DNA of 64,000 bases from Myotis daubentonii (Eukaryota > Chordata > Mammalia > Chiroptera > Vespertilionidae): positions 117,313,033-117,377,032 of the forward strand of contig NC_081841.1 in the NCBI RefSeq assembly GCF_963259705.1, given 5' to 3'. Shown here piece after piece: positions 1-64,000 of this stretch (its first letter is position 1; every line of letters begins with the position of its first letter). The translations under genes and the position numbers were made by a program. The notes beneath the pieces were generated by a model that saw only the letters and a program-made list of their open reading frames with translations, searched no databases and was not told the origin of the DNA.

Positions 1-1545
1 GTGCAAAAATGAAATTGGGAAAAAGGAAGGGGGAAAATAAAAGCGAGAAAAGAAAAGAAAAAAAAAAAGAGCAAAAAGAGAGAATGAAGTGGAAGAGGGA
101 AGAGACTTTTTATATGAGGAGAATACTCCTATAGAACAGCCATTAATCCCAACAAATTCCAGCAACAGCTCCCTGGATATGAATGCAAACTAGAAACAAC
201 CAATAATATAACGATGAAAATAGAATGGTGAACACTAATCCCAAAATAAAATAAAGAAAAAATAAAATGGCACTTTAAAAAATGGTAAAATGGTAGCAGT
301 AATAATACTGGTTAAAAATAAGAAGGTAGTAATCAAAAGGGTAAAATCAGGTGATGGAAAAAGAAGAAAAGAAAGAAAAAAAAAGAAAAAAAAAAGAACA
401 GAAAAAAAAGAATGAAAAAAAATTGGTTTCTTAGTTAAAAAGTGAAAAAAGAAAAAAAATTGCAGTAGTGGAGGTCCTTCGTTTCTTCTATTCTTCAGTG
501 TGGCTCGCCTTAGACCTTCCAGGTATTCAGGAGAGTGTTGAGTTTCCCTGCGATATACTGTTCCTCTGTGTTGTAAACCACAGTCCTTATTTTAAAGCAT
601 GCCGCATTTATTTCCCAGACTGCCTTATTTTGTGTTTAGCAAAGAGTCAGTTTGTGGGTCAGCCTCTGGGTGGCAGTGTTCTGGGGTTGGCCTCTGAGGC
701 TATAGGGCCTCTCTGTCCAGTGGAAGTTCACTGCCCAGAGCTGACTGGGTAATAGTTAGTTACGGGCGCTGTGTTGTTGCTGGGATTGAAAATCCCCCTA
801 TAGGCCAGACCCTGTTAACTCCCAGGGACTGATCAGGTTATCTTAATCCTTGATCTCATACAGGGTGGAATCTGGGTGTGGCTGTGCTCCTTGCCTGGGG
901 GCTGGGGGGAGGAGACTCACTCTCAGGAGCGGGTGGCTGCCCCAGTCCTGGGCTCAGGGGTGTCTCAGCACTCAATTCACTACCACCTCTCCCGGCTCCC
1001 CCTCTTTCCCCAGTCTCTCCCCAGATTCCACTCCTCAGCACACTCTCCCTCTCTTCAGCACAGGTGAGTGTCTGTATCCGAAATGTCCCATGAACAGGAT
1101 TCAGTGAAAACAAACAAACAAATGCCGGCCTCGGAAACGGGGAAGGCTTGGTTTCTGTAAGCTTCTTCTCTTACCGGGACTGCATGGTCAGGTCAGCTCT
1201 TCAGGCTGCCCCCTTTAGGCTCAGTCCTCCGCGGTCACAGAACCCAGCTCTCAATTTCCCTGGCGGCGCCAGGAATCCCGCGGTTCTCCTTTCCCCCGTC
1301 AGGGGCTGTGCCTGTCCCAGGGGACGCGGCTGTCTGCCACGCGGTCTCCCTCCGACTCTCTGGGCTCAGAGGTCTGGCAAACTTTCCTGCCCAAATCCCT
1401 GGTTTTTTTTACCTTTCCAGGGGAGTTCTGCTCTTCCCGGCTGCAAAGCCTCTCACCAGCTGAGCAATTTCGCCAATTCGGTGTGAGTGTTACTAGCTTC
1501 AGCTGCTCGCTCCATTTGCTCCGGGACACGACCTGGGACACCAAC
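1..1545 (-). mobile_element. LINE-1 5' part, minus strand
   Basis: Positions about 468-720 are the reverse complement, with divergence, of the L1-B 5' region at about 7900-8170. The A-rich block at 1-460 is likewise the reverse complement of the T-rich block at 8180-9010. The element therefore points left, with its 5' end near 1545. It ends at the window edge and holds no ORF of its own. The short ORFs in the region are not conserved. Confidence 0.7.
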
Positions 1546-1559
1546 AAAAAAATTCTTTA

Positions 1560-1785
1560 TTCCATTAAAAAAAAAAATGTTTTCATTGATTTGAGAAAGA
1601 GAGAAAGGGAGAGGGAGAGAGAGAAACATTGATGAAAGAGAACCAACATTGATTGGTTGCCTCCTGCACAACCCCAGCTGGGGATGAAGCTGGCAACCTG
1701 GGCATGTGCCCTGACCAGAAATCCAGCCCGTGACCTCTTGATGCCTGGGTGTAAACTCAACTACTGAGCCACACTGGCCAGGCTG
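1560..1785 (-). mobile_element. tRNA-derived SINE (Ves type)
   Basis: Reads on the minus strand from GCCTGGCCAGTGTGGCTCAG through the tRNA-like head, the CATGCCCAGGTTGCCAG-type body and CTCTCTC-rich tail region to a poly(A) at about 1570-1580. The internal A and B boxes of the tRNA-like head are recognisable. Confidence 0.85.
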
Positions 1786-2464
1786 ACCCAGTCACATTGG
1801 ATTACTTGCAATAATTGGCAAAACTCTATTCACTTTCCTTCAATGTTTCCTTTGCCCCAAATGCTCTTTTCTCCTGTCCATCCTCTCATTTCTCAGGGCC
1901 CTGCTAAAAAGCCATTTCATTAAGAAAACATTTCAGGAATTCCTGAACATGGCGGCTGAGGGGGAGAGTGTGAGAGAGTAAAGGAATGAGATCGGCATGT
2001 GTGGACATGTGTAGTGTGTAAGTGGGTGAGTGAAGGACAGTTAGATGTCACAGGAGTCCCAGGGACTGCCAGATTGGGCTCTCCTAGATGGGGAGCCCCT
2101 GCTACTACTGCAGGAACTCCCAGGCAGGCATGGCTTTGGAGCCCACACCATCTTGTGGAGGGGAGCAATGGAGGCCAGGTGCACAGCCACACCAATACCC
2201 TGACTGACCTCGGACATGACTTCTGGACCTGTGCAAGGAACCACTTATTAGCCATAACCTGCATGGAACCACCATCACGCCCTGGCAGTGAGATGCACAG
2301 TTCCTTATAGTGGGCTTCCAGACGTCTGCCATAAGCACATACCAGAGAGACCTCCCAACTGCGCTTCAGGATACCTGCTGTAAGTGCAAGCCAGGTGTAC
2401 CCTACACCCAGCCCCAGGGCAGAGCAGCCACCTTGCACGAGGTCCATTGCAGGTCACAGGACAG
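1786..2464. other. Unassigned spacer
   Basis: No gene, RNA gene or recognised repeat is visible. The overlapping short ORFs on both strands lack known motifs. Confidence 0.4.
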
Positions 2465-2578
2465 AGCTGCCAGAAATGCAAGAAATATTAAAGGGACTGT
2501 TGTAAAAAGAAGAAATAGAAAGGGAACAAAGAACACAGGCATAAAGAATAAAAATGGCAACAAACAAGTTCCTATCTA

Positions 2579-3172
2579 TCAACACTAATAAAAGAGAAAA
2601 ATGGTAATTGGCGTACGAGCTACCCTTTTCATTGGCTAATCAGGGCTATATGCGAATTAACTGCCAACTAAGATTGGCAGTTAACTGCCAAGATGGCGGT
2701 TAATTTGCATATGTAGGCACAATGCAGGGAGGCGAAAGGGAAAGCAGGAAGAAGCCCCCTGCCACTGACAGTGATTGGAAACCCAGGGGGGAGTTAAGAG
2801 CTGGGGGGCAGGGCAAAGGCGGCCCCAGGTGCCTTTTCCGCCCTGGCCAGTGATAGCAGGAAGTAGGGGTGGAGCCAGTGATGGGAGCTGGGCATGGTCG
2901 AAGCTGGCAGTCCCGGGAGCTAGGGGTCCCTTGCCTGGGCTTAAAGCGAAGCCCACGATCATGGGGCCGCTGCAGCTGCAGGTCCCCACTGCCCGGGTCG
3001 GACGCCTAGGCCAGAGGCGTCAGGCCTGGGCAAGGGGCCGATCCTGCGATTGGAGGGTGATGGGGGTCAATGCCTGAGGGCTCCCAGTATGTGAGAGGGG
3101 GCAGGCTGGGCTGAGGGACACTCCTCCCCCCCCACACACCCAGTGCACGAATTTCGTGCACCAGGCCCCTAG
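2579..3172 (+). mobile_element. Helitron, nonautonomous
   Basis: Starts TCAACACTAATAAAAG after host CCTATCTA and ends with the hairpin GTGCACGAATTTCGTGCAC followed by CTAG at 3172. The host LINE-1 reads CCTATCTA|TCAATAATAACC when this and the next element are removed, the A|T target expected of Helitrons. It has no open helicase frame. Confidence 0.85.
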
Positions 3173-3611
3173 TATATATATAAAAGGCTAAGCCACCATC
3201 CAACTGTCTGACCAGTAGCCATGGTGTGCACTGACCACCAGGGGGCAGACGCTCAACACAGAAGCTGGTGAGGTGTGGTGACTTGGCAGTGGCGGTTCTT
3301 GGGTGACGCAACCCAGAACCAGAAAGGAGGGAGCCCGATTCTGGGATGCATCACCCGAGAACTGCCCTCTCACAATCTGGGACCCCTTGGGGGATGTCAG
3401 AGAGCTGGTTTCAGCCTGATCCCCAAAAGGCCAGGCCGAGGGACCTCACCTGCTGGAGGGACCCAGCTCACTCCAGGCGCAGCAGGCCTGGAAGAGACCA
3501 TGGAAGGTTGGCTCCAGGGCGTGTATGGCCCGTCTCACCCAGTCCCACTTGCTGGCCACCTTCTAATTAATTTCTTTTCCATGTGCACGGATCCATGCAC
3601 CAGGGCACTAG
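3173..3611 (+). mobile_element. Helitron, nonautonomous, abutting the previous one
   Basis: Begins TATATATATAAAAGGCTAAG, includes the CTGACCACCAGGGGGCAGAC segment typical of bat Helitrons, and ends with a GTGCACGGATCCATGCAC hairpin and CTAG at 3611, directly before host LINE-1 sequence. Its usual TC 5' end is not clear. Confidence 0.8.
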
Positions 3612-3876
3612 TCAATAATAACCTTAAATGTAAATGGATTAAATGCTCCAGTAAAAGACATAGGGTGGCTGGATGGATAAGAAAACATGACCCATATATA
3701 TGCTGTCTTTAAGAAACCCACCTCAGAACAAAGGACTAACACAGACTGAAAGTGAAGGGACAGGAAAAAAATTTTTCGGAAAGTGAAAAAAGAGCTGGGG
3801 TAGCAATACTTATACCTGACAAAGTAGACCTCAAAGTGAAGGCCATAACAAAAAATATGGAAGGTCACTTCATAAT

Positions 3877-5445
3877 TGTGGAGAGAAGCTACAGCATTCG
3901 GACAGGATCAAGCCTTGGACTGACTTGTGACAAAACCACATACAAGTCCCAGCTTGGAGGGCAAAGCCCTCCCAGCACAATTATAGTCAAAAGGCTATGG
4001 TTGTAAGCTTGACCTTATAGTCTGACTCTGCAGGAGGTGCAGAAAGTGCTGCCAAAACAAAGCTTGATAGATTTCAGAGAATGGTAACAACAGGAAAAAA
4101 AGCAGATTTGAAAACATCTTGCCCTTGCTTTGCTTTGTGTGATCTGACTATAAAATAAAGCTTCAGCTTACAGGCTGGGTACTGTTTCCTCATCCAGGCA
4201 CAGTGATCCACCTGGCCACAACTGTATTCTCTTGTCTGTTTTCCTTAATCCTTCACCATCCCTCCTCAGGTTCACCCTGGCCGTGCTGGATGCAGTTCAT
4301 GTGGCATCCAACATGGGTCCTGAGTACAGGGGAATTATAATTGTAAGGTGAAAAGATGCTCCAGTGAAGCACGTGCAGAAAGTGAAAGTAAGGTAGGGAG
4401 CACAGTTTAGTAGCAGCTGGGTGTAAAACATGGGAAACTCTGGTCAGCAGAATACTTAAAGCTAAGCCAGGGAATTTTGTTAAGGAATGAAAAGCAAAAA
4501 ATGGAAGTTGGAAGGCCATGGGGAGTGGAAAAAAGCAGCCTGGACTATATCCTAGATGCAGGAAAGGAAAGCATTGGACAAATGAATGCCACTCTAAGAC
4601 TGATGTTGATGATAACCCATTGCCCCCTAGGCAGGGAAACTTCAAGCGGGGCCAGCCCCAGTCTCACCAAACAGTAGGGGTCTTATTCTTGACCCCATTG
4701 CAGCCTTTCCAGTTGGCTCAGTCCCAAAGCCAACCATCTGAGCAGCCTGATCCTCAGAAATGGAGTCAGCTCAGCTGATTTGGGTGCCAGAGATGATAGT
4801 GATGTGGAAGAAAAAGATAATGAAGGCTATGCAAGGGTCTAAGATGCCAACACGGGGTCAACTGAAGAAGTTAATGAATGAGGCCCAGCAGATGGTAGAA
4901 AAGCAGGAGTGGAAGCTACTCCCTCAGCCATGTTTCTGGCTATGCTAGCATTGGTGAGCTGCCAGTTTTCTGTAAAGTCTTGCACAGCCAAATCTGAGGA
5001 CTCCAAGTAGATATACACCAGCAGCAAAAGAAACTTTCAATTTGTGGAAATAGTCCTGAAAATGTTAACATATCTGTGGTTTAGTTTCTCTCTTGTTGCT
5101 GTATTACATTAACATGATTTTGTTGTTATTAGACAGAGTTTTGTTCTTGATTGTTTTGGTGATGCTGCATAATTTTCCCAAAGCTTTTGATACCAAGTAA
5201 ACAGGAGCACGTTTTTACTTTTATGGTTATTGTAGTAGCTTAAAGTTTTAGATAATTCTTAACTTTGGAATAATCCTTATAAGCCCAAGTGATTATGATG
5301 AATAATGTAAATAGAAGTGATTAAAAACAAAAAAGGGGGAGATGTGGAGAGTAGCTACAGTGTTCTGACAGGATCAAGCCTCGGACTGATTTGTGGCAAA
5401 GCCCTCCAAGCATGATTATAGCCAAAAGGCTATGGTTGTAAGCTT
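3877..5445 (+). mobile_element. Betaretrovirus-like endogenous retrovirus, internally deleted
   Basis: A 5' LTR starts TGTGGAGAG at 3877 and has AATAAA near 4155. After it, at 4302, TGGCATCCAACATGGG resembles a decayed tRNA-Lys primer binding site. The interior keeps only remnants: a gag-start-like ATG near 4429, a nucleocapsid-like zinc knuckle near 4540-4590 whose first cysteine is lost, and a short env-leader-like piece around 4840-4970. A polypurine tract (AAAAAAGGGGGAGA) precedes a truncated 3' LTR at 5343, which stops at about 5445 against LINE-1 sequence. All frames are broken and most of gag, pol and env is missing, so the copy is not functional. Confidence 0.75.
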
Positions 5446-6731
5446 ATCACATAAACAAATTGAGAGACAAAAATCACAAGATCATATCAATTAATGCAGA
5501 AAAAACATTTGACAAAATCCAACACCCTTTCTTGATAAAAAACTCCCAGAAAAGTGGGAATAGAGGGATCATACCTCAATATAATAAAAACCTTCATATG
5601 ACAAACGTATAGCCAACATCATACTCAATGGGCAAAATCTAAACCCATTTCCCCTAAGAACAAGACCAAGACAGGGATGCCCACTTTCATCATTCCTTGT
5701 CGATACAGTCCTGGAAGTGCTAGCCATAGTGATCAGACAAGGAGAAGAAATAAAAAGCATTCAAATTGGAAAAGAAGAAGTAAAACTCTCATTATTCACT
5801 GATGACATGATATTGTACATAGAAAACCCTAAGGACTCCATCAAAAAACTACTTGATTTAGTAAATGAGCTCTGCAATGTAGCAGGATACAAAATTAGCA
5901 CCCAGACATTGATGGATTTTTTTTATACACCAATAATGATCTCACAAAAAGAGAAACATAAAAACCAATCCCATTTACCATTGCAACAAACAGAAAAATT
6001 AAGATACCTAGGAATAAACTTAACTAAGGAGATAAAAGACCTGTAACTCGGAAAACTACAGGACATTTGAAAAAATAGAAGAAGAATATACCATGTTCAT
6101 GGATTTGTAAAATTAACATCATTAAAATGTCCATACTACCCAAAGCTATAGATTCAATGCAATCTCCATTAAAATACCAACAGCATATTTCACAGACCTA
6201 GAACTAACTCTCTAAAAATTCATATGGAATAAAATATAGCCACAACAATCCTGAGCAAAAAGAACATAGTTGGAGGGATCACAATACCAGACATCAAGTT
6301 ATATTACAAAGCCACTGTCCTCAAAACAGCATGGTACTGTCACAAGAACAGATATATAGACCAATGGAACAGAACAGAAAACTCAGAAATCGACCCAAAG
6401 CATTATGATCAATTAATATTTAACAAAGGAGGCAAAAGCATACAATGGAATCAAGACAGTCTCTTCAATAAATGGTGTTGGGAAAATTGGACAAATACAT
6501 GCAAAAAAATGAAACTTGACCACCAACTTACACCATACACAAAAATAAACTCAAAATGGATAAAAGACTTAAATATAAGACAGAAAACCATAAAAATCTT
6601 AGAAGAATCCATAGGCAGCAACATATCAGATATAGCTCCGAAGCAATATGTTTACTGATATATCTTCTAGGACAATGGAAACTAAGGAGAAAATAAACAA
6701 ATGGGACTATATCAAAATAAAAAGCTTCTGC

Positions 6732-6885
6732 CTCCATGCAAACCCCAGGATGTGGTGAGCCCCAGGGCACCGTCCGCTGCTGCTGGCTCCTGCCTGAGAA
6801 CCTCTTAAGATATATGAAATCTGGGGGCAAGACTTGCAGTAATTTCCCATAAGCAATAAAAACATTAAAAAAAAAAAAAAGAGAG
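6732..6885 (+). other. Foreign poly(A)-tailed segment at the 5' end of L1-B
   Basis: About 150 bp not found at the start of other LINE-1s here. It ends GCAATAAAAACATT followed by 14 A, which looks like an mRNA 3' end with polyadenylation signal and tail, and passes directly to the LINE-1 5' UTR. It lies inside the L1-B target duplication, so it arrived together with it. The source transcript is not recognised. Confidence 0.6.
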
Positions 6886-7390
6886 AGACTGCTGCTGAAA
6901 TCTCTCCAGGAGTGACCGGCTCTGCCACGGAGACTGTGCCATCTTGAAGGGGAGAGTGGCTGTGATCAGAAGCCTCGTCTTACCTTCAACCAGGAGGGAT
7001 CGGATACCTCCTGGGATCCTACAACCAAAACACCCAGGGACCAGCAGTGAACTGAAAAACACCGGGGCTCAAGCAATGCAAAGACGCGGACTTGTACGCG
7101 CTCTGCACCTTCTCATGGAAAGGTCAGACTTCTCCTAGAGAAAGGTGAGGTCTGCGATTCAGGCTAGAGGGAGAAACGCACGCAGCAGGAGAGGTTCAGA
7201 GGAAGTCTGCGCCCCACAGAATCCACGGCTGTTGGGGCCAGCATGGTCCATGAATGTGGAAGTGGATCCACAGGGTGGCTGGCAGAAGGGAACTCTAGAA
7301 ATCAACCCATAGCTGGACTGGGCACAAAACGGCAGCCTGAAGTTTTACCAGTATGTCGGCTGCTTAGTGTCAGTGGAAAAAAGACATGTG

Positions 7391-7622
7391 GCCGAAACCG
7401 GTTTCGCTCAGTGGATAGAGCGTCGGCCTGCGTCTGAAGGGTCCCAGGCTCGATTCCGGTCAAGGGCATGTGCCTGGGTTGCGGGCGTATCCCCAGTGGG
7501 AGATGTGCAGGAGGCGGCTGATCGATGTTTCTCTCTCATCGATGTTTTTAACTCTCTGTCTCTTTCCCTTCCTCTCTGTAAGAAATCAATAAAATATATT
7601 TTAAAAAAAGAAAAAAAAAAAA
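7391..7622 (+). mobile_element. tRNA-derived SINE (Ves type)
   Basis: Begins GCCGAAACCGGTTTCGCTCA and ends in an A-rich tail. A perfect 15-bp target duplication, GAAAAAAGACATGTG, sits at 7376-7390 and 7623-7637. Confidence 0.95.
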
Positions 7623-9195
7623 GAAAAAAGACATGTGCAGAGAAGTTCACAGAGTTGCACACAGTGCCGGAAGGTAAAAGTCACGAGTTCGCGTGCTTAC
7701 TCTGGCTCTTTTTTCTCTTTAAATCCTTGCTTTTGATTGCTAAGCCCAGTACATAGGACCACCCAATTAAAAACACTCTCAGAGACTACAGGGGAAAGTT
7801 GTGTTTGTGGAACCTGGGAATCAGAGAGGGGAGAAACATCAGAAAACAGCTCTGTGGCAGCCCATTACCCCAAATCAGTATTAAGTGCAGCAGGGAAAAC
7901 AAAATCTAAATACTGGCTAGAGAGGACTTATAGCCCCAGATGTCAATCCAGAAACACTGCCACACAGGGGTTGAATCACAAATTGACTCTTGTATAAATA
8001 CAACAAAAGGCAGTCTGGGAAACAAAGAAATACTGCCTGCTTGAAAATCAGGACTGTGGCTTACAACACAGAGGAGTAGTGGAACACAGGGGACTTCAAT
8101 AATGTCCTGAATACCTGAGAGGAAACAGGCATGCCAAACAGAACAGTAGAGGAAGTGAATGACCTTCATTACTGCACATTTTAATTTTTCATCTTTTGCG
8201 TAAGAAACGAATTTTTTTCTTTTTTCTCACTTGATTTTACCTTTTTAATTATTATATTTTTATTTTTAATCAGTATTATTACTACTCTTATTTTACCTTT
8301 TTTAAAAGTGTCCTTTTATTTTCTCTTTATTTTATTTTATTTTATTTTATTTTGGGATTAGTGTTCTACATTCTATTTTCATTTTTCCTTTAGCATCATT
8401 TTACTCTATCTCAACTTTACCTTTATGCCAACACACTCTTCCTCACTTTTCCCCTTTAGTTGTCCTGTTTTTCTTACCCTATTCCGGCTATAGATTTTCC
8501 CTATTTCTTCTTTTTTACTCCCTGTTAAAAATTCATCCTACTTATATATCTAATTTCCAATCCCCTGCTTCAAGTCCATACACACTTGTCTCTTCTCTTT
8601 CTTCACTATCCAAATGTTTTTTCTCTCTTCAATTTTTTGGTTTGCTTTTTTTTTGTTTCTTTATGTTTTTTGTTTTATTTTGTTTGTTTTGCCCTTCTTT
8701 CTCTCTGTCCTATTGTTGTTTGATTGTTGATTAGATTGTTTTTTTTGATTGTTAGTGTGATTTTTTTCTCCGTTTTTTTTTTCTTCTGTTTTTCCTCTCC
8801 TAGTTGGTTATTAGTTGTTGTTTGTAGTTTGCATTCATCTCTGGGTGTTTGTTATTTGCATTTTTTGAATTAGTTGTTGTTCTATTGGAGTTTTCTCCCC
8901 ATATAAATAGTTTTTTCCCTCATCTTTTTTATTCTCTTTCTTTTCTCTCTTACTTTCTTCTCTTTTCTCAATATCATTTTTGCACTCCTTTTTTTTTCCT
9001 TATCCCCTAATTCTCTTTTCTCTGGTGGTCACCTTTATTTGGTGTTATTAGTATCATGAATACATTTGTGTTCAGTGCCTTGTGCATTGTGCCTTGCTGT
9101 GTTGTACTGTGTGCCTTTAAGTCAATGCAGGAGAGAGAGAGCTACATAACCAGACACCCGGAGAGGAGAGATCATGGGGAAGACAAAGAAACAGC

Positions 9196-10060
9196 ATGCA
9201 TATGAAAGAAAAGGAGGCATCACCAGAAAAGAAAGTAAATGAAATGGATGCAAGCACTATGTCAGAGAAAGAATTCAGAGAAATGGTTATAAGCTCGCTG
9301 AAAAGATTGGAAGACAAATTCAACAATATGTGTAAGAACCAAGAGGAAATGAAGAAGAACCAAGAAGAAATGAAAAATGACATTGCTGCAATAAAGAACT
9401 CAATAGAAAGCATCAACAGTAGACTAGAAGAAGCAGAGGACTGCATCAGTGAGCTAGAAGACAATGTAGGAAAAAATACCGAAGCAGAGCAAAACTAGAA
9501 AAAAAAAACTTTAAAAAAAGGAGGAAAGCCTAAGGGAAATATGGGACAACATGAAACAAAACAACATCCACATAATAGGGATGCCAGAAGGAGAGGATAC
9601 TGAGCAAGGAATGGAAAACATGTTTGAAGAAATAATGACAGAAAACTTCCCTGATATAGGGAAGAAAAACTTACACAAATCCAAGAAGCTCACAGAGTTC
9701 CAAACAAAATGAACCCCAAAAGACTGACACCAAGGCACATTATAATTAAATTGGCAAACACCAACGACCAAGTAAGAATCTTAAAAGTGGCCAGAGAGAG
9801 GCAGAAAGTTACCTACAAAGGATCCCCCATCAGACTAGCAACTGATTTCTCATCAGAAACACATCAGGACAGAAGGGAATGGAATGAAATATACAAAGCC
9901 TCGCAAAACAAGGGTCTGAATCCAAGAATACTGTACCCAGCAAGGCTATCAATCAAAATTTAGGGTGAAATCAGGAGCTTCACAGACAAAAAAGGACTAA
10001 GGGAGTTGATTACCACCAAACCAGCATACAAGAAATGCTCAAGGGTTTGCTATAAAAAGA
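9196..10060 (+). pseudogene. LINE-1 ORF1 pseudogene of L1-B
   Basis: The first open part (9196-9498) encodes a 100-residue charged coiled coil (QEEMKKNQEEMKND). After a stop, the RNA-binding and C-terminal parts follow in other frames at 9500-9963 (PKRLTPRHIIIKL, YKGSPIRLATDFS, RILYPARLS), then another stop before the domain end. Frameshifts and stops disable it. Family role: nucleic-acid chaperone coating LINE-1 RNA. Confidence 0.85.
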
Positions 10061-10119
10061 AGAAATAGGAAGCAAAGAAGGAACTCAGGCCTAAAGAATA
10101 AAAATGGCAACAAACAAGT

Positions 10120-13100
10120 ACCTACCAATAATAACTTTAAACGTAAATGGATTAAATGCTTCAATCAAAGGACATAGGGTAGCTGAGTGGATAAGAAAAC
10201 ATGACCCATATATCTGCTGTCTAAGAAAACCCACTTCAGAAAAAAGGACTCACAAAGACTGATGGTGAAGGGATGGAAAAAGGTGTTTCAGGCAAATGGA
10301 AATGAAAAAAAAAAAAAAGCTGGGGTAGCAATACTTATATCTGACAATTAGATCTCAAAGTAAAGGACATAGCAAGAGATAAGGAAGGCCACTTCATAAT
10401 ATTAAAGGGAGCAATCCAACAGGAAGATATAACTCTGGTAAACATATAAGCACCCAATTCAGGAGCACCTAAATACATAATAAAACTTCTGGAGGATATC
10501 AAGGGAGAGATTGACAGCAATACAGTCAGACCAGGGGACTTTAATACCCCACTAACACCACTGGAAAAATCCTCTAAACAAAAAATCAGCAAAGAAACAT
10601 CAATCCTAAATGACTCACTAGATCAGATAGAATTAATTGACATCTTCAGAACATTTCACCCCAAAGCCACAGAATATACATTCTTCTCAAATGCACATGG
10701 GTCATCTTCAAAGACAGACCATACATTGTGACACAGGCAAAGTCTCTTCAAATTCAAGAGGAAAGAAATCATATCAAGCATCTTCTCAGATAATAATGGC
10801 ATAAAACTGGAAATCAACTATGATAAAAACAATAAAAAAACAAAAACCTGGAGGCTAAATAGCATGCTATTAAACAATGACTGGGTTACCAGAGAGATCA
10901 AAGAAGAAATAAAAAGCATCATGGCAACAAACGACAATGAAAACACAACAATCCAAAATCTATGGGACACAGTTAAAGCAGTCTTGAGAGGAAAGTTCAT
11001 AGCTCTACAGACCTACATCAAAAAACAATGGTAATAAATTATCTAACCCTACAACTCAAGGTCTCAAAGTGTTAGAAAGAGAGCAATAAGAAGAGCCCAG
11101 CATAAGCAGAAGGAAGGAAATAATAAAGTTCAGAGCAGAGATAGAGAGGAAAAAACAAACAAACACAATAAAAAATGTTCAACAAAACTAAGAGCTGGTT
11201 CTTTAAAAGGATAAACAAGATTGATAAACCCCTAGCCAGGCTTACCAAGAAGCAAAGAGAGAGGACCCAAATAAACAAAATCAGAAATGAAAGAGGAGAG
11301 GAACAACCGATCCCATAGAAATACAAATGATTATGAAAAAATACTATAAACAACTCTATTCCAACAAAATGGACAACCTAGATGAAATGGACTGATTCTT
11401 CGAAAAATACAAGCTCTGAAAACTCAACCAAGAATAATCAAAAAACCTGAATAGTTCAATAACTACCAAAGAAATTGAAACAGCAATTAAAAAGCTTCCA
11501 GCAAACAAAAGCCCTGGTACAGATGGCTTTACAGAGGAGTTCTACCAAGCATTCAAAGAAGAACTAAAACCTATCCTCCTCAGACTATTCCAAAAAAATT
11601 CAAGATGAAGCAACACTTCCAAGCTCTTTCTATGAAGCCAGCATTACCATAATCCCAAAATCAGATAAAGACACCACAAAAAAAGAGAGCTACAGGCCAA
11701 TAATCTTTGATGAACATAGATGCTGAAATCCTCAACAAAATTCTAGCAAATCGGATTCAGCAATGCATTTGAAAGATAATATACCATGACCAGTGGGATT
11801 TATTCTGGGGATGCAAGGATAATACAATATCTGCAAATCAATAAATGCGGTACATCACATAAACAAACTGAGAGAAAAAAACACATAATCATATCAACTG
11901 ATGCAGAAAAAGCATTTGTCAAAATCCAGTACCCTTTCTTGATAAAAACTCTCAGTAAAGTGGGAATAGAGGGATCATACCTCAACATAATAAAAGCCCT
12001 GTATGAAAACCTACAACCAACATCATACTCAATGGGCAAAAACTAAACCCATTTCCCCTAACAACAGGAACAAGACAAGAATGCCAACTTTCACCACTCC
12101 TGTTTGACATAGTACTAGAAGTACTAGCCATAATGATCAGATGAGAAGAAGAAATAAAAGGCATCCAAATTGGAAAAGAAGAAGTAAAACTGTCCTTATT
12201 TGCAGATGACATGATATTGTACATAGAAAACCCCAAAGACTCCTCAAAAAACTACTACACCTAATAAATGAATTTGGCAATGAAGCAGGATACAAAATTA
12301 ACACAAAGAAATCTATGGCCTTTTTATACACCAATAATGAACTCACAGAAAGAGAAATGAAAAAAAAAAAAAAAACAATCCCATTTACCGTTGCAACAAA
12401 AAAGTTAGGATACCTAGGAATAAACTTAAGTAAGGACGTAAAAGATCTGTACTAGGAAAACTGCAGGACATTGAAAAAAGAGATAGAGGAAGACATAAAC
12501 AAATGGAAGAACATACCATGTTCATGGATTGTAGAATCAACATCATTAAAATGTCCATACTACCCAAAGAAATGTATAGATTCAATGCAATACCTATTAA
12601 AATACCAATGGCATGTTTCAAAGTTCTAGAAGAAACTCTCCAAAAATTCATCTGGAATAAAAAAAAGACCCCGAATAGCCACAACTATCCTGAGAAACAT
12701 GGACAAAGTTGGATGGATCACAATACCAGACATCAAACTATATTACCAAGCCACGGTTCTCAAAGCTGCCTGCTACTGGCACAAGAACAGACATGTAGAC
12801 CAATGGAACAGAATAGAGAACCCAGAAATGGACCCAAGCCATTATTCTCAATTAATATTTGACAAAGGAGGCAAGAGCATATAATGGAGTCAAAACAGTC
12901 TCTTTAATGAATGGTGCTGGGAAATTTGGTAAGATACATGCAAAAAAATGAAACTAGATCACCAACTTACACCATACACAAAAACAAACTCAAAATGGCA
13001 AAGGACTTGAATGTAAGACGGGAAACCATAAAAATCCTAGAAGACTCCAAAAGCAGAAAAATTGCAGACATATATCGTAGTAATATCTTTACAGACATAG

Positions 13101-13929
13101 ATCCTAGGACAAGAGAGACTAAGGAGAAAATAAACAAATGGGACTACATCAAAATAAAAAGCTTCTGCACAACAAAAGAAATCATCAACAAAACAACAAG
13201 AAAGCCCACTCCATGGGAGAACATATTTGCCAATGTTATTTCTGATAAGGGTTTAATCTCAAACATTAACAGGGAACTCATACAACTTAACAAAAGAAAG
13301 ATAAACAACACAATAAAAAAATGGGCAAAGGACTTAGACACTTTTCAAAAGAGGACATTCAGAAAGCCAAGAGAAATATGAAAACATGCTCAAAGTCACT
13401 AATCATCTGAGAGATGCAAATCAACACAACAATGGGGTACCACCTCACACCTGTCAGCATGGCTATCATCAACAAATCAACAAACGACAAGTGCTGGTGA
13501 GGATGTGGAGAAAAAGAAACCCTCCTGCAAAGCTCGTGGGAATGCAGACTGGTGCAGCCGCTGTGGAAAACAGTATGGCGTTTCCTCAAGAATTTAAAAA
13601 TGGAACTGCCATTTGACCCAATGATACCACTTCTAGGAATATATCCCAAGAAAACAGAAAAACCAATCAGAAAGGATATATGCACTCCTATGTTCATAGC
13701 AGCACAATTTACAATAGCTAAGATTTGGAAACAGCCTAAGTGCCCATCAGAAGATGAATGGTTTACAAAACTGTGGTACATCTACACAATGGAATACTAC
13801 ACTGCAGTAAAAAAGAAGGAATTCTTACCATTTGCAACAGCATGGATGGAACTGGAGAGCATTATGCTAAGTGAAATAAGCCAGTCAATGAAAGAAAAAT
13901 ACCACATGATGTCACTCATTTATGGATAA
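10120..13929 (+). pseudogene. LINE-1 ORF2 pseudogene of L1-B
   Basis: It starts in the endonuclease domain (10120-10800), passes through reverse transcriptase (about 11450-12300), and ends with the conserved MEYYTAVKKKEFLPFATAWM segment and stop at 13929. Many frameshifts and stops split it into short open pieces, the longest at 12911-13381 and 13552-13929. Family role: endonuclease and reverse transcriptase for target-primed insertion. Confidence 0.88.
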
Positions 13930-14236
13930 TTAAGACCAGTATAAACTGATGAACAAAAATAGATACAGAGGCAGAGCAACATCGAACACACTGTCAAACT
14001 ACAGCAGGAAGTCTGGGGAGGGTTTGGGGGGGTGGTGGTAAGAGATCAACTGAAAGACTTGTATGCATGAATATAAGCATAACCAATGGACACAAGACAC
14101 TGGGGGGTAGGGGAGGCCAAGGGAAGGTCAAGGGTAGGGGAAAAAAAGGAAACATATGTAATACTCTTTGTAATACTTTAAGCAATAAAACAAATTTTAA
14201 AATAAATAAATAAATTAATTAATTAATTAAAAAAAA

Positions 14237-14621
14237 AGCGATAAGCCAGGCAGTGAAAGAAAAACACCACATGATCTCACTCATTTATGGATTATAAAGA
14301 ACATTATAAACTGACGAACAAAAATAGATACAGAGGCAGAGAAGCATCAAACAGACTGTTAAATTATAGCGGGAAGGCTAGGGGAGGTGGCGGGGTTAGG
14401 GGAGGGGATGTAAGAGATCAACTGAAGGACTTGCATGCATGTATATAAGCATAACCAATGGACACAAGACAGTGGGGGCGGGGAGGAGATGAGGGAATGT
14501 GCTGAGGGGTAGGGGTGGCTGGGGGAAGGTCAATGGGAAAAATAGGAGACATATGTACTACTATTTGTAATACTTTACATAATAAATTAAAACTTAAAGA
14601 AAAGAAAACAAATAAAAAAAC
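14237..14621 (+). mobile_element. Second LINE-1 3' end carried by L1-B
   Basis: Directly after the L1-B A-rich tail comes another LINE-1 3' end. It starts inside the last codons of ORF2 (GCGATAAGCCAGGCAGTGAA), runs through a second 3' UTR, and ends in its own A-rich tail at the right-hand target duplication. Both tails sit within one target duplication, pointing to a read-through transcript. Confidence 0.75.
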
Positions 14622-15433
14622 AAATAAAAAGCTTCTGCACACAAAATAAATCATCAACAAAATAAGAGAGCCCACTGCATTGGAAAACACATTTTCCAAT
14701 ATGACATTTGATAAGGGTTTAATCTCCCAAATTTATAGGGAACTCATACAACTTAACAGAAGGAAGATAAATATTCAAAAAGTGGACAAAGGACCTAAAT
14801 AGACACTTCTCGAAAGTGGACATACAGAAGGCCAAGAGGGATATGAAAAAAATGCTCAAAATCACTAATCATCTGAGAAATACAAATCAAAACAACAATG
14901 TACCAGCTCACACCAGTCATAATGGCTATCATCAACAAATCAACAAATTACAACTGCTGGTGAGGATGTGGAGAAAAGGGAACCCTCGTACTCTGTTGGT
15001 GTAAATGGAGACTGGTGCAGCCACTGTCGAAAACATTATGGAGTTTCCTCAAAAAATGAAAAATGGAGCTCCTATTTGACCCAGTAATCCCACTTCTAGT
15101 CTAGGAATATATCCCAAAATATCAGAAACACCAGTCCAAAAGAACATATGCATCTCTATGTTCATAGCAGCACAATTTACAGCTAAGATTTGGAAACAGC
15201 TTAAGTGCCCATCAGCAGATGAGTGGATTAGAAAACTGTGGTACATCTACACAATGGTATACTATGCTCCTTTAAAAAGAAAGCATTCTTACCATTTGCA
15301 ATAGCATCGATGGACCTGGAGAGCATTATGCTAAGCGAAATAAGCCAATCAGAGAAAGATAAGTATCACATGATCTCACTCATTTGTGGAATGTAATGAA
15401 CAACATAAAGTGATGAACAAAAATAGACCCATC

Positions 15434-15646
15434 CCTAGCTGGTTTGGTTCAGTGGATAGAGCTTCGGCCTGCAGACTGAAGGGTCCTGGGTTCAATTCCA
15501 GTCAAGGGCACATGCCAGGGTACAGGCTAGATCCCCAGTGGTGGGTATGCAGGAAGCAGCCAATCAATGATTCTCTCTCATCATTGATGTTTCTCTCTCT
15601 CCCTCTCCCTTCCTCTCTGAAATCAATAAAGACATATTTAAAAAAA
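15434..15646 (+). mobile_element. tRNA-derived SINE (Ves type) in L1-A
   Basis: Starts CCTAGCTGGTTTGGTTCAG and ends in poly(A). Flanking AAAATAGACCCA and AAAATAGATCCA form a near-perfect target duplication. Confidence 0.9.
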
Positions 15647-15897
15647 AAAATAGATCCAGAGACACAGAATCATCAAACAGACCGTCAAACTTCAGAGGGA
15701 GGGTGAGAAGGGCAAGGGTTAAGAGATCAACCAAAGAACTTGTATGCATATAAGCATAACCAAGGGACACAGGCAATGGGAGGAGGGGGGTCAGTGAAGG
15801 CTGGGGCTTTGGGACAGGGGCAGGCTAGGAGAGGACTACAGGGACAAAAGGAAACATCTGTAATACTTTCAACAATAAAGAATTAAAAAATAAATAA

Positions 15898-16534
15898 AGG
15901 TAATAACACCCACAAACAAACAAAAAAAAACTTTCAAATTTCAACAAAAGGACCTTCCCTCATCCCCAACTCCCCAAACCACTTTGATTATAAAATGGTA
16001 TATATATTTTAAAATTTTATCTTAGCTGCTAACAACAGAATTCTTTAAAAGGTATTTAACATCAATGTTTTAGAAAAATATGGTAATAAGTTTGGTTACT
16101 TGGGTTTCCTGGCATTTCAAACTATAGCCATGAAAATAAGGTACTTACTTTCTCAAGGTCTTCAAGCTCCTAATAAAACAGACTTACATTTCTTTCAACA
16201 AAATCATTCTAAGCACTTAAATTTCTTTCCTACACTTTAAGTCTTAATTTAAAGATTCCATAAATCAAATTATCTTAAAAATCTAAACACTGATTACAAA
16301 AGTAATCAGATTTTTAGACACATTTCAAATTATCCAAATCTATTTTCATTCAATTCTATACATATTTCCAAATAAATTACAAAAAACTTATATCAAATCC
16401 TCTTGTGTTAACATCACAAGTTAACATCACAAGTATAATATGTCAGATTCTCTAATGTAACATTCTTCTAAATATTTTATATGCCTTAGAAGCAGTACAT
16501 ACAAATTACCATAATGATTTAAAATGTTATTTCT
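15898..16534. other. AT-rich unassigned sequence
   Basis: No gene or clear repeat is recognised. Confidence 0.4.
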
Positions 16535-17084
16535 TGTTGGGGTCCAACCTCAACAGGTCCAGGGGTCCCCAAAGGTGTGGACAGAGTCGGCAAAGAAGGA
16601 ATGACATGGAGACAGCGTTCAGTTGATCAGCAGCCTATCCAGGATCTCTAGCCAGGATCTCCAGCCAAGTTCTGTCTTTTATTGTCTTGTTACATCTATA
16701 TTTATACCAGTTGATTTTGATCCTATCAATTTCTATTCCAAAGGTTAGGGTGTTTCTTATCTCCATTCCAGGGAGTAAAGACTATGTAGCTTAAGGGTGA
16801 TTGTTCATAGTTAAAGTGATTAACTACCCTCCTGGCATTTAGTTAAGGGGTTTTATTCCCTCCCTAACTTCAGGGAAAAAATCCCTACCTGGGGAAACAA
16901 CCTTTCTCAGAGAGGTGACCTTGGTTAAAACACATAGCGCCAAGAAGGTGAGCAAACATATTAAGAACAATATGCCATATACGTCAGGTCCTTTGAAACA
17001 TATGCTGTGCAGATGTTTCTTCCCTGCAGTGACTGTGTCAAGCAGCAAGGATGGACCGGCTTCCGGCAATTTCTAACCCTAACA
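16535..17084 (-). mobile_element. Solo LTR, minus strand
   Basis: On the minus strand it runs from TGTTAGGGTTAGAAATTGCC to GGACCCCAACA, with AATAAA near 16680 in the correct place. The TG...CA ends and lack of internal retroviral sequence indicate a solo LTR. A target duplication is not evident, so the boundaries could be off by a few bases. Confidence 0.65.
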
Positions 17085-17439
17085 TAAAGTGGATTCACTG
17101 TACTTTTTTGTTAACTCCATGCTTATTCCTAAATCTTCAGAGCAGTGTATTTATACTCTCTAACAAGTAGATGAGAATTACCATCTCTCTTTGGCTGGGA
17201 CTACCAAGTTCCAAATTTGGGACTAAAATGAGATACAGATTCCAGTGATAGAGATTTTGAATTATAACTGAACAGTTGGGTCTACTTCCAGGGCAATCTT
17301 CCCTGAGCCCCATAAAAATAAGGTCAGGCTTTTCTTGGAGTCTTATAGTAATGGGACAGTTTAAGTTCATGCCTTTTCCTTGCAAATCAGTGCCTTCTAT
17401 TTTAAAGGTAACCTCTTAGACAACTTTCAGCTGCATGAT

Positions 17440-18200
17440 TGAACTTTTCCTGTTTTAGTAAGAAAAATTTCAAACACAGAAAAACTGTACAGTGAGCACC
17501 CATATACCCATCATCTAGATTCCACAAACTAACATCTATCTATATAAAACCCTAATATGCAAATTGACCAAACAGCAGAAGGACCTGCAAAACAACTGGT
17601 CAGCAGGGGGCGGGGCCAGCAAGCAGGCGGCACCAGGCCACTAGCCAAGGCAGATGCGGGGGGGCGGGGGGGGCAATCGCCCTGCTAGTCGCCCCACAGA
17701 TCAGCCCTGATCCCCGGCCATGCTTAGGGACCCTACCCATGCACAAATTTTGTGCACCAGGCCTCTAGTTTTATGATATTTGCTTTATTGAATATCCATT
17801 CCTTTATCTATTCCTCTACCCATCAATCCATCTCATTTTTATGAATTTAAAGTAAGTGCCAGACATCAATACACTTAGAACTTTGGCATGCATAATATTT
17901 ACTGGAGTTCAATATTTGTTCATGTTATTTTAAAATAACATTCACAATTAAATACAGACATTTTAAATGTACTATTCAGTATTACTCAATAAATGTACTA
18001 TTGGATGAGTTTTGACAAACATGCATACATGTGTAACCCCAACTCCTATAAGATATAAACATTACCATCACTCATTCCTAGGGTGGCCAGATTTACAAAG
18101 AAAAATAATAGGATGCCCAGTTAAATTTAAATTTCAAATAAAGAATGGATACTTTTTAGTATAAGTGTGGGAAATACTTAAGCAAGAGTTGCACAAATTA
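17440..18200. mobile_element. Old LINE-1-like sequence flanking a Helitron
   Basis: Phrases such as GAGCACCCATATACCCATCA and the AACATTTACTATTGGATGAG type blocks resemble the 3' ends of ancient mammalian LINE-1s. Divergence is high and the family is not certain. No coding potential. Confidence 0.4.
17535..17768 (+). mobile_element. Helitron, short nonautonomous
   Basis: Starts TCTATCTATATAAAACCC after A and ends ATGCACAAATTTTGTGCACC plus AGGCCTCTAG. The 234-bp copy has an imperfect 3' hairpin and an A|T target. Confidence 0.9.
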
Positions 18201-18630
18201 CTGTTTAACAGGTAAGTATTGGCAAACTGTGGAGAAAAGGAAACCCTTGTGTACTGTTGATAGAAATGCAAATTGGTGCAGCCACTATGGAAAACAGTTT
18301 GGAGGTTTCTTAAAAATTAAATATGGAACTGACTTAGGACCCAGAGACTCAACTTCAGGGTATATGTTTGAAGAAACCCAAAACACGATTTTGGAAGAAT
18401 ATACACACCTCTATGTTCATTGCAGCATTTATAATAGCCAAGATATTAAAGCACCTCAAGTGCCCATCAATAGACAATTGAATAAGAAGATGTGGTATAT
18501 ACAATGGAATATTACTTGGCTATAAAAAAGAAGAAATCTTACCACTTGCAACAACATGGATGAACCTTGAAGATATTATGCTCAGAAAAATAAGTCAGAC
18601 AGAGAAAGAAAAATACCATATGATTTCACT

Positions 18631-19060
18631 TGTTATGGGTTCACTCAGCGAGATAGACCACTGACTCAGAATTTAAATTTAAGAGCCTTTATTAAGCTGG
18701 CCAGCTGACTACAGTTACAGCACCCTGCCAAAGCAGAGGCTGAACTGCAGCACAGACTACAGGAGTTACATTTTATTATTAAATTCTGTGGAGGCCCAGA
18801 GAAAATGTGTCTTTCAAATTCTGGGCCCCCCAATATGGAGGAAACTCTCTTTATTTATACTTTCTCCAGTCCTTTGTCTCCCAAATTTGGAATGAGACTT
18901 CCGGGCCTTCTGAGAAAGAAGGCCTGCGTGCTGGGAAGGGGCCATGAGACCATATCTCAAGGCCTGGCCTGATGTCAGTACCTTCCTATCTATGTGTTTT
19001 AGGAACAGACAGCACAGCATGACCCGTCTGGCCAAAGCGCCAGATATGCAGCCCAGCACA
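18631..19060 (-). mobile_element. Solo LTR, minus strand
   Basis: On the minus strand it reads TGTGCTGGGC to GAACCCATAACA and has AATAAAGGCTCTT before its end. The LINE-1 3' UTR is interrupted at this point and resumes after it. A clean target duplication could not be fixed. Confidence 0.65.
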
Positions 19061-19100
19061 CATTCAATGTGGAATCTAAAGAACAAAATAAACAAACAGC

Positions 19101-19323
19101 CCTAACCAGTTTGGCTCAATGGGTAGAGTGTCGGCCTGCGGACTCAAAGGTCCCAGGTTCGATTCTGGTCAAGGGCATGTACCTTGGTTGCGGGCACGTC
19201 CCCAGTGGGGAGTGTGCAGGAGGCAGCTGATCGATGTTTCTCTCTCATCGATGTTTCTAACGCTCTATCCCTCTCCCTTCCTCTCTGTAAAAAACCAATA
19301 AAATATATTAAAAAAATAAATAA
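19101..19323 (+). mobile_element. tRNA-derived SINE (Ves type)
   Basis: Begins GCCCTAACCAGTTTGGCTC and ends with ACCAATAAAATATATT and poly(A). AAATAAACAAACA flanks both sides as target duplication. Confidence 0.92.
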
Positions 19324-19542
19324 ATAAACAAACATACCCATAGATACAGAGAACAAACTGAGGGTTGCCTGAAGGGAGAGGGGTTCAGTTAAAAAGGCGA
19401 AGGGATTAAAAGTACAAATTGGTAGTTACAAAATAGTCATGGAGATGTAAAATACAGATTAGGAAATATAGTCAATAATGTTGTATGGTGCTAGCTGGGT
19501 ACTTTGTTATGAGGGGAACACTTTGTAAATTATATAATAGTA

Positions 19543-19976
19543 CTAGAGGCCCAGTGTACAAAATTCATGCAGAGTTGGGGGGGGGGTCCCTCTACCTGGC
19601 CTGCACCTTCTCCAATCTGGGATCCGTCTCACAATCTGAAACCACTGGCTCCTAACCACTCACCTGCCTGCCTGCTTGATGCCTCTTACTGCTCCCCTGC
19701 CGGCCTGATTCCCCTAACTGCTCTCCCCTCCTGTCCTGATCGCCCTAACTGCCTATCTGCTCTCCCTGCCTGGCCTGATCGTCCTAACTGCCTATCTTCT
19801 CTCCCCTCCTGGCCTGATCGCCCTAACTGCCTATCTGCTCTCCCTTCCTCTTTGCGCCCTTTGGACCCAGCCCAGGCATGCTGAGAGCTCTCCACTGATG
19901 CCCCACCTCCGTCCTGATTGGTCGTTCCATGATGGCATCCTGGCCAATTTGCATATTCCTCTATTATTAGTATAGA
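19543..19976 (-). mobile_element. Helitron, minus strand
   Basis: The left edge CTAGAGGCCCAGTGTACAAA is the reverse complement of a Helitron 3' end, and the right edge TATTAGTATAGA is the reverse of its TC start. It carries about three 46-bp tandem units (GGCCTGATCGCCCTAACTGC type) at 19725-19850. Confidence 0.85.
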
Positions 19977-20259
19977 TAACTACTACACTGTACACATGAA
20001 ACTAATATAAAATAATACTGAATGTCAACTGTATTTGAAAAATAAAATGTCTACAAATTTAACTGGGAATCCTTTATTTTGTCTGGCAATTCTATTCATA
20101 CTCCTTCCAGTCAGTCCTAGATCTTTACCCTCTAGATGCAACCACTGGTTTGATTTGTTTTTTCCCACCATAAATTAGTTTTGCCTGCTATTTAACTGTC
20201 CACATTTATAAATTGGAATAATAAAGTAAGACTTTTTTCACCGACATATCATTTTTTAG

Positions 20260-20800
20260 ATTTATTCATTTTATTGTGTCTAACAATAGTTTGAACCATT
20301 TTATAACTATACCACATTTTATTCATTCTCCTGTTGATATATACCTGCTTCTAATTTGGGGCTATTGTAAATAAAGCTTCTATGAACATTTTTACATGCC
20401 TTTTTGTGTACATATTTTTTTATTTCTCTTGAGTAAACATATAAGATGGAATAGCTAAATTACAAGGTAGATAGATGTATGTTTTGCTTACATTTCCATC
20501 AACAATGTATGAAAGTTCTATTTGTCCAAATCCTTCGTGTTGTCAGAGTTCTTAATTTAGCGATTCTAGTAGACATGTGGTGGTTTTTCATTGTTTTAAT
20601 TTGTATTTCCCTATTGACTAATAATGTTAAGTATTTCTTGTGTGCTTATTGCCTATTTATATATATTCATTTGTAAAGTAGCTGTTGAAATGTTTTGCCT
20701 ATTTTTAAAACTTGAGTTGTCTTTTTACTATTGAATTAAGGAGATCTTTATATATCCTGAATATCAGTTCTTTGTCAGATATATGGCTGAGCTACCAGAA
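20260..20800 (-). mobile_element. Ancient LINE-1-like fragment
   Basis: Contains GGGGCTATTGTAAATAAAGC and ATTTGTATTTCCCTATTGAC, phrases typical of minus-strand ancient LINE-1 3' ends. Strongly diverged. Confidence 0.5.
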
Positions 20801-21360
20801 GCCAGGACCACTTTGTAGCCTAATCTTGTAAGTGGCAGCCTGTTAGGGACAGAAAGAGAATAATAGGGACTAGGTACAGTTATAAGAAATATTAATCATG
20901 TTCTGTTAACTGTGATTGTTCTGTTCTGATTAAAGAAAGCACATTCGATCTGTCTGAGAGTTGTATGCCCCAGGACATGGTAGTTAACCTCAGAATACGC
21001 TTCATTCTCCTTTCCAAGAACTTCCTATCATCATGGAAAGATTAACAATCTTGTTGCCAAAACAATCTGGTCCAGGAGGTGCCTACCCTTTGCTACCCCT
21101 CATCCTACATTGCCTGTCCTGTAACCATTTTACCTTGCCTACTTCCCCATGCCTGTAATTACTACTTTCCTATATAATCTTTGTCCTTTTACCCAATATA
21201 AGCACCTGGCTTATGGTAGGGTGCAGAGCAGATTTTTTGCTCTTTCCCATACTGCTGGCATTATTGGAATAAATGTTCATATATGATTCAAACCTGTCTC
21301 TGCTTAATTGGCTCCTGTGGTGACAAGCAGCCATGACCCATTGGTTATCTGGTTTCAATC
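20800..21360 (+). mobile_element. Probable solo LTR
   Basis: Contains a TGTTAGGGACAG start-like motif at about 20830 and GGAATAAATGTTCAT as a polyadenylation signal near 21270. Then come short CT-rich and GTGGTGACAAG sequence as in many LTR ends. Exact borders and family unknown. Confidence 0.4.
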
Positions 21361-22559
21361 CATTGTTTTTGTCTTATTCTATTCATATTCTAATGTTGCA
21401 AACAAGTCATTAGTCCCAGCCCACACTCAAGGGGAGACACAAAAGGATGTGGCTATCAGGAGGTGAGACCATGGAGAGCCATTTTAGAAATTGCCCACTA
21501 CAAATGTCAAATTTTAATAACAATTAACATCTATTTAAACTTAGGGTGAAAATTTTTGATGTCATCTTAAAGATGTATGAGTGGATGCAACGTTTTCCAA
21601 AATTATTTTAGAAATAAACAAGTAAAGATGTTTGAAGACCTCAGAGCTTCAGGCCTAATGCAGCTGGGTCCTTTTGGGCGGGAGGGGGTGGGATGGTGTG
21701 CGAGGTTGGGGGGCTGGGGGACGTCCGGGACCCACAGAGATGGTTACCAGGAGCCTGCCAGCAGCGGAAACGGCAGTGTATGCTTTGGACAGTGAGAAAA
21801 TCCACCGCCCATTTCTGGGAGCTCCAATTCAAATGGGTGGAAAGTACAGGAAGATGCAAAGTGCGTCTAGATTCCATGGGCATCAAAGGCAAGGAAATGC
21901 GGCTGGTTGTGGGTTTAGGATGGAGGGAGAAAGGGGATAAAAATGCAGTTTTCGAAACGCAAATGTGTCTGGAGTGTGTAGGATGAAAAGAGAGGGCAAG
22001 GCTGGAAGCCAGGATCCGGCAGGAGGGAAGGCGGGAACCCAGGACAGGGGATCGCACCCAATTGCAGATGGAGAGGAGAGGATGCAGTTGGCACATGTTC
22101 GACTGGAGACTAATAGAAGGAAAGGGCCAAAGATAGTCCTTCAGCAGACCAGGAGTAAGTCTCTTGGGAAACACGGCACTCTGGGCGCTGTTGGGAACTA
22201 ATAGTACGAGGCCAGGGATCTCATCTCCCCAAGTTCCCGTCACACTTGAGGGAAATCACTGCTCCGACTTCCTCTCGAGCGGAACAGGAATGCGCTGGAT
22301 CCCAAGCGATCCCTGCCTCCTAGAGAGAAAAAAAAGGAAAGCCAGAGAATAGGAGGAGGAAGGGAGAGAGAGGGGAGATGGGGAGGGAAGGAGGCTGGGC
22401 GTAAAGAGGGACCAGGACTAAAAAGAAAGCCTTCCTTTGAGTCTCGAGTAGGGAAGGGCCTGGCGTCGAAGGGCCAAGAAGAAAAGAGAAGTCTGATTAG
22501 GGGCGATAGCAAAGAGGTAAAGGATGGAAACCGAACTTTAGCGTGACGATAAGAGCGGC
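21361..22559. other. IL17RA upstream region
   Basis: 21400-21500 (CCAGCCCACACTCAAGGGGA) resembles an ancient LINE-1 3' end. From about 21640 the sequence is single-copy, purine-rich and increasingly GC-rich, with a GC-box-like GGGCGGGAGGGGGTGGG at 21677-21693. The long ORFs on both strands are low-complexity composition effects. Confidence 0.5.
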
Positions 22560-22902
22560 ATCAAATGTGGAGCAGCCCGAGGGTGGAAGGTGAGCAGATG
22601 GCCCGCCCGCGGGCGGGGTCTGTTGTGGGGAGCCGGCCGGACGGGGACAGGGAGTCGGGTGTCCGGGCGCGCTGGGAAGGTGCCGGAAGGGGGGAGCGCG
22701 CACCTCTCCGGAGCGGGCTGGGGAGGGACTAGCCTAGGGACGCACCCAGCCGGAAGCCCTCCCCTCGGAGCGGCCCGCCCTTTGTCTGTGTTGGAGGCCG
22801 GAAGCGAGCGAAGTCTGCCAACTGGGACTTGGGGAAGACTCGGGCGTTCCTTCCCTGCGCCCCCAACTCTGGACCGCGCGCTCCACTACAGTGCTGGGGG
22901 CT
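22560..22902 (+). promoter_or_regulatory. IL17RA: IL17RA promoter and 5' UTR, CpG-rich
   Basis: The stretch before the start codon is GC- and CpG-rich, in contrast with the AT-rich repeats before it. It contains a GC box within CCCGCGGGCGGGGTCTG near 22606-22622, and no TATA box at a convincing distance. The CpG richness continues through exon 1 to about 23860. This is typical of a broad, housekeeping-like promoter. The transcription start is not determined here; somewhere in 22700-22880 is likely. Confidence 0.6.
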
Positions 22903-23046
22903 ATGGGTGCTCTGTGCCGCCGACCTCTTGTCCTTCTGGAGCCCCCTCTGGGGCTGGGGCTGCTGCTACTGCTCCTGTACCGACTGGCTCCGTGTCGCGC
23001 TTCCCCGCGGCTCTTGGACCACCCGGCACCAGTTTGCTCCCAGCAG
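22903..23046 (+). CDS. IL17RA: IL17RA coding exon 1 (signal peptide)
   Basis: Codons 1-48. It opens with MGALCRR, then a leucine-rich hydrophobic core ([10 protein letters not shown]) and a likely cleavage site near [10 protein letters not shown], so this is the signal peptide and the first mature residues. It ends in CAG CAG before a gtgaga donor, phase 0. Confidence 0.95.
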
Positions 23047-26000
23047 GTGAGACCCCGTCGCGCCCTGGAGGCGCGGGAGTCGCCAGGATGCTGCGGGCGG
23101 GAGCGCGGATGGACGGTTAGGCTGCCTGGCTCGAAGCTGGCGCTGGGCCGGCAGGAAGTATGTGTTGGGATCTCCGAGGGGGTTCGCGGCTTGGGCACAA
23201 GGAGCTGGCTCACCAGGGAGGACACTCGAAGCGTTGGGAGTTGAGGTTTGGACCCGGGAGAAGAGGGAGTTTGCAGGGAAAAGAGATCGAGTGGTGTATG
23301 TTGCACCACCTGACCGACGTCCTGGGTGTGAGGAGTGAGGCGGGAGGCGGGAGGCGGGTGGGACACCTTTGCTGGGCTCCAAGGTTTGGGGAAAGAGATC
23401 GAGGCCTGCGGCCCGCCCGAGAGATAGAGCGGAGCTGGTTAGAAAGGGCAGGAGGGAGGGACTGCCCTCCCTCGCCCCCCCCCCCCCCCGCGCCGTGCAC
23501 CCTGCAGACCCCCTGCTAGTCCCGAGTGGCCGCGCACGTAGAGCCCTGGAAGATAATTTGACCCCAAGGCTACCTCTCCAGAGGAGCCCGGCAAGCCCGC
23601 AGCAGCCAGATGGGTGGAGGCCCCAGCGGATATAAGCCCGCTCCCGCGGGGGCGGGGAAGGGGAAACTGTCTGGATGGACAACGCTACGCACTAGCCTGG
23701 GCGGCCTCCGGGGCCCAGGGGTCAGAGCCTCCGGTTGAGACGCGGCCTGTAACCTTCAAGGAACAGCTGTGCAGAGAGCGTCTAAGGGCGGCCGACGGAC
23801 TCGGACAACTTGGTGCCACCTCCCCAGCAGGGCTAAACCCTGAGAATATGCAGATGATTAAGACACCGCCTCTCCAGCGCCCTGCATCACAATCACCACC
23901 ACCACTCGGGCCTTGGCCTGGGATCTCCGTTTTACAACTGTAGAATAGTAGCCACGTGTGCCCACAGGAGGTGACACACCTACCCTTGGAGTAGTGGCCC
24001 TGTTGTGGACGACAAACTTAAGGGGTTCGGGTGGGGGGTGGGGAAGAAACCGCAGCCTGGCGGGTGTTGCTTAATGGTTGAGCGGGGACCTATGAACCAG
24101 GAGGTCACCATTCGATCTGATCAGGGCACATGCCCGCGTTGGGGGGTGGGTCCCCAGTGTGGGGCGTGCAGGAGGCAGCAGATCAGTGATTCGCATAATT
24201 GATGTTTCTGTTTTTCTCTTACTCTCTGAAGTCGATAAAAAATATATATATTTTAAAAGGAAGAAAGAGCAAAACACAGTGCCCGCCTCCACAGCTTCTT
24301 TGCTCAAAGTGTTCCCCCTCTTTCCTCCACTTTCTCTCTGGTTTCTTCAGCTCCCTCCCTGCTCAGTGTCTGAGTCAAAGTATGTGAAACAATTCTAAAG
24401 ATATTTCTCCTTATCTAATTTTTGTAGAGAATTTACCAAAAGAGGATGGACTGTGAGTTAGTTTAGCAGAGGAAATATATGTCCTTGTGACTCCCACTAT
24501 TGGGCAAAGCAGAAGATATATGCTCATCAGATCCTTCCCATAGATTTGGTATAGAACTATTCTACCATGGAAGATTCCAAGTTCATATTTTGATGGCCAT
24601 TTGTCAGGTGCCTACAAAGTACAAGGTACTATTGCTGGGAACTGAAACTATAAAGAAATCCTAATGTCCAAGGGACTTGAGTCATCCAAGAGGGAAAAGG
24701 CTTGAAGATGGTAATTATGATACAAGGTGGCCTGAAGCAAGTGCTCTTTGTACAACCAGTGCGTGTACAAAATTCCAGGGAAAGGAAAAATTACTTCCAG
24801 CTGGGGTGTTCTTTCTGGCAGAGAAGACAGTGCAGCAGCCCTGAGGGGTAAGTAGAAGCCTCATAGAGTTGTTGAGCATCCCATGTGGTGGAAAGGGGCT
24901 GAGCCACAGCCCTTGGTTGGGCAGGATAAAGTATGTGGTTGAAAGTGAGAAAAGAAGCTAAGGAGGGAGGGATTCTCTCTGGCTGGCATGAGAGCTGGAC
25001 TAACTGACTTTGACATTAATTGCTAAGTGGGAAGCTACTGAGAGTAGGGAGCAGGGACACAGAATGATTCCAGAGAGAGCTGGGAAGAGATGCTTATTGG
25101 CCAGGTTTGTCTGCTATCTCCATGCTCTTCCTCCTCCCACTTAACTCTGCAAAGAACTGGCTCACCAACAGCGCACTTCTGTGACAAACTGCTCCCCTGC
25201 ATCATTGACTGAGCCCTTTAAAAAGAAAGAAGCTAGCCCTGGCCTGGTGGCTCACTTGATTGGAGAGTCATCCTGTACACCAAGCATGTCAAACTTGTGG
25301 CATGCTGCCTGCTGGCTGTGAGTTTGACATGCTTGCTGTACACCAAAAGGTTGCAGGTTCAATTCCAGTCAGAGCACATGCCCAGGTTTGGGTTCAATTC
25401 CCCATGGGGGCACATTTGGTAGGTAACCGATTGTTTCTATCTCTCTAAAAATAAATACGAGGATTAGAAAAAAAAAAGAAAAGAAACTACACCCCTCAGA
25501 TTTCTCTCTCTCTGCCGGTGTTGCGAGGAGAGTGAAAGCCACAAACTTGATCTCAGAGGACCCGGGTTTACACCCCTCTTCATCACTTACAGTTTCTGCA
25601 ACCTTGGGCATTTTAGGCTGCCTGCACCTGGCTTTCCTCATTTCCACAATAGAAGGGCTGGTTAGGTGAGCCATCTTAAAGTGGGCTCATAACACTTTAC
25701 AGAATATAACAGTCTATCCAAAGCCCAGTTTGGTTTAGCTCTCAGTGACTCTCTCATAGACAGAGAGGAGCCTATTCTATTCCTAGCCCAGTGCTACAAC
25801 ACAGGATGTGGGAGCTTGATAAATATCTGGAATAAAAAAACCACAGGGATGAGTGAATTATGAGTGAATGGTTAACTCTGCTTGAACAGCAGTGAAAAAC
25901 TGGCTGCCTGGATTGGTACCTCAAAACCTGATGACATTGAGTTCCCACAGAAGTTGGTACTAGAGAAACCGTAAGTAACTGCAGTTCCCTGGGTAGGCTT

Positions 26001-29000
26001 TATCCAAGGTTTCCCTTGGCTACCAGCTCAGAAGAAAGCCCACAAAGATAGACCGTTAGTTAGCACACAATGTTTCAGACAGAATGTGTATGGCATTCTA
26101 AATTATTTCTTGGTGTGAGCACCTCTGGTTTTGACTTGTGGTACAAGAGCTGTTTAGTTTAACCCTTACTGATTTCCAAAAGCTGCTTTCAGTTGGGCCA
26201 CTCTTCCAAAGTGTACAAAGGTATATTCTGTGTATGCTCTTGTGCACTGTAGGCATTTAGGCAGTCAGGGCTGCTGTCACTGTTGGCAGTAGACCCAGCA
26301 AAGTTAACAGGTTCCTTTGCCATTATGCTGGACTTCTCACTTCCCTTCTATGCTAGCCTAGAGACTAACATCAAAGAGCTACAGAGGCGAAGTGAGAGGT
26401 GATGCAGTGCAGGGGAGAGGACATTTGGCTTAGAGTGAGACCTGGGCTCCCCTCACCAGCTCTACAGCCCTTGTCTGTTACTCCACTGCTGTGAGCATGT
26501 GTTTTCGTCTATAAAAGGAGGTGACCTTCACTTACAGGGTTATCAGGAGAGTGAGTAACTTGCTAGATACATGAAAGGGCTAGACCACATGGATTATGGT
26601 GTGGGAAGGTTCAAGGGGTACTGATAGGTAGTCTAGCTTTGTTCAGGCACTATGCCAGGGGTGTTAGCATGTATAACTTCATTCAGAGCTCCAGTAACTT
26701 GCCAGGCCTACCATCACATGTGTAAGAGAGGCTAGGTATTGGGCCCAGGATCACACTGCTGACCCTGTTGAGTGCAGAGCTGAGAACCAAAGCTCTGCCT
26801 GGCCCTGGCCACCATGGTTCAGTATTTACAGCGTCAGCCTGTACACTGAAGGGTCTCGGGTTTGATTCCCATCAAGGGCAAGTACCTGGTGCACATGTGG
26901 GAGGCAACCAATCCATGTGTCTCTCTCACATCATTGTTTCTGTCTCCTCTCTTCCCCTTCCCCCTCTCCACTCTCTCTGAAAATCAATGGAAAAAATATT
27001 CTCAGGTGAGGATTTAAAAAAAAAAAGCTCGGCCTGGGACTTCAGAGTTTACTTCTCTTTACCTCGCACTTGGTAGTGGCCACTAATGCACAGGGTGAAT
27101 ACAGCCTTTTATTTCTTCCTTTTAATCTTCACCACTATGGGTAGATAATGTTGGCCCACAATTTTTTATTGAGAGGCAGTGTAGCAGTGATTAGGAGCAT
27201 GGGTCTGGAGCAAAGTTGCTTGAGTGTTAGTCCTGTGGGACTTAGGTAACCTACCTGTGCTTCAGTTTTTTCACTAATAAAAATGAGATAATGGTACTTA
27301 CCTCAGAGGGTTGTTGTAAAGATTAAATGAGATATGTGTATAAAGTGCTTAGCATGATGCCTGACACAGAAGAAGAGCTTGATAAATATTAGCTGCTACA
27401 ATCATCATCATGGACATTCTCCTTCTGGGATTTCTGCAGGAGGCCTTAACATAATGTCATTAACAAACAGGTAGCTTGTAAATAATATCCTGATCCTACT
27501 ATTTTTTTAAAATGGGCATTTGAAATAAAGAAATTAGGAATGATTTACTGCAGGGGAATAAAACAAGATCAAAGACACCAAATGTATTTTTTTAAAATAT
27601 GTTTTTATTGATTTCAGAGAGAGGAAGAGAAAGAGTCAGAAATATCAACGATGAGAGTGAATATTGATCGATTGCTACCTGCAAACCCCCTACAGGGGAT
27701 GGATAGAGAGCTACCCAGGCATGTGTCCTGATTAGAAATTGAACTGTAACCTCCTGGTTTATGGGTCAACACTCAGCCCCTGAGCCACACTGGCTGGGCC
27801 TGAATGTATTTTTTACATTATTAAAATGTTTTGTTAATATAAATTCTATATAGAAATTAAATTATAAGGAAAGAATGTCTGCTATTCCTTCCGCTAACAA
27901 ATTAATGTTTTCATTTGTTTATCTCACTTTTCAATCCTTTCATTTGTTTGGAGTAACATCATAGATAAAATTCTATCTTTTAATTAATTTTTATCAAGGT
28001 TGATCCTTTTAAAATGGTACAGAGATGTTTAAAACAAAAAAGAGTGAATCCTTATTTCACCCGTAACCCCTTTCTAAATGATGGATCCACTTATACTTCT
28101 TTTAGTTATTTTTACATTTGTCTCTGTCTTTCTAAATGTACTTATATTGTTACTAGAGGCCCGGTGGATGAATTCATGCATGGGTGGGGTCTTTCTGGGT
28201 GGCCTGCAGGGATCCGGCTGAAACCCGCAGTCCAATGCTGCCTGCAACTCCCACCTGCTGTTCCCGCTCATCCTGGCCCTGCCCCACAGTGCCTGCCAGG
28301 GGCTCCTGCCCAATCACTTATTGCCCAATCACTACCTATTGGGAGAGGCTCATGTTGGCCGCAGCAGCGCTAGCCAGCCATGAGCCCTGGGTCTGCCCCC
28401 TCCCCCCCAAGGGGAGTGGCCTGCAGGATCAGGCTGAAACTGGCTCTCTGACATCCCTTGAGGGGTCCCGGATTGCAAGAGGGCACAGGCCAGGCTGAGG
28501 GACCCCACTGGTGCATGATCAGGTCGGGGAGGGACCGTAGGAGGACTCCAGGGCATGTCTGGCCCATCTCTCAGTTCCAATCGTCCGGACCCCAGCAGCA
28601 AGCTAACCTACTGGTCAGAGCATCTGCCCCCTGGTGGTCAGTGCACGTCATAGCGAGTGGTTGAGCAGCCTTAGCATATCATTAGCATATTATGCTTTGC
28701 TTGGTTGTTCGGTTGTTCTGCCGTTTGGTCTGTTTGCATATTACCCTTTTATTATATAGGATTCTTGATCTGTCAATTTTAGTTATTATCTGCTGACTTA
28801 TAATAGATGAATATCTAAATGTCTTATATTAACCTCCTTCCACTGCTTCTCCCCATCTTTCCATTGTAGTTATATCACAGTTTTAGTTAAATCAATGGTC
28901 AGTGTTTATTATGACAAGTAAATAATCTTCACTGATGAGGCAAGTATGTGTACGTTTGATTATATTTCTTTTTTGTTATGATTTCTTTTCCCATGGAGGT

Positions 29001-32000
29001 AATAATTGCTTTAATTCTTCATTTTCATAATTTTCATTGTAACTATTCTTAGTTTTTTCTATCAGATTTGTCATATGGTTTTTTTCCACAAACATTAGAT
29101 ATCCCATCAGTTTCATTCCCCTGTCCCCAGAGAACTCCCTCCTGGTGCCCTCTGTCCTCAGCTCCAGTCTGGAGTGATTACTCTCTAGATCCGTAGCACA
29201 ACTGCCATACTAGATATTTTGTCATGTTTACAGCTCCCAGGTCCTGGACCCTGTGTTGTCTTTCTCAAAGATTACCTCCCTCATTTTGCTAGAGCATATT
29301 CTCCTGCAATTTCTTAAGAAAAGTTATGAGGGTATGAGGGCTGGATACATAAAGAGGTAGAAAAAATAGTTGTGAGTACACAAAACACAGTTTATTCTTG
29401 TATTTATTAATTATTGTATTTATTTGCATTACAACTGTAAACCTACTTTTGCCAACCCCTGTATAAAATATATATATTTAAGTCTTTACATATCTGAAAA
29501 AAAGTCTTTATTCTACCCTCACTTTTAAAATATATTTGGCTGGCTATAAAAACCTTAGTTTAAAAATTATTTTCCTTCAGAATGTTGAAGACATTGGCAT
29601 TTTTATAGGAATTGCATTGAATCGATAGATTGCTTTGGACAGTATGGACATTTGATGTTTTATAATTTTCCAAGTACCGGTCTTTTGCCTCCTTGGTTAG
29701 ATTTATTCTTAGGCATTTTAATTTTTTTAATGCAATTGTAAATGGGATTATTTTCTTAGTTTCTGTCTCAGTTTATTATTGGTGTATAAAAATGCAACAG
29801 ATTTATGAATACTCATTATGTATCCTGGTACTTTACTGGATTTTTCAGTTCTAGTAGGTTTTTTTGTAGAATCTTTAGGGTTCTCTCTATATAGTATCAT
29901 GTTATCTGCCTTTTATTTCTTCTTGTCTGATTACTGTGGCCAGGAATTCTAGTACTATCTTCTCTCTATATAAAAGGCTAATATGCAAAGTGTCCCTTTG
30001 GGAGTTAGACCAGGAGTTTGGTCACTTGTTATGATGTGCGCTGACCACCAGGGGGCAGCGCAGAACGAAGGGAGGTCCCAACCAGCAGGTTCCAATCGGC
30101 TCTGATCGCTGTCCAGGCCTAAGGACTCTTCCTGTGCATGAATTTCATGCACCAGGCCTCTAGTGTTGAATAAAAGGACATCGCTGTCTTGTTCTGGATC
30201 ATAAGAAACTTTTAGTTTTTTCCCAGAATCTTCTTTTTATTTCTACTATACCAAAAGTTTCATGATATTGGGCCTTGGTCTAGGTCTCTTTTTAATCTGT
30301 GTGCAGACCATTACAGTGGACCTTTTAAATTTGAACATATGTGTTCCTTTGTTCTAGAATCTTTTATTTTTAATAATTTTTTCCACTCTATTTGCTCTGT
30401 AATCTTCTTCTAGCAATCCAGTTAATAATACCATATCCTTCCTGAATCGATTCTCTAATATTCACATTTTCTCTCTCCTATTTTTGTTTGTATTTGTTCT
30501 ACTTACAGACAGCTTTCCTGAATTTTATAGCCCAACTCTTCTGTGAAATTTTTTATTTTCAAGGTTTATTTTTATTCTCTGCTTGCTCATTTCCCCACAG
30601 TATCCTGTCCTTGTCATATGGTTTCTGTGTCCTCTCTTAACTCTTTAAAATTATTGTAATTTTTAAAAATTCTATTCTGTTCCTAACATTGTCTTATTTC
30701 TTCCAAGAACGTTGTTTAAACTTTGTTTTGATCTATTTTTCACACCGGAAACCTCAAATATCTGGTATTCTTTGGCTGTCTGAGATTATTTTAAGAAGAA
30801 TCTTAAAATAAAAGGTCTAAAAGGCTGATTGAATGCTCTGTATAGATAGGACTTATTGATCATTGGGTTACTATAGGGACCAGGTAAACCTGGCCTACCT
30901 ACTGGTTGACTCTCAGATGTCCAAATCTGGAGATCTTTTCTCTGGGCTTGGCACCAGCATTCTAAAGTCAGGGCAGGGAAAGAAAGGCTAAGGTTCCCCA
31001 AATCTCATTTGTAGACCTTCATATAACCCCACCCCCTGCCTGCTTTACACTACCTCCCAAGTACCTGATACCTTTAAGACCTGATTTTTGCCCTAGCCGG
31101 TTTGGCTCAGTGGATAGAGCGCCAGCCTGTGGATTGAAGGGTCCTGGGTTCTATTCCAGTCAGGGCACATTCCAGGTTGTGGGCTCGATCCCCAGTAGGG
31201 GGCATGCAAGGGGCAGCTGATCGATGATTCTCTCTCATCATTGATGTTTATATCTCTCTTCCTCTCCCTTCCTCTCTGAAATCAATAAAAATATATTTTA
31301 AAAAAAGACCTGATCTTAGAAGGGTTCTATGAGTCTTTCGCCTCTTTCTTGTCTGCATCTCCATTCTGCAGCGCTCAGATTGAAGTTCTTCCCCTGGGCT
31401 TGAGCCAGTCTTCATGTTATTTTTTGAAATTTGTTCACATCTCTTTGTCCTTGAGTGGCTATAAAAATTTTCTCTTTCCTATAACTTTCATATAGTTTGG
31501 GGATGGGGAGAAGATAATATGTATACATGTCAACATTCTGTGATCTCTAATGGAATTTTATAGAGATTCCATTAGAAAGTCCATTTTATATTCCATTAGA
31601 GATCACAGGACAGAATCTACAAAGTTATGTAAATAAATGCTGGAGAGGTATTTGGTAAAGTTCAGGAGCTATTTTATATTTCACTTATATTTTTGTTTTG
31701 ATTACATCCTTTCCCCCTTATTATCCCTCTCTCCATCTCTTCCATTCCTTCATTCCTCAGTAACCAGTGTGTCTGATATATATATCTGTCCACATGTTTT
31801 TCTATGTTTATACAGTTATATTCACGGATTTTTTCATCACTTATTTCCATAGAAAATGATTCTACAATAAAAAGTTTTTGCAACTTATTTTTCTTACCCT
31901 TTAACACATTTAGTCATCACTCCAGCTCAATAGACATCTATGTATCTAATGCTCTTTAATATTTGCATAATCCAGAGTAGAAAGCCATCTATTTAACCTT

Positions 32001-34013
32001 TTCTGTTTTGATGGACATTGAGATTTAAATTAGATCTTACTTTATTCAGCCATACCCTATGATGGGTATTCAATACCACAGAAAAAGAGGGGAAGGTATT
32101 TTTTAAAGCTAGCAAAACTAAATTCTAAAACTTGATAAGTCATATACAAAAAGAAAACTACAGACTGATCTCACTTATGAATTTAAATGCAAACAATTCT
32201 ATTAGTAAATATTAGTAAATTTAATAGAACATCAAAATTAAAATATTAGTAAATGTAATAGTAAAATATCAAAAGAATAGTGTTCCACTCTTACCATTTG
32301 CAACGTCATGGATGGAACTGGAGAGCATTATGCTAAGTGAAATAAGCCAGTCAATGAAGGAAAAATACCACATGATCTCACTCATTCATGGATAATAGAG
32401 ACCATTATAAACTTTTGAACAATAATAGATACAGAGGCAGAGCTGCCTCAAACAGATTGTCAAACTGCAGCGGGAAGGCCGGGGAGGGTTGGGGGGCAGG
32501 AGGTAGGGGGGTAAGAGATCAACGAAAGGACTTGTATGCATGCATATAAGCATAACCAATGGACATAAGACACTGGGGGATAGGGGAGGCTAGGGGACTG
32601 TCTAGGGCGGGGGGATAAAATGGACACATATGTAATACCCTTTGTAATACTTTAAGCAATAAATAAATAAAACAAAAACAAAACAAAACAAAAAAAGAAT
32701 AGTGTTCCATAATCAAGTAGGATTTATTCCAGTAATTCAAAATTGGTCCATTATCAGCAAATCTATCAACATAATTCATTATATCAATAAAGGACAAAAT
32801 CTATGAAGTTATGTTAATAAATGCTGGAGAGGTATTTGATAAGGTTCAGGAGATGGTTTATATATAAACTATAAAGAACATATTTATATACAACATTGGC
32901 TATCAGAAACCAAGACCAAAAATAGTATTAAATTTTTAAAATATATATATATTTTAGAGAAACCATCAACAAAACAACGAGAAAACCCACTGCGTGGGAA
33001 AACATATTTGCCAATGTCATATCTGATAAGGGCCTAATCTCCAAAATTTATAGGGAACTCATACAACTTAACAAAAGGAAGATAAACAATCCAATCAAAA
33101 AATGGGCAAAGGACCTAAATAGACACCTTTCAAAAGGGGACATTCAGAAAGCCAAGAGACATATGAAAACATGCTCAAAGTCACTAATCATCTGAGAGAT
33201 GCAAATCAAAACAACAATGAGGTACCATCTCACACCTGTCAGACTGGCTATCATCAACAAATCAACAAACGACAAGTGCTGGAGAGGATGTGGAGAAAAA
33301 GGAACACTTGTGCACTGCTGGTGGGAATGCAGACTGGTGCAGCCACTATGGAAGACAGTATGGAGTTTCCTCAAAAAACTAAAAATGGAACTCCCATTTG
33401 ACCCTGTGATCCCACTTCTAGGAATATATCCCAAGAAACCAGAAACAACAATCAGAAAGGATATATGCACCCATATGTTCATAGCAGCACAATTCACCAT
33501 AGCTAAGATCTGGAAACAGCCTAAGTGCCCATCTGTAGATGAATGGATTAGAAAACTGTGGTACATCTACATGATGGAATACTATGCTGCTGTAAAAAAG
33601 AAGGAACTCTTACCATTTGCAATGGCATGGATGGAACTGGAGAGCATTATGCTAAGTGAAATAAGCCAGTCAATAAAGGAAAAATACCACATGATCTCAC
33701 TCATTCATGGATAATAGAGACCATTATAAACTTTTGAACAATAATAGATACAGAGGCAGAGCAGCCTCAAACAGATTGTCAAACTGCAGTGGGAAGGCCA
33801 GGGAGGGGTGGGGGGCAGGAGGGAGGGGGGTAAGAGATCAACGAAAGGACTTGTATGCATGCATATAAGCATAACCAATGGACATAAGACACTGGGGGGT
33901 TAGGGGAGGCCAGGGGATTGTCAAGGGCGGGGGAAAAAAGGGGACACATATGTAATACCCTTTGTAAGACTGTAAGCAATAAAATAAAAATAAAAATAAA
34001 TAAACTAAATATA

Positions 34014-34101
<88 letters not shown>

Positions 34102-37100
34102 TGTTGGTAGTATTGCAGATGTCTCTGGTTTTGCCCCCCTTTAGCCCCACTCCCAGCCCTTACCCCTGTCCCCCCCCCCCCACTTATTGAGCACTTATTA
34201 TAAGAAGGGGAACCAGTAATTAAAGAACAGCCATTATGTGCCTGACACTGGACAAATTTAGAAATTTAGTCTCTTTTAGCAGGCAGTGAGATGGGTATTG
34301 CAGCCAACAGAATTTCTCATAATGATTCCCCCAGGGCTTCTAGTAAGTTTCCTGCTTAACAGTGTGGGGGCATGTATTATTTTACTTTATTGCATAATTA
34401 GTACATGAATTCATTCCCTTTGTTCAAAATGTTTCATAATACAGACAGATTAGAAGTGAAAAGCACCATACATACACCACCATCACTACTACTCACTTCC
34501 TGCCCCAAGATCTTTATTTCTATTTGTTTCATTTAATTTTCAACAACACTATGAAGTTGGTATTGTGGTTATTCTGATTTTAAGAGTTGAAGAAATCAAG
34601 GCTTGGCAATGTTATATTTCTTGAGGCAACTCAACTCCAGGGGTTTTATGAGGATTCATGAAACAATATAGTATATAATTCATGCAGTAAACGGTCTGGC
34701 ATATCTTCCTTAGGGAATTTGTAGGGACTTAGTGAAATTTCTGTACCAGGGACTGGAGTTTCTCATCTCCCCTCTTTCAGCACTGTTTCCAGACTGAAGA
34801 TTGGAAGCCTCAAGGGATTAGAGGCCTATCACCAGTGCACCCCAGGGGAACCCTCTCAGTGTTTTTAAAGTTGGAAGGTTTGTCCTGCTGGTGTGGCCCA
34901 ATGTTTGAGCATCAACCTATGAACCAGGAGGTCATGTTTTGATTCCCAGTTGGGGCATATACCCAGGTTGCAGGCTCGATTCTCTGTAGGGGGTATGCAG
35001 GAGGCAGATCAATGATTTCTTTTTCATCATTCATGTTTCTATTTCTCCCTCTCCCTTCCTCTCTGAAATCAATAAAAATATATTTTAAAAATAAATAAAT
35101 GAAGTTGGAAGGTTCCCAGCTCATAAGAGTTACTCAGGAAACAGCAGTTCTGTTTTGTTACCCACTATCCCCACTTCTCATCCTATTTCTCATCATGATG
35201 AGAGAGTGTGAGGATAATACCCCCCTTCCCAGGCTGGCCCCCAAAAGTGAGAAAGCAGGGCCAGAATGAGCCAAAAAAAAAGTGTCTGGAGCCCAGCTTG
35301 CGAATTAAAGTTCTTTTCCAGCTGTAATGATCTCCTTCTTTTTTTCCCACAGGGGCTAAACTGCACAGTCAAGAATAGTAAGTAATCTTTTTTGTTGTTG
35401 TTGTTCTTGTTGCTTTGATAAAGTGCTAACCTCATGCTGATCGCTGACAAAAACGCTGCCCTTCCTCTTCCAGTCTGGGATGAGGGCTGCACCTTCCAGC
35501 AGGAGGTACCCTTGAGAGCCTTGAATGCGCATACCTGCACTTCTTATCAAGAATATTCATCATCCATGCCCTGAGTGGTGTGGCTCAGTTGGTTGGTCCT
35601 CATCCAGCTCACTGAAGGGTTGCTGGTTTGATTCCTGCCAGGGCACACACCCAGGTTGTGGGCTTGATCCTGGTGTGGTGCATGGGTGCGTACAGGAGGC
35701 TGCTGATTGATGTTTCACTCTCACATTTATGTTTCTCTCTGTCTCTGTCTCTCCCTTCCTCTCTCTAAAAATCAATAATAATGCTTTTTAAAAAATTAAT
35801 ATTCAACTCTAGCTGCTTTGGCTCTGTGGATAGACTGTTGGCCTGCTGACTAGAGGGTCCCAGGTTCAATTCCAGTCAAGGGCACATGCCCAGGTTGTGG
35901 GCTCAATCCCCATAGGGGGCATGCTGGAGGCAGCTGATCAATGATTCTCATCATTGATGTTTCTATCTCTCTCTTTCCCTCTCCTTTCCTCTCTGAAATC
36001 AATAAAAATATTTTAAAAAAAACACCTAAAAAAAAGAATATTCATTATCCAAAGTCAGGAAGTGAGAAGCTAAACTGCCCTTTGGATTTTGAGATTATCC
36101 TTAAGGTGCTGCCGTGGTGTGTCAGTAATTCAGCTTGATTTGCCAGAACTCGTCACTGTAACATGAGTGACAACTATGGTTGATTTTGTTTTAATTCAAG
36201 AAGACACATATTTTAAGTGTCTGTGCTAATTAGGGACCCTGGCACATAAAAATAAAACAACTCTTTTCATTACCCCATCCTTCCTCTGTCCCCATTTCCA
36301 ACCACTATTTCATTTCAGAACCAACTTGTGTACTTTGTGTTCTCTCTTGATATACCTTTGAGATTTCAAAGCTTTACAGTGACCCAGGACAAACACAAGA
36401 AAAGAGGGGGCAGTATGGGAAAGCTGAGAACCCCACCCCTGATGTTTAAGGTCCAGCTCTCTGGATGTACTGCTGGGCATCTAGCTTGCATGCTTTAGTT
36501 TCTTGTAGTGTCTTGCAGAGCATGGAAGTCTCTGATTTCTGTTTTTCCTGGCTTCCAGGTACCTGCCTGGATGACAGCTGGATCCAGCCTCAAAAATTGA
36601 CCCCCTCATCCCCAAAAGATGTCCAGGTTCAGCTGCACTTTGCCCACACCCAGCATGGAGATTCTGTCCCTGTGGTTCATATTGAATGGACACTGCAGAC
36701 AGATGGTGAGTGGCCATGCCAGTGAGACCTGAGGGATTCTGTCCACCTCCAGGTGAACCCACAGACTAGACCATCTGACTCTCCCATCAGACTCAGAATT
36801 AGGTTTCCAGTCCTGTGCACAGACATGAGGGACCAAATTAGTGCTGAAAGGATCCATCATTTCATACAGTGAATACTTTTTCAGTGTTTTAGATATTGGT
36901 CCACAATATAGTCCATCCTACTATCCTTTATGAAAGATCTTCCTTCAGCCTAAAATCTTTATCACCCCAGAAAAAAAGTCACATGGTTAATTCTGTGACC
37001 ACAGTACCAAATATTTAATGGTTAACACATTTGTCAGCCTGCTTTTTCCCTTACTTTAGAGGTTACCATTTCTTCAAATGACACCCCCCAAAAAACTCTT

Positions 37101-39611
37101 AGGGATAGAGAGTTGTGTTACAGAATTGAGAAAATTGAGGTTAATAAGAGCCAGCCCTAGATTTGTGTACAAGGCCTGGGGAGTTCTTTTTGTAAGTCCC
37201 CAGCCACTGCTGCTGTTGCAGCATCTTCAAGGATGGTGGGTGGCCATATTAAACACCAAGCCCTGTTGCCAATGCCTTAGCCACAAACTTGCAAAGCCTT
37301 TGCTTTTAGACCAGTATAAAGTGTTGCTTGTCCCTGTGTAGCTGGGAAGTAACTATCTGCAGGGCAGGAGGCTAACTAGACCCAAGAATGAGCTGGGAGG
37401 AACAGGAAGTACAGGGTTGGGTAAGATGGGCAGATTTTCTTTCAAGAGTGAGCAAGCCTAACCAACAGGGAAGTGACACACCCAGTGGTTTGTCTTATTC
37501 ATCTGAATCTGTGTCTCCTCTCCTCCCTTTGGTCTTCAGCCAGCATCCTCTACCTGGAGGGTGCAGAGCTATCTGTCCTGCAGCTGAACACCAATGAGCG
37601 TTTGTGTGTCAAGTTTGAGTTTCTCTCTAAACTGCAGCATCATGACAAGCGGGTAAGAATCAAGCTCCTGGATGGATTATGTTCCTCTGATGATCACGAG
37701 GAGCAGAACATGTTTTTGAAAACTTCCCAGACATGCCAACCCCCTGCTTTTCCTTTCAACCTTCCCTAGCCAGTCATTGTAAAGTAAGTTGAATGAGGAG
37801 ATGCCTTCCCCTGCCCTGCTTCCTGCCATCTTTATTTGTAACTGAGATTAATCTGGACACTGCCTTTGGAAAAGAACAACTTTGCCAAGACCAGAAAACT
37901 GCAGTGGGCAGGGCACAAGCAAATGAGTTCTGTACAATTTCAGCTCACATTGCTGTTCATGGCCAGATGGTAAAATGTTGATTCTTATTTAGTTTGTTTA
38001 AAGCGGTTGTTTTCAAAATGTGGTTCCAGAACAGCACATCAGCATGACCTGGGCTTGTCAGAAATGCAGATTCTAGAGCCCTACCCTAGACCTGCTGAAT
38101 CAGAAACTCAGGTGGCAATCCTTCAACAAGCCCACCAAGTGATTCTGATGCAAGCTTCAGTTTGAAAACTGCTTGTTTACATCTGCAAAAAGTGGCCATT
38201 TGCAGATTTCCCACAAACACATTTTCCTCTCCCATGTTTCATTAGCCCTCAAACTTGAGTGCATGGTGAGGACCAGGTGCCTAGATACTTAAAGCAAAGG
38301 ATCCCACCAGGGTAATTAGAATGGAGGTTGAAGTCAGTATCTGTTATCTGCACCCTCCAGAAAATCTCTCCACTCACATTCTGTCATCTCTGCAACAAAG
38401 GTGCCTGCAGGCCCAGGATGACTAGGGCTTTTTCTATCCCTCCCTCTGCACTTTCATGCTCTGGAACAATCTTAAGAGATCCCTGGCTTTCCCATTTAAG
38501 GAAGAAGAGTTACTTAACAAATAGTTTTTAGCTGCCTCTTGTGTGCCAGCTATTGATGAGGCCAGGTCTAGGTTTTTTGAAATAGGAAGGAAAGACCAGA
38601 GGAAACAAAGAGCAAAGATACAGAAACCTCTGATTTTGGATCTTGTTGTGATGGTTATTTCTTCTTATTTTTTGACTGATCTTTTGGGAGTGGGTAGGGT
38701 GGGGTTCTTTGGGCATAGCTGTGTGGGAGGTATGGTGTGTGACCTGTCCAACCTTCCCTTCCTCCCTTCTCTTCAGTGGCATTTTACCTTTAGCCACTTT
38801 GTGGTAGAACCTGGCCAGGAATATGAAGTGACCATTCACCACCTGCCCAAGCCCATCCCTGATGGGGACCCAAACCACCAATCCAGGAACTTTCCTGTGC
38901 CAGGTAAGAGTGCCATACCAAGCCCTTCCCTTCACCACATGGCTCTGCAGAAAAAACCAACAAGTGGCCCAGACATCAGCCACCCTGCTCAGCTGGACAA
39001 TGGCTGCCATTGTCAGCATGTGGTACCCACAGAACAAACAGATGCCAGGGATAGGGAGCCCTTCTGTATGTGGCCTCAACCTCTACTCCCTGAAGGCAGA
39101 GCCCGTTCTCTGTTGGCACAAACAGTGGATATTGGCCCAAGACCCCAGGAGTTTTATGGGAACTAAGCATGCTACTACCCAGAAAGTATCAGGAGGACAA
39201 GCCACGTTTGGAAGAGTTGTAACCCTTATCCCAGCCTCGTCCCAGCTTCCATCACCTTGTTCTTCACTTTTACCCCACATCCTGCCTGCATTTATCTAAC
39301 ACCACCCAATGTAGGATACCATCTCCCCCACTAATCCATCCTGCCTATGAATACTGCCAGGTTTATCTACTAAAGCAGCATTCAATGTGCATCTTCTATT
39401 TTTCTGCCCTCCCCAGAGTCTCAGCCACTACTTACAAAACTTTTTATTGTTCAAAACCAACTATATCTGGAACGCCAGCCTCTCTGAGGACAGGGTCTGG
39501 GTCTCATACTCTTTTGTGTAGTCACTAGAACCTCACAAATTGGCTTGCATTTAGTAGGTGATCAGGAAATGCTTCTTAGAATGATGATGACTTTCATCTG
39601 TGGAGCGATTC

Positions 39612-39642
<31 letters not shown>

Positions 39643-42600
39643 TATCCACATACCCTACTTTATTTTCCTTTTTCTTACTCATCACTCCCTGACATTTCAT
39701 AATGTATGTGGACATTATTGTTTGTTTTTATTGGTCTCTTTTACTGGAATGTAATCTCTGGAGGACAGGGACTTTGTCTTATTTACCAGTTTTTAAAATG
39801 GTGCCTGGCACATATTGAGAGCTCCATAAGTATTTGTTGAATGAATGAATGTCCCCCAGCCCCCTCCCCTGTCCTTAAAGTAAATTGACTCAGTCTCTGT
39901 CACTCCATGGTAATTCATACCTGTCACGTGTCTTCTTAAACCAAAGTAAAGCCTGGCTGACGTGGCTCAGTGGTTGAGTCTTTACCTGTGAACCAGGAAG
40001 TCATGGTTTGATTCCAGGTCAGGGCACATGCCTGGGTTGTGGGCTCGATCCCCAATGTGGGGCGTACAGGAGGCAGCCAATCAGTGGTTCTCTCTCATTG
40101 ATGTGTCCATCTCTCTCTTCCTCTCTGAAATCAATAAAAATATATTAAAAAAACAAAAAAAGTAAAATTACAGTCAAGAAAATTGGTGAAGGAGATCAAG
40201 AAGATATCTGTGGAGCAGTGGTCCTTAAGGTAGTCCCAGAACCAACAATGTCATTGAATGCAGATTCTCAGGACCCATTCCAGACCTGCTGAATCAGAAA
40301 CTACTGATGATCGCACACATGGAAGTTCAAGAAACACTGCCATGGAGGAACAAAGAACAAAGTTCTCCCCTCGTAAAAAGTTGCCTCTCAAGAGGCAACT
40401 CTAGAGAGGAAGCTGCAGTATGAAGAGATGGTTATCTAAAGCAAGCTCACAAAAATAAATAAATACATAAATAAATGAAGCAAGCTCAGGAGAAATACAC
40501 TTGAAACTAGACAGTTCCCTGATAGAGGAGGGGTGAGAAAACCAGGTCAGCCCCAGTGCTCTGGGGACTCTGGTCAATGGCCACAGTCCAGTCCTAGAGC
40601 TTGCTTTGAAGGGGCCATCCTTGAATAGGCTCCCCAGAAGGAAAAGGATGTTATCTTTGGTATCAGCATTCTGGAAGAAGTGCAAACTTTATAAGGTAGA
40701 GACTTAATGGTGTCATTTTTTTTCTGGGTCTGCAGACTGTGAGGACCCCAGGATGAAGATAACCAGGCCCTGTGTGAGTTCAGGTAACTTTGGCTGGCAT
40801 GCCAGGGGAGCTTTATTTGGCTACACATACATGCCCTCTCCTCACTCCCCGCCTATGTCTTTGCCCTGGGCAGGCAGCCTGTGGGATCCCAACATCACCG
40901 TGGAGACCCTGGAAGCCTACCGGCTGCGGGTGAGCTTCACTCTGTGGGATGAATCTACCCATTACCAGATCCTGCTGAACAGTTTCCCACGCACAGAGAA
41001 TCAGAGATGTTTCAAACACATATTGGATATACCTGCGGTAAGTCTGCCACTCTTAACCCCTCAAACATAGCTCAGAGCCACCCCTCCAAGCCTTCAGCGT
41101 CCCCTTATTAGTCCTGACAAAACTATTGCCAGAAATCTAGCGCTCAGTGCTGTGCCCTTTGGTATGCAGTTGATACATACTAGTAGTTGATTCTGTGGTT
41201 GAGGTTTCCTTTTGCTCTCAATATCTGTAGTTAGCCCTGCTCACCATTTCATCCTTTTTGTCCTTCCCTCCCACATTCTCTGCTGTTCTCTTTTTGTTCC
41301 ACTTTGTTTATTCTACTTATTTCAAAAAGATTGGAAGATTTTTAAAATGTGGAAATGAAGACAAGGGGAAATAAAAATGAGGCAAGTAAGATGGAGCCAG
41401 GGTGAGATGAGTACAGAAAATGTATGCAACGCTGCTGGGGATGAGCACAGATCTGTCTCCATGGTCCTTAGCAGCCAATGCAAAGAGGGAAATACTGGTC
41501 ACCAGCTGTGTTCATAAGTTAACAACAGGCCCGATGCACTAGGGAAACATCATTTTCCTGGAGCAGAAACCTGAAGGCATTTCTCTTGAGGCACACTGAC
41601 AGTAGTGGGGAATGTTGTCATCAATTCCTGCAGCACTGTGGCCAGCTCTCATCCAGCTAGCCTCACCTATCCTCTCCCCTCTCTTCAGCCCACACGAGAG
41701 GACTCCCACCAGCGATCCAATGTCACGCTCACTCTACCAAACTTTAACTGGTGCTGCCACCACCGAGTGCAGGTGGGTGAGTGTGATATAACAGAGAGCA
41801 TGCACAGGTGGGCATTCCTTCTAGAGGGATGAGGGAGGGGAGGAGGGCAGTTTGTGACTTGTGCTCTCTCTGAGGATCCAATGCCACTACCATCTGGGAC
41901 TCCCTGCCTGGAAGCCCTTCTCTCCCAGCCTCACCTGGGCAGGGCTCCTCTTGATGATGGATGGATGATCACCTAACCGCCACACTGAGATACTGAAGCA
42001 GTCAGCCAGGGTCCATTACTCTTCTGTCAGGAAAGCATTGATGGGGGTCCTGTGTCTCCCAGTCCCTGTCTTCCCTGCCCTTCTCTGGTCTCACAGATCC
42101 AGCCCTTCTTTAGCAGCTGCCTGAATGACTGCCGTAGACACTCCGTGAATGTTTCCTGTCCAGAAATTCCAGGTAGGAAGCAGATGTCTATCTTGAAACA
42201 CAATTGGGGCGAGAATCAGTGAAGGTCAACAACTTGAGCTGAACCCTGACCTGGTCCTAAGGGTGAGGGCAGAGTTTAACTTGGAGTTATTCAGGCCTGT
42301 GATGCAGGGCTTTAGAGAGACACTCCTGGGTTGGACTGCTGACTGCATTGTATTAGCTGTGTAGACTTGGGTAAAGTACAGTACTTAATCTTTCTGATCC
42401 TCAACTTTTGTGACTGAAAAAAATGGGATTGTTACTGTCATAGAGTTACAGTTATATTCCATGTACAGAACAAAATCTTTATAAATTGTGAACCAAGAAG
42501 TAGAAACTCCTGACCCCAGGTTCATAGATGAAGAAACTGAGGCCCAGAGATGTGTAACTTGTCCAAGATCATACACCAAGGAAGTGGCAGAGGCTGTTCA

Positions 42601-45600
42601 GAAGCCTAACTTGTGGCTATAGTCAAAACTGAGCAGAAAGCAACAGGCATTGCACTGGTTTCGACATAAACCCCAGTCTGCCAAATGAAGGGAGGGGCAT
42701 TACTTGGTAGCCTAGAAACTCAGGTGTTTTGTTTAAATGGTTTCATCAAGTTTAACCTGTATCTAAAGTGGTTGAGATCTAGCCAGTTTGGCTCAATGGG
42801 TAGAGTCCTATGGACTGAAAGGTCCTGGGTTCAGTTCTGGTCAAGGGCATGTACCTTGGTTGCAGGCTTGATCCCTGGCCCTGGTCAGGGCTCATGTGGA
42901 AGGCCACCAATCGATGTGTCTCTCTCACATCAATGTTTCTCTCTGTCTTTCCCCCTCGCTTCCACTCTCTCTAAGAATCAAAGGAAAAATATTCTTGGGT
43001 GAGGATAAGTAAATAAATAAATAACTAAAGTGGTTGGTATAGGGCCATGGCTATTAGCAGGTCCTCAGTGAATGTCAGTAATGGTTTTGTGATTACTGTT
43101 AATAATTGAAATACTATTTTCCTTTGTTCTCATAGCAGACCCGATTGCAGGTAAGGCCACTGATCCTTCCCATAGTGTGCTGCAGGAGACCCAAGGGGAC
43201 ATTCCTCAGGGGCCATATGAGAAGTTCCCGTCTGAGCCTGGTGCCGGGCCAGGCTTTCAAAGTTGCCCAGGGGTGGGTGAGATCACCAGTATGTCATGGT
43301 GCAGGCCGGAGAGGCCAGCTTAGGGGCTGGAGGACCTCAGGGTTGGCATAACAGGCCTCCCTGCCACATCACTCATGCTGTTCTGTTCGCCACAGAGTAC
43401 ATACCCCTGTGGGTGTATGGTTTCATCACGGGCATCTCCATCCTGATGGTGGGTTGCATCATCCTGCTGATCCTCTGCATGACCTGGAGGCTATCTGGTA
43501 AGGGGCAGACACTGTGGTATGGGTCCTGGGGTTTTCCCTTTGCTCTTCTCTTTCTTCCCATCTCCCCCTTTCCACTCCAGTTTCTGTAATGCTGTGCCCA
43601 GAAGGCACCCTTCAATCTCAAATTTGTACAGGTTACACCTCTGTTATCAATTAGAGCTTGCAGTAAGGTTGACCTGGCTGGGCTCAAATAACAGCTCCAT
43701 CACTTACCACCTGGGAAAATTACTTCATTCTCTAAGCCTCAGGTTCCTTTTTTATCAAAATGGAAATTAGGAGCTCCAGTGGCGCAATCGGTTAGCGCGC
43801 GGTACTTATAAAATGGAAATTATAATGATACCCACATCATCAAACAATTATAAAGATTACATGAGATAATGCATATGGATTCTTAGCACAGTTTGGCACA
43901 TATTTGCTTATTATATGTTAGCTACAATTATATTTATTGCCACTGAAATTAATATTAAAATCAACAGGTTGGGGCCGTGGCCAGGTAGCTCATTTGGATA
44001 GAGCATCATTCTGATATGCCAAGGTTGTGGGTTCAATCCCTGATCAAGACACATACAAGAATCAACCAGTGGGTGCATAAATGAGTGGAAGAACAAATCA
44101 ATCTCTCTTTCTCTCTCCCCCCACCTTCCTCTCTCTAAAATCAATTTTAAAAAATCAACAGGTTGGAAGGAACTAGAGTGGAGTTTTCCTGCATGAGACA
44201 TGATCAGCTAGGCAGGTGGAGTAACCTGAGCTACCCCATCCTGCAGCAGTCCCCAGACCGTAGTCCGGAGGTCAGGGAGAGTAGGATGACAAAGGACAGC
44301 ATGATATGATAGGGAAAGCTCTGGGGAAACAGAGCACAGGGCTGTGTACCCCAGTTCATTGATTTGCAGTCATAGGCAAGTTGCTTAATAAACCATAGAT
44401 CTGGTTGTCTTTTTTGGAAAATAGAGTCATAATGCCTCCCTCTCACAGCAGTGGATGGGTTAAATGATACAGCAGGGAAGGTGCTTTTTGGTGGGTATTA
44501 ATAAATATTGGTTCCCCCTCCACACTGCAGCCCTCTCTGGCCAGGTTCTAAATAGAGAACATGGATTTTCAGGTTAGGGGACTTGGCCTTTCCCTGTCCC
44601 TCCACAACCCTGGACTCCTTCATTGATCTGGGAGGCCATTTCCACACTTACAAGGCTCATCAGGATTAGGTATTTAATCAGTATTAATTATTGTGTGGTG
44701 GAAAGAACACCAAACCAGACACCAAAAGACCTATGGAGAGGGTCCTCCGTAGGATTACTGGCAGTAAAATGAGTTAAATGTCTCTGCAAATGCTTTGTAA
44801 ACCATAAAGCTCTCTATAGATGTCAGGGTGACTTCTTGTTTCATTACTGCTTTTGCACTTCTGACCTTTCCTGAAGTGCCACATGCAGGCTAAAGGAAAG
44901 GATAGGAAGGAAACCTCATCATCTGACTTGTCTTTTGATAGTTCTGAGAAGAGGCCCAAAGGGTGGGGATTAAAATGAAGGCTCTACAGTAAAGGTCTTC
45001 CTTGACCATCTGTGGGTTCTCTTTCTCCCATCAGTATCACCAAGGAGTTGACTTCTGCACTAAGTTTCCTTCATTGCATCTCTGAGGGGGGCAATTGCTC
45101 AAGTATGTTGGTTTCCTTTCCTCATCTCAAAAATACTAGGAGAAAATGTAAATGCACCTGTTGGAGGCTTCTTTTGGATATATATTGTAAGATTTATGCT
45201 TCCTGCAAAGACACCTCTGGGGAAGGGCTTTTTCTCAAGTGAGGAGTCTCCTTGGGAGTGGCCAAACTGGGAAGAGTACAACCAGGACTGTAATGAGGTA
45301 CCTCAGTCACCATTCTAGGGGTTCTGGCTGGGTCCATTCCACAGAATACTTGTGACTTCAGCTGACTGAGTATGTGTTGGGCACAGAGCAATCTCATTTA
45401 ATCACCCACCACAAACCCATTTTACAGAGGAAGAAATTGAGTTTCTCAGGTGTTAATAACTTTCTCATATCTCACAGCTTGTCATGGCTGACTGAGATTC
45501 ACATCTGAGTAACTCCACACAGCACGATCTCCCTGCCTCTGGCTGCCTTCCCTTATAAGTTGCCCTTTGTAAGGGGTGGGGAAGCACTCCTCTGTCAGAT

Positions 45601-48161
45601 GCCTCTGTGAGTTAGTCCCTAGTTTTTCAAAAGAACTTTGATGTTTTTCATTTCAGGGTCTCATCATGAAAAATATGGCAGTGACACCAGAGACACAGGT
45701 CAGTATTTCCTGGTGGGGGTATGCTGGGTTTAGCGTATGTTTATTTTTATTTTTTAATATGTTTTTATTGATTTCAGAGAGGAAGAGAGAGATAGAAGCA
45801 TCAATGATGAGAGAGAATCATTGATCGGTTGCTTCCTGCATGCCCCTTACAACTATTGAGGCACACCAGCCAGGCTTACTTTTTTTAAAATATATTTTTT
45901 ATTGATTTCAGAGAGGAAGGGAGAGGAGAGATAGATAGAAACATCAATGATGAGAGAGGTGTATGTTTATTTTTAAAGATGTGATGGAGGGTTCTCCTGA
46001 GATAATGGGTGGGTCACCTTCCGCAGTTTAACTCCTGAGTCCCTTCAGAAGACCTCATCCCCAAAGAGGCCACCTTAAATGGCAAGGCTGGGGCAAAGTT
46101 TTTTAAATCACTTGGACAAGGAAAGGAGGTAAAGTACCAACCATATTTTGTGAAAAAAGGTCATCCCTGGCTCAGCTGTGGTGGCTCAGTGGATTGAGTG
46201 TCGTCCAATGGACCAAGAGGTTCCGAGTTCGATTCCTAGTCAGGGCACATGCCGGGGTTATGGTCTCAATCATAGGGGATGTGCAGGAGGCAGCCAATCA
46301 GTGAGTCTCATCGTTGATGTTTCTCTTTCTCCCTGTCCCTTCCTCTCTGAAATCAATAAAAATTTAATTTTTTAAAAAAGAGGTCATACCTGTTTTATAG
46401 TCAGGTCTTTGTTTCTATTTTTTTCTTTTGATGAACTTTATTAGGCTGAAGGCCAGATAGAAATGTGAGAGATTCTTTTTTCCAGAAGGTACCAGACTGT
46501 GATTTTTTTCATGCAGCTAAAATAGGTAAAACAGCAACATCTGGCTTACTCCTAGGCCTCGGTTGCATTTTTTAATCTAGGGAGCCAAGCTCTGCCTGGT
46601 CTGGTTCCCTCCCCTTGGCCTGTGGTGTAGGGTCAGCACAGACACACATCTGAACCTGTGAGCTTGGCTTGCCTTGTTTCCCCCAGATGTCCTGCCCACC
46701 ACTGGCCTTTTGCCCCCTCCCCTGAAGCCCAGGAAGGTTTGGATTGTCTACTCTGCCGACCACCCTCTCTTTGTGGATGTGGTCCTAAAGTTCGCCCAGT
46801 TCCTGCTCACTGTCTGTGGCACTGAAGTAACCCTCGACCTGCTGGAGGAGCAGATCATCTCAGAGATGGGAGTCATGACCTGGGTGGGCCGGCAGAAGCA
46901 GGAGATGGTAGAGAGCAATTCCAAGATCATCATCCTGTGTTCCCGAGGTACCCGAGCCAAGTGGCAGGCCATACTTGGCTGGGAAGAGCCTGTTGTCCAG
47001 CTTCGATGTGACCACCAGCAGCTTGCTGGGGACCTTTTCACAGCAGCCATGAATATGATCCTGCCAGATTTCAAGAAGCCAGCCTGCTTTGGCACCTACA
47101 TCATATGCTACTTTAGTGACATCAGCAGTGAGAGTGATATCCCGGACCTCTTCAACATCACTTCTAGGTACCCACTCATGGACAGATTTGAGGAGGTTTA
47201 CTTCCGGATTCAGGACCTGGAGATGTATGAACCTGGCCGGATGCACCGCGTTGGGGAGCTCACAGGGGAGAATTACCTGCAGAGTCCCAGTGGCTGGCAG
47301 CTCAAGGAAGCTGTGGAGAGGTTCCGAGAGTGGCAGGCTCAGTGCCCTGATTGGTTTGAGCGTGAGAACCTCTGCTCAGCAGATGACCAGGATCTTCCAT
47401 CCCTAAATGAAGAGGTGTCTGCAGAATGGCTACTGCCGCCTGGAAGAGGGATTGTGAAGCAGGAGCCCCTGGTGCAGGAGCCTGCTGCTGAGGGCCACCT
47501 GGAGGTGGCACTGCTCATCACTGAGGGAGGCAGAGGAGTGGCCAGGCTGCAACCTAAGCTTCAGCCCCAGGGGCAGCTGGTGGCCCAAACCCTTCAAACC
47601 ATGGTGCTCCCCCTGAAGGCTGTCCCTCCCACTCAAGCTGTGGAACCTGCCCCTCCTGCTATTAGGAGCAGCACAACCAGTCAGTTGGCCATTGTGGAAG
47701 GAAATGAGGCCTACCCACTGCTGGAGTGCTGTAACCTTCAGCAGAACAGTGTCCTCTTCCTCCCCATGGACTCAGAGGACCCACCTCTCTGCAGCACCTC
47801 TATGGCATTACCAGACCACCTCTCAGAGGATGTAACGGGGCAGCTTGAAGGCTTGATGCTCTCACTCTCCCAGAAGAGTCTGAGCTGCCAGACCCCAGAG
47901 GGGTGGGAGAGACCTGGGGAGGGGCAGCGGGAGTCAGTGCAGTCTGACCAGGGCTACATCTCCAGGAGCTCCCCGCAACCCCCTGATGGACTGGTGGAAA
48001 TGGAGGAAGAGGAAGGAAAGCAGAACCTGGGAAAGTCTGCCAAGCAACTCTCCTGTGAGGCCCTGGAGAGCCTGAGAAGCCTCCAGCGACAACTTTTCTT
48101 CCAAGAGCTTCAGAATAACTCTGGCTGGGACAGTATGGAGCCAGAGAGGCCAGTTACATAG
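22903..48161 (+). CDS. IL17RA: Interleukin-17 receptor A, complete 13-exon gene
   Basis: This gene encodes the common signalling chain for IL-17A/F and related cytokines, a single-pass plasma-membrane receptor. Coding exons are 22903-23046, 35353-35377, 36559-36705, 37540-37652, 38777-38903, 40736-40783, 40874-41037, 41689-41772, 42097-42172, 43139-43150, 43396-43497, 45657-45698 and 46687-48161. They total 2559 nt, 852 residues plus TAG, with every junction GT/AG and in phase. The order is signal peptide (about 1-33), two fibronectin-III-like ectodomains (about 34-300), transmembrane helix (about 318-341), SEFIR domain (about 378-535) and a C-terminal tail holding the conserved [15 protein letters not shown] stretch. 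Human IL17RA is 866 residues with the same exon plan. No frameshift or premature stop is seen. The start is the ATG at 22903, in a CpG-rich promoter and followed at once by the signal peptide; an upstream in-frame ATG at 22891 would add four residues and is judged less likely. Confidence 0.97.
24052..24262 (+). mobile_element. tRNA-derived SINE in IL17RA intron 1
   Basis: Head CGCAGCCTGGCGGGTG to body GATCAGGGCACATGCCCG and a tail of AAAATATATATATTTTAAAA. Somewhat diverged. Confidence 0.85.
25233..25475 (+). mobile_element. tRNA-derived SINE carrying a 55-bp hAT insert
   Basis: Starts AGCCCTGGCCTGGTGGCTCA and ends with ATAAATACGAGGATTAG and poly(A). The tRNA-like head is split at 25273-25343 by a small terminal-inverted-repeat element. 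Confidence 0.88.
25281..25335. mobile_element. Miniature hAT-like element (55 bp)
   Basis: Fifteen-bp inverted termini, CAAGCATGTCAAACT and AGTTTGACATGCTTG, are flanked by a perfect 8-bp direct repeat CTGTACAC (25273-25280 and 25336-25343). The 8-bp duplication is the hAT signature. It is among the smallest such insertions that can be seen. Confidence 0.8.
26410..26590 (+). repeat. MIR
   Basis: Diverged ancient SINE: TAGAGTGAGACCTGGGCTC then TAAAAGGAGGTGACC and AGGGTTATCAGGAGAGTGAG fit the MIR body. Confidence 0.6.
26800..27027 (+). mobile_element. tRNA-derived SINE, second subfamily
   Basis: Starts CTGGCCCTGGCCACCATGG and ends AAAATCAATGGAAAAAATAT, CTCAGGTGAGGATT and poly(A). The 3' end differs from the AATCAATAAA type seen elsewhere and matches the copy at 42774. 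Confidence 0.88.
27170..27410 (+). repeat. MIR
   Basis: Well recognisable: GATTAGGAGCATGGGTCTGG, the TTAGGTAACCTACCTGTGCT segment, GAGATAATGGTACTTACCTC and GGGTTGTTGTAAAGATTAAA. Confidence 0.85.
27592..27800 (-). mobile_element. tRNA-derived SINE, minus strand
   Basis: Reverse orientation: the AT-rich tail at 27590-27610 is followed by TTTTTATTGATTTCAGAGAG and, at the far end, CTGAGCCACACTGGCTGGGC. Confidence 0.88.
28153..28761 (-). mobile_element. Helitron, minus strand, in IL17RA intron 1
   Basis: Left edge CTAGAGGCCCGGTGGATGAA, right edge CCTTTTATTATATAGGA (reverse of TCCTATATAATAAAAGG). Interior includes the CCCCCTGGTGGTCAGTGCAC segment. No helicase frame. Confidence 0.88.
28762..29579. 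other. AT-rich intron 1 sequence
   Basis: No gene or confidently named repeat. It may include decayed LINE sequence. Confidence 0.35.
29580..30330 (-). pseudogene. Old LINE-1 ORF2 fragment, minus strand, split by a Helitron
   Basis: Reverse-strand LINE-1 ORF2 phrases are visible: AGGAATTGCATTGAATCGAT and GAATCTTTAGGGTTCTCTCT. The fragment is split at 29958 by a Helitron; it rejoins as AGTACTA|TGTTGAATAAAA. No open frame. Confidence 0.7.
29958..30163 (+). mobile_element. Helitron, 206 bp
   Basis: Starts TCTTCTCTCTATATAAAAGG after A and ends GTGCATGAATTTCATGCACC plus AGGCCTCTAG, followed by T. The host LINE-1 shows the empty site clearly. Confidence 0.92.
30331..31089. other. Intron 1 sequence without recognised features
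   Basis: AT-rich and non-coding. Nothing recognised with confidence. Confidence 0.35.
31090..31307 (+). mobile_element. tRNA-derived SINE (Ves type)
   Basis: CCCTAGCCGGTTTGGCTCAG head through ATCAATAAAAATATATTTTA tail. AAGACCTGAT occurs on both sides as target duplication. Confidence 0.93.
31538..31608. repeat. Short inverted repeat
   Basis: CTGTGATCTCTAATGGAA (31538-31555) is matched in reverse complement by TTCCATTAGAGATCACAG (31591-31608). A third partial copy, AGATTCCATTAGA, sits between them in the same direction as the right arm. Confidence 0.75.
31612..32957 (+). pseudogene. Old LINE-1 ORF2 fragments
   Basis: ATGCTGGAGAGGTATTTGGT (31639 region) and ATGCTGGAGAGGTATTTGAT (32820 region) are both LINE-1 reverse-transcriptase sequence, as are pieces near 32090-32270 and 32700-32880 (GTAGGATTTATTCCAGTAAT). 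Order is disturbed and no frame stays open. Confidence 0.55.
32288..32692 (+). mobile_element. Young 5'-truncated LINE-1 (405 bp)
   Basis: Covers the end of ORF2, the 3' UTR and an A-rich tail. A perfect 17-bp duplication AAAAGAATAGTGTTCCA lies at 32271-32287 and 32693-32709. Confidence 0.93.
32958..34006 (+). mobile_element. Young 5'-truncated LINE-1 (about 1.05 kb)
   Basis: Begins inside ORF2 (GAAACCATCAACAAAACAAC) and ends with 3' UTR and AATAAAATAAAAATAAAAAT. The last 171 codons of ORF2 (33199-33714) are open, so the copy is fairly young, but the enzyme domains are missing. Confidence 0.88.
34007..34100. repeat. (TA)n microsatellite
   Basis: About 90 bp of nearly pure TA dinucleotide immediately after the LINE-1 tail. 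It probably grew from the right-hand target duplication, because the left flank of the LINE-1 also holds ATATATATATAT. Confidence 0.95.
34530..34640 (-). repeat. MIR, minus strand
   Basis: TTTAATTTTCAACAACACTA, ATGAAGTTGGTATTGTGG and the GAAGAAATCAAGGCTTGGC segment follow the reverse MIR order. Confidence 0.6.
34878..35095 (+). mobile_element. tRNA-derived SINE before IL17RA exon 2
   Basis: CCTGCTGGTGTGGCCCAATG head to AATAAAAATATATTTTAAAA tail. AGTTGGAAGGTT is repeated on both sides. Confidence 0.9.
35353..35377 (+). CDS. IL17RA: IL17RA coding exon 2 (25-nt microexon)
   Basis: Encodes GLNCTVKN plus one base of codon 57. The acceptor is ttttttcccacag and the donor gtaagt. It carries the N-glycosylation sequon NCT at residue 51. 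The matching human segment is GLNCTVKN, so this very short exon is secure despite its size. Confidence 0.93.
35566..35795 (+). mobile_element. tRNA-derived SINE (first of a pair)
   Basis: Begins ATGCCCTGAGTGGTGTGGCT. AGAATATTCAT occurs before it and after the second SINE, so the second copy landed in the tail of the first. Confidence 0.88.
35806..36036 (+). mobile_element. tRNA-derived SINE (second of a pair)
   Basis: CTAGCTGCTTTGGCTCTGTG head to AATCAATAAAAATATTTTAA tail. It is inserted in the A-rich end of the preceding SINE. Confidence 0.88.
36559..36705 (+). CDS. IL17RA: IL17RA coding exon 3
   Basis: Codons 57-106, from [11 protein letters not shown] to HIEWTLQTD. It completes a second sequon (NST at residue 56) and forms the first half of the membrane-distal fibronectin-III-like domain. 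Acceptor ttccag, donor gtgagt, phase 1 at both ends. Confidence 0.95.
37540..37652 (+). CDS. IL17RA: IL17RA coding exon 4
   Basis: Codons 106-143, [18 protein letters not shown] to LQHHDKR. The leucine-rich NTNERLCV strand is conserved with human IL17RA. Acceptor gtcttcag, donor gtaaga, ends in phase 0. Confidence 0.95.
38000..38175. repeat. MER5A-like hAT remnant
   Basis: The phrases AGACCTGCTGAATCAGAAAC, CCAAGTGATTCTGATGCAAG and GTTTGAAAACTGCTTG fit a MER5A-type ancient hAT. It lies in IL17RA intron 4. Confidence 0.75.
38777..38903 (+). CDS. IL17RA: IL17RA coding exon 5
   Basis: Codons 144-186, starting [18 protein letters not shown] and ending in the [16 protein letters not shown] linker between the two ectodomains. 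Acceptor tcttcag, donor gtaaga, ends in phase 1. Confidence 0.95.
39600..39642. repeat. (CA)n microsatellite
   Basis: About 14 CA units in IL17RA intron 5. Confidence 0.95.
39740..39850 (+). repeat. LINE-2 3' end-like repeat
   Basis: GGAGGACAGGGACTTTGTCT, GTGCCTGGCACATATTGAGA and TATTTGTTGAATGAATGAAT are typical of the LINE-2 3' end. Confidence 0.7.
39952..40161 (+). mobile_element. tRNA-derived SINE in IL17RA intron 5
   Basis: CCTGGCTGACGTGGCTCAGT head to AATCAATAAAAATATATT tail. AAAGTAAA flanks both sides. Confidence 0.9.
40215..40342. repeat. MER5A-like hAT remnant
   Basis: GCAGTGGTCCTTAAGGTAGT at one end, CAGACCTGCTGAATCAGAAA inside and GAAACACTGCCATGG at the other. Confidence 0.65.
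40736..40783 (+). CDS. IL17RA: IL17RA coding exon 6 (48 nt)
   Basis: Codons 186-202, [16 protein letters not shown] plus one base. It starts the membrane-proximal ectodomain. Acceptor gggtctgcag, donor gtaact, phase 1 at both ends. Confidence 0.93.
40874..41037 (+). CDS. IL17RA: IL17RA coding exon 7
   Basis: Codons 202-256, [16 protein letters not shown] through HILDIPA. It keeps the sequon at N208 (NIT). Two sequons that I recall in the human protein in this exon (NES and NHS) read DES and NQR here. Acceptor ctgggcag, donor gtaagt, ends in phase 0. Confidence 0.95.
41689..41772 (+). CDS. IL17RA: IL17RA coding exon 8
   Basis: Codons 257-284, [18 protein letters not shown] through HHRVQ, with a sequon at N267. 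Acceptor ctcttcag, donor gtgggt, phase 0 at both ends. Confidence 0.95.
42097..42172 (+). CDS. IL17RA: IL17RA coding exon 9
   Basis: Codons 285-310, [18 protein letters not shown] through CPEIP. The cysteines that close the membrane-proximal domain are present. An NVS sequon at residue 302 is where I recall human TVS. Acceptor ctcacag, donor gtagga, ends in phase 1. Confidence 0.95.
42774..43024 (+). mobile_element. tRNA-derived SINE, second subfamily
   Basis: Head TCTAGCCAGTTTGGCTCAAT, 3' end AATCAAAGGAAAAATATTCT then GGGTGAGGATAAG. CTAAAGTGGTTG lies on both sides as a 12-bp target duplication. Confidence 0.92.
43139..43150 (+). CDS. IL17RA: IL17RA coding exon 10 (12- or 15-nt microexon)
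   Basis: A tiny in-phase exon between exons 9 and 11 encoding D-P-I-A in the juxtamembrane stalk, followed by a gtaagg donor. The acceptor is a tandem NAGNAG (catagcag): using the first AG would start the exon at 43136 and add one alanine. The human counterpart encodes a slightly longer stalk (DTPEPIPD). Its place, phase and strong donor support it, although its size alone would not. Confidence 0.82.
43396..43497 (+). CDS. IL17RA: IL17RA coding exon 11 (transmembrane)
   Basis: Codons 314-348, beginning EYIPLWVYG. About 24 hydrophobic residues (318-341) form the single transmembrane helix, followed by the stop-transfer MTWRLS. Acceptor cgccacag, donor gtaagg, phase 1 at both ends, so skipping it would keep frame and yield a soluble receptor, as known for a human isoform. 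Confidence 0.95.
43773..43809 (+). pseudogene. Retroposed 5' half of tRNA-Ile(UAU)
   Basis: GCTCCAGTGGCGCAATCGG, TTAGCGCGCGGTACTTAT read as a perfect 5' half of tRNA-Ile(UAU): acceptor 5' strand, D arm, anticodon 5' stem and the TAT anticodon. The sequence stops there. A perfect 13-bp duplication, AAAATGGAAATTA, lies at 43757-43769 and 43810-43822, so it arrived as a LINE-type insertion. Three extra bases (GGA) precede it. There is no poly(A) tail. It cannot fold into a tRNA. Confidence 0.85.
43973..44150 (+). mobile_element. tRNA-derived SINE, older type
   Basis: GGCCAGGTAGCTCATTTGGA head with GGTTCAATCCCTGATCAAG B-box region. The short tail region differs from the common subfamily. A perfect 16-bp duplication AAAATCAACAGGTTGG lies at 43957-43972 and 44151-44166. 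Confidence 0.92.
44310..44515 (+). repeat. MIR
   Basis: GGCAAGTTGCTTAATAAACC, GGAAAATAGAGTCATAATGC and GGTGGGTATTAATAAATATT follow MIR order in intron 11. Confidence 0.7.
45657..45698 (+). CDS. IL17RA: IL17RA coding exon 12
   Basis: Codons 348-362, [14 protein letters not shown], the short cytoplasmic linker before the SEFIR domain. Human reads GSEKYSDDTKYTD at this place. Acceptor tttcatttcag, donor gtcagt, phase 1 at both ends. Confidence 0.92.
45752..45960 (-). mobile_element. Two SINE fragments, minus strand
   Basis: 45752-45875 and 45884-45960 each begin with TTTATTGATTTCAGAGAGGA, the reverse of the SINE 3' end. The first lacks much of its middle, the second is 5'-truncated. GTATGTTTATTTTT before and after suggests one combined insertion site. 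Confidence 0.8.
46158..46380 (+). mobile_element. tRNA-derived SINE 300 bp before IL17RA exon 13
   Basis: GGCTCAGCTGTGGTGGCTCA head to AATCAATAAAAATTTAATTT tail, flanked by similar AAAAGGTCAT and AGAGGTCATA. Confidence 0.88.
46687..48161 (+). CDS. IL17RA: IL17RA coding exon 13 (SEFIR and C-terminal tail)
   Basis: Codons 362-852 plus TAG. The SEFIR domain starts at [11 protein letters not shown] (about 378) and includes the conserved [26 protein letters not shown] and [12 protein letters not shown] segments. It recruits ACT1 (TRAF3IP2) through homotypic SEFIR contact. The tail, rich in Pro, Glu and Leu, ends with [19 protein letters not shown], close to human. The acceptor is ttgtttcccccag. 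One open frame throughout. Confidence 0.97.
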
Positions 48162-49660
48162 CACCTCCCAGACAAGAGCATTGAGAGAAGGGAGTGTATG
48201 TGTGTCTCTATATGTATGTATATTCATATGTGAAATGATACCTTTAAAATATAGACATCTTGATTTTGATCCCCGTTAATTTTTCTTTCTGGGACCATCT
48301 GATCATCTTCCATCCCCACAAAAATCTACGGCCCATTTCCAGAGCTAGTGGCAGTGTTCTTGAGTCTCCGTTATTCATTCATTTATTCAACATTTATTTT
48401 GTACCTACTATGTGCCAGGGACCTGAGATACAAAGATAAGTTGCACCTGTAATTGGGCCTGGTCACTAAGGAAATTAACATCTAGTGAGAGGAACAGATT
48501 AGCAAGTAGAGGATGGTCATGCAAGATGGAAAGGCTGAATAGAGGCCTGCCCAGGACTAGGAAAACACATAGAAGGAGTACCTGGCCCAGGGAGAAATCC
48601 TGGAGTGGGTGATATATGAGCTGAAGGAGAAGCTAGTTTCCTATGCCAAGAGATTGTGATTGGAGAAGGCACAAGTCCTGGAGAAGGAAAAGGCTAGGAG
48701 ATGAGTATGAGCCAGACCCATCAGTACACTGCTAGTTGAGCCTGGAGAGGAAGGAGGGAGGCATGAGAGATGTGGTGGCGGGTTATCCAGAGTCCAGGCC
48801 TGGAGTTGGGACATCAGCCTGAAGGCCTGGGAGTCCTTGGATGTGATAAGCTGTTGCCCTGCAGAGGAGGCTGAGAGCCAAACATATTTGGAAGCCATCT
48901 CAGATCATTTTGGAAAGAGACCAGATAGATAGCTGATGTGAAACTGAACAGCATTCATCAGGGAGGAAAGTCTGAAGTCCTGAGCTCTTAATTAGTGGGA
49001 GAGCTACAGCAAAGAATGCTTCAGGGCTGCTAACTAGGAGCCCTCAGCTCCCCAGTGGGGTCCAACAGCAAAATGAATTGAGTGTGAGATAAGGAGTGTT
49101 CATGGCAGAGTGGGAGTGGGAGGTCACTGAGCAGATCCTTTTCGGGGAGAGGGAAGTGTGCCACTCTGTTCTTAAAGGTCTATGTTCAAAGAAAATATTT
49201 AAGGAGAGACACTAAGGCCCAGAGTTTGAAGTTTTTCCTGGAAGGGCACACTGGGATGCAGTCTGCCCCTGTCATAGCAGCCTGAACAGACTATAAAATA
49301 GCCTGGGAGTAAGAAAAAGAAAAAAATGGGAGAAAAGGCACAGCCCTCCCAGTCTCTTGGGTTTCATTTCTTCAGTAATTCTGGAGATGGGCATCATTGT
49401 GTCCAGATGCCTACCAAGCTCTCTGTGAATCAGCACTTACTAAATGTCCAGCATGTGAAATGCCATGGTGGACTCTTCTCTGGCTGGAGTCAGGGTTCTA
49501 TCTGGCAGCAGAAGGGTCCAACCAATGTAGTCCTTGTGCCCGGAAGCACACTTCCATTTGGATTGTGTTCCCCACAAACCTTGAATTCTAGCTTTGCTGG
49601 CCTTTGAGGCCAGATATTTTTAATTGTCATTGTCCACTATGTCTCTATGTCCAGGACTGC
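48162..49660 (+). other. IL17RA: Probable IL17RA 3' UTR, proximal part
   Basis: Sequence after the IL17RA stop codon, mostly single-copy. No canonical AATAAA or ATTAAA that I would trust is seen in this segment, so the transcript probably runs further. An AATAAA near 57926-57931 is one possible distal signal. A stretch at about 48370-48520 (ATTCATTTATTCAACATTTA type) resembles an ancient LINE-2-related repeat. Confidence 0.4.
48661..49660. other. Single-copy sequence downstream of IL17RA
   Basis: No second gene is seen. Short ORFs here have no recognisable domain. In human the next gene is TMEM121B on the opposite strand; I find no trace of its coding sequence in this window. Confidence 0.4.
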
Positions 49661-49679
49661 TGCTTTCCCTCCCCCCCCC

Positions 49680-49935
49680 TCTAATAGCTTAATTATTGCG
49701 CTATAATTCATATACCATTGACCCTGTGCAGTTCAATGGCTTTTAGGAGTTCAGAGTTCAGCAATCAATATAATTTTAGAACATTTTCTTACTCCCAAAA
49801 GAAACAGCACCCTTAATCATTACCCCCAAACCCTTTAACCATCCTGTCCCTAGGCAACCATTAATGTTTCCGTCAGTGGATTTGTCTATTGTGGACATGT
49901 CATATATAAATGGAATCATAAAGTTCCCCAGGCTT
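49680..49935 (-). repeat. Ancient LINE-1 3' end-like repeat
   Basis: GCGCTATAATTCATATACCA, AATTTTAGAACATTTTCTTA, CTAGGCAACCATTAATGTTT and TAAATGGAATCATAAAG match the well-known ancient mammalian LINE-1 3' end in reverse. Confidence 0.7.
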
Positions 49936-49966
49936 CTTGACCCTCTCTCTCTCTCTTTTTTTTTTG

Positions 49967-50172
49967 TTAATCCCCACCTGATGATATTTTTCCACTGATT
50001 TTTAGAGAGAGTGGACAGGAGGGGGAGAGACAGAGAAATACATCCATTGGTTGCCTTCTGTATGTGCCCTGACAAGGGCCGGGGATAGAACCTGCAACCA
50101 AAGTACATGCCCTTGACCAGAATCAAACCTGGGACTCAGTCCACAGGCCTATGCACCAAACTAGCTTAGGGC
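49967..50172 (-). mobile_element. tRNA-derived SINE, second subfamily, minus strand
   Basis: Reverse of CTCACCTGATGATATTTTTC-type 3' end at the left and CACCAAACTAGCTTAGGGC at the right. Confidence 0.85.
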
Positions 50173-50371
50173 GACCCTTTCTTTAATGTCATTCTTTTGT
50201 TGCTTCCACATTCCTTCCCCAATCCCTAGAGCTCCCAAATCTCACACTGGTCATCATAGTGCTGGAAATTCTGTCAATCTGAGTGTGGTGTTTGCTGTCA
50301 GCCAAATGCCAAGTGCTTCAAGAATATTTACAAAGCAAGCCAGACCTTTCTTTTTGCATTATTTTGAACCA

Positions 50372-50567
50372 TCTACTTATATAAAAACCCTGGGTGGTGT
50401 AACATCACGACCAGTCTGGCCACCAAGCGGAAGGAAGTCAGTCCTGCAGGGGTTGTATTGGAAACGGCTGCACCCTCCCCCGAGCTTTTTCCCCGGAGCT
50501 GTTCTGGTGAGGGCAGGGTTTGAGGCAGGAACCCGCCCTCAGAGCGTGGCGGCATATCTTTATAAGG
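50372..50567 (+). mobile_element. Helitron 5' end
   Basis: Starts TCTACTTATATAAAAACCCT after A. It is 80-90% like the start of the element at 51021. After 196 bp it is interrupted by an LTR; its own 3' end is not identified. Confidence 0.75.
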
Positions 50568-51008
50568 TGTGCCGTGCCAGGATGGCCAAGGGTGAACCTG
50601 AGTGGGGGCAGCTGAAAGGCTTAGAAAAGACAGACAAGAGAATGAAAGCCAGGTCTCAGTGGGATGCTGCTTCTCTGAGAGACAGCAACCATGCCCACAG
50701 CTGTGTCTTTATTTTATAGCAGATGCCACAAGGCAAAGTAAGGGCATGACCAAGATGTTTACAACATTCTCCTGGGTTTCAATCCTACTCAACTACATGC
50801 ACCTGAACTCTATCAAGCCTACATCACTCAGGCATGTGGGGCCACATGTTGGGACCATAGGTTCAAGCTTACAACTATAGCTGTTGGCTATAATTGTGCT
50901 GGGAAGGCCCTGCCCTCCAAGCTGGGACTTGCACCTGGCAATGAGAGCACTGTGTGCTCTCATCAGTCCAAGGCTTGAACCTGTCCAAAACACTAGCGGC
51001 TCCCCACA
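50568..51008 (-). mobile_element. Solo LTR of the 3877-5445 provirus family, minus strand
   Basis: On the minus strand it starts TGTGGGGAGCCGCTAGTG and ends GGCACGGCACA. CAAGCTTACAACTATAGCTG and TATAATTGTGCTGGGAAGGC are the reverse of sequence in the provirus LTR, and the AATAAA (reverse) is near 50709. Flanks ATAAGG and ATAAAG form a 6-bp duplication with one change. Confidence 0.8.
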
Positions 51009-51279
51009 ATAAAGTTTTAATCTACTTATATAAAAACCCTGGGTGTAACATCACGGCCAGAAGTGCATTCAACCAGAAGGAAGTCAGTCCTGCAGCAGTC
51101 GTCTTGGAAATGGCTGTGCCCTCCCCCAGCTGTTTCCTGGAGGGCAAGGTTCAGGCAGGAACCCGCCCTCAGGGCGAGGTTTCAGGCTGGAACCCACCCT
51201 CAAAGCAGAGCAGGGAAGTGAAATGATTTGTAATTGATCGATTATTGAAGCTAATTTTGGAAATACTATATCTATAGAT

Positions 51280-51498
51280 CAGTGGTTCTCAACCTTGGCT
51301 GCACATTAGAATCACCTGGGAATCTTTTTAAAATCCTGATTTCTGGGCCTCATCCTCTGGAAATTCTGTTTCTTTGTTACTAATGTTGTGGCCCCTCCCC
51401 ATAACAAAGAAACAATTTCTGGAGGATGAGGTCCAGGAATCAGGATTTAAAAAGATTCCCAGGTGATTCTAATGTGCAGCCAAGGTTGAGAACCACTG
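51280..51498. mobile_element. Palindromic hAT element
   Basis: The left arm starts CAGTGGTTCTCAACCTTGGC and the right arm is its near-perfect reverse complement for about 100 bp, with a short loop near 51385-51400. Flanks CTATAGAT and CTATACAT are an 8-bp duplication with one change. No transposase. Confidence 0.88.
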
Positions 51499-51576
51499 CT
51501 ATACATAATATTAAAAATATATCTAGACGTGCAATTCTTTGTCCAAAAAATGAGCATGTTCAAAAATTAAATGAAG

Positions 51577-53528
51577 GGGAGGAGAGAACCAAGATGGCGG
51601 CATAGGTTAACGCCGGAGTTTGCTGCTTTGAACAACTACTTCAAAAGTGAAACTAAAACACGGAACGGACATCACCCAGAACCACAGAAACGCTGGCTGA
51701 GTGGAAGTCCTACAACTAGGAGGAAAGAGAAACGCACACGGACACTCAGAGGAGGCGCAGTGGTGAAGTCAAATTCTGAGGTGCGGAGTGCGCGGAGCGG
51801 GCTGGCGGCGGAGGGCGCGGTTGTTGTTTTCAATCGGGAGGGAGTCGCAGACTCTGAGCACCAGATCCGGGCGAGTCTTTAGGGACCCAGACTCAAACGG
51901 GAGAAGCGGGACTGTCTGGCTTCGGTCAGAGCGAGTGCAGCTTTCTCTCCCAGCTTTGCAGCGGGTGCTGGGACTCAGAGAGGCAGAGCCCCTGGGGACA
52001 GGACTGAGAGCCGCCATAACTGCTCTCTCCGGCCCACCCTGTTGATCCTGTGCGACCCGCCCCGCCCAAGCCCTGCACGGAGGCATTTGCCGGATAGCCT
52101 CAGGCAAAGGCATTTGCCAGATAGCCTCAGGCAAAGGCTAGATTAGCACCTCCCTAGAGGACAGAAGTTCTCTCACTGCTGACACAGCTGATTCTCATAG
52201 CCACTTGGCCTGGAGGTCAAACCCTCCCTGGAATTAGCTACAACAATCAAGATTTAACTATAAGACTTCGAACAAAGACCACTAGGGGGTACACCAAGGA
52301 AGCATAACAAAATGCGGAGACAAAGAAACAGGACAAAATTGTCAATGGAAGAAATAGAGTTCAGAACCACACTTTTAAGGTCCCTCAAGAACTGTTTAGA
52401 AGCTGTCGATAAACTTAATGAGATCTACACGAAAACTAATAAGACCCTCGATCTTATATTGGGGAACCAACGAGAAATTAAGCATACACGGAATGAAATA
52501 ACGAATATTATACAGACGCCCGACAGCAGACCAGAGGAGCGCAAGAATCAAGTCAATGATTTGAAATGCGAGGAAGCAAAAAACATCCAACCGGAAAAGC
52601 AAAATGAAAAAAGAATCCAAAAATGCGAGGATAGTGTAAGGAGCCTCTGGGACAGCTTCAAGCGTACCAACATCAGAATTATAGGGGTGCCAGAAGATGA
52701 GAGAGAACAAGATATTGAAAACCTATTTGAAGAAATAATGACAGAAAACTTCCCCCACCTGGTGAAAGAAATGGACTTACAGGTCCAAGAAGCGCGGAGA
52801 ACCCCAAACAAAAGGAATCCAAAGAGGACCACACCAAGACACATCATAATTAAAATGCCAAGAGCAAAAGATAAAGAGAGAATCTTAAAAGCAGCAAGAG
52901 AAAGAAACCGAGTTACCTACAAGGGAATACCCATACGACTGTCAGCTGATTTCTCAACAGAAACTTTACAGGCCAGAAGGGAGTGGCAAGAAATATTCAA
53001 AGTGATGAATACCAAGAACCTACAACCTAGATTACTTTACCCAGCAAAGCTATCATTCAGAATTGAAGGTCAGATAAAGAGCTTCACAGATAAGGAAAAG
53101 CTAAAGGAGTTCATCACCACCAAACCAGGATTATATGAAATGCTGAAAGGTATCCTTTAAGAAGAGGAAGAGGAAGAAAAAGGTAAAGATACACATTATG
53201 AACAACAAATATGCATCTATCAACAAGTGAATCTAAGAATCAAGTGAATTAATAATCTGATGAACAGAATGAACTGTTGATTATAATAGAATCAGGGACA
53301 TAGAAAGGGAATGGACTGACTATTCTTAGGGGGGAAAGGGGTGTGGGAGATGTGGGAAGAGACTGGACAAAAATCGTGCACCTATGGATGAGGACAGTGG
53401 GTGGGGAGTGAGGGCGGAGGGTGGGGCGGGAACTGGGAGGAGGGGAGTTATGGGGGGGGAAAAAAAGAGGAACAAATGTAATAATCTGAACAATAAAGAT
53501 TTAATTAAAAAAAAAAAAAAAACAAAAA
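51577..53528 (+). mobile_element. Full-length HAL1-type (half-LINE-1) retrotransposon
   Basis: A perfect 16-bp duplication CAAAAATTAAATGAAG flanks it (51561-51576 and 53529-53544). It starts GGGGAGGAGAGAACC, with AAGATGGCGG (a YY1-type site, as in LINE-1 5' UTRs) at 51591. A 735-bp GC-rich 5' UTR, one intact ORF1 and a 370-bp 3' region with a G-rich tract and AATAAAGATTTAATT tail follow. No ORF2 is present at all, which defines the HAL1 arrangement. It would depend on LINE-1 enzymes. Confidence 0.88.
52312..53160 (+). CDS. Intact ORF1 protein of the HAL1-type element
   Basis: A 282-residue LINE-1 ORF1-type protein with no stop or frameshift. Order: basic N-terminus, coiled-coil region (about 12-110), RNA-recognition domain (about 118-215, with IRIIGVPE and TPRHIIIKMPR), C-terminal domain (about 216-275, ARREWQEIF, RLLYPAKLSF). 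It ends at LKGIL. Family role: trimeric RNA-binding chaperone. ATG chosen because it is the first of the open frame, follows the 5' UTR and fits family length. Whether it is expressed is unknown. Confidence 0.9.
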   Translation: MRRQRNRTKLSMEEIEFRTTLLRSLKNCLEAVDKLNEIYTKTNKTLDLILGNQREIKHTRNEITNIIQTPDSRPEERKNQVNDLKCEEAKNIQPEKQNEKRIQKCEDSVRSLWDSFKRTNIRIIGVPEDEREQDIENLFEEIMTENFPHLVKEMDLQVQEARRTPNKRNPKRTTPRHIIIKMPRAKDKERILKAARERNRVTYKGIPIRLSADFSTETLQARREWQEIFKVMNTKNLQPRLLYPAKLSFRIEGQIKSFTDKEKLKEFITTKPGLYEMLKGIL

Positions 53529-53788
53529 CAAAAATTAAATGAAGAAAATTTGGATATACCTGAGGGAGATTTTCACACATATTTGAGTGATGATTCCATT
53601 GATTCCACAGATGATGCTGAAAAGGAAAATTTTCCCATCGAATTTCTTAATAGTATTACTCCTTTGGGAATGCCGTGTCATAAATTAAAATTGAAAGTGG
53701 GTGCAATCATCATGCTATTGAGAAATCTAAATAGTAAATGGGGTCTTTGTAATGGTACCAGATTTATTATCAAAAGATTACGACCTAA

Positions 53789-54007
53789 GCCGAAACCGGT
53801 TTGGCTCAGTGGATAGAGCGTCGGCTTGAGGACTGAAGGGTCCCGGGTTCGATTCCGGTCAAGGGCATGTACCTGGGTTGCGGGCACATCCCCAGTGGGA
53901 GATGTGCAGGAGGCGGCTGATCGATGTTTCTCTCTCATCGATGTTTCTAACTCTCTATCTCTCTCCCTTCCTCTGTAAAAAATCAATAAAATATATTTAA
54001 AAAAAAA
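53789..54007 (+). mobile_element. tRNA-derived SINE inside the Helitron helicase
   Basis: GCCGAAACCGGTTTGGCTCA head to ATCAATAAAATATATTTAAA tail. A perfect 17-bp duplication AAAAGATTACGACCTAA is at 53772-53788 and 54008-54024. Confidence 0.95.
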
Positions 54008-54637
54008 AAAAGATTACGACCTAACATTATTGAAGCTGAAGTATTAACAGGATCTGCAGAGGGAGAGCTTGTTCTGATTCCAAGAATTAATTTGTCCCCA
54101 TCTGACACTGGCCTCCCATTTAAATTGATTCGACGACGGTTTCCCAGGATGCCAGCATTTGTGATGACTATTGATAAATCACGAGGACAAACTCTAGACA
54201 AAGTAGGCATATTCCTACCTGAACCCGTTTTTGCACATGGTCAGTTATATGTTGCTTTCTCTCGAGTTTGAAGAGCATGTGATGTTACAGTTAAAGTTCT
54301 AATTACTTCATCACAAGGGAAATTAGTCAAGCAGTCTGAAAGTGTTTTAACTCTTAATGGTGTACAGGGAGATATTAGAACAAGTTTAATCACTTTATCA
54401 GTCATTGTTTGCATCACTGTTGTTTTTATATCATGTTTTTGTTGTTTTCATATCATGTTTTGGTCGTTTTTATATTATCCCTCTGTTGTTATATCCTTTT
54501 GTTACTGTTTATTTATTAATAAATTTATATATTATTTTCATATACATTTTACTAATTTCCTTTCATCCCTCACACTTCTATTATAGAGAAAGGGCAAATA
54601 GCAATATTAAAATATCTCTGCTAATTAATTCCCTTTT

Positions 54638-54859
54638 TAAAAAAAATATATTTTATTGATTTTTTACAGAGAGGAAGGGAGAAGGATAGAGAGTTAGAAA
54701 CATCGATAAGAGAGAAACATCTATCAGCTGCCTCCTGCACACTCCCCACTGGGGATGTGCCCGCAACCAAGGTACATGCCCTTGACCAGAATCGAACCTG
54801 GGACCCAAGCTTGAGTCCACATGCCGATGCTCTATCCACTGAGCCAAACCAGTTAGGGC
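54638..54859 (-). mobile_element. tRNA-derived SINE, minus strand
   Basis: Reverse copy ending ACTGAGCCAAACCAGTTAGG. The 15-bp duplication AATTAATTCCCTTTT is at 54623-54637 and 54860-54874. Confidence 0.95.
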
Positions 54860-54907
54860 AATTAATTCCCTTTTAATGTGCATGAATTTTGTGCACCAGG
54901 CTACTAG

Positions 54908-55605
54908 TCCTATATAATAAAGAGCTAATATGCAAATGGTCATCATTCTCTCAGGTTGGAACTGCTTAGACACTCAACACAGGAGAGAGAAATGGAGACC
55001 AGCCAGGCATAAATAAACTGGGGAGAGAGGAATGGGGACCAGCCAGGCACAAATGAGCTCGAGAGAGAGGAATGGGGACCAGCCAGGCTGCGGCCCGGGA
55101 GAGGGAAAAGCCACCCGCCCTGTGGTTCTGGGTGCCAGCGCCTGCGCCTGTGGCCTGGGAGAGGGACAAGCTGCCTGCCCTACAGTCCCAGATGCCAGTG
55201 TCTGTGTCTGTGGCCCAGGAGAGGGACAAGCCACCTGCCCCATGGTCCCGGGCACCTGTGGCTGCGGTCTGGGCAAAGCTACCCACACACGGTCCCCTGA
55301 GGTGTGGCAGCTGGGGTCCTGAGTGCCTGTGACCGGCCAGAGGAGGGAATCCTGCATCCTGGGTGTGGGGTGAGGCAGAGCCAGATAGGGGTGATCAGGC
55401 CAGCAGGGGAGCAGTTAAGGGAGATCAGGCTGGTAGGGGAGCAGTTAGGGGCAATCAGGCAGGTGACTGGTTAGGAGCCAGTGGTCCCAGATTGCGAGAG
55501 GCAGTCGGACATCCCCCGAGGGATCCCAGATTGGAGAGGGTGCAGGCTGTGCTGAGGAACCTCCCCCCACCCCCTGTGCACAAATTTCGTGCACCGGGCC
55601 TCTAG
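54908..55605 (+). mobile_element. Helitron, head-to-tail with the previous one
   Basis: Starts TCCTATATAATAAAGAGC directly after the CTAG of the preceding element and ends GTGCACAAATTTCGTGCACC, GGGCCTCTAG. The interior is made of short tandem repeats: about 40-bp units (54975-55090), about 60-bp units (55085-55265) and about 28-bp units (55385-55470). Non-coding. Confidence 0.88.
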
Positions 55606-57246
55606 TAGCTAAATAAAACCCTGCTGTGGCCAGTAGAGCCCCTCCAAGAACAGATGTCCTCCAAGCTATGACTCTCCCACCTCTCTGGCTCTGCTCCTAA
55701 ATAGACTGTATCAGAGGTGGCTCAAGGTGGGCAGAAGTCAACCTTGTGACCAAACATGCAGGGGAGTAGCTGTCTGTGACTGCTGTCCAATGATAGCCTC
55801 TGAGCTTTGGGTGGACTTCCATAATTTTTTTCTGCCAGCTGTCTTGATCCTAGTTGGGGGGGGGGGGGTGGAGGGGGGGAGGTGTAATTAGATAGTGGGC
55901 AGTCTGGACATTGCTTGATATAATGCTGCTTATACTGATTTTATACACCAGTTTCTCTGCCTAGGAAGGCCCTCAGCTGTGTTTCAGTTTTGAGGGGGTA
56001 TGTTCAGTCACTTAAACGTTCATATAGTAATTTGAGCTGGGATCTCCGAATGCCAGGGTATGATGGCTTTCACTTATTTCCTGCTGATCTTCGAGTATTA
56101 AATAAGGCATAAGGGAAAAGAAGCTGTATTATGGGTGATTTTTATCCTGTGACCTTTAGGCCCAGCAATTGGTGTTCTCATTCCCAAATAAGTCAGGGGG
56201 AGAGCCAGATCTGTTCTGTTCCAGGATCTTCAAGACAGTAGGGGCCCAAGTATACTTGAACTCAGAGTAAAATGCAGAGCTGGTGTTTCAGCCCTGGCCC
56301 TGGGCCTCAAGTTAGGTGTGTTGGAGAGTGAGTGTCCTTCAAAGAAGGCCGACGACAGTTAACACAAACTTAGGCCCCTGGCTCTGCTGCTTGCCAGCCA
56401 AATGACTTAAATCAAGATATCTTTCTTAAGCCTGCCAACTGATGATCACCATTGGCCCCAATTAAACAGCAACAGGACTCCCTAATTTGTGGTGCAGTGA
56501 AGAAAGAAACTTGACTCAGTGCAAAACAACTCAATTGTGATACAGCACAGCTATAGGACAGTTCTGGGGCCAGGCCCTTCTCAGGCCAGATAGCTCTGCT
56601 CTATGCAGGTCTGCTTTGTGCTGTGCTGCTCTGCTTTGCTCCATTCTGCTTTGGCCTGCTCTCTGCTCCAGCAAGACATCTCTGGTGTTTAGCTCAGCAA
56701 AGGAGACTCAGTCTTGGTGTAGGGAAAGTACACTTTTAGAGCCAGAGGGGAGCTGCCTTATATAGATAGAAGTCCCCACCCCAGGCCCCTGATTGATCTG
56801 TCATCATGCAAATGAGGACTTCATATCCTCCCAGTTTGCTTGGTCCAAAACTCACTGCCCTGATGGTCAGAATAGAGCCACTCTGGTTGGTCAGAGCTGT
56901 TAGCTCCAATTGTATGTGGAAAAACCTCAGTCTTATTGGTTAAAATAGGATTCCAGGAGCTTTTACAATAGTTGATTCAGATGGCAGAAACAGTGCAGGC
57001 AGGCAGTTCAGTGCAGGCTTCTCCCTTAAGTATAGTTTGTATAAGAGGCCCCTGTGTAGAAATGGCTGCTAGGCTATTTTTATTTTTGTTTTAGCCCAGT
57101 TAGCCACTAGGAGACTTTCTTAGTAGTTGTCTTTTTTGTCAGGGTTCACAGGTCTCATCTTGTCTCTAAAATGGGTACAGCAGGAATTCCTACCTTACAG
57201 AGGTCTTGTGAAGAGTGGATGAAACATACATGTGAAGCACTTAGGT
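55606..57246. other. Downstream spacer
   Basis: Mostly unassigned. 55850-55885 is a G-run. 56560-56680 is a CTGCTTTG-type low-complexity stretch that may belong to an LTR, but borders are not visible. No gene. Confidence 0.35.
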
Positions 57247-57539
57247 CAGCGGTTCTCAACCTGTGGGTCGCGACCCCTTTGGGGATTAAACGACCCTTTC
57301 ACAGGGGTTGCCTAAGACCATCAGAAAACACATATATAATTACATATTGTTTTTGTGATTAATCACTATGCTTTAATTATGTTCAATTTGTAACAATGAA
57401 GATACATCCTGCATATCGATATTTACATTATGATTCATAACAGTAGCAAAATTACAGTTATGAAGTAGCAACCATAATTTTATGGTTGGGGGTCACCACA
57501 ACATGAGGGTTGTGGCATTAGGAAGGTTGAGAACCACTG
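57247..57539 (-). mobile_element. SPIN-like hAT element
   Basis: Ends CAGCGGTTCTCAACCTGTGG and, in reverse, CAGTGGTTCTCAACCTTCCT. A perfect 8-bp duplication ACTTAGGT is at 57239-57246 and 57540-57547. The interior (GGGTCGCGACCCC, CGACCCTTTCACAGGGGTTG) fits the nonautonomous SPIN family as I recall it. No transposase. Orientation follows the usual consensus. Confidence 0.85.
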
Positions 57540-57547
57540 ACTTAGGT

Positions 57548-59168
57548 GGTGTCCTACACCAGGTAACACTGGACACACTGTAGCCATAACCATGTCGGTC
57601 CAGGCCTTTCCACCCTTCCCATACTGCTGCCTTTGTAAGGAGTCCAGAGGTGTCTTTAGGTCTCTTTGCCTCTGAGCAAGGAGAAGAGCTCTAACCTGAT
57701 TCTGGGCCAGAGCAGTTTATGAACCCAGGGTACTGATTATCTTTCCTCTTGCTACTGCTTTTCTTTTCTTTTCTTTTTACCACATGTTTACCTTTTCAGA
57801 TTATAAAAGTAATGTGTGACCTAATACTTGGCAGATATTAAGAGCTCAACAAATGTGTTGTCTGAGCGAATATGCTCATTTTGGGAAAATAGAAACAATA
57901 TATATTATATGTTATAGAAGACTATAAAATAAAGCAACTGCCCCCAGCCCATGGGCTGTGAAGTTGTACTCTATTGCTTTCTGCCAGATGGGACCCTTGT
58001 CCAATGTCTGCTTCCCACTCAGTGCTTCCAACATCACTCCTAAATGGCTTCCAGGTTCACCTCCTTTCTTTTGGCCTCTCCTGAGCTCTCCATGCCCTAC
58101 TACTGCTCCTAGATCTTGGCACTGGGTCCACACTCTCATCCTGTCAATTTAGGCTAGTTAAGGCAAGCAGGGCACCTTATTAAGCCAGCTTGCCTGTTAG
58201 AGGAAGATAGATGAGATGTTCATCCTCTCTCATGATTTGAAGGATACAAAGAAATCTTGTCCAATATGCCTGCTCTCTACCCAGGTATCTAGATTCCTTC
58301 CCTAGGAGGAATGACCCCTTAGGTTATAAACACTTTAGTATAAATTAATTTACTGGATCCTTCCTTTCTGAAAAGAGAGGAAGAAGATTGTAGTGCCCTG
58401 AGAGGATGAGAGAGCAGAAAGGAGACAGGGAGGCAAAATTGGCTGGTGCCCACTTTTGCCTGCGCACTGACATGGTGTTTCACCAGTTATCTTTTGCTCA
58501 ATCCCTCTTCCATGGCACTCACACAGAATATGAAAATTAGCCCCTGCTTTTTAGCCAGAACTGCATAGCTTTTTTTTTTATTGCTTAAAGTATTACAAAG
58601 GGTATTACATATGTATCCATTTTATCCCCCCCCCCCCCCAGACAGTCCCCTAAGAACTGCATAGCTTTAATGAAGGATAAGTTCAACCTGTTAACAGCTG
58701 AAGTCTGAAGGCTACCTGGAGTACAGATTTTGGAAGCAGACACACCTGGATTCAGATCTGGATCCCTTCCTAACTATGGTGTGGTATTCAGCAAGCTTCT
58801 CTGGAAATGGAAATGAAGCTAATTTGAGGTGGCTGTGAGAATGAAATAACCCAATGTGCATCAAGGGCCTGACACAATCAAGCACAAGATATATTTCCAT
58901 GCTCCTCATTAGGGCCAGAACTGCAGGGTCAGGCCCATTCATAATTAGATCTTGCTTACACTTCTTCACTTTTCCCAAAGTGCCTCATATATGCTCTAGC
59001 TGACCAAAATCAATGAGAGCTTGCATGCTTAACTATGAGAAATGTATAAATATTTGTAACATGCTTAGTCAAATTAATCAACTTATTTTACATCTAGATT
59101 TAGGAAGGAATGAAGGTATGGCCTTAGGTTGTGCTGTAATTCTTTCCTGTGTAAATTTTGTCCCCTCA
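57548..59168. other. Downstream spacer with MIR and a small LINE-1 insert
   Basis: An AATAAA lies near 57926. MIR-like sequence is at about 58715-58880 (AGCAGACACACCTGGATTCA). A (CTTTT)n stretch is at 57764-57778. No gene recognised. Confidence 0.45.
58573..58652 (-). mobile_element. Very short LINE-1 3' end insertion (80 bp)
   Basis: The reverse complement ends GGTATTACATATGTATCC etc., the same 3' UTR end as the LINE-1s at 32.6 and 33.9 kb, plus poly(A). A perfect 16-bp duplication AGAACTGCATAGCTTT lies at 58557-58572 and 58653-58668. Confidence 0.92.
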
Positions 59169-59484
59169 TCTATACTAATAATGGACAAATATGTAAATTG
59201 ACTATCCCTTCATGATGCCCACAGCCAATCAGGAGTGAGCATGCAAATTAACCCGACAAAGATGGCGGGCCTGTGGGCAGTGTGCATGCACGCAGGTGCC
59301 AAGTGGCCAAGGGCGGGGCAGGACACCCGACACTTCGCCGTGGCAACGCGGAGGGTGTTCCAGCCCCCCAGCCACTCCAGGAATACGTGTGCAGGTGCCA
59401 AGCAGCCAGGGTCCTGGGCACGCCACTAGAGTGTCTGGTCCTGTCAGCCCGGCCTTGGGGCAGCTGAAGTTCTCAGTCCTTTTC

Positions 59485-59878
59485 ATTTTTGCAGCCCCTG
59501 GACTGGAAGCGAAAACCAAGAGTGCAGGGAGCACCAGGAATTCTGGGAATCATAGTTCTGGTAGCTGCCTCTGAACTGGAAGGAGAAACCCAGAGCACGG
59601 GGAGCACCAGGAATACTGGGAATCAGAGTTCTGGTGGCAGACACATTGCGGGATCTCCTAGACACTAGAGCGAAGTGAGCCTGGAGCAAGTTACTGTTGT
59701 GGGTGGGGGATGGAGGGAAAGCAAAGGTGAGAGACATAAGTAAAGTCAGTGTCGAGGAAAAGTTAAAAGGAAGGTATCCTGCAACTTCTAAGAAATCTCC
59801 ACCAATGGAGCAAAGAAAAAAAAAAGACCTCTACTATTCTGTGAGCACAAAACCAAACTGGGTTGGGGTCTCAGACAA
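59485..59878 (+). other. Possible captured promoter and exon fragment
   Basis: Two tandem copies of about 75 bp (59490-59635) each hold a sequence whose reverse complement is like the ZNF143/SBF site ACTACAATTCCCAGMATGC (59538-59556, 59609-59628). Downstream, an ORF from the ATG at 59697 runs as VRDISKVSVEEKLKGRY, then LYYSVSTKPNWVGVSDN, up to the inner Helitron. It continues in frame after it (YSYDCKDRQ). The source gene is not recognised. Confidence 0.5.
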
Positions 59879-60896
59879 TCCTATATAATAAAGAGGGGAT
59901 ATGCAAATTGACCATCACTCTGCCACAAAGATGGCAGTGCCCACAGCGGAGGTGGGGGTTTCTGTAACACAAAATGTCTGCACCCACAACAGAGGCCAAG
60001 TTCCCCTAATGAACCTTAATGAGAAATCAGCAGGGACCTGAGGCTGCACCTGTGCCCCTCTCCCCCTGCCCCGCCGCTGTGGGGCTTGACAGGGGACCTC
60101 AGGCTGTGCCCCCCACCCTGGTGCCAGGTTGGGGGACCTCAGGCTGTTGCCCCCCCACCCAGCAGGGCTTGATGTGGGACCTCAGGCCACACCCCCTGCC
60201 TGGCAGGGCTTGACCAGCAACCTCAGGCAGTGCCCCTGCCCTGGCTCCAGGCCGGGGGACCTGAGGCCATGCCCCCCTCCTGGTGGGGCTTGACAAGGGA
60301 CCTCAGGCTGCTCCCCTTGCCCCGGGCCAGGGGACATCAGGCCATGCCCCCCACCCAGCAGGGCTTGACAGGGGACCTGAAGCTGCATCCCCCTCCCAGC
60401 GCCTGGCCAGGGGACCTGAGTCTGTGCCCCCCTGCCCAGTAGGGCTTGATGGGGGACCTCAAGGCATGCCCCCTCACCTGGAGGGGCTTGACAGGGGACC
60501 TCAGGCCACATCCCCCACCTGGTAGGGCTTGATGGGGGACCTCAAGGCGCGCCCCTGCCCCGGCAACGGGCCAGGGGACCTGAGGCTGTGCCCCCCACCT
60601 GGCAGGGCTTGACAAGGGTGGGACCGGCTGGGTCTGGATCTAGCCCAAGGGGGGGGGGGCTGGCCTGGTCTGGGTCTCACGTGATTTTGAGGCACATGTG
60701 TGTGGGCGGGAACTTGACTCTGGGTCCTGTCGTGCGCCCCTGACTCTGACAGGAGGAAGATTTTCATATACAGTTTACTAACTTTCTTTCATCTATGACA
60801 CTTCTATTATAGAGAAAGGGCAAATAGCAATATTAAAATATTTCCTCTAATTAATCCCCTTTTAATGTGTACAAATTTTGTGCACTAGGCCACTAG
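59879..60896 (+). mobile_element. Helitron with minisatellite core
   Basis: Starts TCCTATATAATAAAGAGG after A and ends GTGTACAAATTTTGTGCACT, AGGCCACTAG. The last 125 bp (from ATTTTCATATACAG) match the 3' end of the helicase-carrying Helitron at 54536-54907. 60010-60640 is a tandem array of about 55-60-bp units (GGGGACCTCAGGCTGTGCCC type). Confidence 0.88.
60010..60640. repeat. Minisatellite within a Helitron
   Basis: About ten degenerate GC-rich units built on GGGCTTGACAGGGGACCTCA. The ORFs on both strands here are repeat artefacts. Confidence 0.9.
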
Positions 60897-61069
60897 TTTA
60901 CTCATATGATTGCAAAGACAGACAGAAACTCCTGGATTGGAGAGAGCTCCCCGGAGGGCTCCCAGATTGGAGAGGGTGCAGTTTGGGCTGAGGGACCCAC
61001 CCGCTGTGCATGAATTTCATGCATCTGGCCCCTAGTTATGATTATAAATGTCTTCAGGAAAAGGACCAT

Positions 61070-61240
61070 TTTTGCACATGTCATCTCATTTAATTCTTAC
61101 CACAGCCTTGTAAAGTAGGTAATATTGCTCCTGTTTTATAAAGAATGAAAACATTCCAGGAGGTCAGGTGAGAGCCCAAAGGCATAGCAAGTTGGAGGCA
61201 AAGAAAGCTTGTGACCAGGCTCTGATCATGCTATAACTTT
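61070..61240 (-). repeat. MIR, minus strand
   Basis: TCATCTCATTTAATTCTTAC, CACAGCCTTGTAAAGTAGGT and AGAGCCCAAAGGCATAGCAA follow reverse MIR order. Confidence 0.7.
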
Positions 61241-62425
61241 GGAACAGCCAGAGCATCATAGTGCAACAACATAGAGTGGTTTGAAAGGTGCTGGCTGTCT
61301 CTGTACTAAAGAAAAACAACAACAACAAAAAATACTATAATTTTATTTTTGTTCAGACTCAATGTTCTGTCTTAGACTTCACAAAATAATAACAAAAAAA
61401 CAAAACAAAAACATGGCTTTGTTCTCATTCATACATAAGGATTCATGCTTCTGAAGGGGCAAGAGTAATAGAGAAGTGCAAAGTATTTAAAAATTAGTTC
61501 TCAGTCTTTCCCCCTTTGGTAAGTTATTTTTAGAAAGAAATTGTAGAGAAAGCTCTGGATAGCTGGGGAAATCACTCACAGGCTGCATCTGAGTTAATTC
61601 TGCCTACAGAAAACCTGGCTAGACACCAGGTCAAGGCCAAAGCCACACTGCCTCCCTGAGTAGCATGCCACTAGAAGGAAATAACCAAGGTTTACTCATA
61701 ATGTTAACACAGATATATAAAATGGTGACAAATGTCACAGTGACATTTAAGAATTTAGTAAGGAAACCTGGACAGGAAAGATTCACACAGGCAGTTTGTC
61801 ATAAATCTCAAGTTTTTATTTTCAGAACAGAAGCTGTTTTTATTTGTAAAAAGAGAAGGGGGGGAAACATGATAAATGCTAGTGAGGTGCCACTTTCCCT
61901 CTTCCAGGCTCTAACTGCAAGCTAGCTCTTCCACAAAAGCACATGAAATTGGAGTTAGGACATGTTAAATTAGACCAGACTTTAGAGGGTCTAGTAGTCC
62001 AACCCCTTTTTAAAAGAGATAAGCTGTCAGTGGCTCAGAGCGAGGACATGCTTACTTGCTCAAATGTTAGAAGCAGGCAGTGTGAATTCTGAACCTGGGT
62101 TCCTGGCTGTGAACTGTGCTTCCCCTCAACCTCAGGAGAAAGTGCACTCCTGTTTATCTGACCCATAGAGAACATCTCCAATTTGACTCCTACAATGCAG
62201 ATGCTCCTAGAAGGCAAGAAAAATGAAGCTTTAGGGGTAATTTCTTCTTGTGAATGGGGCAAGGGAAGTAAGTAAAAGCACTCAAGGAAAACATATCAGA
62301 AGGAAGGGAGGGACTAACCCTCTGAACACAATGTGCTTGCATCAAATATTTGGAAGAGGATGGCTAGGGAGGGGCGGGGAGGGGGCAGACAAATCTACCA
62401 GAATTGGCCCTTTTGCTATCAGTTT
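61241..62425. other. Downstream spacer
   Basis: Single-copy and old repeat sequence. No gene recognised. Confidence 0.4.
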
Positions 62426-62476
62426 TATTTTTTCTTTATTGATTAAGGTATTACATATGTGTCCTTATCCCCCCAT
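62426..62476 (-). mobile_element. Very short LINE-1 3' end insertion (51 bp)
   Basis: Reverse of GGACACATATGTAATACC plus an A-rich tail. The duplication CTATCAGTTT is at 62416-62425 and 62477-62486. Confidence 0.85.
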
Positions 62477-64000
62477 CTATCAGTTTCTTGATGTATCTAG
62501 GGAATTGGCAGCTCATGGGAACCTAACACAGCCTCTCACCAGAAAACCCAATAGCACTCAGATTTTTACAGTCAGTCATTCAGTGGGGAGAATACCATCC
62601 GAACAGTAAAAAGGGGGTGGGGTAGGGGACCAGCCAGGGGCTTGCACATGGTTCAGATGTGAAGTCCTTTCACAGTCACTGAGATTAGGTAGCAGAAAGC
62701 AACAAAGCTGGAGGGAGAATGAGGAAACAGAGGGAGTAGCTATTGGGGCCCACCCAGGGTCTGGGCCCCAGAACTCTGAGCACATGAAATTCAAAGAGAA
62801 AGAAGAGGAGTCAATAAGGAAAGGAGAAAAGACAGAGGAAAAACCAATTAGCTGCAAAATTCCACCAGTTTATGTTGGACCTGGTAGGGTGAGGGGTTGG
62901 AAGCATGATAGTGCATTGAGTGTAAACATTTTTTCTCCATTGTTCCCCACTGTGAGAGTATCTGGTTAATCCATGAGCCCCTCTTGTGTCTCTGTCCACA
63001 TGGGTGTTTTCTGTCACCAAGCCCCCAAGAAGTTGGGAAAAAGTGATCCCATGTAAAAAAAACTGAGGCCCAGAAAGCAAAAGTGACAGTCAAAACTACA
63101 ATCCATGATTTTTCTGATCCTTTGTCCCAGGTTTACTACACCACACAGAACTTCCCGAGCATAAGAAAGTGAAAGGGAAACAAAAATTCTTACAATTTCA
63201 CCCCTCTATCCTATTGTGGGGTGGAGGAGAGTATTTCCTGGTCTTGTTTCCAATTGCACTCTTACCTCCCCTAAAAATACTTATTCTTATTTATTCTACC
63301 TCCAAGATTCCAAGAGTGATGCCCACATTAAGACTATTAGTGGGAAACCCCTGGATGTCCCTTCTCATCAACCTCAACAAGAGGAATACCAGAGAGAAAG
63401 ACTGGGCAGTGGTGGGTTTGCCTACCCTATTCCATGAAGCCTGCATTTTCCCTGGAGATTCTCTTAACAGAGCAAAGGACAAAAATGACCACCACCATTT
63501 CTGGTCTTCACAAAACTTCCTACAGGGAGGACAGGTGGGCCCATGAGAGACCCAACTTCATATCTATCCAGGAACCCCACAAAGGGTGCTGTTCTGAGCC
63601 AAGATCTGACCGAGCCAATAACAAACCGTGGGAAAAGAGATATGGATGCATAGGGAGAGAGACAGCCAAGCCAATGGCTGATACTCCACAGACCTTGTAA
63701 CAACCTTGACATCAAAATCCCACCTGGATCCAGTGACCATGTTGAATGCAACTGCCAAGTATTTTGTCTTTATTTTTTGCAAGCAGCATCAGTGCTTGAT
63801 GCAACAAAAGTCAAAAGCATGGAGGTAGAAATGCCATTCACCCAAGAAAGGGTGCAGTTTGGTCCTTAGAATATGAATCGTCTGACACTCTCTTTTCCAT
63901 AAGCTGAGAAGAGAGGAAGATCCTGGGTGAGCTTCTCTCTTGAAGAAGAGAAACTGGGCAGCTCCCAGGAGCCCAGCTCTTTCTGGGAATTTATTGCCAC
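62477..64000. other. Right-end spacer
   Basis: Single-copy sequence with possible MIR remnants near 63050-63140 (AACTGAGGCCCAGAAAGCAA). The ORFs on both strands show no domain. No gene is supported. Confidence 0.4.

Follow-up and report, generated by a model that had tools for sequence, protein, structure and literature searches.

A probable tailless retropseudogene of tRNA-Ile(UAU) in an IL17RA intron of Myotis daubentonii

The window analysed here, a stretch of 64,000 nucleotides from the bat Myotis daubentonii, contains part of the gene for interleukin-17 receptor A (IL17RA), and one of the introns of this gene harbours a short insert derived from a tRNA. Upstream of the insert, part of an ectodomain exon is found at 38774..38905 on the plus strand (residues 84-127 of the open frame at 38525), for which all seven PDB matches are labelled interleukin-17 receptor A. 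Downstream, an open frame with the SEFIR-domain coding exon extends over 46662..48161 (plus strand), with a Pfam SEFIR match and three matches to PDB sequences, namely to interleukin-17 receptor B and A (722 bits), to A (406 bits) and to B (32 bits). The insert lies between these two exons and on the same strand, so that its placement in an IL17RA intron by an initial sequence-only reading is borne out. The stretch 43401-43499 reads as a membrane-spanning segment and is followed by GTAAGG; it gave no match in PDB, and we assign this exon to IL17RA by our own reading and by its place between the confirmed exons. The insert is situated about 260 nt inside the intron.

The insert comprises 40 nt (43770-43809) and stands between two direct repeats that are identical at 13 of 13 positions (AAAATGGAAATTA; left copy 43757..43769, right copy 43810..43822), all of these features being read directly on the plus strand. 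It begins with three letters, GGA (43770..43772), which the initial reading had passed over; they stand 5' of tRNA position 1 and are either a remnant of a pre-tRNA 5' leader or untemplated. The tRNA portion follows at 43773..43809. Positions in the tRNA are given here in the standard numbering taken from established tRNA structure, unless a linear count is stated.

In linear count, 43773..43809 represents positions 1-37 of tRNA-Ile(UAU), which is up to U36 in the standard numbering, and is identical at 37 of 37 positions to the vertebrate tRNA as printed in one passage of PMC12135372, whose extra first G was taken off before the comparison; the reference comes from other vertebrates, and the source gene of Myotis daubentonii may differ from it. 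The match continues for a total of 39 nt without a mismatch, from 43773 to 43811. As the last two matching A's (A37 and A38, at 43810..43811) are at the same time the first two letters of the right repeat, the tRNA may end at position 36, 37 or 38, so that the tRNA part measures 37, 38 or 39 nt, and the shared AA may represent a 2 nt priming overlap. The copy had been described as ending at the anticodon, which holds in so far as its end lies in the anticodon loop, while the exact end is ambiguous by two nucleotides. There is no A-tail, again as had been claimed, because the A's at the junction occur in both repeats. Taken together, the sequence supports the interpretation of the insert as a copied 5' part of tRNA-Ile(UAU) with a putative target-site duplication.

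Neither ARAGORN nor Rfam reported a tRNA for the insert, which is unsurprising as it is only half of one. Exact-pattern scans of viral, bacterial and archaeal contig collections, which may omit records close to this genome, gave 0 matches and hence no leader or intron from a tRNA-Ile(UAU) gene of an animal. The 40 nt piece taken alone folds no better than shuffled sequences (z 0.28), a value that is uninformative with respect to the whole tRNA. The insert contains 5 CpG dinucleotides, and the window as a whole has a CpG observed/expected ratio of 0.22. By eye, and with what we take to be the A-box and B-box motifs, an A-box-like stretch was seen in the insert and no B box. No function is expected for an insert of this make-up at this depth in an intron.

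The target of the insertion is an old MIR SINE (43673..43923, plus strand), which is split by the insert and was identified by nhmmer with what we take to be the MIR consensus. The left piece (43673-43767) corresponds to consensus positions 41-147 (E 5.1e-6) and the right piece (43804-43923) to positions 129-254 (E 4.2e-4), and the overlap of the two pieces on the consensus is the duplicated stretch; blastn listed the right piece alone (E 0.001). When the flanks are joined with one repeat kept, the local alignment score against the same consensus rises from 79 for the filled site to 128. Among 290 removals of 53 nt, with starts from 43611 to 43900, 22 reach this value, every one of them starting within 43749-43770, and the other removals have a mean of 83.8 and a highest score of 124. 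A random draw, in which 170 of 2000 removals reached 128, is consistent with this block. The best single removal starts at 43752 and not at the repeat itself (132 vs 128), which in our reading is due to the saving of a 1 nt gap, as TTAT precedes AAAA on both sides.

To lessen the dependence on this presumed consensus, nine MIR-like pieces from elsewhere in the window were combined into a profile, although these pieces had themselves been found with that consensus (two of the 14 MIR rows given by nhmmer belong to the target, and from the remaining 12 those at 26638-26808, 39793-39836 and 48387-48423 were omitted). With this profile the joined site is one match of 24.1 bits (E 7.8e-9), whereas the filled site breaks up into two pieces (9.3 and 7.9 bits) plus a match in reverse orientation (0.0 bits). 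When the nine pieces were used singly, the joined site scored higher for four, equal for three and one point lower for two. Since joining the flanks restores one MIR, we interpret the repeats as a target-site duplication, in agreement with the initial reading, and most simply this duplication would have been made together with the insert. The pre-insertion state of the target can be read from the MIR, and this bears indirectly on a further possibility named in the initial reading, that the repeats are a tandem duplication existing without the insert. A tandem duplication predating the insert is rejected on this indirect ground, as the AAAATGG stretch is present only once in the MIR.

The frequency of comparable repeats was assessed by counting overlapping 13-mer direct-repeat pairs in non-simple sequence at a spacing of 40-120. 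Twenty first-order Markov sequences of window length contained 0-2 such pairs each, 6 in total, whereas the real window has 60. Tandem arrays account for most of these, with 35 pairs at 54-61 kb and 20 in an array at 19.7 kb; another four represent one 16 nt pair at 58557/58653 that flanks an A-tailed insert. The one remaining pair is 43757/43810, the repeats on either side of the perfect tRNA piece. A match of 37 nt to a tRNA without any mismatch is, as we infer, beyond chance, and a chance origin of the insert is rejected on the basis of this match and of the pair counts in the Markov sequences. The arrays include a G+C-rich minisatellite at 60082-60618, with units of about 40 and about 80 nt, and a short array at 19667-19849 with units of about 31-39 nt. 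The A-tailed insert (58573-58652, or 58557-58668 with its 16 nt repeats AGAACTGCATAGCTTT) has a left repeat that is followed by 7 T's (10 if the repeat's own are included), corresponding to an A-tail on the minus strand; judged by eye, it looks like an ordinary tailed insertion of the LINE-1 type.

Tailless retropseudogenes of tRNAs were reportedly treated by Schmitz et al. in 2004. The class comprises 3'-truncated RNA copies without an A-tail that are attributed to LINE-1 and, according to the passages of Noll et al. 2015 used here (PMC5322556), takes in nearly all RNA types, with 2,402 human examples in which duplications can be discerned. The definition given there calls for a complete or nearly complete 5' end (for tRNAs, at most 20 nt between the left repeat and the element), a 3' truncation of at least 10 nt, a length of at least 30 nt, more than 69% identity to the source RNA, a duplication of 8-35 nt that is at least 70% identical, no oligo(A) tail, a single-stranded end point, and a target complementary to the last 2-18 nt, with the consensus TT/WAAAAWW. 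At the present locus, tRNA position 1 is retained with 3 extra nt before it, the copy ends at linear position 37-39 of 77, it agrees at 37/37 positions with the tRNA printed for another vertebrate, the duplication is identical at 13/13 positions, the A's at the junction belong to both repeats, and the end at 36-38 falls in the anticodon loop of the established tRNA structure. The A-rich target has short complementarity as in the known cases, but at the 2 nt minimum (counted with a source RNA from other vertebrates), and it differs from their consensus in that TC/AAAATGG has the A-run without the second T and the trailing W's. With this layout we consider it very probable that the insert is a member of the class.

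Inserts of this kind are already known, and a copy of this very tRNA with an identical end has been published. A human partial tRNA-Ile(TAT) of 38 nt on chromosome 7 (44465584-44465621, GRCh37) likewise starts at position 1 and ends in CTTATA; the passage of PMC4694795 that presents it, in the context of sequences that confuse read mapping, describes a partial tRNA without speaking of a retropseudogene, and does not give its flanks. It is a separate locus in another species and differs from the present insert in two letters (GCATGC vs GCGCGC here). Among the matches listed from the open-licence full-text literature, no title or abstract was recognised as reporting a tRNA-Ile(UAU) insert in an IL17RA intron.

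Of the processes that could have produced the insert, we favour one in which LINE-1 copied a tRNA-Ile(UAU) RNA that had not been cut. The LINE-1 endonuclease would have nicked the bottom strand of the MIR at TTTT/GAT (top strand TC/AAAA), and the freed TTTT 3' end would have served as the primer for the LINE-1 reverse transcriptase on the tRNA-Ile(UAU) RNA, pairing with A37-A38, which are single-stranded in the anticodon loop, of a tRNA or pre-tRNA (internal priming). Copying would then have proceeded from the anticodon loop to the 5' end of the RNA, and second-strand cleavage 13 nt away would have resulted in the 13 nt duplication. Priming at A37-A38 would mean that the 3' half was never copied. 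LINE-1 as the enzyme is suggested by the perfect short duplication, the A-run at the nick and the 5'-complete tailless copy, which argue for target-primed reverse transcription of a small RNA, and LINE-1 sequence is itself present in the window (see below). Counting somewhat against this reading, the target TC/AAAATGG agrees with TT/AAAA at five of six positions and fits the class consensus less closely. Among the possible templates, an uncut tRNA or pre-tRNA primed internally is the most likely, and we regard the statement as a whole, a tailless tRNA-Ile(UAU) retropseudogene made via LINE-1 and including this priming step, as rather probable, with considerable room for doubt.

Three templates give the observed junction: an uncut tRNA or pre-tRNA that is internally primed, a stress half, and a fragment of leader plus exon 1 from splicing. 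The initial reading had taken the end point as direct evidence that a tRNA half served as the LINE-1 template, a claim that we do not uphold, because an uncut RNA that is primed internally would be expected to end at the same place and the end point cannot be counted as evidence for cleavage. Only two of the 77 break points of the mature tRNA (77 nt including CCA), those after 13 and after 37, give at least two letters matching the AAAATGG target, and a narrower scan of 20-69 gave 37 alone. A zebrafish primer, compared in its opening intron letters, likewise gives a match of 2 nt between the pre-tRNA and the target. The overlap of 2 nt could be a coincidence. A stress-type 5' half of the mature tRNA, cut in the anticodon loop by angiogenin, RNase L or RNase T2, would agree with an end at 36-38, and half-length tRNAs are also the typical partners in 21 tRNA/LINE-1 chimeras of a 2026 study, often covering 1-37, which the passages available from that study interpret as tRNA halves (PMC13174262). 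These chimeras resemble our insert in the tRNA region, in target-primed reverse transcription and in their duplications of 9-19 bp (eight cases checked), but they are joined to LINE-1, mostly in antisense to it, whereas the tRNA piece described here stands alone and ends directly at the right repeat, after which the MIR resumes. A half of the mature tRNA would bring no GGA, its end is where priming is predicted anyway, and Noll et al. favoured internal priming after a search for A-tailed truncated copies of 5S and U2 RNA, and for source RNAs that were themselves truncated, had yielded nothing convincing (PMC5322556, in the passages concerned, tRNA not being their test case). We consider a stress half an improbable template. 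If the GGA was templated, it points to an unprocessed precursor and not to a stress half of the mature tRNA.

Such a precursor could also have supplied the template as a fragment, tRNA-Ile(UAU) being made from an intron-containing pre-tRNA: the 5' leader plus exon 1 released during splicing, with GGA as the end of the leader and the 3' end of the RNA at the exon 1 border (37), give or take one nucleotide. The GGA in front of the tRNA fits this, as does the end range of 36-38, which spans the splice border after position 37. Fragments of this type, termed 5' pre-tRFs, occur for pre-tRNA-Tyr, where they carry leader letters and exon 1 and end at the splice border or one nucleotide around it; as described in parts of PMC12239594, they are present in mock-infected fibroblasts, are raised by murine gammaherpesvirus 68 and are lowered by knock-down of Tsen2. 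They are RNA fragments of another tRNA and not genomic inserts, and the same source reads their commonest end as a cut after splicing and not as a splicing intermediate. A zebrafish pre-tRNA-Ile primer, in the passage of PMC2229849 that gives it, has AGAC after CTTATA, which we count in favour of this template; its first intron letter is likewise an A, so that an uncut pre-tRNA yields the same junction. The GGA may moreover be untemplated. The sequence GGAGCTCC forms a perfect palindrome, a possible sign of a copying artefact. A splicing fragment as template is in our view unlikely, if worth keeping in mind, and it is slightly more doubtful that the insert is a genomic fossil in the strict form, with the fragment cut after position 37 and copied by LINE-1 from its very 3' end with a target match of 1 nt. 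Processes other than internal priming by LINE-1 or the copying of a fragment are still less probable. Repair of a double-strand break with a piece of tRNA, in which fill-in or slippage created the repeats, would account for a target motif that is not a perfect TT/AAAA, but we judge it very unlikely in view of the perfect 13 nt duplication that starts with AAAA, the 5'-complete RNA copy in the layout typical of the class, and the continuity of the MIR across the joined site. Least probable of all, and hardly credible, is that the insert is what remains of a SINE derived from a tRNA, or of a complete tRNA gene; a tRNA-derived SINE does lie nearby (about 43973-44150, by eye), but the insert is identical to a real tRNA over 37 nt and directly joined to the right repeat, and such an origin is rejected as the site contains none of the exact 12-mers from the 3' half of the tRNA (two of them occur elsewhere in the window, at 41927 and 60472).

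The insertion had also been described as recent. If rates of 2.2-4.0e-9 per site per year are assumed, together with a CpG factor between 1 and 10, the 66 sites counted, three of which (the GGA) lack a reference, give a 95% upper bound of 4.8-20.7 million years on the age. The tRNA part of 37 nt equals the printed sequence, the two repeats are identical, and the insert has its 5 CpG in a window with the CpG ratio given above. A fairly recent event is a reasonable conclusion, subject to the assumed rates and to a reference tRNA from other vertebrates, from which the genome's own source gene may differ.

The locus adds a clean, fairly young and non-primate example to the tailless retropseudogenes, and touches the question whether tailless copies originate from cut RNAs or by internal priming. 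This question could be usefully examined in tRNAs that contain an intron, as splicing adds to the other two kinds of break a third one whose place, position 37, is precisely fixed, and retained leader letters would distinguish precursor from mature templates. Were the insert indeed a fossil of a splicing fragment, genomes would keep a datable germline record of such fragments, readable by a comparison of intron-containing with intronless tRNA families.

Other repeats in the window include the tRNA-derived SINE mentioned above, which follows the tRNA half some 135 nt downstream, by eye is of the bat type, has an A-rich tail and is flanked by 16 nt repeats (AAAATCAACAGGTTGG; 43957-44166 with the repeats). 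Together with the insert at 58573-58652 it makes up the two tailed insertions with 16 nt repeats in the window, their kinds being judged by eye. Of six window frames searched against Pfam, two were LINE-1-like, three had no match and one was IL17RA. One of the LINE-1-like frames, an ORF1 frame open over 298 aa (52264-53160), carries both ORF1 domains, within 52264-53157; the other holds part of a reverse transcriptase (5588-6043), the assignment of which to LINE-1 is our own. What we take to be the 3' end motif of bat Helitrons, with its presumed taxonomic range, is matched with 1-3 mismatches at 3145-3172, 17741-17768, 30136-30163 and 55578-55605; these four matches compare with a mean of 0.00 in 100 shuffles, in which there were 0, and given that presumed range they are consistent with a vespertilionid host. 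An Rfam match to mir-9223 (3291-3366, minus strand, 86.7 bits), about 120 nt from one of the Helitron-end-like sequences, is possibly a repeat-derived microRNA precursor.
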